This document shows positions 1 to 64,000 of a DNA stretch of 64,000 nucleotides, in pieces; position 1 is the stretch's first letter, and each line of letters begins with the position of its first letter. The position numbers and the translations under genes were made by a program. The stretch comes from Planctomycetaceae bacterium (GTDB taxonomy: Bacteria; Planctomycetota; Planctomycetia; Pirellulales; UBA1268): the NCBI GenBank assembly GCA_902629495.1, contig CACORA010000004.1, positions 15,048 through 79,047 of the forward strand, in the 5' to 3' direction. The notes under the pieces were generated by a model. It searched no databases. It saw only the letters and a list, made by a program, of their open reading frames with translations, and was not told the DNA's origin.

Positions 1-1725
1 CCGGGTGATATTCTTGACATTCGTAAACTGCGTAATGATGAGCGTCGTCTCAAGTCGAGCGGACTGTTTCTGAATGAGCCTGCCAAAGGTGAAGGGCCAA
101 GGATTGTCTTTAGTAAGCCTGAACAAACTCAGGAACAAATTGCATCCGACCCAGATAACGGTTTTCGCGGGCAGAGTCCTGATCCAGATACAGAGACAAC
201 CGTCTTGAATCTTGTTTTGGAGGGTAATCTCAGTGAGGCCCTTCCAGCGGAACAAGAACCCAGCTCTGCCTTGCTCTCTTCACCTGAGCAACAGAAGGAA
301 AGACCTGTTTCCTCTCAGGCGCCAGTCTGGCGTGGACAGAGTCCTCAGCCTTCACCACAGCAGTGGAGTGGTGCTCCACTACCAGCACCTGGACCAACAG
401 CCCCGAACTATGCATCCCCCATTCAGCCAGCCCCGAACTATTTTGCTCAATTGCCAGCTCCCGGTCAGGTGGAACCTCCGGGAGGCATGGCTCCGGCAGT
501 AGGTTACGGTGGAGCATTACCACCGCCAGCGCCGGGATTTGTGCCTGGACAAGCGCCCGGTGTCCCCCCGAATTTCCCTCAGCCCGGGATCGCTCCGGGT
601 TTTGGTCAACCCATTCAAGTTTTTCCTGGTAATGAGCCGTATGTCATTCTCGATGTTGATGCACAGGAGACGCAAACAGGACGGCTCATGATTGGTGCTG
701 GCGTGAACTCCAATGCGGGTTTGGTTGGCAATATTGTCATCGATGAGCAGAACTTCGATCTCTTTCGACTTCCTACAAGTTGGGATGACATTCGGAACGG
801 GACAGCTTTTCGCGGGGCTGGCCAGCGCTTTCGACTAGAAGCCGCACCAGGAACACAATTACAGCGATATACCGCAACGTTCCAAGAACCGTATCTTTTT
901 GATACACGGATTGGTCTTTCAACAAGTTTCAGTTACTTCACGCGTTACTTTTTTGATTGGGCAGAAGAACGACTTGGTGGCCGCGTAGGACTTGGCTATC
1001 AATTTGCTTTTGCTCCTGACCTGTCAGTCAATGTTGGCTTTCGCGGAGAAAACGTTGATGTCTTTCAGCCCCGAGTACTCGTTCCAGATATCCAACGCAT
1101 GTTGGGCATAAAATCCGTATACGGATTCAGTGCAGGAATTATTCACGACACCCGTGATAGCCCATTTCTTCCAACCCAAGGACACCTTCTAACATTTGAA
1201 TTTGAACAGGTCATTGGTTCATTTCAGTATCCCCGGGGTGTGCTTGAGGGACGTCAATATTTTCTTGTCAACCAACGGCCAGATGGATCGGGACGGCATG
1301 TGCTCTCCATAGGTTCTGTACTTGGTATATCTGGTCCGGACACGCCGGCCTACGATAACTTCTATGCAGGGGGATATAACACCCTCCGTGGTTTTGCATT
1401 CCGTGGTGCAAGTCCAACGCAGCAAAATCCAATTACGGGTGCAATCGCTACTGTTGGTGGTCCATTCCAATGGCTCAATACGATTGAGTACATGTTTCCG
1501 ATTACGGCAGATGATTCTCTCCGCGGTGTCGTCTTTACTGATTTTGGTACCGTCGAATCTAACGTTTCGATCAACCAGATGCGGGTCGCACCAGGAGCGG
1601 GCTTGCGGATCACCGTTCCAGCGATGGGTCCAGCACCTATCGCACTCGACTTCGCTTTCCCTGTTGTATACGACCCACTTGATAGCAAGCAGTTGTTTAG
1701 CTTTTTTGTTGGCTTTGCGCGTTAG
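1..1725 (+). CDS. bamA: BamA/Omp85 outer-membrane assembly protein (5' truncated)
   Basis: The reading frame is open from base 1, so the N-terminus lies outside the window; 574 residues are visible. The first residues (GDILDIRKLR..ERRLKSSGLF) are the typical end of the last POTRA domain. About residues 105-210 form a Pro/Gly/Gln/Ala-rich linker. From about residue 215 to the end there is an Omp85 (bacterial surface antigen) beta-barrel with YDNFYAGG, TLRGF and a late VFTDFG strand. By family knowledge BamA folds and inserts outer-membrane beta-barrels, so its presence implies a Gram-negative type envelope. The glycosyltransferase downstream starts 24 bp after the stop and is probably co-transcribed. 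The long low-complexity linker between POTRA and barrel is unusual against proteobacterial BamA. A more distant Omp85 paralogue (TamA-like) is possible but the POTRA end fits BamA best. Confidence 0.85.
   Translation, partial: PGDILDIRKLRNDERRLKSSGLFLNEPAKGEGPRIVFSKPEQTQEQIASDPDNGFRGQSPDPDTETTVLNLVLEGNLSEALPAEQEPSSALLSSPEQQKERPVSSQAPVWRGQSPQPSPQQWSGAPLPAPGPTAPNYASPIQPAPNYFAQLPAPGQVEPPGGMAPAVGYGGALPPPAPGFVPGQAPGVPPNFPQPGIAPGFGQPIQVFPGNEPYVILDVDAQETQTGRLMIGAGVNSNAGLVGNIVIDEQNFDLFRLPTSWDDIRNGTAFRGAGQRFRLEAAPGTQLQRYTATFQEPYLFDTRIGLSTSFSYFTRYFFDWAEERLGGRVGLGYQFAFAPDLSVNVGFRGENVDVFQPRVLVPDIQRMLGIKSVYGFSAGIIHDTRDSPFLPTQGHLLTFEFEQVIGSFQYPRGVLEGRQYFLVNQRPDGSGRHVLSIGSVLGISGPDTPAYDNFYAGGYNTLRGFAFRGASPTQQNPITGAIATVGGPFQWLNTIEYMFPITADDSLRGVVFTDFGTVESNVSINQMRVAPGAGLRITVPAMGPAPIALDFAFPVVYDPLDSKQLFSFFVGFAR
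398..441. repeat. Short in-frame direct repeat in the BamA linker
   Basis: A 14-bp unit, cagccccgaactat, occurs at 398-411 and again at 428-441, a 30-bp period that keeps frame. It encodes a repeated Ala-Pro-Asn-Tyr step within the Pro-rich linker, suggesting that the linker grew by short tandem duplication. Confidence 0.7.
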
Positions 1726-1749
1726 GGCGGAAGGCAAAAGGTTATACGG

Positions 1750-2907
1750 ATGAAGTCTAAGCAACAAAATCTGAAAAAACGAATACTGGTTATCCGCAAT
1801 CGATATATCGGTGATACCGTTCTTGCTATTCCTTTTCTTAGAAATCTAAGAAGGAAATACCCAGATGCAATCATTGATGTCCTTGTTGAGCATGGTGCTG
1901 GCCAAATTCTTGCAGATTGTCCGTACAAGAATGAACTGGTTGTATGGGAGCGCCCAAAACGCATTAATGATGTGGTTCCAAATTCATTTGCAAACATTGT
2001 ATCGACAGCACGTTGGATTCGACGACGTCGATATGACCAAACTTTTATTTTGAAACGTTCACTTTCAACTGGTCTGTTGGCATGGTTAGCTGGAATCCCA
2101 CATCGGATTGGTGCAGTACGGGATGGACGAGGAATGTTCCTGACTCGCAAAGTGCCTTTGCAAAAAGGAAGGCACGAAGTCGAACTGTCCTTTGACCTGC
2201 TTAGAGCTGAGGGCATCGCAGTTGACGATGGTCACAACGAGAATTGGGTGTCTGAATCATCCGGCCGAAAAGTCGACCAACTGCTGGCATCGATACCCCC
2301 ACAAAAACCAAGAGTTTTTATATCCCCCAAGTCAAGTGACTCAGTGAGGAACTGGCGGATGCCTCATATGGTTGAGGTCCTTCGTTGGCTTATTGAGGAT
2401 TTTGGATGTGAAGTGTTTCTATGTGGTTCGTTAGCCGACCTTGATGTGCATCAGCAACTCAAGCAGACCCTCGACCCGAACGTTGCATCGCATGTTCATG
2501 ACTTCAGTCGACAGTGTTCGCTTGGTGAGGTGTCAGCACTCCTCTCACAAATGGATTGTTGTATTGGTGTGGACACAGGTTTGCCACACGTTGCAGCATC
2601 ATTTGGCGTGCCCATCGTAAAGATATGTGGACAAACAGATCAGCGTCAGTGGAGGCCATGGAAGACACAATCAATTCTTGTACAACCGCCCAATCATTCG
2701 AATGCAGTTATTGATGTGACTGTTGATCAGGTCATAACAGCAATACAGCAGCTCTTTCACAAGGCCCATGTAGGGAAAAAAGCCAGTCGTCGCAGCATCA
2801 AAACACTTGACCTGAGAACTGGCATGTACCCCTATCAGGTGCTTGAGTCTCCACAACAAGATCGCGTCAATGCATCCAAAGTGGCAGAAGAAGTACCTCT
2901 ACCCTAA
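1750..2907 (+). CDS. Glycosyltransferase family 9 (heptosyltransferase-like)
   Basis: The 385-residue product begins with the GT9 N-terminal fold (ILVIRNRYIGDTVLAIPFL), and its C-terminal half carries the nucleotide-sugar site signature (GVDTGLPHVAASFGVP..GQTDQRQWRPW). ISPKSSDSVRNWRM in the middle matches the usual start of the second Rossmann domain. Family members (WaaC, WaaF, WaaQ) transfer heptose from ADP-heptose to lipopolysaccharide core at the inner face of the cytoplasmic membrane; the exact acceptor cannot be told here. The ATG is preceded by AAAAGG at a suitable distance. It sits 24 bp after bamA, which fits a shared envelope-biogenesis transcript. The last 50 residues are a polar tail beyond the GT9 core. 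Confidence 0.85.
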   Translation: MKSKQQNLKKRILVIRNRYIGDTVLAIPFLRNLRRKYPDAIIDVLVEHGAGQILADCPYKNELVVWERPKRINDVVPNSFANIVSTARWIRRRRYDQTFILKRSLSTGLLAWLAGIPHRIGAVRDGRGMFLTRKVPLQKGRHEVELSFDLLRAEGIAVDDGHNENWVSESSGRKVDQLLASIPPQKPRVFISPKSSDSVRNWRMPHMVEVLRWLIEDFGCEVFLCGSLADLDVHQQLKQTLDPNVASHVHDFSRQCSLGEVSALLSQMDCCIGVDTGLPHVAASFGVPIVKICGQTDQRQWRPWKTQSILVQPPNHSNAVIDVTVDQVITAIQQLFHKAHVGKKASRRSIKTLDLRTGMYPYQVLESPQQDRVNASKVAEEVPLP

Positions 2908-3022
2908 AAGTGTCTTTGCCCCTTTTACTTTAAGACCATCGAAGGGTTGTGCAAAGGAACACTCATGGATGTGGTGGTTCTTGATGAGACAGCAGTGATA
3001 TGTTGTCTCCATGCATTCAATG

Positions 3023-4306
3023 TCAGTCTTGTTGATGTGTATCGTTGAATCGTTGCAGAACGGCTTGCACTGCATGACAGCCGGCTACAAAACCACTTGA
3101 CCATGCCCACTGGAAATTAAATCCACCAATCCGGCCATCAACATCAAGCATTTCTCCAGCGAAAAAAAGGCCGGGTACAATTCGACTTTCCATTGTGTGA
3201 AGCGTTACTTCGGATAACGGTATGCCACCAGCGGTGGCTTCTGCAACAGAAAACCCACGGTCACCGACAATGTCGAGGGGTGTTGCAGTCAATATGCGTA
3301 CAAGTCTTTTTCTTGCCTCACGAGAAAGATCACCAGTGCATGGAGCTTCGGCTTGCGCACAGAGCGCTTGTGCAAGGCGGGCGGGGACATGTCTGCGAAG
3401 AAAGGATTGCACGCCTCGAGACTGTAGATCAATAAGTTCTTGATGAAGATTCTCAGGCTGTTTTTCAGGCAGCCAATTGATCACAAGAGAAACAGAGGGA
3501 TCGACAGACTTTGCCATGAGAAAGTGACGACTGATATCAAGAATACTTGGTCCTGACAGTCCAGTATGCGTGCAAAGGGTGCTTCCACGACACGCAGTGA
3601 GTTGTTTTCCTGAGCGCGCAAGGAGCTTGACTTCTGTCGCGACAGTCAGGCCAGAGAGGTGTGTGATCCAATGCCCGTCTGGAAGGAGAAGCGGTACGAG
3701 AGCGGGAATAATTGGTTCACTTAATGAGTGCCCTAAACGCTGGGCTAGTTCATATCCTCTGCCATCACTACCAGATTTTGGAAGAGATTTCCCACCAGTA
3801 CACAGAATGACATGATGCGCGGTGAATGTTTCAGAGGGAGTGGTTACTGTGAAAACCGTTCCGTTTTTTTCAAGACGTGTGACATTTGCTGGGCATCTGA
3901 TCACTGCTCCATTTTTTTTCACTTCGTCAACGAGGGCGTTGAGAACCGTGCGTGCTGAGTCAGACACTGGAAAAAGCTTGCCCGTGTCTTCTCGCTTCAG
4001 TTCAACTCCAATCTGACGGAAAAAATCAAGGGTATCAGCGACGCTAAATTGCCTGAGTACTTTTCGAATGGCTGGGGGCGTACTGCCAGCAAAATCGGCC
4101 TCGGTGACCTCATCATGTGTGACATTACAACGACCACCTCCAGCGATCAGTATTTTCGCGCCAAGTTTTCTTGCGCCATCGAGGGCAATGATTGAAGTGT
4201 GACAATTTGCCTGACGAGCTGTTCTGCCTGCCCAAAGCGTTGCAAAAAGTCCAGCTGCCCCTGCACCAATCACGAGTACATCACAGGACGTTTTTGATGA
4301 GTTCAC
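3023..4306 (-). CDS. HI0933/BaiN-type NAD(P)/FAD-dependent oxidoreductase
   Basis: The 427-residue product has an N-terminal dinucleotide-binding motif (VLVIGAGAAGLFATLWAGR), the family-specific ARKLGAKILIAGGGRCNVTH segment, and a C-terminal FAD-closing motif (VPGLFFAGEMLDVDGRIGGFN..WAWSSG). Length and motif order match the HI0933-like flavoprotein family, whose best-studied relative BaiN works in bile-acid reduction; in most bacteria the substrate is unknown. It should be cytosolic. The apparent start is GTG at 4306; no in-frame ATG lies close upstream. It follows the VCBS-protein gene on the same strand by 33 bp. Confidence 0.85.
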   Translation of the reverse strand: MNSSKTSCDVLVIGAGAAGLFATLWAGRTARQANCHTSIIALDGARKLGAKILIAGGGRCNVTHDEVTEADFAGSTPPAIRKVLRQFSVADTLDFFRQIGVELKREDTGKLFPVSDSARTVLNALVDEVKKNGAVIRCPANVTRLEKNGTVFTVTTPSETFTAHHVILCTGGKSLPKSGSDGRGYELAQRLGHSLSEPIIPALVPLLLPDGHWITHLSGLTVATEVKLLARSGKQLTACRGSTLCTHTGLSGPSILDISRHFLMAKSVDPSVSLVINWLPEKQPENLHQELIDLQSRGVQSFLRRHVPARLAQALCAQAEAPCTGDLSREARKRLVRILTATPLDIVGDRGFSVAEATAGGIPLSEVTLHTMESRIVPGLFFAGEMLDVDGRIGGFNFQWAWSSGFVAGCHAVQAVLQRFNDTHQQD

Positions 4307-4339
4307 GGATGCATCTGTGTCTCGGGTAAAGACTTCTTG

Positions 4340-5584
4340 CTACTGTTGATGAAAAGCAAACACACCATGTTTGTTTGCCACAATAATATCTGGTCGGCCG
4401 TCATTATTAAGATCAGCTGTCGTGACCTGTGTGCCGACACCACTGTCATTATCGATCAAGTGTGGCACAAATGTAGCCTCACCACTATCGTTGCGCTGCA
4501 AACCAAACCAGTACAATACGGGTGGTGCATTTGGTTCGACATCTCCACTAATGCCATGAGCCCAACGTCGTTTCCCTGTGACAATATCATCAAGTCCATC
4601 TCCATCAATATCCGTCATTGCTACGGCATGTAGTTGGCTGAAAGAAATTCCATTTGGTTGTTCGTCTGGTGTGTGATTGAGGATGATATGCTCACGAAAG
4701 GCTCCATTCTCTTTTTGCTCAAACCACGCAAGGCCGTATCCATGAGCATCAAGACTTGTAATGACGTCACTGCGTCCATCACCATTTACATCCCGAACAT
4801 ACATTTGTGCACCACCCCGTGCGTTTGGAGGACCAAAAGGACCAGGATGAAATTCCCAGAACGTCGGTGATTCTGAAGAAGGCGGTTGCTCGAACCAGCC
4901 ATCCTTCGTGAGGATATCAACACGGTTATCACCGTTCATATCACCTGCGCCTGAGCCATGTGTGTAGCGAAAATACTTTTTATCATTTTCAGGTGATCGT
5001 GGCGTGATTGGGTGAAATGCAGCTTTACTGAGAGGTTGTTGCCAGTCAATCTTGGCAAAACCAAGTTGACCACCTTTCTTATTTCCGTCGCTCGAGTGGA
5101 CGAAGAGTTCAGGCCGCCCGTCAGCATTCATATCTCTCAGGCCAGGCGATTCACCATCTGCGATATCAAACACGGCATGCTGTGACCAGTACCCTTTGTC
5201 GCGTCCTTGTGGATTGACAAATACCAATGCGGGTTTCCCAGGGAGTCCATAGACTAAAATGTCAGACCATCCATCACTATTAAAGTCATAGGTAAATGCT
5301 AAGAAGTAATCGGAGTATCCACGCTTGGGATCGTAGGGGGTTTTTGAAGGACCAGAAGGATTATTGGCTGGTGGTGTAAATACAACGCGTTCATCAAATT
5401 GTGGACCAAACCATATGTTGTTTCCTGCTGTAATGTCAGCATGCCCATCCTTGTCAAAGTCAGCAACAGCACAGCCTTCGGCAACAAACCGTTTTGATAT
5501 GGTCTGTTTGTTAAAGGTTACACCAAATGATGCTGATGACTGGATGCAAAGCATCACTATGACAGAGCAGAAACGGATCAGCAT
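4340..5584 (-). CDS. Secreted VCBS/FG-GAP repeat protein
   Basis: I chose ATG at 5584 over the longer frame to 5626: a GGAGG sits 7 nt upstream, the product (414 residues) then starts with a clean signal peptide, and overlap with the aldo/keto reductase gene disappears. The mature part carries about seven calcium-loop repeats of the D-x-D-x-D-G-x-x-D type (for example ADFDKDGHADI, RDVNGDGRSDVI, TDIDGDGLDDIV, ADLNNDGRPDII), as in VCBS/FG-GAP beta-propellers. Such propellers bind Ca2+ and usually mediate protein or glycan contacts outside the cell. There is no UnbV domain and no enzymatic motif, so a specific role cannot be assigned. Confidence 0.8.
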   Translation of the reverse strand: MLIRFCSVIVMLCIQSSASFGVTFNKQTISKRFVAEGCAVADFDKDGHADITAGNNIWFGPQFDERVVFTPPANNPSGPSKTPYDPKRGYSDYFLAFTYDFNSDGWSDILVYGLPGKPALVFVNPQGRDKGYWSQHAVFDIADGESPGLRDMNADGRPELFVHSSDGNKKGGQLGFAKIDWQQPLSKAAFHPITPRSPENDKKYFRYTHGSGAGDMNGDNRVDILTKDGWFEQPPSSESPTFWEFHPGPFGPPNARGGAQMYVRDVNGDGRSDVITSLDAHGYGLAWFEQKENGAFREHIILNHTPDEQPNGISFSQLHAVAMTDIDGDGLDDIVTGKRRWAHGISGDVEPNAPPVLYWFGLQRNDSGEATFVPHLIDNDSGVGTQVTTADLNNDGRPDIIVANKHGVFAFHQQ

Positions 5585-5606
5585 GAGAGCCTCCGGAAGG
5601 TAAAAA

Positions 5607-6593
5607 TTACCAATAATGATGGACAAGCGGATGGATCAATTGCTGATAGACCTCAGCAACAGCCTCAAGGGTCTTTGCAGGAAGAGCCGGTAGGCCGGAA
5701 GCCTTCACATTTTCTTGAACCTGACTTGGCCGTCGGCCACCGGGAATCACAGTCGTAACGGCTTCGAATGAGAGAATCCATTGTAGTGCAAACTGAGCAA
5801 GTGTAACGCCTGAAGGAACGAGTGAACGAAGTTTTTCGACAGCAGACAAACCAGTTTCGTAATCAACGCCAGAGAAAGTTTCACCCCGATCAAACAGTGC
5901 CCCGTCTCGATTGAAAGCCCGATGATCATCGTCAGGAAAAGTTGTTTGTGACGTAAAACGACCTGCAAGCATTCCACTTGCGAGTGGTACTCGAGCGATC
6001 ACAGCAACCTTCCGGCGCAGAGCTTCCTTGAAAAAAAGCTCTGACGGTCGCAAGCGGAATGGATTGAATATGATTTGTACGGACTGGAGATTTGGGTATT
6101 CAATAGCCTTTATGGCTTCTTCAACCTTTTCAACACTTACACCATAAAACTGAATTTTTCCAGCTGTGACGAGATCGTCGAGGGCACCAAATACTTCTGG
6201 ACGGTAGTAAACCTCCGTTGGAGGACAATGCAACTGAACCAGATCAAGACGATCTACATCAAGATTTTTGAGGCTGCGATCTACGAAGGCCAGCAGGTTC
6301 TCAGCGTTATATCCATCTGCAGTATGAGGAGATAGACGACGTCCAGCTTTGGTTGCAATCCAAAATGGTTCTTGTCGCTCTTTTCGGAGGCGGGCAATCA
6401 GTCGTTCAGAAATACCGTCGCCATAGACATCTGCCGTATCAAAAAAAGTTATCCCAGCGTCAAGTGCTGTATGAAGTGCCGCTATAGAGTCCTCGTCATC
6501 AGCGCCACCCCATTGGCCACCACCAATCCCCCATGCTCCGAAACCAACCTCCGAAACATCCCAGCCTGTTCTTCCAAATGTTCGAGTTTTCAT
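5607..6593 (-). CDS. Aldo/keto reductase
   Basis: The 328-residue protein is a full-length AKR TIM barrel. The catalytic tetrad is visible: Asp in TFFDTADVYG, Tyr in the same stretch, Lys in WIATKAG and His in VQLHCPP. The C-terminal part shows the NADPH-binding region (PGGRRPSQVQENVKA). By family, it reduces an aldehyde or ketone (or oxidises the alcohol) with NADPH in the cytosol; the substrate is unknown. The gene is transcribed away from the membrane-protein gene at 6632 across a 38-bp gap, and the VCBS-protein gene lies 22 bp downstream. Confidence 0.85.
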   Translation of the reverse strand: MKTRTFGRTGWDVSEVGFGAWGIGGGQWGGADDEDSIAALHTALDAGITFFDTADVYGDGISERLIARLRKERQEPFWIATKAGRRLSPHTADGYNAENLLAFVDRSLKNLDVDRLDLVQLHCPPTEVYYRPEVFGALDDLVTAGKIQFYGVSVEKVEEAIKAIEYPNLQSVQIIFNPFRLRPSELFFKEALRRKVAVIARVPLASGMLAGRFTSQTTFPDDDHRAFNRDGALFDRGETFSGVDYETGLSAVEKLRSLVPSGVTLAQFALQWILSFEAVTTVIPGGRRPSQVQENVKASGLPALPAKTLEAVAEVYQQLIHPLVHHYW

Positions 6594-6631
6594 GCTATGT
6601 AGTGTTGCTGAACGGACAGTAGAATTCCACC

Positions 6632-7552
6632 ATGATCGCTACTTCCCCAGAGCACTTCGATTTTCTGTCATGGTCGAAGGATCAACGCGCTTGGCCTCTT
6701 GTATCTATCGGCTCACTGCTTGTGCTGAGTGGGGGGATTCATATTATTGTCTGGGCCGTTCTTGGTGGGCCTTGGGAGGGGGCGATTACATGGCGAAAGC
6801 CAATTCTATTTGGAATATCTGGAGGCTTGACTGCAATATCGATGGGATGGGTGTGGTCAAAGTTACCGTTGCGAAGACTCGATGGTGTTCTGTCATGGTC
6901 GGTTGCGATCGCACTTCTTTTCGAAGTGGCACTCATTGATCTGCAACGCTGGCGTGGTGTTGCCAGTCATTTCAATCGTGCAACGGTTATCGATTCACTT
7001 CTTTACGATGGTATGGGTGTGCTCATCCTATGGGTGACCCTTCTTGCAACAGACCTGATGCTCAGAGCATTCCGTCAGAAAATGAAGGCATCCCCAGACA
7101 TGGTTCTCGCGATTCAGAGTGGACTCGTTTTTCTCGTACTATCCTGTGTACTGGGTATTTGGGTCAGTGTGAATGGTGAGATGCGTATGGAAAAAGGTCT
7201 CGATCCTGAGGGTTTTGGTGCTGAAGGCGTACCAAAATTTCCTCATGGAGTGGTTATTCATGCATTGCAACTCCTTCCAGCACTCGCGTGGATGGCAGCC
7301 CGTTCTGGATTCTCATTACGATACCGAGAACGACTGATCACATACGCCAGTCGGTCACTGTGGCTCCTACTTTTGTATGCACTGTTTGAGACACTTCTCG
7401 GACGATCACGTTTTGATCCGCCGCCTTACTTAGCAGCAATGCTATTCATTGCCATTGCTGGTCTCATGATTGTGAGTGGAATGATAGTTGTGGGATATCT
7501 CCGCATGCGATTCGGACAAAAAGGATCCCTCGTCCAAACGTCAGAGGAATAG
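6632..7552 (+). CDS. Hypothetical polytopic membrane protein
   Basis: The 306-residue product has about eight hydrophobic segments, with polar positions such as GGPWEGAITWRKPILFG between the first two and a short charged C-terminus. I do not recognise a named family. A repeated pattern of WRKPILFG, RWRGVASHFN and PHGVVIHALQLLPALAWMA with conserved-looking His and Trp residues suggests an integral membrane protein with a buried functional site, not a simple anchor. It is divergent from the aldo/keto reductase, with both promoters necessarily within or overlapping a 38-bp gap. Confidence 0.6.
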   Translation: MIATSPEHFDFLSWSKDQRAWPLVSIGSLLVLSGGIHIIVWAVLGGPWEGAITWRKPILFGISGGLTAISMGWVWSKLPLRRLDGVLSWSVAIALLFEVALIDLQRWRGVASHFNRATVIDSLLYDGMGVLILWVTLLATDLMLRAFRQKMKASPDMVLAIQSGLVFLVLSCVLGIWVSVNGEMRMEKGLDPEGFGAEGVPKFPHGVVIHALQLLPALAWMAARSGFSLRYRERLITYASRSLWLLLLYALFETLLGRSRFDPPPYLAAMLFIAIAGLMIVSGMIVVGYLRMRFGQKGSLVQTSEE

Positions 7553-7798
7553 CCTGAAAAGTATGCTGTCCCCTGAAAGAGCCAGCTAATAAGGATTCCT
7601 TTTAAAAAGTGATTACGTTCACTCAATAACGTGTTTGTGGGACCTGCTGACGAAACTTCATAGTAGAATTTCCGTTTATCATTATTGGCACTAGAATCAT
7701 GGTAGCGACTCAACAGCGATCGTCTGCCTTTTCTATTTGGATTTTGAAAAACCGCCCGCTGGAGTATCGTCATTTCAACGACGGCGAATGCACCCATA

Positions 7799-10700
7799 AT
7801 GAATCGAAAATGCAAACGAAGAAACACACGGAAGGCGTTTCATGAATTCACGACGGGTTTGCCCGGCTGCTTCGCTTCTCAGCGCAAGCAACGCCGTTAC
7901 CTCGTCTCTATCGTTATCCTCGTTGCAATAACGTCTGTTACTTCTGCAGCGATAGCCGGACCCACAGTATCTTCGCCCAGTAATCATTTTGGACATGGCA
8001 AACAAACAGTACTGCAAGCAGTGGATACAAATGCCAACTCAAAGTGGTGTGGGCATCACGAGGGAAAACCGGTGCAATGGCAATTGGAACTGTCTGAGGC
8101 AACGGCAATCGCAGGCTATTCATTAACCTCTGGAGGAGATGTTCCCTCTCGTGATCCTGATCATTGGGTGTTGGAGGGCTCGGTGAATGGCAAAAACTGG
8201 ACTCAACTGGATCAACAGGAAAATCAGCCTGAATGGGAAAAACGTCGTCACACCAAGCATTTCCCGATTAACAATCGTGGCAGCTGGAGATACGTCCGGT
8301 TCACCTTTCAGTTTGATGACTCAACCCACTACCAACTGTCGGAAATCGCGTTTGATGGTGTCTCAATGGAGGGTGTAAAAATGGCTGCCCCCCCAACCAT
8401 GGAAGAACTGCGCAGCCAAGGTAAAACGTTCTCGAAATACCTTGGTCCTAAGGCGTTAGCAGTACCGGATGGGCCACCGACAGCCAACCTGACGACCTTT
8501 CAGCACGAGATCAGACCTCTACTGGAAGCATCTTGTGTGAAATGCCATGGCCCGGACAAACAGGAGGGAAAATTTCGCATCGATGTACTCGATCCGGACA
8601 TGATCGATGGCGACGACGGAGACTGGTGGGTGGAGGTGACCGACATTATCAGCCAAGGCGAAATGCCACCGCCTGAAGAGGAAGAGGTTGCGCTGGCCGA
8701 TGGTGATCGAGCCAAGGTTGTCGATTGGATTTCGCAGGAGTTGCTTGTCGCTTCCCAGTCCCGTCGCAGTGAACAGGGGCACACTTCGTTTCGCCGTCTC
8801 ACTCGCTACGAAACAAGTTACGCGCTTCAAGATCTGCTTGGTTTGCCTTACGATTTCGCCAGAGATCTGCCTCCAGAAACTGAATCCGAGGATGGCTTTC
8901 AGAATAGTTCTGAGATGCTCCAGATGACCTCGTCGCAGTTTGAAACCTACCAGGAAATCGCCCACACAGCCCTGTTAAAAGCGACCGTTCGTGGCGAGCG
9001 TCCCATACCGGTTCAATACGTCATCACCGGTGCATCAGCCGAGGAAAACTTCCTTTCCAGTGCGCTGAAAAGTATCGAAAACCTCAAGAAGAAACAGGAC
9101 ATTGATTCGCAGACAAAGCTCGCCAAGGAAGAAGCACGGCTGTGGAAGCCGAATAAAAATGGATCGCATTTCATCAATCTGGTGACTGGACGGGGCTTCT
9201 CGACACACTCCCGTTATGGTCAAAATAGTTTTCGTCCTCTCGAGAATCTGGTGGGGGCACCCAGTATTTCTGATTATGTGTTAGCGTTGCCAGTGAACGC
9301 ACGGCAACTCATCGATCTTGGAGATTTTCTACCAGATAGCGGAACACTTCGCTTGCGTGTCAGGGCCTGGCGTTCCTCGACAGATTCCCCATCGGATCCT
9401 GACTTACGTATTAGCTTTGGTTATCAACCGAGTAATAACTCGCACACCTCATTTCCTGTAGGGAAATTCACGATCTCTGCCACAGCAGACCGACCGAAGT
9501 TTTATGCAATGGACATCCACCTTGGTGAGATTTCGCGAAACGCATTCCGTGGCAGACACCCATTGGGTAAGGGTGTTCCAAATCCTTCCGAGTATTTGAT
9601 CTTTCAAAATACCCACCCCGGTGGCTCGGGAGGCGGTATTCATATCGACTGCATCGAAATCATTGCCCCACACTATGCGCAGTGGCCACCAAAATCGCAT
9701 CAGCGGGTGTTTGACACCGCACTGAATTCAGAATGGAACCCTCGGGAAATCATCAGCAATTTTATATGTCGTGCCTGGCGACGCCCCGCTACCGAAGAAG
9801 AGCTGAATGGCAAGGTGAAGTTATTCAATACTATCCGTCCCTCATGCGACGACGCCCAGGAAGCGATGATTGAAGTCCTTGCTACCGTGATTGCATCGCC
9901 AAATTTTCTCTACATCGTGCAATCACCAGAGCCGACGAATTTCGAACTGGCCACACGACTGGCCATGTTTCTATGGAGTAGTCTGCCCGATGAGGAACTA
10001 CTTCAATGGGCCGAGATGGGTCGCTTGAGTGAGCCAACGATACTTTCTCAACAGGTCGATCGCATGTTGGTCGATAAACGTTCAGACCGGTTTTCTCAAC
10101 ATTTTGTAAGACAGTGGCTAGGCCTTGCCCTCTTGGATTACCAGGAGGTGGAGGAGAACCTTCGCGATGCTATGGGGCAGGAACCTATCGAGTTGTTTGC
10201 GGAAATGTTGCGCCAGGATTCCAGCATTCTCGATTTCCTTCATTCGGACTACACGATGCTGAACGAAAAGCTAGCAAACCATTATGGGATCAAAGATGTG
10301 TTCGGTAGCGAATTCCGACGTGTTAATCTGCAGCCTGAAAGCCGTCGTGGCGGAATCCTTACTCAAGCAGGGCTCTTAACGATGAATGCTGATGGCAAGC
10401 ATTCGCATCCGCTCAAGCGAGGCATTTGGTTACTGGAAAACATCCTCCATGATCCACCGCCCCCGCCCCCACCGGCAGTGCCAGAAATAGATCTAGCCGA
10501 TCCTCGCATTCTCGAGATGACCTTGAAAGAACGCATGGCCAATCATCGTGATGATCCCGCCTGTGCCTCCTGCCACAAAAAAATCGATCCCTGGGGAATT
10601 GCCTTTGAAAACTACGATGCACTTGGTAGATGGAGGAACGAAGATTCTGTCGGCATACTTTTCAATGGCGATACCTTACAAGGGATGGATGGCCTGAAGC

Positions 10701-10897
10701 GCTATCTCATTGAACTGCGTCAGGATCAGTTTGCCAGCGCCATGACACACAAAATCACCTCCTATGCCCTCGGTCGCCCTCTGCGTTTTGGTGATCGCAT
10801 CAGTCTCGAACAGATCACAGCGAAAACCCGACGCGAAGGCGATGGACTCAAGACACTTATTCGTAATATTATTCTGAGTGACCTTTTCAATTCCTGA
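7799..10897 (+). CDS. DUF1592-type haem protein with N-terminal F5/8-like domain
   Basis: The 1,032-residue product has a long basic N-terminus and a hydrophobic export segment (about 33-53). Residues about 60-195 resemble an F5/8 type C (discoidin) carbohydrate-binding domain. A planctomycete cytochrome c motif CVKCH follows at about 245, then regions matching DUF1587 (RLTRYETSYALQDLLGLP), DUF1595, DUF1592 (ELATRLAMFLWSSLPDEEL), DUF1588 with a second haem motif CASCH, and C-terminal DUF1585. Proteins of this layout are expanded in planctomycetes; they are taken to be exported redox proteins, but their reaction is unknown. The DUF1552 gene follows by 10 bp, the usual partner arrangement. A seven-proline run lies near residue 885. 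Confidence 0.85.
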   Translation: MNRKCKRRNTRKAFHEFTTGLPGCFASQRKQRRYLVSIVILVAITSVTSAAIAGPTVSSPSNHFGHGKQTVLQAVDTNANSKWCGHHEGKPVQWQLELSEATAIAGYSLTSGGDVPSRDPDHWVLEGSVNGKNWTQLDQQENQPEWEKRRHTKHFPINNRGSWRYVRFTFQFDDSTHYQLSEIAFDGVSMEGVKMAAPPTMEELRSQGKTFSKYLGPKALAVPDGPPTANLTTFQHEIRPLLEASCVKCHGPDKQEGKFRIDVLDPDMIDGDDGDWWVEVTDIISQGEMPPPEEEEVALADGDRAKVVDWISQELLVASQSRRSEQGHTSFRRLTRYETSYALQDLLGLPYDFARDLPPETESEDGFQNSSEMLQMTSSQFETYQEIAHTALLKATVRGERPIPVQYVITGASAEENFLSSALKSIENLKKKQDIDSQTKLAKEEARLWKPNKNGSHFINLVTGRGFSTHSRYGQNSFRPLENLVGAPSISDYVLALPVNARQLIDLGDFLPDSGTLRLRVRAWRSSTDSPSDPDLRISFGYQPSNNSHTSFPVGKFTISATADRPKFYAMDIHLGEISRNAFRGRHPLGKGVPNPSEYLIFQNTHPGGSGGGIHIDCIEIIAPHYAQWPPKSHQRVFDTALNSEWNPREIISNFICRAWRRPATEEELNGKVKLFNTIRPSCDDAQEAMIEVLATVIASPNFLYIVQSPEPTNFELATRLAMFLWSSLPDEELLQWAEMGRLSEPTILSQQVDRMLVDKRSDRFSQHFVRQWLGLALLDYQEVEENLRDAMGQEPIELFAEMLRQDSSILDFLHSDYTMLNEKLANHYGIKDVFGSEFRRVNLQPESRRGGILTQAGLLTMNADGKHSHPLKRGIWLLENILHDPPPPPPPAVPEIDLADPRILEMTLKERMANHRDDPACASCHKKIDPWGIAFENYDALGRWRNEDSVGILFNGDTLQGMDGLKRYLIELRQDQFASAMTHKITSYALGRPLRFGDRISLEQITAKTRREGDGLKTLIRNIILSDLFNS

Positions 10898-10907
10898 GTG
10901 AACAATC

Positions 10908-12302
10908 ATGCGTACTCAACTGTCTTCATTTGATCGACGAAAATTCCTGCGTGGTGTCAGCGGCTTTGCTCTTGCCTTACCCAGTTTCGAGACCTTTGCC
11001 AAGTCGACGGCTGCAGCTAGTCATCCGAAACGACTCGCTTGTTTCTATCAGCCCGATGGCGTGCCTATGCCGCGAGTAGAGGATCCTGCGTTTAAGGAAT
11101 TCAGCTGGTTTCCACACAATCCTGGTAAGAACTTTCAAGTGACCAACAGTCTGCGCCCACTAGAGCCGCTGCGCGATAAATTGACAGTCATTGGTGGGAT
11201 GTCTCACCCGGCTGTACGCCGCGTACATGGTCACTCAAATGCTGACCAATTCCTGACAGGTGCCGACACCGGCGCTGGTGGTGATTATCAGAATTCCATT
11301 TCACTAGATCAATATTATGCAAACGTGATAGGCGATGAGACTCGCTTTGCATGCCTGGTACTCTCAACGGATGGCGGAACCGGTTCACCTCGGGGAGCGC
11401 AGACGATGTCGTTCAATCAGGCAGGCCGTCCAATCCCGGCTGAGAATCGTCCCAAGCGAATTTTTGATCGGCTTTTTGTGAGTAACGGCAAAGATGCCGA
11501 ACGCCGTCTGGCGATCAGCCAGTCTGCGCTGGATGACTTGATGAGTGATGCTCATTCACTACGAAACAAGCTCTCGACCCATGATCAGGACACCCTCGAC
11601 GAATACCTGCAATCGGTACGCGAAACCGAAATCCGTGTTGAGAAAGCCCGCCGTTGGCTGGATATCCCCATGCCACAAGTTGACGTGAGCCACTTAAATC
11701 TTGACGTCACTCCGGATGATCCTCGCAACTACGTCCAGACGATGTATGAATTGATCTACCTTGCCTTTCGAACCGACTCCACCCGAGTCGCTACGTGGCA
11801 AATAGGGAGAGAAAACGGTGTGGGAGTCAGTGACTACCTGGCGCGAGCAATTGGCTACAACCTGACGCATCAACTTTCGCATAACACTAAGAAGCCAGAC
11901 GGCTGGGCAGAATTTTCCAACTACTGTAACTTTCTCATGGAAGAATACGCTCGCTTTCTCAAACGTTTAAACGACACCCCCGAACCCAATGGTAGCGGAA
12001 CCATGTTGGATAATACCGTGACGCTATTTGGTTCTGCCTCAAGCGCCTTTCACCTGTCACGCAACTACCCCATCGTACTCAGTGGTGGAAGCAATCTCGG
12101 GTTCAAACATGGGCAATACCTGAAGTTTGGAAACGACGAAGACAACTCTAGTACGTCAGGATTTTCTACCGATGCTGGTTGGAAAAGCAGCGTCGAGGGA
12201 GAAGAGCGGCCGTTATCAGATCTCTATCTAACCATGCTTCACCGTCTTGGAGTCGATGCGAATAGCTTTGGTGGTAGCGAGACAACAGTTGCCGAAGTGT
12301 AA
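10908..12302 (+). CDS. DUF1552 domain protein, Tat-exported
   Basis: The 464-residue product starts with a twin-arginine type signal (FDRRKFLRGVSGFALALPS), implying export in folded state. The rest matches the DUF1552 family along its length (for example LACFYQPDGVPMP near the start, HSNADQFLTGAD, SISLDQYYANVIGD, NTVTLFGSASSAFHLS). DUF1552 proteins are almost always encoded beside DUF1592-type haem proteins, as here with a 10-bp gap, so the two probably act as a pair in the periplasm. The fold is related to the alkaline-phosphatase/sulfatase-like DUF1501 group by architecture, but no catalytic assignment is secure. Confidence 0.85.
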   Translation: MRTQLSSFDRRKFLRGVSGFALALPSFETFAKSTAAASHPKRLACFYQPDGVPMPRVEDPAFKEFSWFPHNPGKNFQVTNSLRPLEPLRDKLTVIGGMSHPAVRRVHGHSNADQFLTGADTGAGGDYQNSISLDQYYANVIGDETRFACLVLSTDGGTGSPRGAQTMSFNQAGRPIPAENRPKRIFDRLFVSNGKDAERRLAISQSALDDLMSDAHSLRNKLSTHDQDTLDEYLQSVRETEIRVEKARRWLDIPMPQVDVSHLNLDVTPDDPRNYVQTMYELIYLAFRTDSTRVATWQIGRENGVGVSDYLARAIGYNLTHQLSHNTKKPDGWAEFSNYCNFLMEEYARFLKRLNDTPEPNGSGTMLDNTVTLFGSASSAFHLSRNYPIVLSGGSNLGFKHGQYLKFGNDEDNSSTSGFSTDAGWKSSVEGEERPLSDLYLTMLHRLGVDANSFGGSETTVAEV

Positions 12303-12363
12303 GTACAACTTTGAACGGATAGAAAAGAAGAGATCAGACCGCCTCAGCCTTTTGACTCAGACT

Positions 12364-12391
12364 CACTGGGTAACAGTGGCGGTTTCCCGCC
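12364..12391. other. Two abutting hairpins after the DUF1552 gene
   Basis: CACTG-ggtaa-CAGTG (12364-12378) is directly followed by GGCGG-tttc-CCGCC (12378-12391), sharing one G. They lie about 60 bp after the DUF1552 stop in an otherwise empty 226-bp gap between convergent genes. No clear T-run follows, so they may stabilise or process the 3' end without being a standard intrinsic terminator. Confidence 0.35.
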
Positions 12392-12528
12392 TTAAGAATT
12401 TGGGCAACGTTTTCGGTGCCCCACTATTCCGAGGTATCTCTTGAACAAGAAGACGAAAGTTCCGCACGTATCAGACAGGTAGAGCAGCAGCAGAATCGTT
12501 CATGTATGAGAAGAGGATCATAAGAAAA

Positions 12529-14694
12529 TCAATCCTCACCTAAGAACCATTGGATGGCTTCTGCATGTCGATCAGTCGTATTTGTGAGAAGTGTGATCTC
12601 AGAGTCAATATCGTCCTGAGTGACAGGCAAGAGTGATTTAGATTCTTCACCTGCAAGTAAAAGCGTTGATTTACCAGCAGCGATAAAGCCTGGAATGTCC
12701 AGGTATCGAACAGCCCCTGGGAGAAAGAGTGGATGACGCCAATCATCGAGTGTTGCGAAGCGGAATCCGTTTGTATCTACAAAAGTTCTATCGACGGAGC
12801 GTTCACTGACTGCTCTTGTGGCAAGAACAATAGGAGCCGATTCATTGAGGCCAGCAAGTAGCACACGATTTGGTCGAGGATGCCCACTGACTGGTGTATT
12901 TCTCAAAAAAGCAATCATTGAAAGAACATCGTGCACACTGTGCACGATGGAAGGGTTATTGTACCCAAAGGTGTAGCCTGCAAATTCTCTGGGCGTATCG
13001 ACGGTTCGCTGTTGTGAGCTTAAACCGTTCGCATGAGCAGTATCGTTCATGTGAAAAAGCTGAGCTGTTACGACAGCGACACCACGATCAATGAACCTCT
13101 GAATATTTTCTGTTGGAGCATGTTCTGGTGTAAGGAGTGAGTTATCTGATGCATCCAGCCAGATGATGACATCACCGTTCCACGTTGTTGGATAGAGCCA
13201 CTGCACCGAGACCTGTTCTTTGTAAGTGGTATTAAGTAGCAAGCCAGTCATGTGAACATGGTCATTCCGGCGATATTTGTTCTCGAGTTGCCAGGAAACG
13301 TCACCTGCAGATCGAAACGTGCGTCCGATCAGTACTTCAAAGGCAGGATCGAGCAGGTCACGCACACCATTTTTTGATTTCACCGTAGAGCGGATCTTTT
13401 TATCAATGTTTTGTGCAAGGTTTTTGAGTAGCCTGCACTCAAATTCTGGATCAGCCGCCGGTGGTGCGGGATGCTGTGCATCCCAGACAGTGAGCTGGTT
13501 TGGAGGAAGCGGAATAAAATCATGCTCAATGACAGGTGAAGGAAACCCTAGCTCAAATTCTTTATTCAAAAATGAATGGAATGCTGACCTTGTGACTGCA
13601 TTATAGTTATGAGGAAAGTGCTCACCTCGTAGGAGCATGATATTTTTTTCAGCATTCAGGAGGCCGTACAGTTTTTCAAGATCTGGAAATCCTTTTGTTG
13701 CCAACTCTTTCGTCCAATCGTCAGCGGTATTCATTCCTTGTGGCTTGGGTGCAAAAAGGGCAGCGAGTTCAACATTTCCAGTGCCAATACGAAGCAATGA
13801 GGCATTCTCGCATGTGCACCCGCCTTGCATCGATGTGCTGACCATGACAACAGGAAATGAAAGCGCAAGGCGATCATCAACAGCTGCAAGTAGCATGGTC
13901 TGGGTGCCTCCGCCACTCGAGCCAGTCATGGCGATGCGAGACGGGTCTACTTCGGGAAGAGAGAGGAGAAAATCGAGTGAACGTATGGAATTCCATGTTT
14001 GCAGTCCCATGACATTTTGAAGGCGGTTTTCGGCCTGAGGACTAAAAAACCCCCAATGATCCGGCCGATTCATGTCAGGCCGTTGCTTCTTAAATCCATG
14101 TACGAGTTGGCGGCTGAGTTGTTGAGAGTCTGAGTCACCGAGCATATCCCATTGCCATACGACACATCCCATTCGTACTAGCTGCACACACATGGATTGA
14201 TACAGGCTACGACCTCCATTTTCAAAACGTTCAGCACCAGAAGCAATTTCCTCTCGGACGTGCTTTGATGACTCCAATGCCAGCCGCGCATCTTTCCTGT
14301 GCCCATGTGAGAAAAGGATTCCAGGAACTTGTTTGGTCGTGTGTTTTGGACGGTAAAGGTTTCCCGTTACAAAAAATCCTGGAAGGCTTTCAAAATAGAC
14401 TTTTGAAACAGTGTATGCCCCACCAGGCATGTGCTCATCCGCAATTTCAATCGTGCCATGTATGACAGGATTGAGCGATGTCTTTGTTGGAGATGGCCAC
14501 AGGCCTTGAGAAACCAGAACACGGCGTCGAACTGCTTCTGACCGTTCCTGCCATGCGTCTGCGGATGCTGGAGCACGAAAAGGAAAGTAGCCATTGAGAT
14601 CTTTCAGTGGTGATAGTCGTATGTCTTCAGCGAGGCCGGTTGCATGAAGACAAAGAAAAACAAAGAGAAACGCGATAGGACGTTTAGAGTGCAT
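12529..14694 (-). CDS. Secreted tandem alpha/beta hydrolase (acetylxylan-esterase-like)
   Basis: The 721-residue product has a signal peptide (about 1-22, ending LHATGLAED). The first half is an alpha/beta hydrolase with an oxyanion-region GILFSHGHRKDA and a nucleophile elbow GSSGGG (SRIAMTGSSGGGTQ), resembling acetylxylan-esterase-like planctomycete enzymes. The second half looks like another hydrolase fold, but its elbow reads AGLNESAP, so the usual G-x-S-x-G is absent and it is probably inactive or structural. ATG at 14694 is preceded by GAGGG at a good distance. A role in removing ester groups from polysaccharides outside the cytoplasm is an inference from the family. It is the last gene of a minus-strand series starting at the ABA4-like gene. 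Confidence 0.75.
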   Translation of the reverse strand: MHSKRPIAFLFVFLCLHATGLAEDIRLSPLKDLNGYFPFRAPASADAWQERSEAVRRRVLVSQGLWPSPTKTSLNPVIHGTIEIADEHMPGGAYTVSKVYFESLPGFFVTGNLYRPKHTTKQVPGILFSHGHRKDARLALESSKHVREEIASGAERFENGGRSLYQSMCVQLVRMGCVVWQWDMLGDSDSQQLSRQLVHGFKKQRPDMNRPDHWGFFSPQAENRLQNVMGLQTWNSIRSLDFLLSLPEVDPSRIAMTGSSGGGTQTMLLAAVDDRLALSFPVVMVSTSMQGGCTCENASLLRIGTGNVELAALFAPKPQGMNTADDWTKELATKGFPDLEKLYGLLNAEKNIMLLRGEHFPHNYNAVTRSAFHSFLNKEFELGFPSPVIEHDFIPLPPNQLTVWDAQHPAPPAADPEFECRLLKNLAQNIDKKIRSTVKSKNGVRDLLDPAFEVLIGRTFRSAGDVSWQLENKYRRNDHVHMTGLLLNTTYKEQVSVQWLYPTTWNGDVIIWLDASDNSLLTPEHAPTENIQRFIDRGVAVVTAQLFHMNDTAHANGLSSQQRTVDTPREFAGYTFGYNNPSIVHSVHDVLSMIAFLRNTPVSGHPRPNRVLLAGLNESAPIVLATRAVSERSVDRTFVDTNGFRFATLDDWRHPLFLPGAVRYLDIPGFIAAGKSTLLLAGEESKSLLPVTQDDIDSEITLLTNTTDRHAEAIQWFLGED

Positions 14695-14821
14695 ATTTGA
14701 AGGCCCTCATATGTGTGCCAGCAAAAACGAGAAAGAAAATGGTTTTGCTCATAATGAAGACCCCTAATATTTCACAGAGCGATGATTCAGTGAACAGAAA
14801 GCAATGATCGGAGAGATTTTT

Positions 14822-15445
14822 TCAGGGACGGTATCTTTTTTTTCGAGCCTTACGAATCATACAACCGATGGGTGGTGTTTCCGTAACAGTTACAGCACGT
14901 CCTTGCTTGAGAGCTTTAAGAGCATCGAAAAGATATTGTTCTTTGACATGACTTGCTTCAGCATTATCGTCCATGGCACCCATATAACGGATTCGCCGTG
15001 TATGGTCGAGAATAAAAAACTCCGGTGTGCGAATGGCACCGAATGCACGAGAGACATCTTGCGTTGCATCAGTTAGATATGGAAAAGAAAACTGCTTTTC
15101 CCGAGAACGTTTCTGCATTGCCTGTAAAGAGTCTTCAGGAATCTGATTTGAATTGATGGCCACGACGGCAAAACGGCTATCAGATTCTTGGGCCAAGCGA
15201 GAGAGGGCTTCTATACGGTCCTCGTAATCAATGGCATAAGGGCAGCTATTGCATGTAAAAACGACTACCACAAAATCCTGATGGGATACGTCATCCCAAC
15301 TGTGTTGTTTTCCATCCGTACCGGGTAAGTTTTTCCATGCCGGAACCACGTCCCCTATATCTCGATCCAGGTTGTAGGTGCCGCCGAGTGCAGAATAATC
15401 AAGCAGCCCAACAAAAAGGAAAAAAAGCACACTCAGAATAGCCAT
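14822..15445 (-). CDS. Secreted thioredoxin-fold protein with CNSC motif
   Basis: The frame extends to a TTG at 15529, but ATG at 15445 gives a normal signal peptide (AILSVLFFLFVGLLD) and has a GGAGA upstream; the product is then 207 residues. The core is a redoxin/thioredoxin-like fold: VVVVFTCNSCPYAIDYEDR holds the CxxC pair and PEFFILD the cis-Pro strand. It resembles the FxCNHCPY group of thioredoxin-family proteins common in Bacteroidetes and planctomycetes, here with CNSC. A role as periplasmic peroxiredoxin-like or thiol-disulfide reductase is likely but unproven. It lies between the cytochrome gene and the hydrolase gene on one strand. Confidence 0.75.
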   Translation of the reverse strand: MAILSVLFFLFVGLLDYSALGGTYNLDRDIGDVVPAWKNLPGTDGKQHSWDDVSHQDFVVVVFTCNSCPYAIDYEDRIEALSRLAQESDSRFAVVAINSNQIPEDSLQAMQKRSREKQFSFPYLTDATQDVSRAFGAIRTPEFFILDHTRRIRYMGAMDDNAEASHVKEQYLFDALKALKQGRAVTVTETPPIGCMIRKARKKRYRP

Positions 15446-15558
15446 CGAAAAAGTTCTCCGAACAGCTGTGAAACAATGGTCTATTGGGTTGTTATACCAC
15501 GTGTATCCACGCAATGAGGGATCAAGCAAGTGGTCAGTATGGTTGTCGAATAGAGCTT

Positions 15559-17409
15559 TTACAATGATTTGAGGTATGCAATGAGATCATCTATTTCCTG
15601 CGAGGAAAATTCCTCAAGCCCACTGACAGCATGAGGACTGTGAGGCCCGGTAAGAAGGTCACTTAGGGATTTTGAACGACCATGGTGCAGGTACATGGTC
15701 TTTCGATACAAGCCTCTGAGTGTTGGCGGACTAAATTCTGGATAGTAATCATTTTTGCTTCCCAAGCCCACGTCATAGAGATCCGATGATGTAAAGTCTT
15801 CTCCGAAGTGGCAGGAACCGCATCCAGCACGAGCACTTGAAAATAGCTTTTCACCACGAAGTGCAGCTGCTGTGAGTTGTCCATTTTTTTGACGGTGCGG
15901 ACTTCGTGGTGCTTCGAGGGTTTTAAGAAAACCTGCTAATGCCACAACATCTTCAGCACTTGGAGTGGGGCCTTGCATTGAATCAATCAGAGATTTCTTG
16001 AGCGAGGCGTGAAGATCATGCTGCCAACCGTGCCAGGTCCAGGGACCTGTTCGCTCAATACCCCATAATGGCAGGACCGTTTTATATGTTCCGGTGGATC
16101 CATCATTACGAGTATCAAACGTAACCGTATTGCCACCACCATCATAATGACAGGTATGACAGCTATACCATTGGTCAAGACTTCTTTCGGCATCATAAAA
16201 GATAGCCTCACCCCTCCGAGTCAGTTGCTGCTCCTTGGTCGGTTTGCGTTTCTGGAGAAGTGAAAAAGTCTGTGCTAGTGTGTGTGTGTTCAGATCAATT
16301 CTTTGCACGGTATCAAGCAGGCTATTCGCAATAAAAGCAGACCGCTGATTACCACTTATTGTGATCCCCAGTGGACGTCCGCCAAGCTTGATCCGAGAGA
16401 ATCGTTGTGAATCATTAGCCAGCGACTTCTCCATAATTTCTGTTCCACTAATCTGAGTCCAAGGCAGATGCCCAGTCGAAAAACGAAGGAGTTCATGGGT
16501 GCCACCTGCTGTCAGCAGTAATTGATGATTGTCTTGTACAGCCAGTCCAAGGACATCACCGACGGCTTTTCCTGGAACGTCAAGCGTGAGGCCAGCAAGT
16601 TGCCCGTCGTTTAGTTCAAGGCGTCCAAGTCGACTGCCTGTGACCCATCCACGACGAATATTACCAGGACTTGGATGACTGCCTCCGTCATAGGTAAAGG
16701 CGATGTACAAGTAACGCGAGTCTGGACCAAAAGCGATGTGTCCAGGATTGAGACCCTGAAATGGATGTTGTGAAAGAACCTGACTGTTTTTGGCATCCAT
16801 GACAACTAATTGCATTGGGCTTGCACATGCGACACCAATAAGTTTTCCATTTGGAGAAACAGCCACGGATGTGGGCAACGCATCAATATCAGTGAGGGAT
16901 ATCACATCAAGAGAATCATTGCGAATTGTTGCTACCTGGCCAGACGCAGAAAGGGCGATGTAGGCTCGACGTCCATCAATACTTGTGGCAATCGACCGTG
17001 GTTCAAAGCCAAGGTGCATCTTCTTTCGGATGATGAGTTTTCCATCGAGAATGTTAACGGCTATCACGTATCCGTCTTCGAGAGTGGTCACAAGAAACGC
17101 TTCATCGTGAGTGCATGTGATGGCAGTAGGTTTTGCTCCAATGGATAGATCATCGACTTGAATACCAAGGTTACAATCGATAAGTGCGAGTGTTCCGGAA
17201 GCATTCGCTGAAACCAACCAGTGACCATTTTCAGATAGGGCTACGTCAAGTGGTCGCACATAGGGATCAGTGATATCTGATGCGAACAAAGAGTCGTGGG
17301 TATCAATAGATCCAAACCAGGCCAGAAAGATGGCGACGACTGCAAAGATAGGCATCCGCAGGCGATGCTGAGGGATCCATGATAGAGAAGATGATAATTC
17401 AAGAATCAT
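15559..17409 (-). CDS. Beta-propeller dihaem cytochrome c (MauG/CCP-like)
   Basis: The 616-residue product has a hydrophobic export segment near residues 20-36, then a YVTN/seven-bladed beta-propeller (about 50-380; motifs such as RPLDVALSENGHWLVSAN, ATSIDGRRAYIALS, GHIAFGPDSRYLYIAF). The C-terminal 220 residues hold two haem-binding motifs, CHTCH and CGSCH, as in dihaem cytochrome c peroxidase/MauG proteins, with a further candidate ligand region MYLHHGRS. It should act in the periplasm in electron transfer or peroxide-linked oxidation. Its ATG overlaps the stop codon of the ABA4-like gene (ATGA at 17406-17409), a translationally coupled arrangement. Confidence 0.8.
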   Translation of the reverse strand: MILELSSSLSWIPQHRLRMPIFAVVAIFLAWFGSIDTHDSLFASDITDPYVRPLDVALSENGHWLVSANASGTLALIDCNLGIQVDDLSIGAKPTAITCTHDEAFLVTTLEDGYVIAVNILDGKLIIRKKMHLGFEPRSIATSIDGRRAYIALSASGQVATIRNDSLDVISLTDIDALPTSVAVSPNGKLIGVACASPMQLVVMDAKNSQVLSQHPFQGLNPGHIAFGPDSRYLYIAFTYDGGSHPSPGNIRRGWVTGSRLGRLELNDGQLAGLTLDVPGKAVGDVLGLAVQDNHQLLLTAGGTHELLRFSTGHLPWTQISGTEIMEKSLANDSQRFSRIKLGGRPLGITISGNQRSAFIANSLLDTVQRIDLNTHTLAQTFSLLQKRKPTKEQQLTRRGEAIFYDAERSLDQWYSCHTCHYDGGGNTVTFDTRNDGSTGTYKTVLPLWGIERTGPWTWHGWQHDLHASLKKSLIDSMQGPTPSAEDVVALAGFLKTLEAPRSPHRQKNGQLTAAALRGEKLFSSARAGCGSCHFGEDFTSSDLYDVGLGSKNDYYPEFSPPTLRGLYRKTMYLHHGRSKSLSDLLTGPHSPHAVSGLEEFSSQEIDDLIAYLKSL

Positions 17410-17915
17410 GAAGTGCTGCCGGTATCGAAAGTGACGGACTGATCTTTGAGAGGAGTGTCATCAATGCATACGGACCGCTGTAACAGTGTCCGAGCAGTCA
17501 TATAGAGTAGAAAGCCTATGGGTCCAGAAAGAAAAGTCAAAATGAGGGATACGGTCCGGATGAATGCGGGCATGCGAATTCTCACAGCATCACGTGCTAT
17601 CCATGCACCAACAAACAGGTCAAAGCACAGGTAATGCGTCCATGCTGCGACAAAGACCCAGTCATCGGAAAAAACAGATCGCAAGCCATTGATTGTCATG
17701 ACATCTTCTGGGGGAGGACCATTTTCTGCAAACTTCCAGACGATGATAAGAAAATAACAGCTCGCAAGGAGCGTAGGAACAACACACCCGCATAGGATAG
17801 TCAAAAGTCGTCGCGATGGAAAAAGCACCAAGGCGCACCATGCGATGAGTGCAACAGTATTGGTGGCATTAAAGAAGAGTGTTGACACGTGGACCTCAGG
17901 CGGGTCAAAAAACAC
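17406..17915 (-). CDS. ABA4-like (DUF4281) membrane protein
   Basis: The product (169 residues from GTG at 17915, or 160 from GTG at 17888) has four to five membrane segments and the family hallmark W-T-H-Y-L-x-F-D-L-F-V-G-x-W (AWTHYLCFDLFVGAWIARD), followed by GPIGFLLYM. This is the ABA4/DUF4281 family, named for a plant protein needed for neoxanthin synthesis; bacterial members are of unknown function, though carotenoid or apocarotenoid chemistry is a reasonable guess. The stop overlaps the start of the cytochrome gene by four bases, so the two are likely produced together. GTG 17888 has GAGGT just upstream, which slightly favours the shorter form. Confidence 0.75.
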   Translation of the reverse strand: MFFDPPEVHVSTLFFNATNTVALIAWCALVLFPSRRLLTILCGCVVPTLLASCYFLIIVWKFAENGPPPEDVMTINGLRSVFSDDWVFVAAWTHYLCFDLFVGAWIARDAVRIRMPAFIRTVSLILTFLSGPIGFLLYMTARTLLQRSVCIDDTPLKDQSVTFDTGSTS

Positions 17916-18008
17916 ACCTTACAGGCACGTGCTCGCATTTTTCAATCACAGCCGCATAAAAAGCATATCAGCCGTGTGTCTGTAGGGTCTGTTTGCTGGT
18001 GTGAGCAA

Positions 18009-18314
18009 TTATTCAAGCATGGAAAGAATTGCCTGGACTTTTTCTTCGATGTCTTTTTTTCCTTTTGCAGACTCGAGTTCTTTGCAAGCCTTTACAAGGC
18101 CAGCTTTGCTTGCATCGGCAGCAGCAATTTCTTGGGCTAATTCCTGAACATATAAGACACCACTATCCATTTCGCCAGCCTCAGCAATGTTTTTCAATTC
18201 AACCTTAATTTGTTCAACGGCAGGTGGAACCACAACATCTACACGAACATCTTTCTCGCCACATCCTACAAGGCAAGCGGTCAGAATAAGGAACGCAAAT
18301 ACATTGGTTCGCAT
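18009..18314 (-). CDS. Small lipoprotein, hypothetical
   Basis: The 101-residue product begins with a lipoprotein signal ending in the lipobox LVGC (residues 15-18). The mature part is charged and helical (for example ACKELESAKGKKDIEEKVQAILSMLE), with no recognised domain. It follows the DUF1559 gene on the same strand, separated by a strong intrinsic terminator. Planctomycete genomes often carry a small lipoprotein or secreted protein just after a DUF1559 gene, so a role near the pseudopilin-like protein is plausible (inference). Confidence 0.7.
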   Translation of the reverse strand: MRTNVFAFLILTACLVGCGEKDVRVDVVVPPAVEQIKVELKNIAEAGEMDSGVLYVQELAQEIAAADASKAGLVKACKELESAKGKKDIEEKVQAILSMLE

Positions 18315-18342
18315 CAGAAAATCCTTTCAACAAATAAGTATG

Positions 18343-18387
18343 AAAAAACTCATTGGCGTCCAGCACGATGCGGGTACGCCAATGAGT
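18343..18387 (-). terminator. Intrinsic terminator of the DUF1559 gene
   Basis: On the minus strand, a 12-bp perfect stem pairs ACTCATTGGCGT (18376-18387) with ACGCCAATGAGT (18348-18359), with a 16-nt loop, and is followed by a run of T (complement of the A-run at 18343-18348). It lies 24 bp after the DUF1559 stop and before the lipoprotein start at 18314. It would end DUF1559 transcripts, with any read-through feeding the lipoprotein gene. Confidence 0.85.
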
Positions 18388-18411
18388 ATTGAAAAACAAA
18401 AATGGGACGGC

Positions 18412-19485
18412 CTATTCCCAACTAGTTGTATTCCCATCAGAGGCAGCACCGAGGCGTTGCCACGTCACGAGATCAATGTTGTCACTGATTGAATGGGTGG
18501 AGCCATCAACGCCGACACTCATGACGACACCAGGATGTCTGCTGCGTGGTGGGTAAATTCCATCTCGATCACATGTGTCACCGTAACCACCGCCTTCACA
18601 CACACTAGGATACTCCCAATTTGGAGGAGCAACGGTGTTGAAGACAGACTTCGACGGAATACCAGCCATCCAATCTCGTCCTGCATTATTTCCGTTGTGA
18701 CCATTGGAGAGTGCTGCCTGACCACGGGTGTCAAGATCTGCAGCTGTCAGCCAAGTCTTTGTACCACCCTGAGCAGTACCCGTCCGAAAGGTGGTTTCGG
18801 CTAGCTTACTCTGCATTGATGGAGCAGCACCATTGTTGCCCTTGAGGATTTCACTTGCCAAGATGATGTTGCTCGTACCATCCAGCAGTTCATTCAGATC
18901 TGTGGTAATCCGTCGCTTCAAGGCGCCACATGTATCAGCTCTTGTATTCTGTCCAGGCCCACCATTGTTGTAGTTGTATGCATCGATACTTGCACCTGCA
19001 TTGCATACGTAGTTGGTTCCTGGTCGAGTGGCTGTAAAAACACGCCTGTCTGATGGGCAGATCAACCCATTAATACGTGTTGAACGTGGAGTATTGTTAT
19101 TGCCATGGCTATACCACACATTGAAATCGATTGAGTCATATAACGGCTGCTCTTCAATTTGTGGAAGAATCTGTGACCAGACACCATGGCCTGTCCAGGA
19201 CCGCCAATCACCATTATTCCCAGGACCGTTCCCAATGTCTCGAGCGCTTTCGCCTGTTCTTGGATTTCCATGAAACTGGTACATGGGAAAATTGTTTCGA
19301 GCATCGTAATACGTTGCCAAGGCAAGGCCAACTTGCTTCAGGTTGTTACTACATGAGGCTCGTCGGGCAGCCTCTCGTGCTGCTTGAACAGCTGGTAGGA
19401 GTAGGCCAATGAGTACTCCAATAATGGCAATGACAACAAGCAGTTCAACGAGCGTAAACCCGCCAGATCGTTGCGAAGTTTTCAT
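18412..19485 (-). CDS. DUF1559 type II pseudopilin-like protein
   Basis: The 357-residue product has a prepilin-type N-terminus ([35 protein letters not shown], with cleavage expected after GG) and the DUF1559 C-terminal H-x9-DG element ([12 protein letters not shown]). These proteins are massively multiplied in Planctomycetota and are thought to be pseudopilin-like surface or periplasmic proteins; individual roles are unknown. ATG at 19485 has GAGGGG six bases upstream, and a sigma-70-like promoter is visible 56-83 bp upstream, so it is probably well expressed. An intrinsic terminator follows. Confidence 0.95.
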
Positions 19486-19540
19486 AATGATCCCCTCAAA
19501 AAAGAATGAAAAGCATAAAAATCAAAGAACCCTGTAGAAA

Positions 19541-19568
19541 TTTATAACATAAGAGGATATGAAATCAA
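19541..19568 (-). promoter_or_regulatory. Sigma-70-like promoter for the DUF1559 gene
   Basis: On the minus strand TTGATT (19568-19563) and TATAAA (19546-19541) are separated by 16 bp. This would start transcription near 19534, giving a leader of about 48 nt before the GAGGGG site and ATG. Four of six -35 bases and five of six -10 bases match the consensus. Confidence 0.45.
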
Positions 19569-19656
19569 AGGCTGTTCTTAAGATTAAAGACATGTGAATA
19601 CCGGGTAAAATCATCAGTTTTTATGCTTCGTTGTCCTTTCTAAAGGGTTTCTTGCT

Positions 19657-20967
19657 ATGGGTTCCTTGCCTCCCCAGCACGGCGTCGGCTCAGAACAACG
19701 GACGGCGAGGCTTTCGTTCGGGAATCTCCGTTTGTTTTTTGCAAAGCACAAAACAGTTGTCATCTTTTGTCTTGTGGTGATCTTTATCTTTAGCGCTCTT
19801 GGCTTCCCATATGTTGCGTCATGGCAAACGAAAATCATGCTCGATGCTGGTCGCTTAGACGATGCACAGTGGTGGCTCACACTGTATGAATGGTCTGGGA
19901 AGTCTCAAGCGCAAGCAGCGTTTTATCGATCGACATTAGCGTCTCGACGTGGCGATATTCAAAAAGCAGATCAATGGTTGAAAACAGCCGCGGACTTAGG
20001 ATACCCCAAAAACGAAATCAAACGATCATGGGGAATTCTTCGTGCCCGCGTAGGAGATTTTGCAGCGATACAAAACCAATGGAAAGAACTGCTTGAACAC
20101 CCAGGAGCAGATGGTGAAAGCATTTATCGCGGCTTTATTGTTTTTGCGCTTGCAACGGGTCTTCTTGACGATGCCGAAAAGGTTGTTGCGCTCTGGCAAG
20201 CCTATGCTCCACAGCAGGCAGAGCCCTATCGCTATGCAGGCCTTATATACAGTCTGAAAAATGATTGGCCTGAAGCTATTCATGCCTACGAGCAAGGCCT
20301 TTCTTTTGATTCCAATAACGAAGACATGATCGCTGGCTTGGCAGAAAGCTACATGAAACAATTACAGTTTGAGAAGGCACTGTTGTTATGGCAGAAATTG
20401 CATGCAATCGCGCCGCATTCAGTGCAGGCGGTGACAAGCCAGGCTGATTGCCATTCAAAACTGGGTGAGTCTGGTGAGGGGGAAAAGGTTTTGAAAAAGT
20501 CTTACTCCCTCGTCGAACACGATCCCCAAGCCATGTCCATATTGGGTCGTGTTTATCTCGAACAGGGAAAGGTGCAGGATTCAATAGAGGCCTATGAGAA
20601 ATCCATATCCCTGCAACCAGAAGATATTGCTGTGAAGAGAGATCTTTTGCATGCCTATAGAGTTGCAGGAACAGGCGGAGATCTCACAAAAATTGAAGCA
20701 CAAGTCTTAGAGGGACAGATCGCATTAGAGAACATGAAAGAGATTAGTAATAAACTATCTCAACAACCATTCAATGCTGATCTTCGATATCAGTTGGCGA
20801 TGCTGACCTGGAAATGGAAAAGCCATGATGAGGGTTTGCGATGGTTGCGAGTTGTACTCTTGACAGATCCCATGCATGAAAAAGCAAGACAATTTCTAAA
20901 AAAGCACGCACCTGAAGATCGAGGACACCAAAAAGTATTAGATATCGTGCCAACGAAATCATTCTAG
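19657..20967 (+). CDS. Membrane-anchored TPR protein
   Basis: The 436-residue product has a cytoplasmic N-terminus, one membrane segment at about 33-52 (VVIFCLVVIFIFSALGFPYV) and then tetratricopeptide repeats to the end (for example AEPYRYAGLIYSLKNDWPEAIHAYEQGLSFD, DPQAMSILGRVYLEQGKVQDSIEAYEKSISLQ). The ATG is preceded by AAAGGG nine bases away. TPR arrays mediate protein-protein contacts; the partner is likely the CRTAC1-like lipoprotein encoded 16 bp downstream, since TPR and UnbV proteins are repeatedly found together, as they are fused in the protein at 27791-31489. Confidence 0.75.
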   Translation: MGSLPPQHGVGSEQRTARLSFGNLRLFFAKHKTVVIFCLVVIFIFSALGFPYVASWQTKIMLDAGRLDDAQWWLTLYEWSGKSQAQAAFYRSTLASRRGDIQKADQWLKTAADLGYPKNEIKRSWGILRARVGDFAAIQNQWKELLEHPGADGESIYRGFIVFALATGLLDDAEKVVALWQAYAPQQAEPYRYAGLIYSLKNDWPEAIHAYEQGLSFDSNNEDMIAGLAESYMKQLQFEKALLLWQKLHAIAPHSVQAVTSQADCHSKLGESGEGEKVLKKSYSLVEHDPQAMSILGRVYLEQGKVQDSIEAYEKSISLQPEDIAVKRDLLHAYRVAGTGGDLTKIEAQVLEGQIALENMKEISNKLSQQPFNADLRYQLAMLTWKWKSHDEGLRWLRVVLLTDPMHEKARQFLKKHAPEDRGHQKVLDIVPTKSF

Positions 20968-20983
20968 AGAAGAAGCACTGGCT

Positions 20984-22738
20984 ATGTATTCCACAAAAGA
21001 GCATTCCGAGAGTGTGGTTGTCGAAGGTGCCTCTAGGGTTGGCACGTGTATTCTTATTGTGATGCTTGTATGCGGCTGTGAGTCAACAGCCAATCATGAA
21101 TCAAGCACAGAAAAAAGACCTTCGACGACCCATGAAACGGAATCTCATGACAGTGAGTATTCCTTTACGAATATTGCTGAGCAACAGGACCTTCATGTTG
21201 TTTCGAAAACCGGATCAGACAAAGGGCGTTACTCAATAGTCGAATCACTCGGCTCAGGTATTGCAGTTTTAGACTATGATCAAGACGGTGATGCTGATGT
21301 TTTTGCCCTGCGTGGGGGTACATTCACACACGAAGGAAAGCCAGTTGGATTACCTGCAGTACTGTTAGAGAATACGAACGGCACCTTTCAGGATGTCACG
21401 GAAGAGGCAGCCATTCGAGGTCCAGATTTTTACCCACATGGAATTTGTGTGTTTGATCATGAAGGTGATGGATTCCCTGACATCTTAGTTACGGGTTTTT
21501 TCGGCTGCTGGTTGTACAGCAATCAAAAGAACAAACAGTTTCGGCGCATTGATCCTGAAACGCTTGGTATTGACCAAGAAACATTCTATAGCAGCGCTGC
21601 GTCGGGTGACTTCAATGCCGATGGAATTGCAGATCTCTTTCTCGCAACGTATGTCGATTGGAGTGCAGAGAATAACCCGCCGTGTACGGTCCAGGGACAG
21701 TTGGATATTTGCCCACCAGGTCAATTCGAGGGCCTGCCGGACCAAGTCTATCTTGGAACAAAGTCGGGCCGTTTTCGTTCCGCCAACAACAACTTTCAAC
21801 CGAGTCTGACGGGAAAAGGTCTTGGTGTTATTGCGGCTGACTTTGATCTTGATGGTGATACAGATGTGTACGTCGCAAATGACACAACGCCGAATGCCTT
21901 GTATGAAAACAATGAGAATGAAGGTTTTACAGAAGTAGGCCTTCTCAGTGGTGTGTCTATTGGACTATCGGGATTAGCGGATGGCAGCATGGGTGTTGAC
22001 TCTGCAGATGTAGATATGGACGGCTTGCCCGATCTTTGGGTTGCTAATTATGAAGATGAAAGTTTTGCGCTCTATCGGAACATGCGTAAACTAATTTTCC
22101 AGAACGTTAGCCTCCCCATGAAAATTGGTCTGCTTAGGCGGAGGTATGTTGGTTTTGGAACGGCCTTTCTCGATATCAATTTTGATGGTTATGAAGATAT
22201 CTTTTGTACAAATGGCCATGTGCTTCTCGCGCCAAAAGGTGCTCCTCGCCGACAGAAGGCACTATTGCTGCACAATGAGAAAGGCAAGTATTTTGTAGAT
22301 GTTGCAAGTTCCTCTGGGCGTTACTTTTCCGAGTCACATACTGGACGAGGTGCTGCTGTTGCTGACCTGGATGGTGATGGCGATCAAGATATTGTTGTGA
22401 GTCATGCCGATGAGCCAATTGCAATTCTTCTCAATGATGCTCGTCCAGAAGCTGTTATTCGCGTCAAGCTTGTCGGCTCCCAATCACACCGAGACGCTGT
22501 TGGAGCATTTGCCACATTAGAAACATCAAGGCGCAAGCTACTCAGACTCGTCAAGGGTGGAGGAAGTTATCTCTCTGCCAATGAAAAAACATTGACATTT
22601 TGTCTGGGAGAAGATGAGCATCCAAAAAGTCTTTCTGTAGCATGGCCCTCTGGACATAAAAATGTCTATACCGTTCCAGCCGTGAAAAATTTTTTTGAAG
22701 CAAGAGAGGGACATAAAAATTTGATACGTTTACAGTAA
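20984..22738 (+). CDS. CRTAC1-like lipoprotein (VCBS repeats + ASPIC/UnbV)
   Basis: The 584-residue product has a lipoprotein signal ending in LVCGC (about residues 28-32). About seven Ca2+-loop VCBS repeats follow (DYDQDGDADVF, DFNADGIADLF, DFDLDGDTDVYVANDT, DVDMDGLPDLWVANYE, DLDGDGDQDIVV), and residues about 480-570 form an ASPIC/UnbV domain (IRVKLVGSQSHRDAVGA, VKGGGSYLSANEKTLTFCLG, VAWPSG). The family is named after human CRTAC1; bacterial members are surface or periplasmic and functionally unassigned. It is probably co-transcribed with the TPR gene just upstream. Confidence 0.8.
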   Translation: MYSTKEHSESVVVEGASRVGTCILIVMLVCGCESTANHESSTEKRPSTTHETESHDSEYSFTNIAEQQDLHVVSKTGSDKGRYSIVESLGSGIAVLDYDQDGDADVFALRGGTFTHEGKPVGLPAVLLENTNGTFQDVTEEAAIRGPDFYPHGICVFDHEGDGFPDILVTGFFGCWLYSNQKNKQFRRIDPETLGIDQETFYSSAASGDFNADGIADLFLATYVDWSAENNPPCTVQGQLDICPPGQFEGLPDQVYLGTKSGRFRSANNNFQPSLTGKGLGVIAADFDLDGDTDVYVANDTTPNALYENNENEGFTEVGLLSGVSIGLSGLADGSMGVDSADVDMDGLPDLWVANYEDESFALYRNMRKLIFQNVSLPMKIGLLRRRYVGFGTAFLDINFDGYEDIFCTNGHVLLAPKGAPRRQKALLLHNEKGKYFVDVASSSGRYFSESHTGRGAAVADLDGDGDQDIVVSHADEPIAILLNDARPEAVIRVKLVGSQSHRDAVGAFATLETSRRKLLRLVKGGGSYLSANEKTLTFCLGEDEHPKSLSVAWPSGHKNVYTVPAVKNFFEAREGHKNLIRLQ

Positions 22739-22784
22739 GCTGATAAAGCCTACAGAAGAGATGCGTTCCAGAAGCCCTGCCATG

Positions 22785-22811
22785 TTGTAACGCATTGCTG
22801 AGTGGTATAGT
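22785..22811 (+). promoter_or_regulatory. Possible promoter of the isomerase/epimerase gene
   Basis: TTGTAA (22785-22790) and TATAGT (22806-22811) are separated by 15 bp and sit 23 bp before the ATG at 22834. The -10 is preceded by TGG, giving a partial extended -10. The spacing is a little short, so this is tentative. Confidence 0.25.
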
Positions 22812-22833
22812 TCTGTGACTAGGAGAAAACAGC

Positions 22834-23898
22834 ATGCCAATCACGCGACGTGGATTCATCGCCTCGAGTCTTGTTTTTGCCAATAGCACGTTATCGGTGT
22901 CAGCATCACAAGAACAGACAATCAAGTTGGGGTTTGACAACTTTGCCGTTCGGGCAATGCAGTGGAATGCCCGACAGCTCGTGGATCATGCCGTCACATT
23001 AGGGTGTGATTCTGTTTTCATTACAGACTTTGGTCCCTTTGAAGGGCGATATGACGATGCCTCACTGAGGGAAATTCGTCGCTATGGATTGGATAACGGG
23101 GTTGATATTGTGCTCGGATCCTGGAGCATTTGCCCAACATCAAAAACATTCAAAGCGGATTGGGGAACCGCTTACGAACATCTCACATTGGGTATTCGAA
23201 TGGCAAAGGCTTTAGGGTCTCCAGCCTTTCGGGTGATTTTGGGCAATCGCTCTGATCGTCTTACAGAGGGAGGCATTGAAGCGAGAATTGCAGATACGGT
23301 CAAGGTTTTGAAACAAGCACGAAATCAAGCAATTGACGCTGGAGTCAAAATCGCTGTCGAGAATCATGCCGGTGATATGCAGTCACGAGAGCTCAAACAA
23401 CTGGTAGAAGAGGCAGGGACTGATTTCGTAGGCGTCAACTTTGATTCTGGAAACGCTTGTTGGACACTCGAGGATCCAGTACAGGCACTTTTGAATCTTG
23501 CGCCGTATGTACTCACAACAAGTCTTCGTGACACGATGCTTTGGGAGTCAGAAGGTGGTATTAAAGCACAGTGGACGGCAATGGGAGAAGGGTGCGTCGA
23601 CTTCAAGAGGTTCTTTCAGATCTTTAGAAAAGAGTGCCCTGACGTAACTGTTCATATTGAAACCATTTCAGGTTTCCCAAAGACATTTTCAATTTATGAA
23701 AAGGAATTCTGGAATCCATTTCCAAACGCGTTGGCAGAGGATTTTTCTGCATTTCTCGCACTGGCAAAAAAAGGAAATCCGATACCTGCCTTTCAGCCAA
23801 CTGGATCAGACAAGCTAGAGGCACAAAGGAACTATCAGATGTCGGAGATCGAGCGAAGTATCCGTTACTGCAAAGATGTTTTGGAACTCGGATCCTGA
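22834..23898 (+). CDS. Sugar phosphate isomerase/epimerase-type TIM-barrel protein
   Basis: The 354-residue product starts with a Tat-like signal (ITRRGFIASSLVFANS), so it is exported after folding. The body is a xylose-isomerase-like/AP-endonuclease-2 TIM barrel with candidate metal ligands Glu in IAVENHAGDM, Asp in NFDSGNACW and Glu in VHIETISGF. Planctomycetes have many such secreted sugar isomerases/epimerases of unknown substrate. AGGAG lies eight bases before the ATG. Its 3' end overlaps the convergent fusion gene by 34 bp. Confidence 0.8.
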   Translation: MPITRRGFIASSLVFANSTLSVSASQEQTIKLGFDNFAVRAMQWNARQLVDHAVTLGCDSVFITDFGPFEGRYDDASLREIRRYGLDNGVDIVLGSWSICPTSKTFKADWGTAYEHLTLGIRMAKALGSPAFRVILGNRSDRLTEGGIEARIADTVKVLKQARNQAIDAGVKIAVENHAGDMQSRELKQLVEEAGTDFVGVNFDSGNACWTLEDPVQALLNLAPYVLTTSLRDTMLWESEGGIKAQWTAMGEGCVDFKRFFQIFRKECPDVTVHIETISGFPKTFSIYEKEFWNPFPNALAEDFSAFLALAKKGNPIPAFQPTGSDKLEAQRNYQMSEIERSIRYCKDVLELGS

Positions 23899-26800
23899 TT
23901 TGATGTGTGTGATGGAGCATGCATAACAGAATCAGGAAGAGCGTCCCCGGCTTCAACAAATGACAGGAGATCGTTGATCTCATCTCGTGTGAGTACGTTA
24001 AGCAAACCTGCCGGCATCGATGAGATCTGAGAAGGAAACTGCTCATCAATCTCTGTCTTCTTAATGACCGATACCTGATCTGGTGCGAGGAGATTGGTCG
24101 CAAGACGAATGGACGTTGGCGTCTCTTCGAGAATCATCCCTGAGATAACTTTTCCATTCTTGAGGACAAATTGTATGGTTTGATAGTTCTTATGAATATC
24201 TTTTGACGGCTCAAGGATATGCTGAAGGAGTTCTCGTCCACGAAGTTTCTTGATACTTCCAATAAGGTTTGGGCCAAGATTGACACCATGGCCGGCAGCA
24301 ACATGACACTGTGAACATTGTGCTTTCACGAATGCGTGCATGCCACGAATCAATGTGTTTTCCGTGGTCGAAGTCTGTACAGTTGGAAAGTCATCAAGTG
24401 TCCACTTCTTCACAATCGTCGGTCGACAGGCTGCCAAAAGTTCCTCAACCTCAGCAGCATCTTTTGCAACCACCATCTGCCCATTCATAACGATCCAATG
24501 ACCAGGGAAGGTGCATACGTATGGGTAGACACCAGGTTTTGTTGGTGCGTTGAAGCGAAGCACGTGAACAAGTGCTTTCCGCGTTGGACCGATCATAGGT
24601 GTTGCAGAAAGTATGAGATCTTTCTTTGACTCCGGAATAAAATCACTCGAGGCATTTTTTGGGTCTTTGGCCATGTCATTTGCAGCAATGCCAACTTCTG
24701 CCAAGGCTCCCGGCTTCACGATCACAAGGTTATGGTCAGTGGCATCTGGATTGGTGAAGACAATTTTTACCGGCTGGTCTGGGAGGACAGCAAACTGCTT
24801 GAGCGTAAAGAGCATGCGCTCTGGTTCACAGGAAATCTGAAAATCAACGAGACCGGGCTGTTGATCAAATGATTTTTCCTTGCCATTTGGCTTCGGTTCT
24901 CGTATCTCCTGCTTGCGTTTTGTGCGTTTGAGAAGTGCTGGAATCAAAGAGGCAGTATCGTTTTCCCAATGACGTCGGAGGGTGTGAGATTCAAGTGCAC
25001 AGATGGCAGCATATTCGAGATGACCGGCCATGGGGCGACGACAGACTTCAAGGACGGCATCAAGTGCAGTGCGTGTTCCCACCCAACTCGCTGACATGGC
25101 TGCCTCCATGCGAACAATGCCAGAGGCGTCTTGCGCAGCTTGCATGAGCAGTTCGTCACAATCTGGGAAGGACGTATGCCAGAACTGAAGCTGTCGAATA
25201 GCCGCAGCCCGTGCATGATGATCTGCGCAGGCGAAAAGGTCTAATACGAGATCAGTGCGGATGGAACCAAGTGTTGAAAAAGCCCACATGGCCTCAGTTT
25301 TATTCCGCACATAATCTGAGTCATTTCTGTCGAGGCGATTCAACCATGATTCAACAGCACGAACGGCTTGCGTTCGGTCTCGAACTGTGAGTTCACGCGT
25401 TGCAAGGTATCGAACACGGAATTCTTGATGCCCCAACAGTGACGCTAACTCGTCTTCTGTTGCTGACGCAATCGCAGGAAGTTTCGAAGGCTTTTGACCT
25501 TTACCAATAATGCGCCAGATGCGTCCTGACTCACGGTCACGTCGGCTGTCTCGGAGGGAGTACTGAGCATGTCCTTTGACCGGGTTGTACCAATCTACCA
25601 CGAAGAGGTCACCACGTGGACCAAAATGACAGTCAACAGGAATGAAACTCAGATTGGTGGAAAAAATGAGATCACTGACATACTGTTCCTTGTATCCGAA
25701 ATCATTTTCAATCCAATTATGGATTTCAATTCTATTCGTAGGCTTATAGCGTGCCTTAATGAATCCTCCCTGGAGTTCTTGCGGAAATCCTGGTGCATCA
25801 ACAAAGGCTTGGCCACAAGTGCCAGAGTAGGCTTGTAGTCCTTGGGGTTTGGCGTGTTGTTGTGGGTAGGGAGGATCAAGCGAATGAAAAGCCTCTGCAA
25901 ATATAGGATGACTGGCTACGTGATTCCCCCATGGATCAAATGTCACTCCCCATGGATTCGTACTGTGATAGGTTCCAAAGCTTGTGAGCGCGAAGGAATG
26001 CGGATCGTAACGAAACCATCCGCTATTTTGTTGACGAACAGGACCATAGGGTGTTTCAACCTGTGAATGGTGAAAAATACTTTCTCGAAAAATAAGACCT
26101 CCATCAGGAGACCAGATAAAGTCATGCAGTGAATGATGAGAATCTTCTGTTCCAAAACCTGAGAGAATAACATCATGAATATCTGCTTTGTCATCACCAT
26201 CTGTATCTTTGAGGAAAGTGAGATAAGGCTGTTCAGAGACATAGACACCCCCATCACCAAATTCGAAAGAAAGAGGTAGATGGAGGTCATCGGCAAAGAT
26301 CTTGGATGTATCCGCCTGACCATCCCCGTCAACATCCTCAAGTATGACAAGCCTGTCTCGAGAGGCCATTCCTGGATAAACATGAGGATACGCTTGTGAT
26401 GTACTCACCCACATTCGGCCACGAGCATCCCAGCGACACTGAATCGGATTTGCAATCTCTGGAAATTGTTCCTCCCCTGCAAAAAGGTTCACTTCAAATC
26501 GAGGATCCACTTGAAACGCTTTTTTTTCCTCTTCAGCTGGGAGCCACGTATTCGCTCCTCTGGACTCATCCACGGTTGGCATGTCCGGAAGGTTTGAATC
26601 ATCAATGTCTGCGGGAACTGGACGACCGTGTGCAATATCCCATATCCGACGATCACGATTGGCGCACATAATGTCAAAACTGTGAAGCGCTGGAAGAAAG
26701 TCGAGATAACCATATCGTCCATTACGTCCACCCGTGTAATAGAACGTGTTGAGTGGCCGATATCGACGAAAGAATTGAAGGTCGAGATCAATAGTCGCAA

Positions 26801-27614
26801 GCCGTAGTCGCTCCTCAACAACAGGAGGGGGTGACTGAAAACAGGCACGGAAGAAGGAGTCTGCAAAGAGGTCATAGCCTTCTTTATTGAGATGACAACC
26901 ATTGATTGTGAGGTCAGTTGCTGGATTGTCGAGGTGCTGAAGCATTGGCCTGAAGACATCAACGAAACCTACACCCTGTTTTTCTGCAACGGTGTGCATT
27001 GCATCGGTATACATCTTGATGCGTGAGTTGTTTTGATCAGCTGCAGCGACACCATGTACGTTTTCATTTGGAATGGGTGAGACGAGCACAACACGAGGAG
27101 CGGCCGTTCCATTAAATGCTTTGGACTGCAACGTTTCCAAAAAGGTGGTGAGTTTTTCCTGAAATGCATCCAGTCCAGATTCACCGGCGAAGGATTCGTT
27201 GAATCCATATGCAGCTATGATGACATCTGCTTCTAAGAAGGTGAGGTGCTGGTCAATATCTCCAAAGTTGTCTGGACGCGGTGCGAGATCGATTTCATCC
27301 GCTGACCATGCTAAATTGCGAATGACAAGTTCATTGTCAGGAAAGGCTGCGTGCAGTGTAGCCGTAAGTTGACCAAAGAGTTGGGCTCGTTCAAAAAGCG
27401 TGTTTCCAATGAAACAAATATGATCACCGCGTTGAATCGAAAGTGGGAGTGCAGTGGTCTGCCGTGGACAGTTGGCGGCCCGTGGTGACGTTTTGGCAAA
27501 AATCCCCACGTCATTGAATTCTTTTTCAGCTGCAACACCAAGCCGTTGGGTGAGTACAGTCAAAATAAGAATCATGCAATAACGAAGCGGTTTTTTTTGG
27601 AGAGATAAAAACAT
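23865..27614 (-). CDS. SGNH + dehydrogenase + HEAT + cupredoxin + cytochrome c fusion (PVC type)
   Basis: The 1,249-residue product has a signal peptide and five recognisable parts. Residues about 50-265 are SGNH/GDSL-like (GDHICFIGNTL, YGFNESFAG, NGCHLNKEGYDLF). About 370-700 is the PVC membrane-bound dehydrogenase/sorbosone-dehydrogenase-like propeller. About 720-880 shows HEAT-like helical repeats. About 915-1060 is a cupredoxin with a full type 1 copper set: His in DHNLVIV, then Cys, His and Met in YVCTFPGHWIVMNGQM. About 1100-1200 is cytochrome c with CSQCH and a distal Met region. It is presumably a periplasmic enzyme that oxidises a sugar-like substrate and passes electrons via copper and haem; the substrate is unknown. 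Confidence 0.85.
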   Translation of the reverse strand: MFLSLQKKPLRYCMILILTVLTQRLGVAAEKEFNDVGIFAKTSPRAANCPRQTTALPLSIQRGDHICFIGNTLFERAQLFGQLTATLHAAFPDNELVIRNLAWSADEIDLAPRPDNFGDIDQHLTFLEADVIIAAYGFNESFAGESGLDAFQEKLTTFLETLQSKAFNGTAAPRVVLVSPIPNENVHGVAAADQNNSRIKMYTDAMHTVAEKQGVGFVDVFRPMLQHLDNPATDLTINGCHLNKEGYDLFADSFFRACFQSPPPVVEERLRLATIDLDLQFFRRYRPLNTFYYTGGRNGRYGYLDFLPALHSFDIMCANRDRRIWDIAHGRPVPADIDDSNLPDMPTVDESRGANTWLPAEEEKKAFQVDPRFEVNLFAGEEQFPEIANPIQCRWDARGRMWVSTSQAYPHVYPGMASRDRLVILEDVDGDGQADTSKIFADDLHLPLSFEFGDGGVYVSEQPYLTFLKDTDGDDKADIHDVILSGFGTEDSHHSLHDFIWSPDGGLIFRESIFHHSQVETPYGPVRQQNSGWFRYDPHSFALTSFGTYHSTNPWGVTFDPWGNHVASHPIFAEAFHSLDPPYPQQHAKPQGLQAYSGTCGQAFVDAPGFPQELQGGFIKARYKPTNRIEIHNWIENDFGYKEQYVSDLIFSTNLSFIPVDCHFGPRGDLFVVDWYNPVKGHAQYSLRDSRRDRESGRIWRIIGKGQKPSKLPAIASATEDELASLLGHQEFRVRYLATRELTVRDRTQAVRAVESWLNRLDRNDSDYVRNKTEAMWAFSTLGSIRTDLVLDLFACADHHARAAAIRQLQFWHTSFPDCDELLMQAAQDASGIVRMEAAMSASWVGTRTALDAVLEVCRRPMAGHLEYAAICALESHTLRRHWENDTASLIPALLKRTKRKQEIREPKPNGKEKSFDQQPGLVDFQISCEPERMLFTLKQFAVLPDQPVKIVFTNPDATDHNLVIVKPGALAEVGIAANDMAKDPKNASSDFIPESKKDLILSATPMIGPTRKALVHVLRFNAPTKPGVYPYVCTFPGHWIVMNGQMVVAKDAAEVEELLAACRPTIVKKWTLDDFPTVQTSTTENTLIRGMHAFVKAQCSQCHVAAGHGVNLGPNLIGSIKKLRGRELLQHILEPSKDIHKNYQTIQFVLKNGKVISGMILEETPTSIRLATNLLAPDQVSVIKKTEIDEQFPSQISSMPAGLLNVLTRDEINDLLSFVEAGDALPDSVMHAPSHTSNQDPSSKTSLQ

Positions 27615-27790
27615 AATTTTGAGGCCCTGTTACAGTACTCGCTGGATCGTCTGGCATTTACCTAGGTTATCGCTGTTGTATCTACGAGGCATACATTAGA
27701 AGGCTAGCGAATGATATCCTGACAGTTCGATTTTCTTGCATCACATATTCGTATCGTGAGAGAGAGATTTTTGAAGAAGTGGTTTGAGTG

Positions 27791-30700
27791 ATGAAAGATT
27801 CTAAAAGTGATCAACGCTTGCGAGTGATTGTACCAATAATAGCTAACGTTGGATTACTCAGTATTTTTCTGCTTTTTTTGGCCGTGTATTTTCTGAACAC
27901 GAGGTCCAGCGTAGAAGACGTACCAGAAACACGACAAGAAGCCATCGCACTGATTAAGGAAGCAAATAGGGCTGTCGGGCTTTTAGAGAACCATTCGTTG
28001 GATCAAGCGGTTCCACTGTTGGAACAAATTGCAGAGTCGTTGCCAAAGAATGTGTTCACGAGGCAGAACCTTGCGGTGGCAGCCGTACTGGCGTTCTTTG
28101 ATGAACCAACTGATAGTGTGCGTCTGGATCATGCGAAGCAAAGAATACGTGAATTGGGCCAAACGAATGTTGAGGGGCGAGTAGAGAATTGGTTGTGGGC
28201 AATCATTTCTATGCTTGCTCAGGACAGCACGAAAGCCAAGCAGATGTTTTTGAGCATCATTCAAGAACAACCGGAGCAGGCAGCTGGATGGTACGGATTA
28301 TGGCGGGCTCAGGAGATGGGCGAACATCAGTTGTTAGAAAAGCTAGAGACGTTGGATCAAGCAATCCAAATCGCACCATCAAATATCTGGCTTCATATTG
28401 AATGGATGCGGGTGATCGCAAAGGATCCAGAATACTATGCAGATCATATCGAGTTGCCAGAGCAGATTGAATCATGTTGGCATGCCATCGCACCCTATTC
28501 AAAAACAATCAAGACCTTCACCAAAATCGATCTTCGTGTATTTCTCAGCGAGTCTATTCAAGCAGCAGAAGAAGGACAGTGGTCACGAGTATCTGCTCGC
28601 CTTTTTGGAATCGCAAATGTACTCACCCCCCAAAGTGAGTTGGATCGTCGAAGAGTGAGCCCTCATCCATTGGAGTTTGTATGTGAACCATTTGGTGAAT
28701 CGATGCTGAAACAGTATGGGCTGAGTGAGTCTATTGATCATGCAGCAATTGCTGTTCAGTTTGACTTCAATGAAGAACTATCGATCAATGATATTGGAGA
28801 CTCGAAAACATGTCTTCTCGAAGATATGAATCTTGATGGTTCTCTTGATCTGATTACTGTGTTTGATTCAAAGTTAGTGGTGTGGAGTCAGCACAATGAA
28901 GGTTGGCAGATGCTCTGTGAGTCTGTCCTGCCAGAGGGAACGGTTGGTGCGATTGCAGTGGATCTGGACCTTGATTTTGATGAGGCAAGGCGCGCCGTAC
29001 AGTCAGTATTTCCTTCACCAAGAGAAGAAGAGCAACAACAATCTCTCTCGCAGAATGTGAGCAAAAACTGCCCGGCAGCGGATCTCGATCTGGTCGTTTT
29101 TGGTGCTTCTGGAATTACATGTCTTGAAAATATCTACCACGAGGGTGAGGGGCGTGTCCTTCAGCCGTTTGACTTTCCTGTGCCTGAGCAAGACGCTGTC
29201 ACATCCGTTTGTCCAGTTGATCTTGATGCCGATGGATTCATCGATCTGGTAATCGGCACACAAGATGAATTACAGGTTTTTACAAGTCTGGGGAGTGCAG
29301 GCTTTCGCAGGGAAGCATTCAAAGGCAGTACGCGCAGACTTGGTTCGTTGCAAGAAATTGAATCAGTTGATTTTGACCATGATGTGGATATCGATCTTAT
29401 AGTGCTCGGAAAAAATGCAGTTGGTTGGTTCGAAAATTTACGTCATGGCCAGTTTCGCTTTCATAGTCTTTCACCAGTTGCTGGTGAAGCGGGTTCTGTT
29501 GAAGTGATAGATGTAAATATGGATTTTGACTGGGACGTTGTCGTTGGAGGAACGACAGGTCTGAGCTGCTTTCTTTCTCAGGGATCTCAGGAAACACCCA
29601 TGAGTGCCCGAAAGATGATCAGCATCAATGAGGAACCTGTTTTAGATCTTGGAAGTTTTGACTATGACAATGATGGAATCATTGATTTGCTTATCAGACA
29701 TCCAGACTCAGTGACGACAGCAAGGGGTCTTTCAAATGGTGGATTTCATTTCACAAATGAATCTGCAAATGACTTACTCAGCAGTGTTTGGCCGAACGAG
29801 TCCATGAAAACATTCGATGTAGGCGATCTCGATCGTGATGGAGATATTGATATCATGGCGCTGGGTGGTGCAGGCATTGCCATGTTCAGGAATCAGGGCG
29901 GCAATACGAATCATTGGATTGATATTGCGTTGGAGGCCCAGCAAGTTAAGGGAGAAGGTTTTGCACCAAGTGGCCGGGTCAATGCGAATGGACTCGGTAG
30001 TCGAGTTGAAATTCGTGCAGGTGACTTGAGCCAACTATATAACGTGCAAAGGCGAGTCACACATCTTGGTCTTGGACATCGAGAGACTGCTGATGTCGTT
30101 CGTGTCGTTTGGCTGAATGGTGTACCACAAAACATCGTTTCTCCACCTGTTGATATTGTTGTGTGTGAACAGCAGGTTCTTCTTGGATCTTGTCCATACC
30201 TGTATGTATGGAATGGATCTCACAATGTTTTTGTTACAGACCTTCTGTGGGCGGCTCCCATAGGACTACAGTATCGAGAAAATGAGCTTATGCCATTTAG
30301 ATCATGGGAGCATCTCAAAATATCAGGATCGAAACTCGCTCCACTTAACGATGCGTATGTGCTTCAAGTTACTGAAGAACTGTGGGAGGCAGCGTATTTT
30401 GATTCTGTGAAACTCACAGCCGTTGACCATCCTCATGGAGTAGAAATTTTCTCAAATGAGAAAGTCGGTCCAGCAGCGATTGCTGCTTTTGGCATTCATA
30501 CTGTTCGTTCCCCGGTCTGGCCTGTTGCAGCAAAGGATGATCGTGGCCATGATATTTTGAACGAACTTCTTCAACAGGATGAAAAATATCCCCCGAATCG
30601 AGAACGCCAACGGCGGCAGGGGCTGCTTGAGCTACATGCAGTCGAGCTTGATTTGGGGTCAGTCGTATTTGAGCCGAAAGACAGCATAAAACTGTTTTTG

Positions 30701-31489
30701 ACTGGTTGGACTTTTCCGACAACAGTGGGCATCAATCTTGCACTTGATCGTGATCCGGCTCTTGGAGTTCCTCATCCACCGTCTGTTTCTATTCCGGATG
30801 GAAAAGGAAAATGGAAAACAGTTATCCCGTTTATGGGTTTTCCAGGTGGAAAAACAAAAACAATTGTTGTTGACCTTACCGGTTTTCTTAAGGAGGAAGA
30901 TCCTCGGGTACGAATCGAGACAAGTATGGATATCCGCTGGGATCAGGCTTTTTTCTCAGTTGGCAAGGAGTCAGACGAATTTCAACTTGCAGAATTGCCG
31001 CTCGTGTCGGCCGATCTCCACTATCGAGGTTTTTCGCGTGTGATTCGTGATGGTTCAGATGGTCCAGAGCGATTTGACTATCACACCATATCAACGAACG
31101 AAAAATGGCCCCCCATGTTGGGCAACTTTACGCGCTACGGTGATGTGCGAACGTTGATCGAAACATCAGATGATCAGTTAGTCATTATGGGGGCTGGCGA
31201 TGAGATGACGCTCGTTTTTGATACAGGTACCCCCTGCCCCCCAGGCTGGAAGCGAGATTTTATTCTCTCAAGTGTTGGTTGGGATAAAGATGCAAATCTT
31301 GCAACGGTGGAGGGCCAAACAACGGAACCATTTCCGTTTCGTGGTATGAATCAATATCCACCGTTAATGGATGACAACCCACATGAATCAGAGGCGATAC
31401 AAAGAATCAACGATCGTTTTCAGACCCGCCGACAGAGTGATGGTTTTTGGCGAACCATTCAACGTCAAGCTGTGCACGGTGTTCAATGA
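27791..31489 (+). CDS. Giant TPR-VCBS-UnbV protein with C-terminal extension
   Basis: A GTG lies just before the ATG at 27791; from the ATG the product has 1,232 residues. One membrane segment (about 15-38) is followed by a TPR-like helical region (about 55-270), VCBS repeats (about 330-720; for example DLDADGFIDLVIG, DYDNDGIIDLLI, DLDRDGDIDIMALGG), an ASPIC/UnbV domain (about 725-800; RVNANGLGSRVEIR) and a C-terminal region of about 430 residues beginning CPYLYVWNGSHNVFVTDLLW. I recall this extension from some Acidobacteria/Chloroflexi UnbV proteins, but it has no function. The protein is anchored by its N-terminus and mostly outside the cytoplasm. It is encoded opposite the second UnbV gene. 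Confidence 0.8.
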   Translation: MKDSKSDQRLRVIVPIIANVGLLSIFLLFLAVYFLNTRSSVEDVPETRQEAIALIKEANRAVGLLENHSLDQAVPLLEQIAESLPKNVFTRQNLAVAAVLAFFDEPTDSVRLDHAKQRIRELGQTNVEGRVENWLWAIISMLAQDSTKAKQMFLSIIQEQPEQAAGWYGLWRAQEMGEHQLLEKLETLDQAIQIAPSNIWLHIEWMRVIAKDPEYYADHIELPEQIESCWHAIAPYSKTIKTFTKIDLRVFLSESIQAAEEGQWSRVSARLFGIANVLTPQSELDRRRVSPHPLEFVCEPFGESMLKQYGLSESIDHAAIAVQFDFNEELSINDIGDSKTCLLEDMNLDGSLDLITVFDSKLVVWSQHNEGWQMLCESVLPEGTVGAIAVDLDLDFDEARRAVQSVFPSPREEEQQQSLSQNVSKNCPAADLDLVVFGASGITCLENIYHEGEGRVLQPFDFPVPEQDAVTSVCPVDLDADGFIDLVIGTQDELQVFTSLGSAGFRREAFKGSTRRLGSLQEIESVDFDHDVDIDLIVLGKNAVGWFENLRHGQFRFHSLSPVAGEAGSVEVIDVNMDFDWDVVVGGTTGLSCFLSQGSQETPMSARKMISINEEPVLDLGSFDYDNDGIIDLLIRHPDSVTTARGLSNGGFHFTNESANDLLSSVWPNESMKTFDVGDLDRDGDIDIMALGGAGIAMFRNQGGNTNHWIDIALEAQQVKGEGFAPSGRVNANGLGSRVEIRAGDLSQLYNVQRRVTHLGLGHRETADVVRVVWLNGVPQNIVSPPVDIVVCEQQVLLGSCPYLYVWNGSHNVFVTDLLWAAPIGLQYRENELMPFRSWEHLKISGSKLAPLNDAYVLQVTEELWEAAYFDSVKLTAVDHPHGVEIFSNEKVGPAAIAAFGIHTVRSPVWPVAAKDDRGHDILNELLQQDEKYPPNRERQRRQGLLELHAVELDLGSVVFEPKDSIKLFLTGWTFPTTVGINLALDRDPALGVPHPPSVSIPDGKGKWKTVIPFMGFPGGKTKTIVVDLTGFLKEEDPRVRIETSMDIRWDQAFFSVGKESDEFQLAELPLVSADLHYRGFSRVIRDGSDGPERFDYHTISTNEKWPPMLGNFTRYGDVRTLIETSDDQLVIMGAGDEMTLVFDTGTPCPPGWKRDFILSSVGWDKDANLATVEGQTTEPFPFRGMNQYPPLMDDNPHESEAIQRINDRFQTRRQSDGFWRTIQRQAVHGVQ

Positions 31490-31725
31490 AGTAGTACGTG
31501 CCGACAAAAGGAGTGTCCGGGGGATACGCATGTGTTAAACAATCCGCTGTCTTATGTTATGTGCAGTGGTTGTTGAAATGAATGAAGATATATCTGCCGC
31601 AGATGTGAGTGCAAAACAGATTTCAAAACGTGTAACGGTAGAAGCCAAGAAGTAGTCGCGATATCAACATGTGAAGAAGTAGGGATATAAGGCCGGTCAG
31701 TGCAAGCGATATTGATGCGATCTGA

Positions 31726-33624
31726 CTAGTCGGAAGCAGAAGTATCTAAAGCGTTTTCTCGCTGTATCACATGGACATGATCGGCTACCAGTTGAGTGTG
31801 TATAGAGACATCACCATTTTGCCAATAGATCGTGATGGTACCGGTGTCTTTATTTTCGCCGAGACCAAATGTGACAGGCAGTTCACTCTGAGATTGATAG
31901 CCGCGCGTTGGATTGACGCGACGGGTCTGGACCTCCATTGATCCATCGTTCTTCTCGCGAGTGAGTACCACTTTTGCGCCGATGGCACCCTGATTATTAC
32001 TGTTGTCCGATAGCTTGAGTCGAATCCAATGATGTCCAGTGTGTTGGTCGTTACGGAGTAACCTTGGTGACCCCCCGCTTGCCGTAAGCAATACGTCCAC
32101 ATCTCCATCGTTATCAATATCAGCGATTGCAAGGCTGCGCCCAACCATCGGCCTCGCAAAATCCTCTCCCGTATGTGAGGCCGGGACTGGTAGAAATTCA
32201 GTTGTATGCTCAATACCACAGTTCCAGTACAGACGCGGAGGTTGTTGATAAGTCTGTGTTTTTTGAACTCGATTAATATCTTCCTCTAAATGTCCATTTG
32301 CTGAAATCACATCAAGTCGTCCATCAAGATCGATATCTACAAAAGCAACACCAAATGTCAGTTCCAGCCGAGTCGGTGGGCCAAGGCCATTGAGAATTGC
32401 ATCATCACGAAATTGGAGTTGTTCGCCACCTGATACGTATAACGCAGTCATCTCATTGGCAAAGTTGCCAATGAGAATCCCAATATCACGATCATTGCGA
32501 AAGTGAGAGACGTCAATACCCATGGCACCTCGGGCTTTTCCTTCAATATCAAAAGCAACCCCGGCCAGACCGCCAATTTCTTGGAAGGTGCCATCTTTTT
32601 TGTTGTGGAAAAGAAAGTTCTGAACGGTGTCGTTTGCAACAATAATATCCATCCATCCGTCGTCATCAAAGTCTTCAAAAGTGACTCCAAGAGACTTTGC
32701 CAACGGATTGTTGGTGGCTGGATTTCGAATCTGAATACCAGCTGGCTGTGAGATATCTGTAAAGGTGCCACTGCCGTTATTGAGGTAGAGGCGAGCAAAT
32801 GTACCAGCAAAATTTTGAGGGCGTCCATATGCCCGTTCACCTCCGACAAGCCGAAAGTCTTGACTTCGATCAGAGTCACGCGACCACTCTACGTATGAGC
32901 ATACGAATAAATCGAGATCATCATCATTATTGATATCGATAAAACCACAGCTTGTACTCCACGTGTCCTGTGGGCCAGACACCCCAGCCTTTTCAGTAAT
33001 ATCTTCAAACTGCAGGTTGCCGAGATTACGATAGAGACGGTCCGGCCCAACGCATGAAATAAAAAGATCTGTGTGCCCATCTCCATCAATGTCTGCGCAC
33101 GCGAGGCCGGTGCCGTATCCAGAAACATCCAGACCACTCCCCTCGGTGGTATTTTTGAATCGACCAGTACCGTCGTTGAGATAAATGTTTACAAGGGAGC
33201 TCTTTGAGCCAGTGTTGGTGTCCCAAGGCCACTGCGATCCGTTAACAAGGATAATGTCTTGATCACCGTCATGATCAATATCCAAAAAACCACAGCCGCC
33301 TCCCATTGTTTCTGGTAAAAGCTTTTCACCAGCAGCACCATTCTCATGGACAAAATCGATGCCCGCTTCAGCGGTGATATCAAGGAACGGAACATTCGGA
33401 ATACGTACGTTTGGTACCTCGCGTCGGTGAGGAAGAAGAATAGGTGTTGACTTGATGTCTGGCGTTTCAGGTTGCGGCTGAAGATACCACCACGCAAGGC
33501 TTGCTATGACGATCACAGTCAAAATCACAAGGAGTGAGGCCCGAAAGGCAACACCAATAATCTGATCATCTGAATCGGTTGAGTGAGTTGCCGAGTGAGT
33601 AGGTGTTTTGTCTTGGGGGCACAT
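31726..33624 (-). CDS. CRTAC1-like VCBS/UnbV protein, membrane-anchored
   Basis: The 632-residue product has one membrane segment (about 27-48) and then the standard CRTAC1 layout: FLDITAEAGIDFVHENGA, GGGCGFLDIDHDGDQDIILVNG, several DxDxDGxxD repeats (DIDGDGHTDLF, DFDDDGWMDIIVANDT, DIDLDGRLDVISANGH, DIDNDGDVDVLLT) and a C-terminal ASPIC/UnbV domain (HHWIRLKLSDN, GAIGAKVVLT, YQSQSELPVTFGLG, IYWQNGD). AAGG precedes the ATG at 33624. It starts 33 bp after the pentahaem-TPR cytochrome gene on the same strand and is probably in one operon with it. A calcium-dependent extracellular scaffold is likely; no catalysis is evident. Confidence 0.85.
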   Translation of the reverse strand: MCPQDKTPTHSATHSTDSDDQIIGVAFRASLLVILTVIVIASLAWWYLQPQPETPDIKSTPILLPHRREVPNVRIPNVPFLDITAEAGIDFVHENGAAGEKLLPETMGGGCGFLDIDHDGDQDIILVNGSQWPWDTNTGSKSSLVNIYLNDGTGRFKNTTEGSGLDVSGYGTGLACADIDGDGHTDLFISCVGPDRLYRNLGNLQFEDITEKAGVSGPQDTWSTSCGFIDINNDDDLDLFVCSYVEWSRDSDRSQDFRLVGGERAYGRPQNFAGTFARLYLNNGSGTFTDISQPAGIQIRNPATNNPLAKSLGVTFEDFDDDGWMDIIVANDTVQNFLFHNKKDGTFQEIGGLAGVAFDIEGKARGAMGIDVSHFRNDRDIGILIGNFANEMTALYVSGGEQLQFRDDAILNGLGPPTRLELTFGVAFVDIDLDGRLDVISANGHLEEDINRVQKTQTYQQPPRLYWNCGIEHTTEFLPVPASHTGEDFARPMVGRSLAIADIDNDGDVDVLLTASGGSPRLLRNDQHTGHHWIRLKLSDNSNNQGAIGAKVVLTREKNDGSMEVQTRRVNPTRGYQSQSELPVTFGLGENKDTGTITIYWQNGDVSIHTQLVADHVHVIQRENALDTSASD

Positions 33625-33657
33625 GCTCAGGACCTTTATACTATTGAGTGTCCTGTA

Positions 33658-36561
33658 TCAGGGTTCATTGGCTGGCAGAATTTCAAGGATATCAGAGTTT
33701 GAGAAACCGGGGGCTCCTTCTCGTTGGAGGGGGTAGATGGCAATGGCTTCAGAAGCATGATTCGCTGCAGGATACCGTTCACGAGCAAGCTGTACCGCCC
33801 GATCAGATGCATTGTCATCTCGTTTGTACTTACTGTGGAGTGCCCGATGGTGGGTTGCGGCATCCTCATTGCCAAGTTCACTGTAGATTTGTGAAAGATT
33901 GTAGTGGGCCATGACATTCTCAGAATCGACAGTAATTGTCTTTTCAAATTCTTGTGCAGCTTGTCGAAGCAACTGTTGTTTCTCTTGACGAGCGGAAGGG
34001 CTTCGAAGTCTTCGTGAACGATCATAGAGGGTAAGGGCCAAAAGGTTTCGCACCTCATAATCAAGACTAAAGTCAAAACCACGAGCACGCATGTCTGATG
34101 TTTGATCTTCTAAAACGCTTCGAAAGTTAGACTCTGCTTGTTCAAGATTGCCTTGCTGGCGATTCACTTGTCCAGATAGCCATGCCAAAGTCCAAGGAGG
34201 TGCAGAAGGAGATCGATATGATTCTGCTCTGGCAAGAGCGTCAGCAGCTTCATCAATTCGACCTTCAGCAAGATATACACGAGCAAGATTCATTGGGCCA
34301 TCAAAACGATCAAGGGCTTCAACACGATGAAAGGCCTCTTCGGCCTGTCTTAATTCAGCTTTCCCCTTCAGTAAAAGTCCAATTCCAAAGTCATTCCATC
34401 GTTCCCATGTGTCAATGTGTGTTTCTTTTGGATCTGTTTTATTGTCGGCATGTGCATCAGCATCAGTGTGGGTGGGGGGCAGTATGGTAAACGTGATGGT
34501 GTCCTCAGCAAGCGTGGTAATTGGAAGATGGTTTGAGTACGGAGCATCTCCGTGCTGATCGAATTGAACCGGATCAGCAGGCCGTGTATTTTGTGCTGCG
34601 AATTCAAGAAATGTTGAGTCAAATTTCCGATATTGGAGTTTTACTCGGATAGTCATTGCTCCTGTAATTCCTTCAGGGAGCGTCAGGCCGTAGTGAACTG
34701 TCCAAGCAGCACCTGGTGGTATCTGGTGGTTGTAGAGAGGTACAAAAATATCTTGTACGTTTCGACGATCGATTCGTTTTCCATTTCGATCTAACATAAA
34801 TACGTTGACATAATGCGCCCAAGGGTCGACAGCATTTCCTTTGGTGGGGTCCAGCGCTCCGCTCCGCCCAATGATCTGACCATTGTGGAGAACTTCTACA
34901 TCTAACCAGATCTCATTTGAATCGGTTGTTCCTTGTGTGAGGTGATGACCGAGGGTAAGTGTGCGAATGACTGTTTCGAGAACATAGTCCTGACCGGATT
35001 TGAGTGATGGAATAGTTGGTCGAAGTGGAGCAATCAATGGGGCATCGTTTGCTGATCCTGTTCGGATGCCAAACACATCGACTCGGGTGATCTCCTTAAG
35101 GAATTCCTGATGGTCAGCAACGAGTTCAGGCCGCCCAAGAAGTGATGGAACCCCCGTGTTTGCTCCAAGAAAAAGGTGATCATGAATAGTTGGATATGTG
35201 AGGGAATCACGAATGCGTGCACCAAAGTCTGACGACTGAGTCAATGGCATATGGCAGGTATTACAGCTTGTACTAGCGTTTGCTGGGTAATAGAAACTCC
35301 GGGCTCCGTGCCCGGATACACCCGATAAAAGGAAGGAATCGTAGTGATTCTGGCCTCGGAGAAAATCCTTGTAGTGATTGAGTTCACCAGGAATACTCAC
35401 TTTGTGACAAACCGAGCAGAACTCAGCACTCCTGTGAAAATCCTTGAGGAATGTTTTCCGATGCATTCCTGGTTTTGCTTTTACCAATTGGGCGTTGACC
35501 CACTGAAGCCATTCATTGTTGCTCTTTGCAAAAGGGTAATGAAGAGGCTCTTCAATCGTGTAATCAGCGTTTCCTTGAGTACTGTTTACATGCGTAATGG
35601 CATGGCATGTTGTGCAGGTAATACCAGCATGAGCTGTCAGGTCATTGACGTCGTCATAATCGAAGTTGTCAAAAGAACCACTAAAAAAAGGTACTGGATC
35701 ATGACAGCCCGCACACCATCTTGCAGCTTGAAGGTCACCGTCCCGCCTGAAGGATACGTCACGTGTTTCTCGGACACTTGCAAGATAGAGAGGATTATTG
35801 AATGAGCTAAAGTGGTGGGCACTGCCTTCCCAACGAGCATGTGTATCGGCGTGGCATCTGCGGCAATAGTCGTCCATCATGAGTGTGTCAGCCGGGATAT
35901 AATTACCCGTTGTTGTTCGCGCTGCAGACGGCTCGAAGTATTGTGCACCTTGTTCAGGACCTTTTTCGTGCCAACGACGAGGGTCCTGTGTATGAACAAT
36001 AACAATCGAAAGCACAGTGATTGCTGCAACTGACAGGTAGCCCGCGCCCAAGCGCCAGCGAATGCGAGGCCCAGCTAAACGGTGGAGCCAGTACAGCCAG
36101 CACGCTCCGAGTGGTGTTCCGACATGTGCCCAATAGACAATCTTTGTAGAGTTGGGAAAGAGTATTTCTGCGTTGATGATGCGTAGTCCGACAAGCAGAG
36201 CACCTGAAAAAAGAGCAAGTAGCGACGTGCCAAAAAGTGCATAACCAACACGAACAGCCCGACGGTTTTTGCGATGTCTGGTTGCAGCCATATGAATGAC
36301 CGCGAATACAATAAAGGGAATAAGGAGTACTGTTCCAAGAACCAGATGACCAAGAAACATCCATTGGTAGAACCAACTTTGCCATGTATCAAGAGTGAGC
36401 CATTCAATAAAAGTAATGGTTCCAAGATATGCAGAATTGACGCCAAGGACAGCCAGTATTGAGAAAACAGCTGTAAGGAGTATGCGTAATCGTGGGCCAA
36501 CGGCAGGCCTTCGTTTTTGTACTGATGACGTTGGAGAAAGGACAGAAGGATCCATAGACAC
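33658..36561 (-). CDS. Membrane-anchored pentahaem cytochrome c with TPR tail
   Basis: The start is GTG at 36561 or ATG at 36555 (967 or 965 residues). The first 190 residues contain about five membrane segments. A periplasmic part holds five CxxCH haem motifs: CRRCH, CAGCH, CTTCH, CSVCH and CNTCH, spread in the style of cytochrome c554/multihaem proteins. A beta-rich region follows, and from about residue 700 there are TPR repeats (WNDFGIGLLLKGKAELRQAEEAFHRVE; NVMAHYNLSQIYSELGNEDAATHH). It should carry electrons between the quinone pool and periplasmic partners. Its gene immediately precedes the UnbV gene, so the two probably work together. Confidence 0.8.
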   Translation of the reverse strand: MSMDPSVLSPTSSVQKRRPAVGPRLRILLTAVFSILAVLGVNSAYLGTITFIEWLTLDTWQSWFYQWMFLGHLVLGTVLLIPFIVFAVIHMAATRHRKNRRAVRVGYALFGTSLLALFSGALLVGLRIINAEILFPNSTKIVYWAHVGTPLGACWLYWLHRLAGPRIRWRLGAGYLSVAAITVLSIVIVHTQDPRRWHEKGPEQGAQYFEPSAARTTTGNYIPADTLMMDDYCRRCHADTHARWEGSAHHFSSFNNPLYLASVRETRDVSFRRDGDLQAARWCAGCHDPVPFFSGSFDNFDYDDVNDLTAHAGITCTTCHAITHVNSTQGNADYTIEEPLHYPFAKSNNEWLQWVNAQLVKAKPGMHRKTFLKDFHRSAEFCSVCHKVSIPGELNHYKDFLRGQNHYDSFLLSGVSGHGARSFYYPANASTSCNTCHMPLTQSSDFGARIRDSLTYPTIHDHLFLGANTGVPSLLGRPELVADHQEFLKEITRVDVFGIRTGSANDAPLIAPLRPTIPSLKSGQDYVLETVIRTLTLGHHLTQGTTDSNEIWLDVEVLHNGQIIGRSGALDPTKGNAVDPWAHYVNVFMLDRNGKRIDRRNVQDIFVPLYNHQIPPGAAWTVHYGLTLPEGITGAMTIRVKLQYRKFDSTFLEFAAQNTRPADPVQFDQHGDAPYSNHLPITTLAEDTITFTILPPTHTDADAHADNKTDPKETHIDTWERWNDFGIGLLLKGKAELRQAEEAFHRVEALDRFDGPMNLARVYLAEGRIDEAADALARAESYRSPSAPPWTLAWLSGQVNRQQGNLEQAESNFRSVLEDQTSDMRARGFDFSLDYEVRNLLALTLYDRSRRLRSPSARQEKQQLLRQAAQEFEKTITVDSENVMAHYNLSQIYSELGNEDAATHHRALHSKYKRDDNASDRAVQLARERYPAANHASEAIAIYPLQREGAPGFSNSDILEILPANEP

Positions 36562-36627
36562 TATCAGCTCAAGAAACGGGATGACCCAACATCATTAGTG
36601 TAACTCAAAAAGGTGCTGTGTTTAGAA

Positions 36628-36684
36628 ATGGTTGAACTTTCTATTAGAATAGGTGAACAAATAGTTTGTTTTTGCACAAAGTAA
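36628..36684 (+). other. 18-codon open frame ahead of the synthetase gene
   Basis: A tiny frame (MVELSIRIGEQIVCFCTK) ends 48 bp before the synthetase start. It has AAGGTG upstream but at a poor distance. Ending in CxC-T-K next to a possible modification locus makes it worth noting, as leader peptide or tiny substrate, but a chance frame is the more likely explanation. Confidence 0.15.
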
Positions 36685-36732
36685 ATAGAGTTTAGGGATT
36701 CACTGAATTTTGTGTTTGAGGAGGTGTTGATT

Positions 36733-38097
36733 GTGAGCCATGTTGAGCCGATTGAGCGAGTCGTTGACCTTCTAGATCCAACAGCCAACATTATTCTAAA
36801 CATGTCAGTTGAAGAGGCCCTTGCAAGAGTGGGTACAGGCCAACCCCATGCTGTTCGGGCAATAGATGGTCAGTTTGCTTTGGTGCACCGCAATGGAAAA
36901 CAGATTCGTATGGCCCGATCCATAGGAAGGCCACTTCGTTACTTTATTGCGAAAAAGGCAGAAGGACCAATGCTTGTTACAGCAGATCGCATCGATGCGA
37001 TTGCTGCATTTCTTGAGAAAGAAGGACTCATCGACCAGTTTCATCCGTCGTATACCAGAATGGTACCAGCACATTATGTGACGGAATTAGCACTTGTGGG
37101 GTGCCCCGATCCAAATCCAACGACCACTCGCTTCTTTACGCCAAAGAGAAACAAATGGTCAACAGATTTAGATGAAATTGGTTTGCACTACATGACAGTA
37201 TTACAAAAAGAGATCAATCACTGGCTTGATACACTCAATGCAAAGGAGCCCATAGGAGTATTTTTTTCTGGAGGCATTGATAGTGGCTCACTCCTTGTTC
37301 TTCTCCATCACAGCCTTATGGCCCGAGGTGAATCACCACAGCGTCTCAAGGCCTTTACGCTTTCAATCCATGAGGAGGGAGCAGATCTACTGCAGGCAAA
37401 AGAATTTTTACAGCGAGTGAATATGGAGTATCTTCTTGAGGTCATTAAGGTTGCACCAGCAGAAATAAATATAGCTGACGCCATTCAAACAATTGAGGAT
37501 TACAAGCCGTTGGATGTTCAGGCAGCTGCAGCGACGCTGGCCCTCTGTCGATCTATCAGAAAGCGTTATCCATCATGGCGATATTTGATTGATGGGGATG
37601 GAGGTGACGAAAACTTGAAGGACTATCCGATTGAAGAGAATCCAGAACTTACCGTGCGCAGTGTTCTCAATAATTTGATGCTGTATCAAGAAGGTTGGGG
37701 GGTGGATGCAATCAAACACTCACTCACATATTCTGGTGGCCAAAGCCGTGGTCACGTCCGAACGTATGCACCTGCCACAACATTGGGCTTTCGTGGCTTT
37801 AGTCCCTACGCATTACCAAATGTGATTGAGGTTGCAGAAGGTATTCCTTTTATTGAGCTTACCGATTGGGATCACAGTCGTCTCTACGCTCTGAAAGGTG
37901 AGATAATACGTCGTGGTATTCGTCAGCTCACGGCCATAGACATACCAATTTTTGAAAAACGAAGATTTCAAGAAGGAGTGGCCACAACAGGTACGTTCGA
38001 GACATTATTTCCAAATGACCCATCGATTTACCGACAGATTTTTCATGATATTTGGAGTCAGGATGTGGCAGAGAATAGCTTGCGTGGAGCAGTGTGA
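36733..38097 (+). CDS. Asparagine-synthetase-like amidotransferase without glutaminase Cys
   Basis: I placed the start at GTG 36733 because a strong GAGGAGG (36718-36724) lies eight bases upstream; the product is 454 residues. The N-terminal third resembles a class II glutaminase (Ntn) domain (DGQFALVHRNGKQIRMARS..GRPLRYF), but there is no Cys at position 2, so glutamine hydrolysis is not expected. The synthetase half has the ATP pyrophosphatase motif SGGIDS (179-184), DGDGGDE (287-293) and a late FEKRRFQEG matching the conserved Lys region. By analogy with beta-lactam synthetase, it may adenylate a carboxylate and form an amide with a substrate amine or free ammonia. The 3' end overlaps the convergent flavoprotein gene by 40 bp. 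Confidence 0.8.
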   Translation: MSHVEPIERVVDLLDPTANIILNMSVEEALARVGTGQPHAVRAIDGQFALVHRNGKQIRMARSIGRPLRYFIAKKAEGPMLVTADRIDAIAAFLEKEGLIDQFHPSYTRMVPAHYVTELALVGCPDPNPTTTRFFTPKRNKWSTDLDEIGLHYMTVLQKEINHWLDTLNAKEPIGVFFSGGIDSGSLLVLLHHSLMARGESPQRLKAFTLSIHEEGADLLQAKEFLQRVNMEYLLEVIKVAPAEINIADAIQTIEDYKPLDVQAAAATLALCRSIRKRYPSWRYLIDGDGGDENLKDYPIEENPELTVRSVLNNLMLYQEGWGVDAIKHSLTYSGGQSRGHVRTYAPATTLGFRGFSPYALPNVIEVAEGIPFIELTDWDHSRLYALKGEIIRRGIRQLTAIDIPIFEKRRFQEGVATTGTFETLFPNDPSIYRQIFHDIWSQDVAENSLRGAV

Positions 38098-39548
38098 GCA
38101 AAACGATTTTTTGTCGAGAGTTGAAAGAAGCCGAGGCGGTCAAAGTCAGAAAGACTGTGTCGCAGTTGACTCAAGCAGTAAGATTCCGATATGTGGCCTT
38201 GTACTGAAGCATGAATGAGTGTGCAGGATTCCGTGAGCCGTTCGCGGAGGGTGATGTTATCTGCTGCGAGGAATCGTGTGTCTTCACAGGCCGCGTCTGA
38301 TAGTAGCGTTTTCTCAAATTGGATTGTTGCCAAGAAGTACAGTGATGACGCTGCGGAAAAAAGCTCAAAATGGTTGATTGCTGCATAGGCAGCGCTGACA
38401 AGCTGATCAATAAATCTGATTTCGTCAATAACGTTTTGGCCGTACTGATCCCAAGCAGGTGTTGAATGTTCATCATGCAAGAGGAGTGAAGCCAGGCGTG
38501 CCACTCCATGGATGCTGTGCGCAATTCCGGTGCTGTGCAATGGATCGATAAAGCCACTTGTTGTTGGCAGCATAGCCCAGCCCGGCCCAGAACTTTCTGA
38601 CCAAAGTCGCTGAAGTGATCCAGTTTGATAGAGGTGAGGAATGGCTTGGCAGTTCTCGAAGAGCGACCATAAAGACGGATAGCATTGCAGTCGATTTTTC
38701 CAATACCCTTCAAGATCATGATTAATATTCACCTGACGGTTTTCTACAAGTCCGATACTGGTTCGACCGTCATCAAATCGTAGGAGCCAGACCCAGCCGT
38801 CATCGATTAGATGATGCTGAGCGGCGTCATCTGAACGAAAGGGGTCGATTGTTGATGAGTCACCATTAGCAAGTTGTCGTGCATCCCAGCTCTCTACTCC
38901 ACGGAAGTGCCCGTACAAGGCAGATGTAGTCGTCGACAATGTCTTATCAAGACGGGAAAGACCAAGTTTGTCCCCCATCAGCCCACCATGACCAGTTGCA
39001 TCAATGATGATTCGAGCACAATCGTTTTGGTATTGATCTGTGCCAGTGTGTCGCCAGCTTACACGCCACCCGTTGTTCTCTCGAACAATCTGATTGACAT
39101 GGCAGTTTTCCATTGCATGAACGCCAGCGTCACAGCTCTGTCTGAAAAGATATGTGTCAACATCTGAGCGAAGCCAGTGTGTATCGCTTTCTGCATCGCA
39201 TGCGCTAGCAGCTACAAGAAGTGAATCTTTACCACAGGAATGACCGTAACACTCGCCTTTACGATGTTTGAAGTATGAAAACCCACGCTTCTTTCCACAG
39301 ACTAGGTGAGGTAATTCTTGTTTCCATCTTCCATACATTGACAATGATGCAAGCTGCGGAAGGGCATACCGTTTGGCGAGGTCAGCAATCACAATGTCAG
39401 CTACTGGCGTGCTGGATTCACCAATACTGAAACGGGGGTGAGTGTGACGATCAAGCATGAACACACGCATGCCCTGAGCAGCGAGAATCCAGCCGAGAAT
39501 ACTGCCAGAAAAGCTGCTCCCAAGAATTAGGACGTCATATTGTTTCAT
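38058..39548 (-). CDS. Flavin-dependent halogenase-like oxidoreductase
   Basis: ATG at 39548 overlaps the radical SAM stop codon (ATGA), so I prefer it to the GTG at 39563; the product is 496 residues. The N-terminus binds FAD (VLILGSSFSGSILGW), and HPRFSIGESSTPVAD is the segment seen in tryptophan-halogenase-like flavoproteins. DDGWVWLLRFDDGRTSIG occupies the place of the halogenase W-x-W-x-I-P motif, but the Ile-Pro is replaced by Leu-Arg. PTTSGFIDPLHSTGIAHS is the second FAD motif. It is therefore a halogenase-family flavoprotein that may be an oxygenase, dehydrogenase or reductase instead of a halogenase. No flavin reductase partner is seen nearby. Confidence 0.8.
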   Translation of the reverse strand: MKQYDVLILGSSFSGSILGWILAAQGMRVFMLDRHTHPRFSIGESSTPVADIVIADLAKRYALPQLASLSMYGRWKQELPHLVCGKKRGFSYFKHRKGECYGHSCGKDSLLVAASACDAESDTHWLRSDVDTYLFRQSCDAGVHAMENCHVNQIVRENNGWRVSWRHTGTDQYQNDCARIIIDATGHGGLMGDKLGLSRLDKTLSTTTSALYGHFRGVESWDARQLANGDSSTIDPFRSDDAAQHHLIDDGWVWLLRFDDGRTSIGLVENRQVNINHDLEGYWKNRLQCYPSLWSLFENCQAIPHLYQTGSLQRLWSESSGPGWAMLPTTSGFIDPLHSTGIAHSIHGVARLASLLLHDEHSTPAWDQYGQNVIDEIRFIDQLVSAAYAAINHFELFSAASSLYFLATIQFEKTLLSDAACEDTRFLAADNITLRERLTESCTLIHASVQGHISESYCLSQLRHSLSDFDRLGFFQLSTKNRFAHTAPRKLFSATS

Positions 39549-40495
39549 AGATGACACCCACACGATGATGAAGTTGCTGGTAGTGAGTCTTGGGTGAGGT
39601 TCATGGTTTGTAAGCGTTGCAGTCGACGTGGTCGGCAGATGTCACACGTGCCCTCCAATGTCGTGAAGTCCCATAAATCAACGGTAACAACAACATCAGA
39701 GTTATTGAATTGGTTTAGAACAGTCTCAGCACACAATTCAACTTGCCGAGCGTCCGGAACACAGTTGTGTTTTTCGTTCAGAGTACTTTCAACATAACCA
39801 TTTCCTGACCGTAAAGGCACAATGCTGACATGCCGTACGCCACATGTCACTGCAAATGCGGTGGATTCGATTGCGGATACTAAGGCGTCCTCTTTTGAGA
39901 GGCCTGGTACGCCGAGCAGAATAAATGCCCGCACATCAATATTCCATGTTCTCAGTAAGGTAGATGCTTTTGCGAAATCATCAGCAGTCATTTTCTTATT
40001 GAGATTTTTTAGTGCAGTTGGATGGATGGTTTCCAGTCCCATCGCTACTTCAAGTTGACCAGAGCACGCATCACGAAATTCCTTAATCACCGAAGTTGTA
40101 AGGGATGGATGATTTTCTACAACAATGCGATCAAATGGAGAAATTAATTGAGCGATAAGGGGAAGGTCTTCTGATGGCACACAGCGTGCATCAAAAAAAT
40201 TACTTCCGTTGTAGAGTTTGATCCATGTGGGTTTGAGCTCAGAGGAGACGTGCAGTCCATGTTGAATTTGTTGAGGAATAGCTCCAGGCGGTGTTGCTTC
40301 ACGAAGCGTATTTTTCCAGAGATCACACATGGAACATGTAAAACGGCACTCACTTCCAGCAAGAATCATTACTCGTGTTGGAATGGAGCATTCTGCTGAA
40401 GAAATTTCTAGTTCATCCCAGACGGCAACTGGGTGCTCCAAGGAAATAGGATTACGGGTTCCACGAAGATTCCTGATTTCAAAACTTGAAGCCAC
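39545..40495 (-). CDS. Radical SAM enzyme with C-terminal Cys clusters
   Basis: The 316-residue product (GTG start) carries the radical SAM motif C-x3-C-x2-C at residues 50, 54 and 57 (CRFTCSMCDLW). IKLYNGSNFF and VENHPSL, then EVAMGLETIHP and RAFILLGVPG, follow the layout of the Elp3/archaeosine-synthase-like radical SAM group. The C-terminus has four more cysteines, CDIC (284, 287) and CGC (312, 314), which could hold an auxiliary iron-sulfur cluster or zinc. It starts a two-gene transcript with the flavoprotein (4-bp overlap) and is divergent from the FAD oxidoreductase at 40692. Substrate unknown. Confidence 0.85.
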   Translation of the reverse strand: MASSFEIRNLRGTRNPISLEHPVAVWDELEISSAECSIPTRVMILAGSECRFTCSMCDLWKNTLREATPPGAIPQQIQHGLHVSSELKPTWIKLYNGSNFFDARCVPSEDLPLIAQLISPFDRIVVENHPSLTTSVIKEFRDACSGQLEVAMGLETIHPTALKNLNKKMTADDFAKASTLLRTWNIDVRAFILLGVPGLSKEDALVSAIESTAFAVTCGVRHVSIVPLRSGNGYVESTLNEKHNCVPDARQVELCAETVLNQFNNSDVVVTVDLWDFTTLEGTCDICRPRRLQRLQTMNLTQDSLPATSSSCGCHL

Positions 40496-40691
40496 GTTAT
40501 TAAGCCATCAATAAGAGTTCGAAAAAGCCTCTATAGAAAAGGCAATTGTGAAATAACTATTTTGCTTAGGCTATCATCTTGTACATTAAGAGTTATTCGT
40601 TTGAGTGATTATTGTCGTTACTTTGTTTGCTATATGGGTGTACGATACGCACAATATGCGATTGAAAGAGGGCCCTCGGGAGAACGTCACG

Positions 40692-42983
40692 ATGACGAAT
40701 AGTTTACGGTTCTGCGTAGGTAATTTGTTTACTCTGATTGGGCTATGGGGCATTTCCAGCGTTGCGGCCACTGTTTTGGTGGAAGCCGAGAGCTTTGATG
40801 ATCCCGGTGGCTGGAAACTCGACACACAATTTATTCGTCAAATGGGCTCACCATACATGCTTGCCCATGGTCTTGGTCGCCCTGTGTCAGATGCTTCGAC
40901 GAAAGTTGTGTTTCCTGAAAGTGGTGAGTATCACATCTTTGTCCGAACAAAAGACTGGGTTGCACGTTGGGATACTCCTGGGACACCAGGAAGATTTCAG
41001 GTATGTATCAATGGAAAACCGATTCGTGAAACATTTGGTACCAAAGGAAGAGAGTGGGGTTGGCAGCGTGGGGGTGTTGTGCATGTGCCTGCTGGCGAGG
41101 CTACTGTAACACTTCATGATCTCACAGGTTTTAATGGCCGCTGCGATTGCATAGTTTTTTCTACAAGTGATGTAGTTCCGCCAAATGACTCGGGTATTCT
41201 TGCAGACTGGCGACGGACGATGTTGGGTCTTCACGGCAAGCCAGACTCCAAAGGTCCATATGATCTTGTCGTGGTTGGCGGAGGATATGCGGGCATGGGT
41301 TCAGCGATATCTGCTGCTCGCATGGGACTCAAAGTTGCATTAATCCAAGACCGACCTGTACTTGGAGGCAATGGGTCAAGTGAAGTACGTGTATGGGCGA
41401 AAGGGCTCATTCGTCGTGGAAACTATCCAAGGATCGGAGAGATCATTGAGGAGTTTTGTGACCATGCAAAAAAGAGCCCTGGAACGTATGAAGAGTTTGG
41501 AGATAACAAGAAAGAAAAGCTGATCCGCTCAGAATCAAATATCGATCTTTTTCTCAACACACATGCCTTTGCAGTTGAGTGCGATGGCCAGACAATTACT
41601 GCGATCAACTGTTTTGATACCCGAACCAGCCACGAACTAAGATTTACAGGTGCATTGTTTTGTGATGCAACAGGACATGCCACAGTAGGTTTTCTTGCAG
41701 GTGCAGAAACCGTGATGGAACCAAAGGGAAGAATGGGCATGAGCAATATGTGGGCATGGGCTGAAAGCGCTACGGAGCATCCATACCCCGAAACTCCATG
41801 GGCCTTACCACTGACCATGACAGATTTTCCCTATCCGCGCGACCATCATGGGCAATGGTTCTGGGAAAGTGGTTTTGATAAAGATCCACTTGCTGATGCG
41901 GAAGGTATTCGTGACTGGAATCTTCGGGCAGTATTTGGAGCGTTCAATGCCATGAAGAATGGTGACGGTTCCGAAGAGCACAAAAATGCTGTGTTGACAT
42001 GGGTGGCATACATTGGCGGACCTCGTGAGAGCCGACGAATCCTTGGTGATGTTGTGCTCCGTCAGGAAGATATCGTTGAGAAGCATCAGTTTTCTGATGG
42101 GTGTGTGCCATCGACATGGTCAATTGATTTGCATTATCCAAAACAAGAATACGCCAAGAAGTTTCCAGACAACCCATTTATCTCAATTGCTGTTCATGAT
42201 CGTCGTGTTGATCGTAGTTATGGATATCCTGTTCCCTATCGATGTTTTTACTCAAAAGATATCAGCAATCTTTTTATGGCTGGACGATGTGTGTCCGTAA
42301 CGCATCAGGCCTTGGGGACTGTGCGCGTTATGAAAACATGTGGAATGATGGGTGAAGTTGTTGGCAAGGCTGCAAGTGTTGCTATCAAGCATGGCACAAC
42401 CCCACGCGGTGTATACGTTGATCACTGGCACGAGATGGATGAGCTCTTGCAACTGCCAGGGAAGGCACGTCGCGTATCACCGTCATCACCGATTGAGATT
42501 CCTGCAGATGCGTTGCCTCTTGCTGGGCCAGACGGGCCGATAACAGGTTTGGATCCTGCAAAGCTGGCACATGATAAGTCAGCAGTTGTTCGTGATGATC
42601 GTGATGCTGTTCGAGAAGGAAACTGGAAAGAAGGGCAGGGACTGAAGGGGTATGTGGCACACGGTTACCACTATGCAAGTCCGGATAGTGGCTCACGTGC
42701 GACATATGAACTGAGAGCTCCGTCTGCTGGTTCCTATGAAGTGCTTGTGTCTTGGCAATCGCATGAAAATCGTGGGTCGTCTGTACCTGTTGTGGTCAAG
42801 GCAAACAACAGCCAGTCAACAGTCCGTTTTAATATGAAGGAAGCAGCTCCTTTGAATAACCACTTCGGTTCTGCTGGTCACGTCAGTCTTGAGAAGGGAG
42901 GTCGGTGTGTGGTGGTCATTAGCACTGAAAATGCAGGAGGATTAGCCCACGCCGATGCTGTACTCCTTGTGCCTGTGCAATAA
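40692..42983 (+). CDS. Secreted FAD-dependent oxidoreductase with carbohydrate-binding-like ends
   Basis: ATG at 40692 is preferred over the GTG at 40605: GGGAG lies upstream and a signal peptide then opens the 763-residue product (FCVGNLFTLIGLWGISSVAA). Residues about 25-160 are a beta-rich domain (VLVEAESFDDPGGW, GEYHIFVRTKDW) like golvesin/CBM modules. An FAD domain of the PF12831 type follows (YDLVVVGGGYAGMGSAISAARMG, LGGNGSSEVRVWAKG). The last 130 residues form another golvesin-like domain (GSRATYELRAPSAGSYEVLVSW). It likely oxidises a sugar or glycan-linked substrate in the periplasm. First gene of a plus-strand group to 47414. Confidence 0.8.
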   Translation: MTNSLRFCVGNLFTLIGLWGISSVAATVLVEAESFDDPGGWKLDTQFIRQMGSPYMLAHGLGRPVSDASTKVVFPESGEYHIFVRTKDWVARWDTPGTPGRFQVCINGKPIRETFGTKGREWGWQRGGVVHVPAGEATVTLHDLTGFNGRCDCIVFSTSDVVPPNDSGILADWRRTMLGLHGKPDSKGPYDLVVVGGGYAGMGSAISAARMGLKVALIQDRPVLGGNGSSEVRVWAKGLIRRGNYPRIGEIIEEFCDHAKKSPGTYEEFGDNKKEKLIRSESNIDLFLNTHAFAVECDGQTITAINCFDTRTSHELRFTGALFCDATGHATVGFLAGAETVMEPKGRMGMSNMWAWAESATEHPYPETPWALPLTMTDFPYPRDHHGQWFWESGFDKDPLADAEGIRDWNLRAVFGAFNAMKNGDGSEEHKNAVLTWVAYIGGPRESRRILGDVVLRQEDIVEKHQFSDGCVPSTWSIDLHYPKQEYAKKFPDNPFISIAVHDRRVDRSYGYPVPYRCFYSKDISNLFMAGRCVSVTHQALGTVRVMKTCGMMGEVVGKAASVAIKHGTTPRGVYVDHWHEMDELLQLPGKARRVSPSSPIEIPADALPLAGPDGPITGLDPAKLAHDKSAVVRDDRDAVREGNWKEGQGLKGYVAHGYHYASPDSGSRATYELRAPSAGSYEVLVSWQSHENRGSSVPVVVKANNSQSTVRFNMKEAAPLNNHFGSAGHVSLEKGGRCVVVISTENAGGLAHADAVLLVPVQ

Positions 42984-43067
42984 TGTCAGCAGGCCAATAT
43001 TCTAGAGCATAGAATCGTTCACGGTACGTAAGACGTACGTTTTCATACTTGGGCTAAGGGGAAAAAT

Positions 43068-45734
43068 ATGATGAACAGCTCATGCACAATGTATCTATTT
43101 AACATGCGTTTGATTTTCATTGTATGGATTCCTTTGTTCTCTTTGTTTGAATGCAAGGCGGCCGAAGTCACTACGATTACCTCTGAATTAATTGCAACGG
43201 TACAACAAACGGGTGAAAGTGCCCCTCCTCGAGGCAAAGAGGCTGATTGGATTATCGGTGATCACCTCATGAAAAACGATCATATTGTTGCGGTGATTGG
43301 TGCGACAAAGCCAACTCGTCATGCCAATATGACTGTGAAAAATGTCGGTGGTTGTATTATTGATCTGACAGAGATTTTACGACCAAATGATCAGCTGAGT
43401 GCATATTATCCGCTGGGAGGTATTGCCACCTACACAACTGCATCTGTTTTGGGAAAAGTCATTGATGACACGCCAGTGTCAGTGAAGGCTCCTCAGGTGA
43501 GCCTCACTGTCACTTCTCCAGCACGTGAAGGTCAACCAGCAATCGAAACAACATACTCGTTGTCTGATGGAGATCAGTATTTGGTTGTGACCTCTTCACT
43601 CCAAAACCCGCATGCGCAAGCCATTGAGGTTTCTTTTGCCGATCGTGTGCGGGCAGATCGGACGTTTCAGTCTGCGGTCGACACACAGGTTGGTTTCGTC
43701 TGGTGGGATGACGAATGGTTTGGTCAAGCGTATGGGTCGTTACCGGTGAAGGCATCGATTGCAGCAAAACAAGAACCAGTTGTGAAACGTTCTTCACGTG
43801 ATCCTGTGAATTTCATGGTTGATGGACGCACGAAGATCTCACTGAAGTCAAATGAATCAGTGCAATTGGTTCGATATGTTTTTCCTGCTCCCCATCTTTT
43901 AGCAGCGCGTGCATTGGCTGCGAGTATCACTGGTGAATCGACTGTTCCGGCAACGTTTCTGGTTGAAGATCCTGACGGGCCAGTGGCTGGTGCAATGGTC
44001 ACCGTATTTGATGGGGATGTGGCGTACGGTGCTGGGCGAACTGGATCAAATGGTCAATTAAGCACAATGCTTCCAAAAGGTTCAGCAGGGTATCGCTGTA
44101 CTGCACAAAAGGTTGGCCGTGGAAAGGTGGAGCATGTGTGTGGGCCGTTGTCAGAAGAAAAGACGATCACGTTGGGTCTGCCAAAGCCTGGGTATGTGGT
44201 TGGACGTATTCAGGATACTTCTCACCAACCAGTGCCATGCAAGGTGCAGTTTCGTCGAAAAGGTCTCGATGGAGAGAAGGATCCTGTGGATCCTGACTTT
44301 GGTCCGGATAGCGGTCACACGGCAGTTAAGAATCTTGTGTACAGTCATAATGGGCAATTTCGCCAAGAGATTTCTCCTGGCAGCTATGACGTTATCGTCA
44401 GCCTTGGGCCTGAGTACGATGCAGTTTTCCTCACACTCGTAGTGGAGTCAGGCAAAGATTCGCTCCTCAGTGCAGTGCTTCGGCGTTCAGTTGATACACA
44501 AGGATGGATCAGCAGTGATTTTCATAGTCATGCGTCTGAATCTGGGGACAATACAACAAGTCAACTCGGGCGAGTGCAGAATCTTTTGTGTGAACACATC
44601 GAGTTTGCACCATGCACGGAACATAATCGAATTTCCTCGTACTCACCTCATCTCGAACGTCTTGGTGTAAGCCGACATATGGCGACATGTACTGGGATGG
44701 AACTCACCGGTTCCTTGCTTCCGGTGAATCATCAGAATGCCTTTCCACTTATTGAACACCGACACACCCAGGATGGCGGTGGCCCAGTCGTGAACAACAA
44801 CGACCCACTTGCTCAGATTGAACAACTTGCGCTCTGGGATGATGGTAGTCAAAAGATTGTTCAGATGAATCATCCAAATCTCCGTCAGGTTCTCGGTGAT
44901 CGTGATACCAATGGACAGCCCGATGCTGGGTTTGAAAAAATGTTTGGTTTTGTTGATGTGATTGAGGTGCACCCACCAGATCTCATTTTTGCAGGGACAC
45001 CTTCAAGTGATGATGCACCCAAGAATAAAATATTTGCGTGGATGCAAATGCTCAATTTAGGTTACCGCATGCCTGGAGTGGTGAATACGGATGCACACTA
45101 TTCCTTTCATGGATCAGGTTGGCTTCGAAATTGGATTGCATCTTCAACAGATGAACCAGCAAGCATCAACATTGAAGAGATGGTTCATGCCTCTGAATCT
45201 GGTCGACTTGTCATGAGTAATGGACCTTTTCTTGAAGCACTTGTCGTTACAGAGTATGACGGAAAAATTCGTGAGGCTGGGCCTGGTGAAGATATCATTG
45301 ATACGGATGGCGAAGTGGATCTTTCTATAAAAGTTCAATGTCCGAACTGGTTTGATGTGGACCGCGTTCAGATATTCATCAATGGTCGAGCTGACGCCAC
45401 TCATGACTTCCGACGTCGTGAGCACCCCAGCCTGTTTTCTCGGGATGTGGTTCGCTTTCAACATACGATTCCTATCAAATTGAATCGTGATGCACATCTT
45501 ATTGTGGCAACAATTGGTGAAGAGTCAGCATTGGGGCCAGTGATGGGTCCTCAGCACGCAAAGGAAAAACCAGTGGCTGTCACAAATCCGATATTTGTCG
45601 ATATTGATGGGGATGGCTTCAGTCCGAACGGTGATTTGCTTGGACTGTCTGTTCCTCATCAGCCAACACTCACACATCGTCGTCGTGTTCATGGTCATGC
45701 CCACCCACATGGTCAGACTCAATCAAAAAAATAA
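43068..45734 (+). CDS. CehA/McbA-type PHP metallohydrolase, secreted
   Basis: The 888-residue product has a signal peptide (about 1-33) and a long beta-rich N-terminal half with a carboxypeptidase-regulatory-like module (GYVVGRIQDTSHQPVPCKVQFRR). A PHP metal-dependent domain starts near residue 475: SDFHSHASESGDN gives His-x-His, CTEHNRISSY a Glu-His pair and VVNTDAHYSF an Asp-His. This fits the CehA/McbA family, named for carbaryl hydrolases, which cleave phosphoester or ester/carbamate bonds with divalent metals. The C-terminus is unusually rich in His and Arg. AAGGGG precedes the ATG. It follows the FAD oxidoreductase by 84 bp. Confidence 0.8.
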   Translation: MMNSSCTMYLFNMRLIFIVWIPLFSLFECKAAEVTTITSELIATVQQTGESAPPRGKEADWIIGDHLMKNDHIVAVIGATKPTRHANMTVKNVGGCIIDLTEILRPNDQLSAYYPLGGIATYTTASVLGKVIDDTPVSVKAPQVSLTVTSPAREGQPAIETTYSLSDGDQYLVVTSSLQNPHAQAIEVSFADRVRADRTFQSAVDTQVGFVWWDDEWFGQAYGSLPVKASIAAKQEPVVKRSSRDPVNFMVDGRTKISLKSNESVQLVRYVFPAPHLLAARALAASITGESTVPATFLVEDPDGPVAGAMVTVFDGDVAYGAGRTGSNGQLSTMLPKGSAGYRCTAQKVGRGKVEHVCGPLSEEKTITLGLPKPGYVVGRIQDTSHQPVPCKVQFRRKGLDGEKDPVDPDFGPDSGHTAVKNLVYSHNGQFRQEISPGSYDVIVSLGPEYDAVFLTLVVESGKDSLLSAVLRRSVDTQGWISSDFHSHASESGDNTTSQLGRVQNLLCEHIEFAPCTEHNRISSYSPHLERLGVSRHMATCTGMELTGSLLPVNHQNAFPLIEHRHTQDGGGPVVNNNDPLAQIEQLALWDDGSQKIVQMNHPNLRQVLGDRDTNGQPDAGFEKMFGFVDVIEVHPPDLIFAGTPSSDDAPKNKIFAWMQMLNLGYRMPGVVNTDAHYSFHGSGWLRNWIASSTDEPASINIEEMVHASESGRLVMSNGPFLEALVVTEYDGKIREAGPGEDIIDTDGEVDLSIKVQCPNWFDVDRVQIFINGRADATHDFRRREHPSLFSRDVVRFQHTIPIKLNRDAHLIVATIGEESALGPVMGPQHAKEKPVAVTNPIFVDIDGDGFSPNGDLLGLSVPHQPTLTHRRRVHGHAHPHGQTQSKK

Positions 45735-45739
45735 AAATA

Positions 45740-46585
45740 ATGGACCGCCAAGCTTTTCCCTGTATTGATGAACCGTATCGCTTGAGTCAGGATCATTGCC
45801 GACGTTTTCGTGAAGATGGTTTTGTGCATCTGTCGAATGTGTTTGATTCTGAGTCCTTGTTGTACTTTGAAAAAGAGATTACGAATCTGACGTTTCTCAA
45901 CAATCAGAATGCAGACGTTCCCATGCATAAGCGGGATACGTATTCACAGGCTTTTATCCAAGTCGGTAACCTTTGGACGAAGGGTGCAGTGGCAAGAGAA
46001 CTCACGTTTTCGCGCCGGCTTGCTCAGATTGCGGCAGAACTTCTTGGAACACGAGGCGTACGGCTGTGGCATGATCAGTCTCTTTATAAAGAGCCTGCCG
46101 GCGGGTTTACGCCGTGGCATGCTGATCAGCAGTATTGGCCGATGGCAAGTGCACTGTCGGTAACGGCGTGGATACCGTTGCATGCAGTTCCACTGGAGCA
46201 AGGTCCTCTGTCCTTTGGTCGTGGAAGTCATCGTAAACGAATTGGTCGAGAGCTTGCTATTTCAGATGATTCGGAGCGATTGATACGTCAAGCAATCGAT
46301 CAAGAAGGTATCGTAGAAGTAACCGAACCCTTTGCTGCTGGTGATGTTTCATTTCATCTTGGTTGGACGCTTCACCGTGCTGGTCCAAATACAACGTCTG
46401 AGCCACGAAAAGTCCATACAATTATTTATATGGATATCGACATGTGTCTTTCCAAACCAAAAAACCCCAACCAGCAACTAGACCATGAGAAATGGACACC
46501 ATCGACACACATCGGGGAGATAATGGATGACCCGCTGAATCCAGTACTCTTTGAACGGGTAGAGGATCCTGCGGGCGCTGACTAG
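45740..46585 (+). CDS. Phytanoyl-CoA dioxygenase family (PhyH) protein
   Basis: The 281-residue product is a typical PhyH-type Fe(II)/2-oxoglutarate oxygenase. The iron-binding H-x-D is in TPWHADQQYW, the distal His in LGWTLHRAGPNTT, and Arg in SEPRKVHTIIY can bind 2-oxoglutarate. Members hydroxylate small molecules or acyl chains in the cytoplasm. It begins five bases after the stop of the PHP hydrolase gene, with no good ribosome binding site of its own, so translation is likely coupled. No signal peptide is visible, unlike its operon partners, so it may act on the imported product. Confidence 0.85.
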   Translation: MDRQAFPCIDEPYRLSQDHCRRFREDGFVHLSNVFDSESLLYFEKEITNLTFLNNQNADVPMHKRDTYSQAFIQVGNLWTKGAVARELTFSRRLAQIAAELLGTRGVRLWHDQSLYKEPAGGFTPWHADQQYWPMASALSVTAWIPLHAVPLEQGPLSFGRGSHRKRIGRELAISDDSERLIRQAIDQEGIVEVTEPFAAGDVSFHLGWTLHRAGPNTTSEPRKVHTIIYMDIDMCLSKPKNPNQQLDHEKWTPSTHIGEIMDDPLNPVLFERVEDPAGAD

Positions 46586-46616
46586 TTTTACAGCCAGATG
46601 TTGAAAAGGTGATGAC

Positions 46617-47414
46617 ATGCAACGTTTAATTTTTTGCTGCCTGATACTGATTGGGGTGGATGGGCTTCTGGCCAGTGAAGAAAAAGTCCCGCTTCAGGCG
46701 ATGCAGGCGACGGTAAGAGTCTATGGAGATGGTCGATCAAGTACTGGATTCATTGTTCACATACCTGGCAAACAAGGTGAGGAAGAAGCGCATTTGCTCG
46801 TGACAGCCGCTCATGCATTTCACCAGATGCAGGCTGAGTTTGGCACGGTAGCATTTCGTGCACAGACGGCTGAAGGAACATGGCATCGACGTGAAATAAA
46901 GATCCAGATACGGCGTGAGGGAAAACCAACCTGGAAACAACATCAAGGTGCTGATATTGGATTCCTTCAAGTGGACATTCCCAAAGAGGTGAGTTGTCAA
47001 CCATTACAGCTTCGTAATGTTGCAACAGCAGAAGACTTCAATGGTGGGCGTATTCATGTCGGTCGCAGCGCGTGGGTAGCATGCTATCCTGCAAAAACTG
47101 AGTCGAATTCTGCTGGTTGGCCCGTTTTACGTTCAGGAGTCATTGCCACACATCCGCTTGTGCCTGCGGAATCGCTTGACCATTTTTTCGTTGACTATGC
47201 ACATTTCGGTGGTGACAGTGGAGCAGCTGTTGTTGTTGATGACGACGGTGAGCTACTCGTTGTAGGTATTGTTGTGGCAATGCAACGGCAAACGGATCGT
47301 ATTGTTAGCCCGTTTGAAGAAAAAATTATTCATCGTCCTTTAGGATTGGCTATTGTTGTTCCTTCGACGCTTCTTCATGATTTGATACAGCAATGGCGGT
47401 CGTCACAGACATAA
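46617..47414 (+). CDS. Secreted S1-family serine protease (trypsin-like)
   Basis: The 265-residue product has a signal peptide (about 1-20, ending GLLASEE). The trypsin-like triad is complete: His in LLVTAAHAF, Asp in GADIGFLQV, and Ser in HFGGDSGAAVV. There is no PDZ domain, so it is not an HtrA/DegP protein. AAGGTG precedes the ATG. It is the last gene of the 40692-47414 group, 31 bp after the PhyH gene. Target unknown; a housekeeping or processing role in the periplasm is possible. Confidence 0.8.
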   Translation: MQRLIFCCLILIGVDGLLASEEKVPLQAMQATVRVYGDGRSSTGFIVHIPGKQGEEEAHLLVTAAHAFHQMQAEFGTVAFRAQTAEGTWHRREIKIQIRREGKPTWKQHQGADIGFLQVDIPKEVSCQPLQLRNVATAEDFNGGRIHVGRSAWVACYPAKTESNSAGWPVLRSGVIATHPLVPAESLDHFFVDYAHFGGDSGAAVVVDDDGELLVVGIVVAMQRQTDRIVSPFEEKIIHRPLGLAIVVPSTLLHDLIQQWRSSQT

Positions 47415-47482
47415 GAAGAACATCAACGAAACTTTGCTTTTCCTGCCATGCGATGTCCAGCAGCCTTGGGGGGCGACGACGC

Positions 47483-47869
47483 TCAAAATCCAAAAATCAC
47501 AGCCAGTGCGACAATCCCAACAAGAACAAGTGCTGCACCCATATATCGGGCAATGGGAGTTCGATCACGATAACGATAGTGCTCATCTAAGATGGCACCC
47601 AGCATATGTCTGTGTTCCCGCATGCCTACGAGCGTTGCGGAGATGCCGAGTACAATAAGAGCTGCACCGAAGACCTTTGTTTTTGTTGGTGAGAGGTTGC
47701 CAAAGGTATTCTCAAAACCGAATGCAGCCTGCCCCAATCGTTCGATGGCAAAGCCAAGGCTGATCATTGCAAGGCTGGTCCGTACCCACGCAAGAAGTGT
47801 TCGGTCCGCAGATTGACGGTTGCGCTCTCTGGCCAATTGATCATTCAGGTCAGATTTTTCTTCAGACAT
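47483..47869 (-). CDS. DUF202 (YidH-like) membrane protein
   Basis: Starting at ATG 47869 the product has 128 residues; a longer frame to 47932 has no supporting site. The N-terminal DUF202 signature is clear (LARERNRQSADRTLLAWVRTSLAMISLGFAIERLG), followed by two more membrane segments (GAALIVLGISATLVGMRE; GAALVLVGIVALAVIFGF). DUF202 proteins are small three-helix inner-membrane proteins of unknown function, sometimes linked to stress or acid response. The gene is convergent with the serine protease gene. Confidence 0.85.
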   Translation of the reverse strand: MSEEKSDLNDQLARERNRQSADRTLLAWVRTSLAMISLGFAIERLGQAAFGFENTFGNLSPTKTKVFGAALIVLGISATLVGMREHRHMLGAILDEHYRYRDRTPIARYMGAALVLVGIVALAVIFGF

Positions 47870-48007
47870 GATGCTTTTATCTTTTAGATGAAAGAAAGGG
47901 AGATTTGTGAGCGAACAAACACATGCAAGCATTTGATTGAATTTCCTAAGACTATTTATATTTCATTTTGGTATCCAGAGAGACATATGAACAAAGGTGT
48001 ATAAGCC

Positions 48008-49585
48008 ATGCATAATCATTCAACAAAAAATGGCAGGCGCTACGGAGTGGATAGACGATCATTTCTCAGATATGCGGCAATGGTATCAGCTATCCCGTAT
48101 GCTCCGCTCCACGTTGCGGTTCCTGCTGGCCCGTCACCCGAATTTAGTGCATATCCGTTTTCACTTGGTGTGGCATCTGGTGATCCGGAACCAACAGGTG
48201 TCGTGATCTGGACGCGGCTTGCCCCTCAACCGTTAGATGGTGGTGGGATGAGTCCAATGCCCGTTGTGGTGAAGTGGGAGGTTGCTCACGATGAACGGTT
48301 TGGACAGGTTGTGTGTCAGGGTGATGCACTGGCTACACCACAACTTGGCCACTCCGTACATGTAGAAGTAGAAGGCCTGCAACCGAATCAATGGTATTTT
48401 TATCGGTTTCATGTCGGGAATGAAAGCAGCCCAGTGGGTCGAACACGCACAACACCAACTATTGGTAGTGCTATCGATCGTATGCGTTTTGCTTTTACAT
48501 CCTGTCAACATTACGAAAGTGGTTATTTTAATGGGTATCCGCACATGCAGTCAGATGATCCGGACCTGATTATTCATTTAGGCGACTACATCTATGAAGG
48601 TGCTGGAAATGAAAAACGGCAACGCAAGCATCTCGGTGGCGAAATCACTTCACTGAATGACTATCGAACTAGGTATTCTCAGTATCGACTCGATACCCTG
48701 TTGCAGGAAGCACATCAGTCAGCGCCATGGCTTGTGACCTGGGATGACCATGAATTTGATAATAACTATGCAGATTTCATTTCAGAGGAAGAAGGTGTAT
48801 CTCCAGAAGAATTCCTTATCCGCCGAATGAATGCATATCAAGCATATTATGAATTCATGCCGTTAAGACACCGTTCATTTCCGCATGGTCCACACATGAA
48901 GCTCTTTCGGAATTGTCGGTTTGGCAGCCTCGTGGATTTTCGTCTCCTTGACACACGGCAATATCGCACAGATCAACCAAATGGTGATCACCAAAAACCA
49001 ATGGAGGGGAAGGTATTTGACCAGAATGCGACGATGCTAGGCGAGCAACAGGAGGAGTGGCTGATGGCTGGGATGCTGCAGTCGCATACGAGATGGAACG
49101 TTTTAGCTCAACAGGTGATGATGGCCCCACTGAATCGAGGGAAAGGAGAAGATAAGCGCTATAGCATGGATCAGTGGCCTGGTTATGAAGTGAGTCGTCG
49201 TCGGCTCCTTCGGTTCTTTCATGAACGGAACATACCCAACCCAGTCGTCCTGACTGGAGATATTCACCTCAACTGGGTCAACGATTTGCAGCTCGATTTC
49301 CAAGATTCTTCGTCACCAGTTGTTGCGACTGAACTTGTCGGTACCTCGATGACTTCATCTGGTAATGGTGGGAATATCATTCCTGAATATGAGCGGGCTG
49401 CAAAACAAAATGACTTTGTGAAATTCTATAATTCAAATCGTGGATATGTGTTGTGTGAAGTCACTCCGGATATATGGACAACGTATTTTCGGACAACACC
49501 ATATGTTGATAAACCAGGTGCTCCGATTGAAACGAAAGGTACGTTTGTGATTCAAAATGGGATACCAGGTGCTCATTCAGCTTAA
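48008..49585 (+). CDS. PhoD-like alkaline phosphatase/phosphodiesterase
   Basis: The 525-residue product has a Tat signal (VDRRSFLRYAAMVSAIP), as expected for PhoD, which folds with Fe3+ and Ca2+ before export. An N-terminal beta domain (YPFSLGVASGDPEPTGVVIWTRL) is followed by the metallophosphatase core: FAFTSCQHYE, HLGDYIYEGAG, VTWDDHEFDNNY and VVLTGDIHLNWV. Length and motif order match the family. It probably releases phosphate from phosphoesters in the periplasm. AAAGGTG lies upstream of the ATG. No Pho box was evident to me in the short upstream gap. Confidence 0.9.
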   Translation: MHNHSTKNGRRYGVDRRSFLRYAAMVSAIPYAPLHVAVPAGPSPEFSAYPFSLGVASGDPEPTGVVIWTRLAPQPLDGGGMSPMPVVVKWEVAHDERFGQVVCQGDALATPQLGHSVHVEVEGLQPNQWYFYRFHVGNESSPVGRTRTTPTIGSAIDRMRFAFTSCQHYESGYFNGYPHMQSDDPDLIIHLGDYIYEGAGNEKRQRKHLGGEITSLNDYRTRYSQYRLDTLLQEAHQSAPWLVTWDDHEFDNNYADFISEEEGVSPEEFLIRRMNAYQAYYEFMPLRHRSFPHGPHMKLFRNCRFGSLVDFRLLDTRQYRTDQPNGDHQKPMEGKVFDQNATMLGEQQEEWLMAGMLQSHTRWNVLAQQVMMAPLNRGKGEDKRYSMDQWPGYEVSRRRLLRFFHERNIPNPVVLTGDIHLNWVNDLQLDFQDSSSPVVATELVGTSMTSSGNGGNIIPEYERAAKQNDFVKFYNSNRGYVLCEVTPDIWTTYFRTTPYVDKPGAPIETKGTFVIQNGIPGAHSA

Positions 49586-49611
49586 CTGTCGTGTGGCTTC
49601 TTAGATAGCTT

Positions 49612-52600
49612 TCACTTCACAGAGAGCGAGATGCTTTTAGAATGAGCAGAAAACTCTGGTGCATATCGGCTTTGAATGGTCGCAAACCCACTCGATGCGT
49701 TTCCGCTGTGTGTCACTCTCAAAGAATACTCAAAGACATGAGTTCCTCTTGGCAGTCTTTCAAAAAACATTCGTGTTGATGCATCGCGAATGGCGACATA
49801 CCAAGCTGCTCCATCGCCATACCGCCAGCCAGATAACACATCCATTGGCTCACTCAGACTTGGGCGATGATCTGAGAGTTCAAGAAACTCGTAATCACGA
49901 TCGCTTGTGACAACAAGTCGAACGACCAGTTCATCACCGATATCCACAACGTGTTGGTGGTCTAATGGCTCAAGGGATGGACCAGACTTTGTAAATTTCT
50001 TGACAAAGAGCTTTTTCTCAATCGCTAATTCTTGGTGTGCTTTGGCAGAAATATTGGCGATATCATCGAGATATTGCCAATGCACACCACCAAACGCAAG
50101 CCCCTCATCCTGCTTTTCCAAAGAAATCGTTGCCATGTCTGGATTGATTTCACTACGTATAAATCGGGTTTCAAAAAATCCGGTCCCGGCTTCTGTTTTT
50201 TGAGGACTGATTGTTTGTTTGCCCACAGTGAGCATGACCAATTCTTGCTGCCTGAGTAGATTTTTCCCACGGCCGATTAACGCACCCACAGCATCAGCTG
50301 TTGCGCGACTTCCTGGCCATCGACTGGTCCGCTTCTGAGAAAGAAGCCAAACCTTAAGGGCTTCAACGGCATCGGCATCTCCTGCGACTTCATCAAACGC
50401 CTCAATCATAATGGCTTGTGTTGCAATGGGAGCATGCGCCCAACTCCACCAGCCTGGGTGAGGATCTCTCCACCACATGCCTTGCCAGGAATCGGCTTCC
50501 GCTCCTGGTTGCACATCCGCGTCAACAGCTCGCTGCTTAAGACTCTCAATGATGGAGCGTGCGGTTTCTTTGTTCCCATAACGAGACATCGCAATCGCAA
50601 GTTGTCCCTGAGACCGTCGAGCATCAAGCTTCATCCATGACGTGTCAGCAACATCAAATGCCCAATCAATTGCCCCCAATGCTTTGCCCGTTGGTGGGGC
50701 GTGCTGTGTAAAGAAACTTCTCGCGTAAAGGGCATAAACACCAATTGGAGTAAGAACCATATCGTCAGGTGATTTGCCCCATTGTCTCAATGCTCGTTCT
50801 CGTTCCTCAATGAGCCTCTTGTCGAGCCAAGGAATCGCTCGGAGTGCCGTTTGAAGATCAATGTCTACTCCTGCCATATGCAGGCGGCCAAAACCGGTCA
50901 TAATGCCAAGTGTGACAGAGTCACAGGTCCGACCACCCGGAAACCAGGGCCAGCCACCATCGGCATTTCTAATTTTTTCAAGCCTTTCGATACTCTGTCG
51001 TACTTCATTATTTGCTCGATTCGTGTCAAAGAGGAGTGCGATGCGAGCCCGAGCTGCTGTTTCATCAACAGCATCACGAATCCATGGTGTTTCAGACAGT
51101 AACGTTTTGAAAAGGTCCGCATTTCTTTCTAAAGGACTCGTCAGTGTTTCCGTATTTTTCCACAGCTCAAAGATTTTTTGAATCTGAGGATCACTCGTAG
51201 CAAGATGTCGAGCAAACATGTTGGCGTACAGACGACTGAAAAGACCTTCAGTGCTTTCATCTGTTTCCTCCATGATGACGGGAAGAGCAAGCACTGCATA
51301 CCACGCAGGATTTGAAACTGCTTGAATGACGAGTGACTGATTCTGGATACCGTCAGGCGTCTTGTGTGCTGGTGTGCTGTTTGATAATCGCTCAAGAACG
51401 ACATCGCGTTTGCCGGGACCACGAATGGTAATCGGCACTGTTTCAGTTACTAGCACACGTCGCGGGAGGACCGGGATATATGCCTCTTCGCCATCCGCTA
51501 CCTGCCTGCCTGACTCGGAAGCAGTCCCAGTCGCAAGATACCGAAGAACATCTGTTCCATCAGCAATCCCGACATTGAACAGCACGGCTTGGGACTCACC
51601 AGCAGCAAGATCAAATGGTTTTTCCGAAGGGCCTTCGATCAGTTCGTCTCGATTGGCATCTGTCTGCGCATCCGCAAGAGAGAATTTCACGGTACCAGCA
51701 AGGCCACCGGTCGAGGCATTACTCACCTTGATTGGAATGACGACAGTATCACCCTCACGAAAAAACCGTGGCAGCATTGGTTCAACCATCAAGTCTTTGG
51801 ATGAGATACATGTATCTGAAAGTGTGCCACTGCGTAGGTGGGCATCATGGGCAAGACCCTTAAATTGCCAGGTTGTCAACGTGTCTGGAACACTGAATTC
51901 AATAGTGACAAGCCCATCCTTCCCGCTGGAGAGAGAAGGCATAAAAAAAGCGGTTTCAATAAGGTTTCTTCGAGGGGGAGGAGACGATGGCTTCGATGTG
52001 ATTGGTGTGTCATCTACAGTGACTCCGGCAGTATTAACCAATGCCTCTTTATCTCCTAAAAATGCATTCTGTTGATCAGCGCTTGCGGGTGCTGCTTTTG
52101 CCATCATGGATCGTGATCGCATCATTGGTGCCTCACTCAGAGAATCGTCCAGTGCCATTGCAGGATGCCCACTTTCCGCCGCATACATTTGGCTTCGACT
52201 AAACATTATTCCACCTCTCGGCACGCCAAACGGTGGTCGTAGCTCTCGAAAGCTCATGACAGGAACACGGACATACGATGTAGTAAATCGTCCACGAATA
52301 CGCCTGAGAGTTTCAGGTGCATTACTAAAGGTGAGATTTGTCCAGCCAGACTCACGGCGAAAGAGTCCGTTTAGACCAGAGCCTGGCCATGCATGGGTAG
52401 AGAGTGCATCAAGTGACTTATCGTAGAGTACTGCGAGCAGTTCCGCAGTTTGGGGAGATGCCTCGCCAGTAATGGCATTGGCGACACTCCTTATTCGTGC
52501 TCTCCAGACTTCTTTTGAACCAGGCTCCGTTTTTCGAGTGAAACGATCCCACTCGATTGTCAGTTGTTTGTCCTTCCATGGCACGTCGACAGTTTGATGT

Positions 52601-55600
52601 TGACGGTGAAGTCGGCCTTCTTTAACGATCCATGCATTCACAGTAAAGCCACCACGATTTGACTCAGTGACGTCGAATGCAATCGGCCATTGTGTTTGTC
52701 CAGGTTTTGTCCAGTATTGCTTCAATATTTTTCCAGCTTGGGAGATTTCAACATGCACCCGTCCGGATTCGTAGCCTGTACCGATCAGCGCTGTAAATGT
52801 CTCACCTGGAGAAACAGACTCATTTTCTGTTTTTAGAATGAAAGCACGCTTCGTGGTATATTGCTTTAAGTTTGGATTGATCACCTCAACAAGCTTGGTT
52901 GCTCGTACAGCAGGGGTTGCACCCTTGGCTGGTACTTCAAAGGTCACACGGTAGAGCCCTACAGGTAGATCAGTCGCAATGAGTTTCTTGCCGCTTACCG
53001 TATCTGTTGAAAGTGTGGTTTCAAAAACGGCCTCACCGTTACTCCAGGTTTCTGGAATAGCAGGATTGGGAGCAGGAGGTTCGAGTGGTTTAAGTTCATG
53101 ATGTACGCGTGGAGATGGCTGGTTGCCAAAAAAGTTCCCACGATCAACATGCGATGGCTGAACAAGTCGATGCACCTTGAGTACACCGGTGCCAGTCCGT
53201 GGCTCACCATCAAGAGTCGAGGTTGAAATAGTGATGTCGACGTGAGCCGAGGTGCCATTGGCAACAGACTGCCATTCATCGACAGCAAGAGATGCATCAA
53301 TATCAGTATAGCCAGCACGAATCACTTTCTCATCAGACCGAGTTTCTCCACCCCGATCGGTGACCTCTGCAACCACTTTATACGTAAACACTGGGAGAGA
53401 TTCTTTGGGTACCGAGCGATCTGCAAGGGCAGGAAATACAATCTGAAACGCGCCAGTGGCATCCGTCGTTGTGGTACCGCGGGCGATGCGCTGCGCACCA
53501 CCATCGAAAGGAAGCCATGGAAAAAAAGAGCGACACCAGATTGGAAAACGCACAGTTCGCTCAACTCGCCAACGCACGGAGGACTCAGTGACAGGAAGGC
53601 CAGTGTAGGTTGCAGCTGTTCCGGAGAGTGAAATCTCATCACCAAGAGGAACGCTTTTTTTGGGAGAGGCAATTGTGACTTCAAACTTTGGTCGCTTGTA
53701 TTCTTCAACACGGACACCGACAGATCCCTGCGTGTTTGCAGTGCGGGCCCGAAGAGACCATCTCCCTGGCAGACAACCAGAGGGAATGGAAAAATTACCA
53801 TGAAAAGAGCCATTCGCATTTGTCGTATGACGAGAGGTTGCAACGTCCCGGCCATTGGCGTCACGCAATGTTACGTCTACAACAACATTCGAAAGCGCTG
53901 CATATTGTGCCCGGGCCTGATCGCCAGTTGCGGCGATACCCTTATAAAAGACGATCTGTCCTGGCCGATGTATACCCCGATCTGTCATGAGAATGATGTT
54001 CTTTACAACAGCTTGACGGATATTGCGTCCTACACCTCTCGGAAAATTGGCAACGGTCTCTTGGCGACCTTCAACATCTGCTGATGCAACAATCACAACC
54101 GGTTGTCCCTGAGTTACTTCCAATTCAAATCGACCAGAAGCATTTGTCGTGACGGCATGCGATTGCTCAACAACCTGAGCATTTCCTTTTCTTTCTCGTA
54201 CAAAGACTTTGACTTCGGCGTGCTGAATAGGTTCCCCCGTTCGAACATCGACAATGAAGCCATTTACAATGGGGTTGCCTTGTTGTTGATTGCCACGTTG
54301 AGCCGGTTGCCGTGGTTGTCCCTGTACGGACGCCGCCTCAGTTACAAATGTTCCTCGACTCTGTTCGGTGATAATTGCCAGTCGTGTTACCCATACAAGC
54401 GTGGCTGAGACAACGTTATCAATGTCTCCAAACCCCGGTTTTTGGCTAGCAATGACCCAATAAGATCCTGGATCGAGATTGGCAGCGTCGAGTGAGGAAC
54501 CGACTGGAAGGTCAATAAATTGCTCTTGATAGTCTGGGACGTGTGGTAAATCTGCTGTGTGTTCACGGACAGCTGGGAGGGTGAGCATCGCTTTTCGATC
54601 AGTGTCATCCATCCAGCTTCCGTAAGCGTTTCTTGTCTTGAGTCGACCAAGCCAATCAGCTTTACAAACACGGATATGAACCTTCTCAAGATTGCGATAT
54701 GTGATACGAATCGAAGGAAAAGGTTTCGCCCATGTCCGCTCTGTAGATACGGAGAGTGTCTTTGCCTCGATTTGTTTCACCAGATTTGCACACTGAGCTC
54801 CTCCGTGCGTTTTCGGGTGGGCTGACGCTGCGGCCTGAGCTGTTGCATGTGCTTGTACAAGATCACCATGTTGGCGGAGCAGCGTTGCTAATACAAACGA
54901 TGCACGCGCCGCTGTTTCATGCTTTTCTGCATGTTCAATAAATATTCTAAGTGACTTTTCCTTGCGTTTGTCGACACCATCACCAACAACGATTTCTGAT
55001 GCCCACAGTATCCTTTCAAGATCAGCTGACAAAAAGGCCGAAGGATCAGCATCATCACGATGAAACGTGATGAGTTCACGATATAGGAGTGCCGCTTCAA
55101 GAATAGGTGACTCTCGATCCGTGATATCATCATCTGATTCAGGGTGCCAGGATAAAAAATCATCGAGCGTTCCAAGTGCTGGCGAACGAACGTCGATTTC
55201 AAATGCATCTTCGGGTGCGATGAGGCCTCGCTCACCAGACTGCAAGAAAACAAGAGCATCGTGCACAACGACATCCCAGACAGTTGGACGATAGGCATCA
55301 GACATCGAACCTTTTTGGAGCAGTGCGTCCCACGCTGTGACGGGCAAAGACTGTAGGACTTTTTTCTTGGTATCCGTGGAATCACCAAGTGCAGATTTAA
55401 ATTGTTTCCTAATTTCAGCAATGATGGTCGGAAGGTCCCACTGAGATATTTTGGAGAGATCCGTTCCACCAGCACCACCTTGTGTCCTCGTGCGATAACG
55501 CCATTGATTTTGCTGATAGAATCCCCAGATCCAATTTGCTTGAATGGCATGAAGTACGTGTTGTGTTTGTTGCGGAGCCGTTTTAATTTCTTCTGCTAAG

Positions 55601-55938
55601 CGGATAAGACGTGCAGGATCATCAGGCGGTCTATCTCCTGTCTCAGTCAGTATCCGCGTGGCGATTGCCCGAGCGACTTCATCCCACGCCTCTTTAGCAC
55701 GTGCCTGCTCTTCAATGCCTTTCAACAGCTGTGCAGCCGTTTTCGGTTTCCCTTCATTGAGCGATCGCTGTATCGACTCCCAGAGTTCCTTTCGTGAGCT
55801 GTTTGCGTCATCTGCTTTGATCGAAGGCTGGGTGACAACGATCACCCCAAGGCTCAAGAAAAGCATTCCAGCAAAAAAGTAACGTGCTCGAATAGTAAAT
55901 GGGTTGTGCAAGGGGTTCATTTGCAGCCATACAAACAT
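49612..55938 (-). CDS. Alpha-2-macroglobulin family protein, thioester lost
   Basis: ATG at 55938 has GGGAG six bases upstream, giving 2,108 residues with an export segment at about 20-42. A TPR/helical N-terminus leads into MG-type beta domains, with a carboxypeptidase-regulatory-like insert (NGFIVDVRTGEPIQHAEVKVFV) and the MG-like ILMTDRGIHRPGQIVFYKG. ETAFFMPSLSSGKDGLVTIEFSVPDTLTTW is the standard A2M segment. At the thioester position (51244-51255) the residues read STEG instead of CxEQ, within ESTEGLFSRLYAN, so the covalent trap is missing. The helical toroid follows (GWPWFPGG). Bacterial A2Ms inhibit proteases in the periplasm; this one would do so, if at all, without a thioester. No PBP1C gene is adjacent. 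Confidence 0.85.
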   Translation of the reverse strand: MFVWLQMNPLHNPFTIRARYFFAGMLFLSLGVIVVTQPSIKADDANSSRKELWESIQRSLNEGKPKTAAQLLKGIEEQARAKEAWDEVARAIATRILTETGDRPPDDPARLIRLAEEIKTAPQQTQHVLHAIQANWIWGFYQQNQWRYRTRTQGGAGGTDLSKISQWDLPTIIAEIRKQFKSALGDSTDTKKKVLQSLPVTAWDALLQKGSMSDAYRPTVWDVVVHDALVFLQSGERGLIAPEDAFEIDVRSPALGTLDDFLSWHPESDDDITDRESPILEAALLYRELITFHRDDADPSAFLSADLERILWASEIVVGDGVDKRKEKSLRIFIEHAEKHETAARASFVLATLLRQHGDLVQAHATAQAAASAHPKTHGGAQCANLVKQIEAKTLSVSTERTWAKPFPSIRITYRNLEKVHIRVCKADWLGRLKTRNAYGSWMDDTDRKAMLTLPAVREHTADLPHVPDYQEQFIDLPVGSSLDAANLDPGSYWVIASQKPGFGDIDNVVSATLVWVTRLAIITEQSRGTFVTEAASVQGQPRQPAQRGNQQQGNPIVNGFIVDVRTGEPIQHAEVKVFVRERKGNAQVVEQSHAVTTNASGRFELEVTQGQPVVIVASADVEGRQETVANFPRGVGRNIRQAVVKNIILMTDRGIHRPGQIVFYKGIAATGDQARAQYAALSNVVVDVTLRDANGRDVATSRHTTNANGSFHGNFSIPSGCLPGRWSLRARTANTQGSVGVRVEEYKRPKFEVTIASPKKSVPLGDEISLSGTAATYTGLPVTESSVRWRVERTVRFPIWCRSFFPWLPFDGGAQRIARGTTTTDATGAFQIVFPALADRSVPKESLPVFTYKVVAEVTDRGGETRSDEKVIRAGYTDIDASLAVDEWQSVANGTSAHVDITISTSTLDGEPRTGTGVLKVHRLVQPSHVDRGNFFGNQPSPRVHHELKPLEPPAPNPAIPETWSNGEAVFETTLSTDTVSGKKLIATDLPVGLYRVTFEVPAKGATPAVRATKLVEVINPNLKQYTTKRAFILKTENESVSPGETFTALIGTGYESGRVHVEISQAGKILKQYWTKPGQTQWPIAFDVTESNRGGFTVNAWIVKEGRLHRQHQTVDVPWKDKQLTIEWDRFTRKTEPGSKEVWRARIRSVANAITGEASPQTAELLAVLYDKSLDALSTHAWPGSGLNGLFRRESGWTNLTFSNAPETLRRIRGRFTTSYVRVPVMSFRELRPPFGVPRGGIMFSRSQMYAAESGHPAMALDDSLSEAPMMRSRSMMAKAAPASADQQNAFLGDKEALVNTAGVTVDDTPITSKPSSPPPRRNLIETAFFMPSLSSGKDGLVTIEFSVPDTLTTWQFKGLAHDAHLRSGTLSDTCISSKDLMVEPMLPRFFREGDTVVIPIKVSNASTGGLAGTVKFSLADAQTDANRDELIEGPSEKPFDLAAGESQAVLFNVGIADGTDVLRYLATGTASESGRQVADGEEAYIPVLPRRVLVTETVPITIRGPGKRDVVLERLSNSTPAHKTPDGIQNQSLVIQAVSNPAWYAVLALPVIMEETDESTEGLFSRLYANMFARHLATSDPQIQKIFELWKNTETLTSPLERNADLFKTLLSETPWIRDAVDETAARARIALLFDTNRANNEVRQSIERLEKIRNADGGWPWFPGGRTCDSVTLGIMTGFGRLHMAGVDIDLQTALRAIPWLDKRLIEERERALRQWGKSPDDMVLTPIGVYALYARSFFTQHAPPTGKALGAIDWAFDVADTSWMKLDARRSQGQLAIAMSRYGNKETARSIIESLKQRAVDADVQPGAEADSWQGMWWRDPHPGWWSWAHAPIATQAIMIEAFDEVAGDADAVEALKVWLLSQKRTSRWPGSRATADAVGALIGRGKNLLRQQELVMLTVGKQTISPQKTEAGTGFFETRFIRSEINPDMATISLEKQDEGLAFGGVHWQYLDDIANISAKAHQELAIEKKLFVKKFTKSGPSLEPLDHQHVVDIGDELVVRLVVTSDRDYEFLELSDHRPSLSEPMDVLSGWRYGDGAAWYVAIRDASTRMFFERLPRGTHVFEYSLRVTHSGNASSGFATIQSRYAPEFSAHSKSISLSVK

Positions 55939-56254
55939 GAGTATCTCCCACTGCCAATATTGTGGCCGAGTCTTTTGAATTGGACCATTAATGTACGACA
56001 AAAAAACGAATCAAACGTACGTTTGGGGGTATTACAAAGTGACATCTTCTCTAGAAAGGGAACGGGGACGGCACAGAATCGTTACAGTGCCCAAAAGACA
56101 CTTTGCTTATTTTGCCGTTTGAGAACCTTTTTTTGTCAAAAAGCATGACCACATCTTTTGCGGATGAGGTATCGCAGGTGTTTGAAACACGACTGCATAC
56201 AGCACACCGAGTTCTCTTGTCATCAATGCTCCCAAATGACATAAGCCACGACGA
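55939..56254. other. Intergenic: A2M upstream region with possible REP-like remnant
   Basis: No convincing gene is present. The A2M leader occupies the first part. At about 56053-56120 the sequence (agaaagggaacggggacggc and what follows) resembles the G-rich ends often found by REP/RAYT-type elements, and the minus-strand translation ends in SVPSPFPF, typical of such repeats. No transposase remains. This is pattern memory only and would need copies elsewhere in the genome. Confidence 0.25.
56012..56025. promoter_or_regulatory. Perfect 14-bp palindrome upstream of the A2M gene
   Basis: CAAACGTACGTTTG is its own reverse complement. It sits 74 bp before the A2M start and right after an A-run, a place where a dimeric regulator could bind. 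No regulator gene is nearby. Confidence 0.3.
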
Positions 56255-57919
56255 TTAGTTTTTGGAAGCCTGTGATCGACGGATGTCAATTTGCCACGAC
56301 TTTGGTTTTACTGACACATCACTATCGTCATCATAAAACGCACGGAGATGCTCAAGCTCATCCTTGGTCTTGGAAATCACTGTTGCGTACTCATTATCAC
56401 CATAGACGTTCATTAATTCATCGGGATCCTTTTCGAGATCATAAAATTCCCACTCGTCAAATTGGTAGAAATGCATCAACTTATGGTTTTTTGTGCGGAT
56501 GCCGTAATGACGTGGAACCATATGAACACTCGGGTATTCGTAGTAGTGGTAATAGACGCTAGTACGCCAATCTGAGGGAGTATCACCCTCTAAGAGTGGA
56601 ACAAGTGACCTGCCTTGCATGTCGTCAGGAATCTCGGCTTCTGCCATTTCCAAAAAGGTCTCTGCATAGTCTAAGTTTTGAATGAGATCATCGTTGTATG
56701 TTCCTGGTTGTGTGACACCAGGCCACTTCACAATAAAGGGCATCTTCATTGATTCATCGTACATCCATCGTTTGTCATACCAACCATGATCCCCAACATA
56801 AAAACCTTGATCAGAAGAATAGATCACAACGGTATTGTCACTTAATCCAAGGTCATCGAGAGTTTGCATCAGCGTTCCAACACTTTCGTCCACTCCTTTA
56901 ATGCACCGCAGGTAATTCTTTGCGTAACGCTGGTATTTCCATCGGACAAGTGATTTTCCTGAAAGGTTTTCAGCATGAAAGGCCTTGTCGCGTGGTTCAT
57001 ATGCTTTTCGCCACTCTTGAAGCTGTGCAGTGGTCATTCGCTGCATATTCCGCCAGGCAGATTTATCAAGTCGACCTTGGATAGCATTGCCATCAAAGGA
57101 TGGCAGTAAATCAACAAATAAATCAAAATTGAGATGCATGTGTCGATCAATCTCAAGTTCCTGATACCGCGCTGGCGGAGCATTATCTTCCCAGGTATCA
57201 AACAAGGTGTCGGGTTCTGGTAGATCAGTGTCTGCATAAAGATTGAGGTGGCGTTGTGCAGGCATCCAATTTCGGTGAGGGGCTTTATGTTGCACCATCA
57301 GCATGAATGGCTTGCCTTGTTCTCGCCCTTGCTTGAGCCAGTCCACAGCCAGGTCAGTCACGATGTCGGTGCAATGCCCTTCAATCCGTGTGGTGCCTTT
57401 TGGAGTGATCATGTCAGGGTTGTAATACAGCCCCTGACCGGGAAGTACCTTCCAATCGGAAAAGCCCTGCGGTTTGCCTTTCAGATGAGACTTCCCGTAT
57501 ATCGCAGTGGTATATCCTGCAGCTTGCAGTAATTTTGGAAATGTCTGTTGGTTCCAGTCAAACGTATTGCCATTATTCATAAATCCATTTTTGTGACTGT
57601 GCTTGCCAGTTTGTATGACAGCACGACTTGGTCCACAAATTGAATTTGTGCAGAAGCTGTTGAGAAAGACAACACCTTCAGAAGCCAAAGAGTCAATGCA
57701 GGGAGTTGGATTGACCGACTTGAGCCAACCGTTATATGCACCGATTGCATGAGGTGCGTGATCATCACTAAATATAAAAAGAATATTTGGGCGAGTATCC
57801 TCAGCGCAACTACTGTGCTCCAGAATAAAAAGACTCGCAGAAAACAACATCAAAATGATCAATGAGCGATACAAGAACATAACTTTATAATACCGGAGGA
57901 AGGGTGCCAGGTTTTCCAT
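56255..57919 (-). CDS. Type I sulfatase, secreted
   Basis: The 554-residue product (45-residue N-terminus from ATG 57919, or shorter from ATG 57880) has a signal peptide. The sulfatase signature C-x-P-S-R is CGPSR in NSICGPSRAVIQTGKH; this Cys must become formylglycine for activity. Metal ligands appear in IFSDDHAPH and SSDQGFYVGDHGW; YGKSHLKG and QHKAPH give the usual Lys and His residues. The C-terminal part with WEFYDLEKDPDELMNVYGD is a DUF4976-like domain. Substrates are probably sulfated polysaccharides. No formylglycine-generating enzyme is in the window. Confidence 0.9.
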   Translation of the reverse strand: MENLAPFLRYYKVMFLYRSLIILMLFSASLFILEHSSCAEDTRPNILFIFSDDHAPHAIGAYNGWLKSVNPTPCIDSLASEGVVFLNSFCTNSICGPSRAVIQTGKHSHKNGFMNNGNTFDWNQQTFPKLLQAAGYTTAIYGKSHLKGKPQGFSDWKVLPGQGLYYNPDMITPKGTTRIEGHCTDIVTDLAVDWLKQGREQGKPFMLMVQHKAPHRNWMPAQRHLNLYADTDLPEPDTLFDTWEDNAPPARYQELEIDRHMHLNFDLFVDLLPSFDGNAIQGRLDKSAWRNMQRMTTAQLQEWRKAYEPRDKAFHAENLSGKSLVRWKYQRYAKNYLRCIKGVDESVGTLMQTLDDLGLSDNTVVIYSSDQGFYVGDHGWYDKRWMYDESMKMPFIVKWPGVTQPGTYNDDLIQNLDYAETFLEMAEAEIPDDMQGRSLVPLLEGDTPSDWRTSVYYHYYEYPSVHMVPRHYGIRTKNHKLMHFYQFDEWEFYDLEKDPDELMNVYGDNEYATVISKTKDELEHLRAFYDDDSDVSVKPKSWQIDIRRSQASKN

Positions 57920-58047
57920 TCGTCCTTAGTCTATGGTCTCGCAGTCTCGACAACAACAATTAGGCCATGAACAGCAGGTGAATCTCCAGAGTGACAGATT
58001 TGCACAAGCGCGGAGGTCACTGGACCTGCCGGTTATCACAGATGCCG

Positions 58048-58290
58048 TCAAGATGTGGAATCATCTTCACGTTTCACAATAAGTTGGACAAGAATATTGA
58101 CGAGTGGAGATACGACAATGATTGTTGGCCATGCGATTACCCACGAAAGTCCCCAGGCTTGAAGCCACGCAGGAATGAGTTTGGGGTGAAGCCCAGTGTG
58201 AAAAGCAGTGATCACAAGGGACATCAGCCCAGACATGAGAAGCGACATGACAAGCGAAAAAACAAGTCCATGATATTTATGTGAGAGCAT
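58048..58290 (-). CDS. DUF2798 small membrane protein
   Basis: From ATG 58290 the product has 80 residues, the usual size of DUF2798 proteins: KYHGLVFSLVMSLLMSGLMSLVIT, then PAWLQAWGLSWVIAWPTIIVVSPLV. The frame continues upstream to a TTG at 58356 with an extra hydrophobic stretch that would overlap SelO by 22 bp; I consider this less likely but cannot exclude it. It has two membrane helices and no known function. Same strand as selO, just downstream. Confidence 0.65.
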   Translation of the reverse strand: MLSHKYHGLVFSLVMSLLMSGLMSLVITAFHTGLHPKLIPAWLQAWGLSWVIAWPTIIVVSPLVNILVQLIVKREDDSTS

Positions 58291-58334
58291 GAGGATATTT
58301 GGAAAAAGGAAGAAAGAAGCAATGAATAAGAAAA

Positions 58335-59807
58335 CTATGTACCGCAGAATGTACAATAAGAAGGACTTCCCGGGGGACTCCCGTTTCGGTACTGGACGTT
58401 CTTGGTTGTTTCAGAAAAAGGCTTATCAAGGATCTCTAAGAGGCTCTGAACAGCCTTCAGGCTACCAGACTCGGCTTCATTGAGAGCTTCTTCAACGATG
58501 TGGTTCCTTGGGATAATCACAGGATTTACCAATTTCATGCGTGCAGCAGCGTCTTCATGAGAGCCTGGTTCTTGGTCAAGTCGATGTTGCCAACGAGTGC
58601 GCCATGAACGGAACGCAGGCGCTGCGATGATTCTTAGGTGTGAGGCGTCGTGTTCAAGAGAATGGCCTAATTCTACAAACGTCGATGTAAAGTCAGCCTG
58701 CGTATCTTGCATGATGTTCAGGAGCGATTCAAAGAGTTCAAGGTCACTCTCTTGACAGGTTGCAAGGCCTATTTTTTTTCGGGCACCGGTAAGATGATAC
58801 GCTTTGTACTTCTCCGAAAATGTGTTGACAATCGGAATAAGTTGTTCAATGGCCTGTTCGGTGGGGCTCCCAACAAGCGGGATGAGACTCTCCGCGAGTC
58901 GAGCAAGATTCCACTGAGCGATAGCAGGCTGATTGGCATATGCATATCGCCCTTGTTGATCGATTGAACTGAAAACTGTGTCAGGATGGTAGACATCCAT
59001 GAACGCACAGGGACCATAATCGATTGTTTCACCTGAAAGAGCCATGTTGTCCGTATTCATAACACCGTGAACAAAGCCAATCAGCATCCAGTGGGCGAGT
59101 AGTTGAGCCTGACGGTCGATGACAGATTCTAAAAATGGAAAGACAGAATTTTCAGAGCACAGCAAATCTGGATCATGTCTTCGAATCGTGTAGTCGAGGA
59201 GAGACGACAAGTGTTCATGATTACCCAAAGCTGCAGCATACTGAAATGTCCCAACACGAATGTGACTTGCTGCCACGCGTGTCAGAATAGCACCTGGTAA
59301 GGATGTAGTCCTTAATACTGTTTCACCAGTGGCTGCTACGGCGAGGCTGCGAGTTGTTGGAATACCCAGCGCATGCATTCCCTCACTGATAATGTATTCC
59401 CGGAGCATCGGCCCAAGAGCTGCTCTTCCATCACCACTGCGTGAATACTTTGTGCGGCCAGCACCCTTCAGTTGAATATCCAAACGCTTCCCGTCACATG
59501 TGATCTGCTCCCCAAGAAGAATGGCTCGACCATCCCCTAGATTTGTGAAGTGACCAAATTGATGGCCCGCATACGCTTGCGCAATAGGCTTTGCTCCATC
59601 TGGGATTTCATTCCCAACAAATATTGATGCTCCTGAGGATTGAAGAATGTCAAAATTCAATCCGAGATCATGGGTGAGTGATTGATTGAGGAGGGTAAGT
59701 CCTGCGTATCTCACTGGGGTGGGGCGTTCGCTAGAGAAAAATGGTTTTGGCAGGCTTGTATAGGAGTTCTCAAATCGCCAGCCAGCTTCATGATCCAGGC
59801 AAGTCAT
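58335..59807 (-). CDS. selO: SelO/YdiU protein adenylyltransferase
   Basis: ATG at 59807 gives 490 residues, the normal family size; a longer frame to TTG 59936 adds an unlikely extension. Motifs are clear: GWRFENSYTSLP, AYAGHQFGHFTNLGDGRAILLGE, QLKGAGRTKYSRSGDGRAALGPMLREYI, HGVMNTDNMALSGETIDYGPCAFMD and the C-terminal TFCGT. SelO is a pseudokinase-fold enzyme that transfers AMP to Ser, Thr or Tyr of target proteins, with a role in redox stress. The C-terminal Cys is the usual bacterial form; there is no selenocysteine. No obvious Shine-Dalgarno precedes the ATG. Confidence 0.9.
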   Translation of the reverse strand: MTCLDHEAGWRFENSYTSLPKPFFSSERPTPVRYAGLTLLNQSLTHDLGLNFDILQSSGASIFVGNEIPDGAKPIAQAYAGHQFGHFTNLGDGRAILLGEQITCDGKRLDIQLKGAGRTKYSRSGDGRAALGPMLREYIISEGMHALGIPTTRSLAVAATGETVLRTTSLPGAILTRVAASHIRVGTFQYAAALGNHEHLSSLLDYTIRRHDPDLLCSENSVFPFLESVIDRQAQLLAHWMLIGFVHGVMNTDNMALSGETIDYGPCAFMDVYHPDTVFSSIDQQGRYAYANQPAIAQWNLARLAESLIPLVGSPTEQAIEQLIPIVNTFSEKYKAYHLTGARKKIGLATCQESDLELFESLLNIMQDTQADFTSTFVELGHSLEHDASHLRIIAAPAFRSWRTRWQHRLDQEPGSHEDAAARMKLVNPVIIPRNHIVEEALNEAESGSLKAVQSLLEILDKPFSETTKNVQYRNGSPPGSPSYCTFCGT

Positions 59808-60274
59808 GTGTGAAACATTTGTGCAGGGAAGTTCAACGTAGTCCAAAACAATAGTGTAAGACACATAGACAAAAACGAAATGAGTGATGTCTTTATTGAG
59901 ATGTGGGGGCGAAAACCGGTGGTCTTCAGATACCAATTTGTTCCGTTCGAAACGAATTACTCAAAAATGATAGAGGGGTGTTAGAGAGAACTTTCAATAA
60001 GTCGGGCACAACAAGGTGCACATCTTGAGAAGAGATAGTCTGAGCCGCATACTAAAGATCTTGCTCTGAGCTTATTGTTATGAAAATAATTTTTCCAGTT
60101 TCTCTGGCAATGATTGTTTTGACCGCTGGCTCGAGAAAGTTTGCTACGGCCAGAGAATCGGTTGCAAATAGATTTGTGATTCGCTTCACAAAAACTGAGC
60201 AAGGAAAACATATTTGGGTGTTCGAGGCAGGCTAACAAAACAGAGCAATTTTTTTCTCACAACGGAGCGAGCAC
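59808..60274. other. Intergenic region between selO and the ClC gene
   Basis: This 467-bp gap between divergent genes must carry both promoters. I see no RNA gene and no strong terminator. The only coding candidate is a 51-codon frame at 60080-60235. Confidence 0.4.
60080..60235 (+). CDS. Possible 51-residue secreted peptide
   Basis: The frame starts with ATG after an AT-rich stretch and has a signal-like N-terminus (MKIIFPVSLAMIVLTAG) followed by a basic, polar body ending in WVFEAG. It ends 39 bp before the ClC start. No good ribosome binding site is visible and I recognise no homologue, so it may be a chance frame. Confidence 0.25.
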   Translation: MKIIFPVSLAMIVLTAGSRKFATARESVANRFVIRFTKTEQGKHIWVFEAG

Positions 60275-62164
60275 TTGAATCACCTGCTGACGGCAATCAA
60301 AAGACTTGAACTGAAGTCTACTGGAAAATGGTTTTTGCTCTCGGCTGTGATTGGTATGGTTGCTGGCATTGGAGCCATTGGTTTCCATATTATTGGGCAA
60401 AGTGTTCAGCACACTGCACTGGGTCGGCTTGCTCATTTTCATGCTGGTGAGGCAGAGGCAGAGGGAACTGTTTTTCCTGAAACGGATGGACCATTTAAGC
60501 CATGGATGCTGGTTGCAGTGATGGCTGCTGGTGGTCTGGCTTCGGGTGTGTTGGTCTATACATTCGCTCCTGAGGCTGAAGGGCATGGTACAGATGCTGC
60601 CATCGATGCATTTCATAATAAAAGGGGTGACATACGAGGTCGTATTCCAATCATTAAGACCATTGCTTCTGCCATTACACTTGGTACAGGAGGTTCAGCA
60701 GGTCGAGAAGGTCCAATTGCGCAGATTGGCGCAGGCTTTGGTTCATTTCTTGGTGGAGTTCTCAAGCTGCCTGCTCGTGATCGTCGCATTATGCTCGCTG
60801 CCGGTATGGGAGCTGGGGTAGGTGCAATTTTTCGAGCACCTCTGGCTGGAGCAGTATTCGCGGGGGAGATTCTTTACCGTGATGCGGATATTGAGAGTGA
60901 TGCTCTTGTGCCTGCAGCAATGTCTTCAGCAATAGCGTATTCGGTTTTCTGCCTATGGTTGCCGAGCGATCTTCGCTTTATGCCTTTATTCGGTCCTCAT
61001 ATGGCTTTTGAAGTCGAGTCTCCATTGGAGTTAGTGCCCTACGCATGCATGGCAGTCATTCTCGTTCTTGCTGGCTTGCTGTATATCCAAACGTTTTATG
61101 GCGTTCACGCTCTATTTAAAAAGTTACCCATCTTTCCTCATATCAAGCCAATGGTTGGCGCAGCATTGGCAGGACTTACAGGCCTTGCCTTATGGTCAGC
61201 GTTCGGGCAGGACTATGATGCCCTTGCAGTTCTTGGTAGTGGGTACGGTTTACTGCAAAAAATGTTTGCGAGTGAATTCACTGTTGCGCCTCTCTTATTA
61301 GTATCCGTTGCTCTAGTAAAAATCTTGACAACGTCTTTTACTATTAGTTCAGGAGGATCAGGTGGCGTCTTTGGCCCTTCAATGGTTATCGGAGGGTGTG
61401 TTGGTGGAGCTGTTGGTCAGGTTTTTCATACTTGGATGCCTGAACTTGTGCCACATCCGCAGGCATTTGCCATTGTTGGTATGGCAGGTTTTTTTTCTGG
61501 GTGTGCCAGAGCGCCACTTTCTACAGTTCTGATGGTGAGTGAGATGACAGGTGGATATGGCTTGCTCTTACCAACGCTCTGGGTGTCTACACTGACTTTT
61601 TTACTTGGACGACGTTCAACACTTTATCTCAAACAGGTGCCAACTCGATTGGATTCACCAGCTCATAGAGGTGATTTCTTTGTTGATGTGCTTGAAGGAA
61701 TTCGTGTCGAAAACGTATATCAACAAAGTCCTCGTCTCAAGCTTATCCATGAGGGAACAACCTTAGACGAAATAGTGCATGCGTTGGCTGAATCGACACA
61801 ACGATATTTTCCGGTTGTTGACGCAACTGGAAAAATGCTTGGGATTTTTTCAGCAGAAGATGTTCGTGGGTATCTTTATGACGATACGATTTGGCATATT
61901 GCAAATGCCCGAGATGTGATGAAGAGTGATGTTGTATCAGTGACCCCAGATGAAGACCTGAATTCAGCCTTGGGTAAATTCACGGCTATCAATGTTGATG
62001 AACTCCCTGTTGTTGCTTCAGAGGATCAGCAAAAAATACTTGGTACGCTTCGCCGAAAAGAAGTGATTGCAGCCTATAATCTCAGGCGTTTGGAGCATAA
62101 GCGGCTCCGTCAAATCCCCGAAGATTCTATAACCAAGTCACGCGATGGAACGTCTGACGGATAA
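60275..62164 (+). CDS. ClC-type chloride channel/antiporter with CBS domains
   Basis: The start is TTG at 60275, supported by GGAG seven bases upstream; the product has 629 residues. The ClC core (about 15-440) includes GTGGSAGREGPIAQIGAGFGS, with the gating Glu of GREGP retained, and GSGGVFGPSMVIGG. Two C-terminal CBS domains follow (about 480-610; YFPVVDATGKMLGIFSAEDVRGYL and VDELPVVASEDQQKILGTLRRKEVI), likely binding adenine nucleotides. It moves Cl- or a similar anion, as channel or H+ antiporter; the kept Glu favours antiport. Confidence 0.9.
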   Translation: MNHLLTAIKRLELKSTGKWFLLSAVIGMVAGIGAIGFHIIGQSVQHTALGRLAHFHAGEAEAEGTVFPETDGPFKPWMLVAVMAAGGLASGVLVYTFAPEAEGHGTDAAIDAFHNKRGDIRGRIPIIKTIASAITLGTGGSAGREGPIAQIGAGFGSFLGGVLKLPARDRRIMLAAGMGAGVGAIFRAPLAGAVFAGEILYRDADIESDALVPAAMSSAIAYSVFCLWLPSDLRFMPLFGPHMAFEVESPLELVPYACMAVILVLAGLLYIQTFYGVHALFKKLPIFPHIKPMVGAALAGLTGLALWSAFGQDYDALAVLGSGYGLLQKMFASEFTVAPLLLVSVALVKILTTSFTISSGGSGGVFGPSMVIGGCVGGAVGQVFHTWMPELVPHPQAFAIVGMAGFFSGCARAPLSTVLMVSEMTGGYGLLLPTLWVSTLTFLLGRRSTLYLKQVPTRLDSPAHRGDFFVDVLEGIRVENVYQQSPRLKLIHEGTTLDEIVHALAESTQRYFPVVDATGKMLGIFSAEDVRGYLYDDTIWHIANARDVMKSDVVSVTPDEDLNSALGKFTAINVDELPVVASEDQQKILGTLRRKEVIAAYNLRRLEHKRLRQIPEDSITKSRDGTSDG

Positions 62165-62261
62165 CCCTTTTATTCTAGGCTATAATAACGTTGTAGCGTA
62201 CTGTTGAAACCTGTTGTATTGAGTGACAATATGCAAAATCTTCTGGAGAGAATGCAACGTG

Positions 62262-64000
62262 ATGAAAGTATCAACATCTTTGTCCGCGAAAGTAGTTGTT
62301 CGTAGTGTTCTAATTATTTTCTCAATGGTGCTTCGAGCACCCCAAGCGATCACGGCTGATTCCAACCCACAGCCCTTTCAATTTCAAAAGAATGACACCG
62401 TGGCTATTTTTGGGAATGGTCTTGCTGATCGCATGCAGCATGATCCTTGGGTCGAAGCTGTTTTGCAAAGCCAGCTTAAGGGAAAGAATGTCCGCTTTCG
62501 AAACATGAGTTTCTCAGGAGACATGGTCAATAAGCGTCCTCGAAATAAGGGCTTTACGAATGATGAAGAATATCTCCAGCACGTTGCGCCAAATGTCATA
62601 TTCATTATGTACGGGTACAACGAATCCTTTGCCGGCCCCGATGGCGGAGACACCTACCGAAACGAACTTGTGTCCTTGATTGAGAAATACAAAAGCCTTC
62701 GAAAAGAAGATGGTGTAGCAGCTCGATTTGTTCTCTTTAGTCCGATTGCCTACCAATATTATGGCGACAGGAACCTCCCTAATGGCACTCAGATCAATGT
62801 TAATCTTGCCGCTTTTACAGAGGCGACCAGACAAGCAGCTCATGAAACAAAGGCAACCTTTGTCGACCTTTACTCGCCAACATTTCAGGCATTTGTATCG
62901 AATAGCAATCAACTGACACTGAATGGAATTCACCTCAATGCAGATGGCTATTGGATTTTAGCAGACATCATATCCAAAGCCCTCATTGGGAAATCTTCGC
63001 CATCAAAAAAAGAAATTCAGGATATCTATGATGCGGTCGTCGATAAAAACTGGCACTGGCATAATCGCTATCGTGCCACCGATGGAAATGATATTTGGGG
63101 TTCGCGCTCAGGCCTGACATTTGTTGATGGTCAAAGCAATGCGGAGGTGCTCAAGCATGAGTTGACTATGCTTGACATCATGACATCCAATCGTGATGAC
63201 GTCATTTGGGCGGCTGCAAATGGTCAGCGTATCCAACCAAATGATAGTAATGTACCGCCACCGGTGACAGTTATTTCAAACGTCGGTGGAGGTAGTAAAA
63301 GTTCAAATAAAGATAAGGAAGGGAGTGTCCAGTACCTTTCTCCAGAGGAGAGTCTGAAAAAGATAAATATTCCAGATGGTTTTGAACTCAATGTCTTTGC
63401 GTCAGAGGAGATGTTTGAAGGCTTCGCGAATCCAGTGCAGATGCAGGTTGATGCACAGGGGCGACTGTGGGCAGCATGTTGGAATACCTATCCAAAGTGG
63501 GAGCCACTTAAGAAGATGAATGACGCTCTCGTAATTCTTGAAGATGAGAATCACGATGGAGTTGCTGATAGAAAAAAAATCTTTGCACATGTCCACAATC
63601 CGCTTGGTTTTGAATTCTGGGGTGGTGGTGTGGTTGTGACATCCGGCCCAGATCTTCTGTTTCTTCAGGATACTGATGGTGATGATGTAGCTGATGTTCG
63701 CTATCCACTCCTGCAGGGGTTGGGTACGTCGGATACACATCATGCTGCAAACAACCTTATCTATGGTCCGGATGGGGGTATCTATTGGCAAAGTGGTATT
63801 TTTCTTGTGCATAACCATGAGACACCGTGGAAGCCAAACTTGAACATTGGTGAATCAGGGATGTATCGATTTGATCCACGAACATTCGCCATTACACCCC
63901 ATGCTGCCAATCGTCCGAATCCACATGGAACAAGTTTTGATTACTGGGGTTACTGTTATGCCAATGACGGAACAGGCGGACGTTCGTATCAGGTCAGGCC
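62262..64000 (+). CDS. SGNH + PVC-type dehydrogenase fusion (3' truncated)
   Basis: The gene runs off the window after 579 codons. A signal peptide (about 1-33) precedes an SGNH/GDSL hydrolase-like domain (about 45-245; [34 protein letters not shown]). From about residue 370 the membrane-bound dehydrogenase/sorbosone-like propeller begins ([53 protein letters not shown]). It is a paralogue in layout of the fusion at 23865-27614; HEAT and cytochrome c parts would be expected downstream. GGAGAG lies 11 bases before the ATG. Confidence 0.85.

Follow-up and report, generated by a model that had tools for sequence, protein, structure and literature searches.

The ATP-dependent amide-forming ligases, the radical SAM enzymes and the flavin-dependent halogenases are superfamilies that are each widespread on their own. 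In the glutamine-hydrolysing asparagine synthetase, the glutaminase nucleophile is an N-terminal cysteine. Quinone-cofactor maturation employs QhpD as its radical SAM part, and the RnfD-like protein UnbU is located in enediyne clusters. According to the available excerpts of the respective papers, the radical SAM enzyme RaSEA turns a lysine adduct into archaeosine (PMC11298593), the Lys87 to Ala mutant of the halogenase PltM is inactive (PMC6424973), and, among the motifs of the flavin-dependent halogenases, FxxPxxSxG is possibly common to all active members, GxGxxG occurs in almost all flavoenzymes and WxWxIP is missing from some members (PMC8407142).

The window analysed here, a 64,000-nucleotide stretch of a Planctomycetaceae genome, harbors an asparagine-synthetase-like ligase (ASN), a flavin-dependent-halogenase-family protein (FDH) and a radical SAM protein (RSAM). 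The ORFs of the window agreed with the first-pass annotation in that the three genes are contiguous with no other functional class in between (Table 1). The probable start of ASN is at 36733, an in-frame GTG seven codons inside the open frame at 36712, and an in-frame TAA at 36682–36684 allows nine extra residues at most at the N-terminus. On inspection of the sequence, ATG 39548 was the better start of FDH, where it overlaps the RSAM stop as ATGA, and ASN and FDH overlap tail-to-tail by 40 bp (38058–38097); both overlaps had been described earlier and were borne out. Scans of the window with Rfam at gathering thresholds and for tRNAs were empty. The cytochrome and ASPIC genes to the left may belong with the trio system.

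TABLE 1. Coordinates of the trio genes and of the putatively associated genes in the window.
Feature	Position	Strand	Description
ASN open frame	36712–38097	+	asparagine-synthetase/beta-lactam-synthetase-like ATP-dependent ligase
FDH	38058–39548	-	flavin-dependent-halogenase-family protein; open frame from GTG 39563, probable start ATG 39548
RSAM	39545–40495	-	radical SAM protein, RaSEA/queuine-lyase branch; conserved C-terminal CxxC and CxC
CYT	33658–36561	-	PF13435 cytochrome c554 domain, TPR repeats, five CxxCH, hydrophobic N-terminus; probable associated gene
ASPIC	31726–33624	-	CRTAC1-like FG-GAP/ASPIC-UnbV protein (PF13517, PF07593); probable associated gene
FG-GAP protein	27788–31489	+	PF13517, weak PF07593; weaker association

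The gene neighborhoods were surveyed in the best 80 of 393 RSAM loci, with flanks of varying length and one best ORF per locus kept for each trio gene. All three genes were present in the flanks of 46 of these 80 loci, and the complete loci came from seven named phyla. The genes were co-directional in the order ASN>RSAM>FDH in 41 of the 46 complete loci, while four showed the order R>F>A< and one (L060) R>A>F>, the last being an artefact of an over-long frame. The convergent ASN of the window is a minority arrangement. Neither partner was found in the examined flank of 18 of the best 80 loci; five of the 18 had at least 3.5 kb on both sides, and in all five ASN was located elsewhere in the genome. 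The trio is present in named strains, viz., Fodinibius roseus DSM 21986, Mucilaginibacter sp. X4EP1, Rhodopirellula sallentina SM41, Aporhodopirellula aestuarii and Acidobacterium sp. S8 (L035, L040, L049, L063 and L064, respectively).

Across 533 genomes, from sets drawn at a nominal completeness of at least 90%, ASN and RSAM were found in the identical 36 genomes of three phyla (5/118 Planctomycetota, 13/119 Acidobacteriota and 18/296 Bacteroidota), 33 of which are independent of the choice of genomes since one genome per set was the centre and had been reached via its RSAM locus. In these searches a gene that was missed may still be present, since profile scoring was limited to the top first-look candidates of each genome (18 or 7 for RSAM, 13 for FDH, and 5 for ASN in Bacteroidota). 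FDH accompanied the pair in 5/5 Planctomycetota, 12/13 Acidobacteriota and 17/18 Bacteroidota, the last counted within the locus (L040 and 16 of 17 further loci). The Acidobacteriota genome G254 contained ASN and RSAM with no FDH at E ≤ 1e-40, and no FDH was seen on the Bacteroidota contig L170. In three of the genomes where FDH accompanied the pair it was unlinked, at a distance of ∼236 kb (G086) or 306 kb (G102) or on another contig (G115). Pairwise tree distances among the three genes correlated with r of 0.69–0.81 in the window and the 39 loci where each of the three was full-length, although these are linked genes compared with no control. The trio forms one unit because ASN and RSAM co-occur without exception in the 533 genomes and FDH is nearly always alongside, mostly in the same locus. 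That three enzymes of separate pathways are adjacent merely by chance, as the wide individual distribution of the superfamilies and the unlinked FDH of some genomes would allow, is extremely improbable in view of the 36/36 agreement of ASN and RSAM over three phyla and the recurrent gene order. The genome-neighborhood and co-occurrence comparison suggested at first pass thus upheld a co-conserved, uncharacterised system, with no failure of co-conservation found in relatives. The phylum-level planctomycete system that had been expected was not supported, as the trio is patchy in Planctomycetota and extends to the other phyla.

ASN matched PF00733 (E 1.1e-14), and its fold, compared like that of RSAM with the listed PDB structures, is predicted to match beta-lactam synthetase and AsnB only from about residue 40 of those proteins onward. 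The glutaminase nucleophile Cys is absent, while the ATP-site motifs are kept, and an AsnB fold devoid of this nucleophile places ASN with the beta-lactam-synthetase-like proteins. Residues E262 and K416 are presumably equivalent to the catalytic residues of AsnB, and ASN is predicted from its sequence to keep an ATP-dependent amide-forming site. Glutamine-hydrolysing asparagine synthetase, and with it asparagine synthesis, was rejected owing to the missing Cys and a TIGR01536 score of 54.9 bits, far under the cut-off of 267.1. ASN was a single-copy gene, 53–74% identical to that of the window, in 48 of 50 genomes, which covered 50 of the best 80 loci. This constancy across phyla suggests one conserved product rather than a diversifying antibiotic. 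In G012, the single ASN gene is split across two contigs. The ASN protein P0201, of 594 residues, has an additional N-terminus in which no known domain was recognised by eye.

The PF04055 score of RSAM was 24.8 bits, under the curated cut-off of 29.5. The CxxxCxxC motif (C50, C54 and C57) is invariant, the best structure matches are radical SAM enzymes, and motif and fold together place the protein in the superfamily. The nearest named families are RaSEA, MnmL/YtqA, queuine lyase and Elp3. An identity with the archaeosine synthesis enzyme was rejected, as the score against TIGR01210 (RaSEA) was 75.7 bits with a cut-off of 212.15, and the mechanistic analogy alone was kept. Because tRNA and nucleobase enzymes are among these relatives, the substrate is not necessarily a free small molecule, and RSAM might act on a tRNA or a 7-deazaguanine-type base to which ASN adds the amine donor, in the manner of ArcS/RaSEA. 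Such a nucleic-acid or nucleobase modification is considered unlikely: presence in 36 of 533 genomes is unusually patchy for a tRNA modification, and the 29 Pfam-annotated proteins of the trio, ASPIC and neighboring loci, a small sample, included no tRNA-modification enzyme, the sole tRNA-related protein being a tRNA synthetase at L175. Also, to our knowledge, a flavin halogenase has no part in tRNA or nucleobase modification.

FDH matched PF04820 (E 1.2e-8), and the solved structures nearest to it by sequence are PltM (5.5e-43) and the tetracycline 7-halogenase (2.3e-38). Residue K92 aligns with the catalytic Lys of PltM and is invariant in 25 aligned rows. The FxxPxxSxG motif is present in the window as FIDPLHSTG, with one of the 25 rows (L057) having A for P. 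The GxGxxG motif is replaced by GSSFSG in the window and kept in 20 of the 25 rows as counted by eye, while WxWxIP takes the variant form WVWLLR. As WxWxIP is only a variant in the window, FDH is named a halogenase-family protein, with no membership by activity claimed. The best NCBIfam match was QhpG (8.4e-17; 61.2 bits with a cut-off of 240), followed by GoxB and LodB, all far under their curated cut-offs. Halogenation by FDH is uncertain since the family also contains hydroxylases and maturases such as these. Anti-phage defence was rejected as a class for the trio, with no PADLOC family at E ≤ 0.01 for any of the three proteins; PHROGs gave weak matches only (best E 8.1e-5).

Our proposal, to which we give an even chance, is that the three enzymes together make a small molecule by amine–carboxylate joining, radical remodelling and halogenation. 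Judging from its fold and residues, ASN would adenylate a carboxylate with ATP and join it to an amine, like beta-lactam synthetase, with no ammonia supplied from glutamine via an N-terminal domain of its own. By analogy with its relatives, RSAM may then attack the conjugate with a 5'-deoxyadenosyl radical, most likely at the carbon next to the nitrogen, and the outcome could be a C–N cleavage or a rearrangement comparable to the conversion of the lysine adduct by RaSEA. Finally, with FADH2, O2 and halide, FDH would halogenate a ring that is electron-rich and probably phenolic. The order of the steps is tentative. The view of the first-pass annotation that no named pathway unites the trio is consistent with the literature, where titles and abstract openings on the trio, its neighbors and planctomycete halogenases gave no description of one. 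With three genes mostly in one locus, a single-copy ligase and named strains, the system is a compact and sharply defined target, and halogenation, if true, would provide an isotope handle for tracing the product. The trio would also add a glutaminase-free ligase and extend the range of partners of radical SAM proteins in the RaSEA/queuine-lyase branch.

A CRTAC1 (ASPIC/UnbV) protein together with a pentaheme cytochrome or an NQR2/RnfD-like protein recurred beside the trio. Among the best 80 of 393 RSAM loci, an ASPIC protein was found in the flank of 28 and CYT in that of 11. CYT adjoined ASPIC in at least 9 of 16 regions, and no ASPIC match was present in the region inspected of L151, with an ORF filter that can hide genes; a homologue of the FG-GAP protein adjoined CYT–ASPIC in L149. 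The right-hand neighbors, an FAD oxidoreductase with a golvesin domain, a CehA-like hydrolase and PhyH, were rejected as trio members, their homologues occurring in 2, 0 and 0 of the same 80 loci, respectively (window not counted). The adjacency of ASPIC to the trio was observed 8 times with 0.92 expected in 27 of 50 genomes, selected for long flanks, and in 4 of 23 with 0.69 expected when five Acidobacteria were collapsed to one, the observation coming from our own ASPIC profile and the expectation from PF07593 counts, i.e., two different detectors. The ASPIC subfamily of the window (E ≤ 1e-150, a limit chosen once a gap had been noticed, with at most 10 candidates scored per genome) was present in 5/5 trio genomes vs. 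16/113 other Planctomycetota genomes (Fisher p 1.2e-4, ignoring kinship).

This neighborhood bears on protein maturation as another explanation, in which the trio would alter the side chains of some secreted protein, e.g., the neighboring ASPIC/CRTAC1 protein, as QhpD/QhpG and LodB/GoxB do. The order of the NCBIfam matches of FDH, led by QhpG, the excess of ASPIC in the flanks and the presence of PF07593 in all 27 trio genomes searched are in its favor, the last being weak evidence because PF07593 is also found in 88 of 118 Planctomycetota, a set with the trio in five genomes. On the other hand, FDH falls well short of the curated QhpG, GoxB and LodB cut-offs, the halogenase lysine is retained and ASPIC is common without the trio. 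On the ASPIC tree, the label ‘beside the trio’ required 8 changes vs. 21 in shuffles, a contrast inflated by near-copies, and the labelled proteins were spread over several separate clades. The tree, which left out four background rows duplicating near-trio rows and ASPIC frames outside 480–800 residues, is biased toward trio genomes since background rows were drawn more from these. No recurrent small precursor ORF was found within 2.5 kb: among 1976 ATG-started ORFs of 20–110 amino acids at 81 loci, the 25 most shared (6–7 loci each), examined as RiPP precursors, were all shadow frames inside ASPIC, cytochrome and RnfD-like genes. In addition, we know of no role for a ligase of the ASN fold in the QhpD/QhpG, LodB or GoxB maturations. 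Taken together, maturation appears improbable.

Under the small-molecule pathway, the product may act with a membrane or periplasmic redox module made up of the CRTAC1-like ASPIC protein and the pentaheme cytochrome or RnfD-like protein. A pathway held across phyla by strong selection could further be read as the source of a conserved halogenated cofactor or diffusible electron carrier for the periplasmic CRTAC1-like propeller and the multihaem/RnfD-like redox module; this extension is speculative, and we hold it to be rather doubtful. If true, it would provide the first biochemical context for the ASPIC/UnbV family.

Compared with the described systems, ASN is just 18–20% identical to beta-lactam synthetase (1m1z/1jgt) and AsnB (1ct9), from which it differs by lacking the N-terminal ∼40 residues bearing the glutaminase Cys position, and no lactam or clavulanate gene was found among the annotated neighbors of the trio. 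Unlike RaSEA and queuine lyase (6p78), RSAM is bacterial, scores far under the TIGR01210 cut-off, is found with ASN and FDH and carries the conserved C-terminal cysteine motifs. FDH shares the catalytic Lys and FxxPxxSxG with PltM and the tetracycline 7-halogenase, and is unlike them in its variant WxWxIP and in neighbors that are not of the pyoluteorin- or tetracycline-cluster type. Similar to quinone-cofactor maturation (QhpD/QhpG, LodB and GoxB), the trio combines a radical SAM protein with a flavoprotein of the same superfamily; it differs in its low scores and in that no precursor was found among the most shared small ORFs within 2.5 kb. The enediyne-related literature yielded nothing useful, and, unlike in enediyne clusters, the 29 Pfam-annotated proteins at the trio, ASPIC and neighboring loci included no polyketide synthase. 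The likeness to enediyne UnbV/UnbU lies in the domain model, which is named ‘ASPIC and UnbV’, and in the ASPIC proteins that stand beside an NQR2/RnfD-like protein here.

A profile search with the radical SAM protein (RSAM), one genome per species, yielded 393 loci, and the best 80 were used for the locus survey. An asparagine-synthetase-like ligase (ASN) was present in the flanking sequence of 55 of these and a flavin-dependent-halogenase-family protein (FDH) in that of 53, with all three genes found in 46. Short contigs were common among the 80; where both flanks of RSAM reached 3.5 kb or more (31 loci), ASN was found in 24, FDH in 25 and both in 23. By the NCBI phylum of the organism in the record title, the 46 complete loci belonged to Planctomycetota (18), Acidobacteriota (13), Gemmatimonadota (6), Bacteroidota (4), Verrucomicrobiota (2), Balneolota (1) and Myxococcota (1), with one unassigned. 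Hence, the trio is not specific to planctomycetes, as the first-pass annotation had supposed.

Co-occurrence was evaluated in three genome sets, each drawn evenly from the phylum of its centre genome (G040, G041 and G029), which had in turn been picked up by way of an RSAM locus; scoring was confined to the strongest first-look candidates of each genome, so single misses are possible. ASN was detected in 5/118 Planctomycetota, 13/119 Acidobacteriota and 18/296 Bacteroidota genomes, and RSAM in the identical 5, 13 and 18 (4/117, 12/118 and 17/295 without the centres). With genomes taken as independent and centres included, the chance of exact coincidence was 6e-9, 1e-17 and 4e-29, respectively, values made too small by kinship and the centres, yet the three phyla agree. 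The proposal of an uncharacterized, conserved trio thus stands. Among 50 genomes with an RSAM locus, ASN was present as a single copy in 48 (split across two contigs in G012) and was not found in G008 and G019.

FDH at E < 1e-80 marked the same five Planctomycetota genomes, with one further weak match (G141, 5.6e-32). It was located ∼236 kb from the ASN–RSAM pair in G086 and ∼306 kb in G102, and the three genes of G115 were on three different contigs. FDH was present in 12 of the 13 Acidobacteriota genomes; the remaining one, G254 (locus L159), showed no match when searched at E ≤ 1e-40, nor any in the 3.8 kb beyond RSAM, and represents either a natural test of FDH dispensability or an assembly gap. 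Within the Bacteroidota loci, FDH was found in 17/18 (L040 and 16 of the 17 others); at L170 it was not found on the 4.5-kb contig searched.

The gene order of the window proved to be unusual. With A, R and F denoting ASN, RSAM and FDH, the complete loci among the best 80 were scored as A>R>F> (41/46), R>F>A< (4/46) and R>A>F> (1/46), the last (L060) being the product of an over-long open frame and A>R>F> by eye. The order R>F>A< was common to the window, L001, L002, L004 and L007, which form one clade in the ASN tree, so the convergent ASN is most simply explained by local rearrangement. In Bacteroidota, an opposite-strand gene was observed between ASN and RSAM in L167 (8715-10238), L169 (7478-9013) and L174 (7656-9116), that of L174 encoding a Wzi-like capsule assembly protein. 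The window genes for the FAD oxidoreductase, CehA/McbA-like hydrolase and PhyH oxygenase showed no tie to the trio.

Features of the window and of compared loci
Feature	Sequence	Coordinates	Strand	Remark
RSAM	window	39545-40495	minus	runs into FDH
FDH	window	probable start 39548	minus	ATGA overlap with RSAM
ASN	window	36712-38097	plus	tail-to-tail with FDH, 40 bp overlap
Pentaheme TPR cytochrome (CYT)	window	33658-36561	minus	left of trio
ASPIC/UnbV FG-GAP protein (ASPIC)	window	31726-33624	minus	left of trio
Further FG-GAP protein	window		plus	left side, beyond ASPIC
FAD oxidoreductase with golvesin C-terminal domain, CehA/McbA-like hydrolase, PhyH oxygenase	window	40605-46585	plus	
Open frame, ∼2129 residues	window	49615-56001	minus	
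NQR2/RnfD-like membrane protein	L051	14335-15198		beside ASPIC
NQR2/RnfD-like membrane protein	L040	18061-18918		beside ASPIC
NQR2/RnfD-like membrane protein	L161	11522-12394		beside ASPIC

The nearest solved structures to FDH were PltM and tetracycline 7-halogenase. K92 of FDH, invariant in 25 rows, aligned to PltM Lys87, whose replacement by Ala is reported to give an inactive mutant (PMC6424973). FxxPxxSxG was found, and GxGxxG, replaced by GSSFSG in the window, was kept in 20/25 rows by eye. WxWxIP occurred in the window only as the variant WVWLLR; some halogenases are described as lacking this motif (PMC8407142). Some sources label FDH relatives "FADH2 O2-dependent halogenase," which is annotation and no test of activity. 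The name "synthetase" had to be corrected, as ASN is not a glutamine-hydrolyzing asparagine synthetase. Comparison across loci of the most widely shared small ORFs within 2.5 kb revealed no evident precursor peptide near the trio; together with the conserved halogenase lysine and the amide-forming type of ligase, this makes a small molecule the most likely product as judged from sequence, and it appears improbable that the trio enzymes mature a protein or, to the same degree, that they modify a nucleobase. ASN is highly conserved between phyla (53–74% identity; lowest row in the alignment, 51%), which suggests that the trio makes one product. The trio was not described in the titles or abstract openings searched in the open-licence literature, which does not imply absence from print; ammosamide papers sharing terms with these searches (PMC12424672, PMC12715798) were, on the parts covered, not about it.

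An ASPIC protein was found in the flanking sequence of 28 of the best 80 RSAM loci, in five named phyla. With ASPIC genes counted in 27 genomes, 8 loci had one close by, against 0.92 expected, and with five Acidobacteria collapsed to one, 4/23 against 0.69 (p 0.004). In the relatives of the window, ASPIC is accompanied by the pentaheme cytochrome, and the CYT–ASPIC pair recurs in the window (31726-36561), L144-L146, L148, L149, L152, L153, L155 (CYT frame cut, two haem motifs visible) and L156. To our knowledge, no function has been described for this pair. It is also present in the trio-less genomes G157 and G084, and the putative redox module is therefore taken as associated with the trio and not as a proven part of it. 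In seven Acidobacteriota loci, L040 and Bacteroidota L161, ASPIC is accompanied by an NQR2/RnfD-like gene, an adjacency which we take to resemble that of the UnbU/UnbV genes of enediyne clusters.
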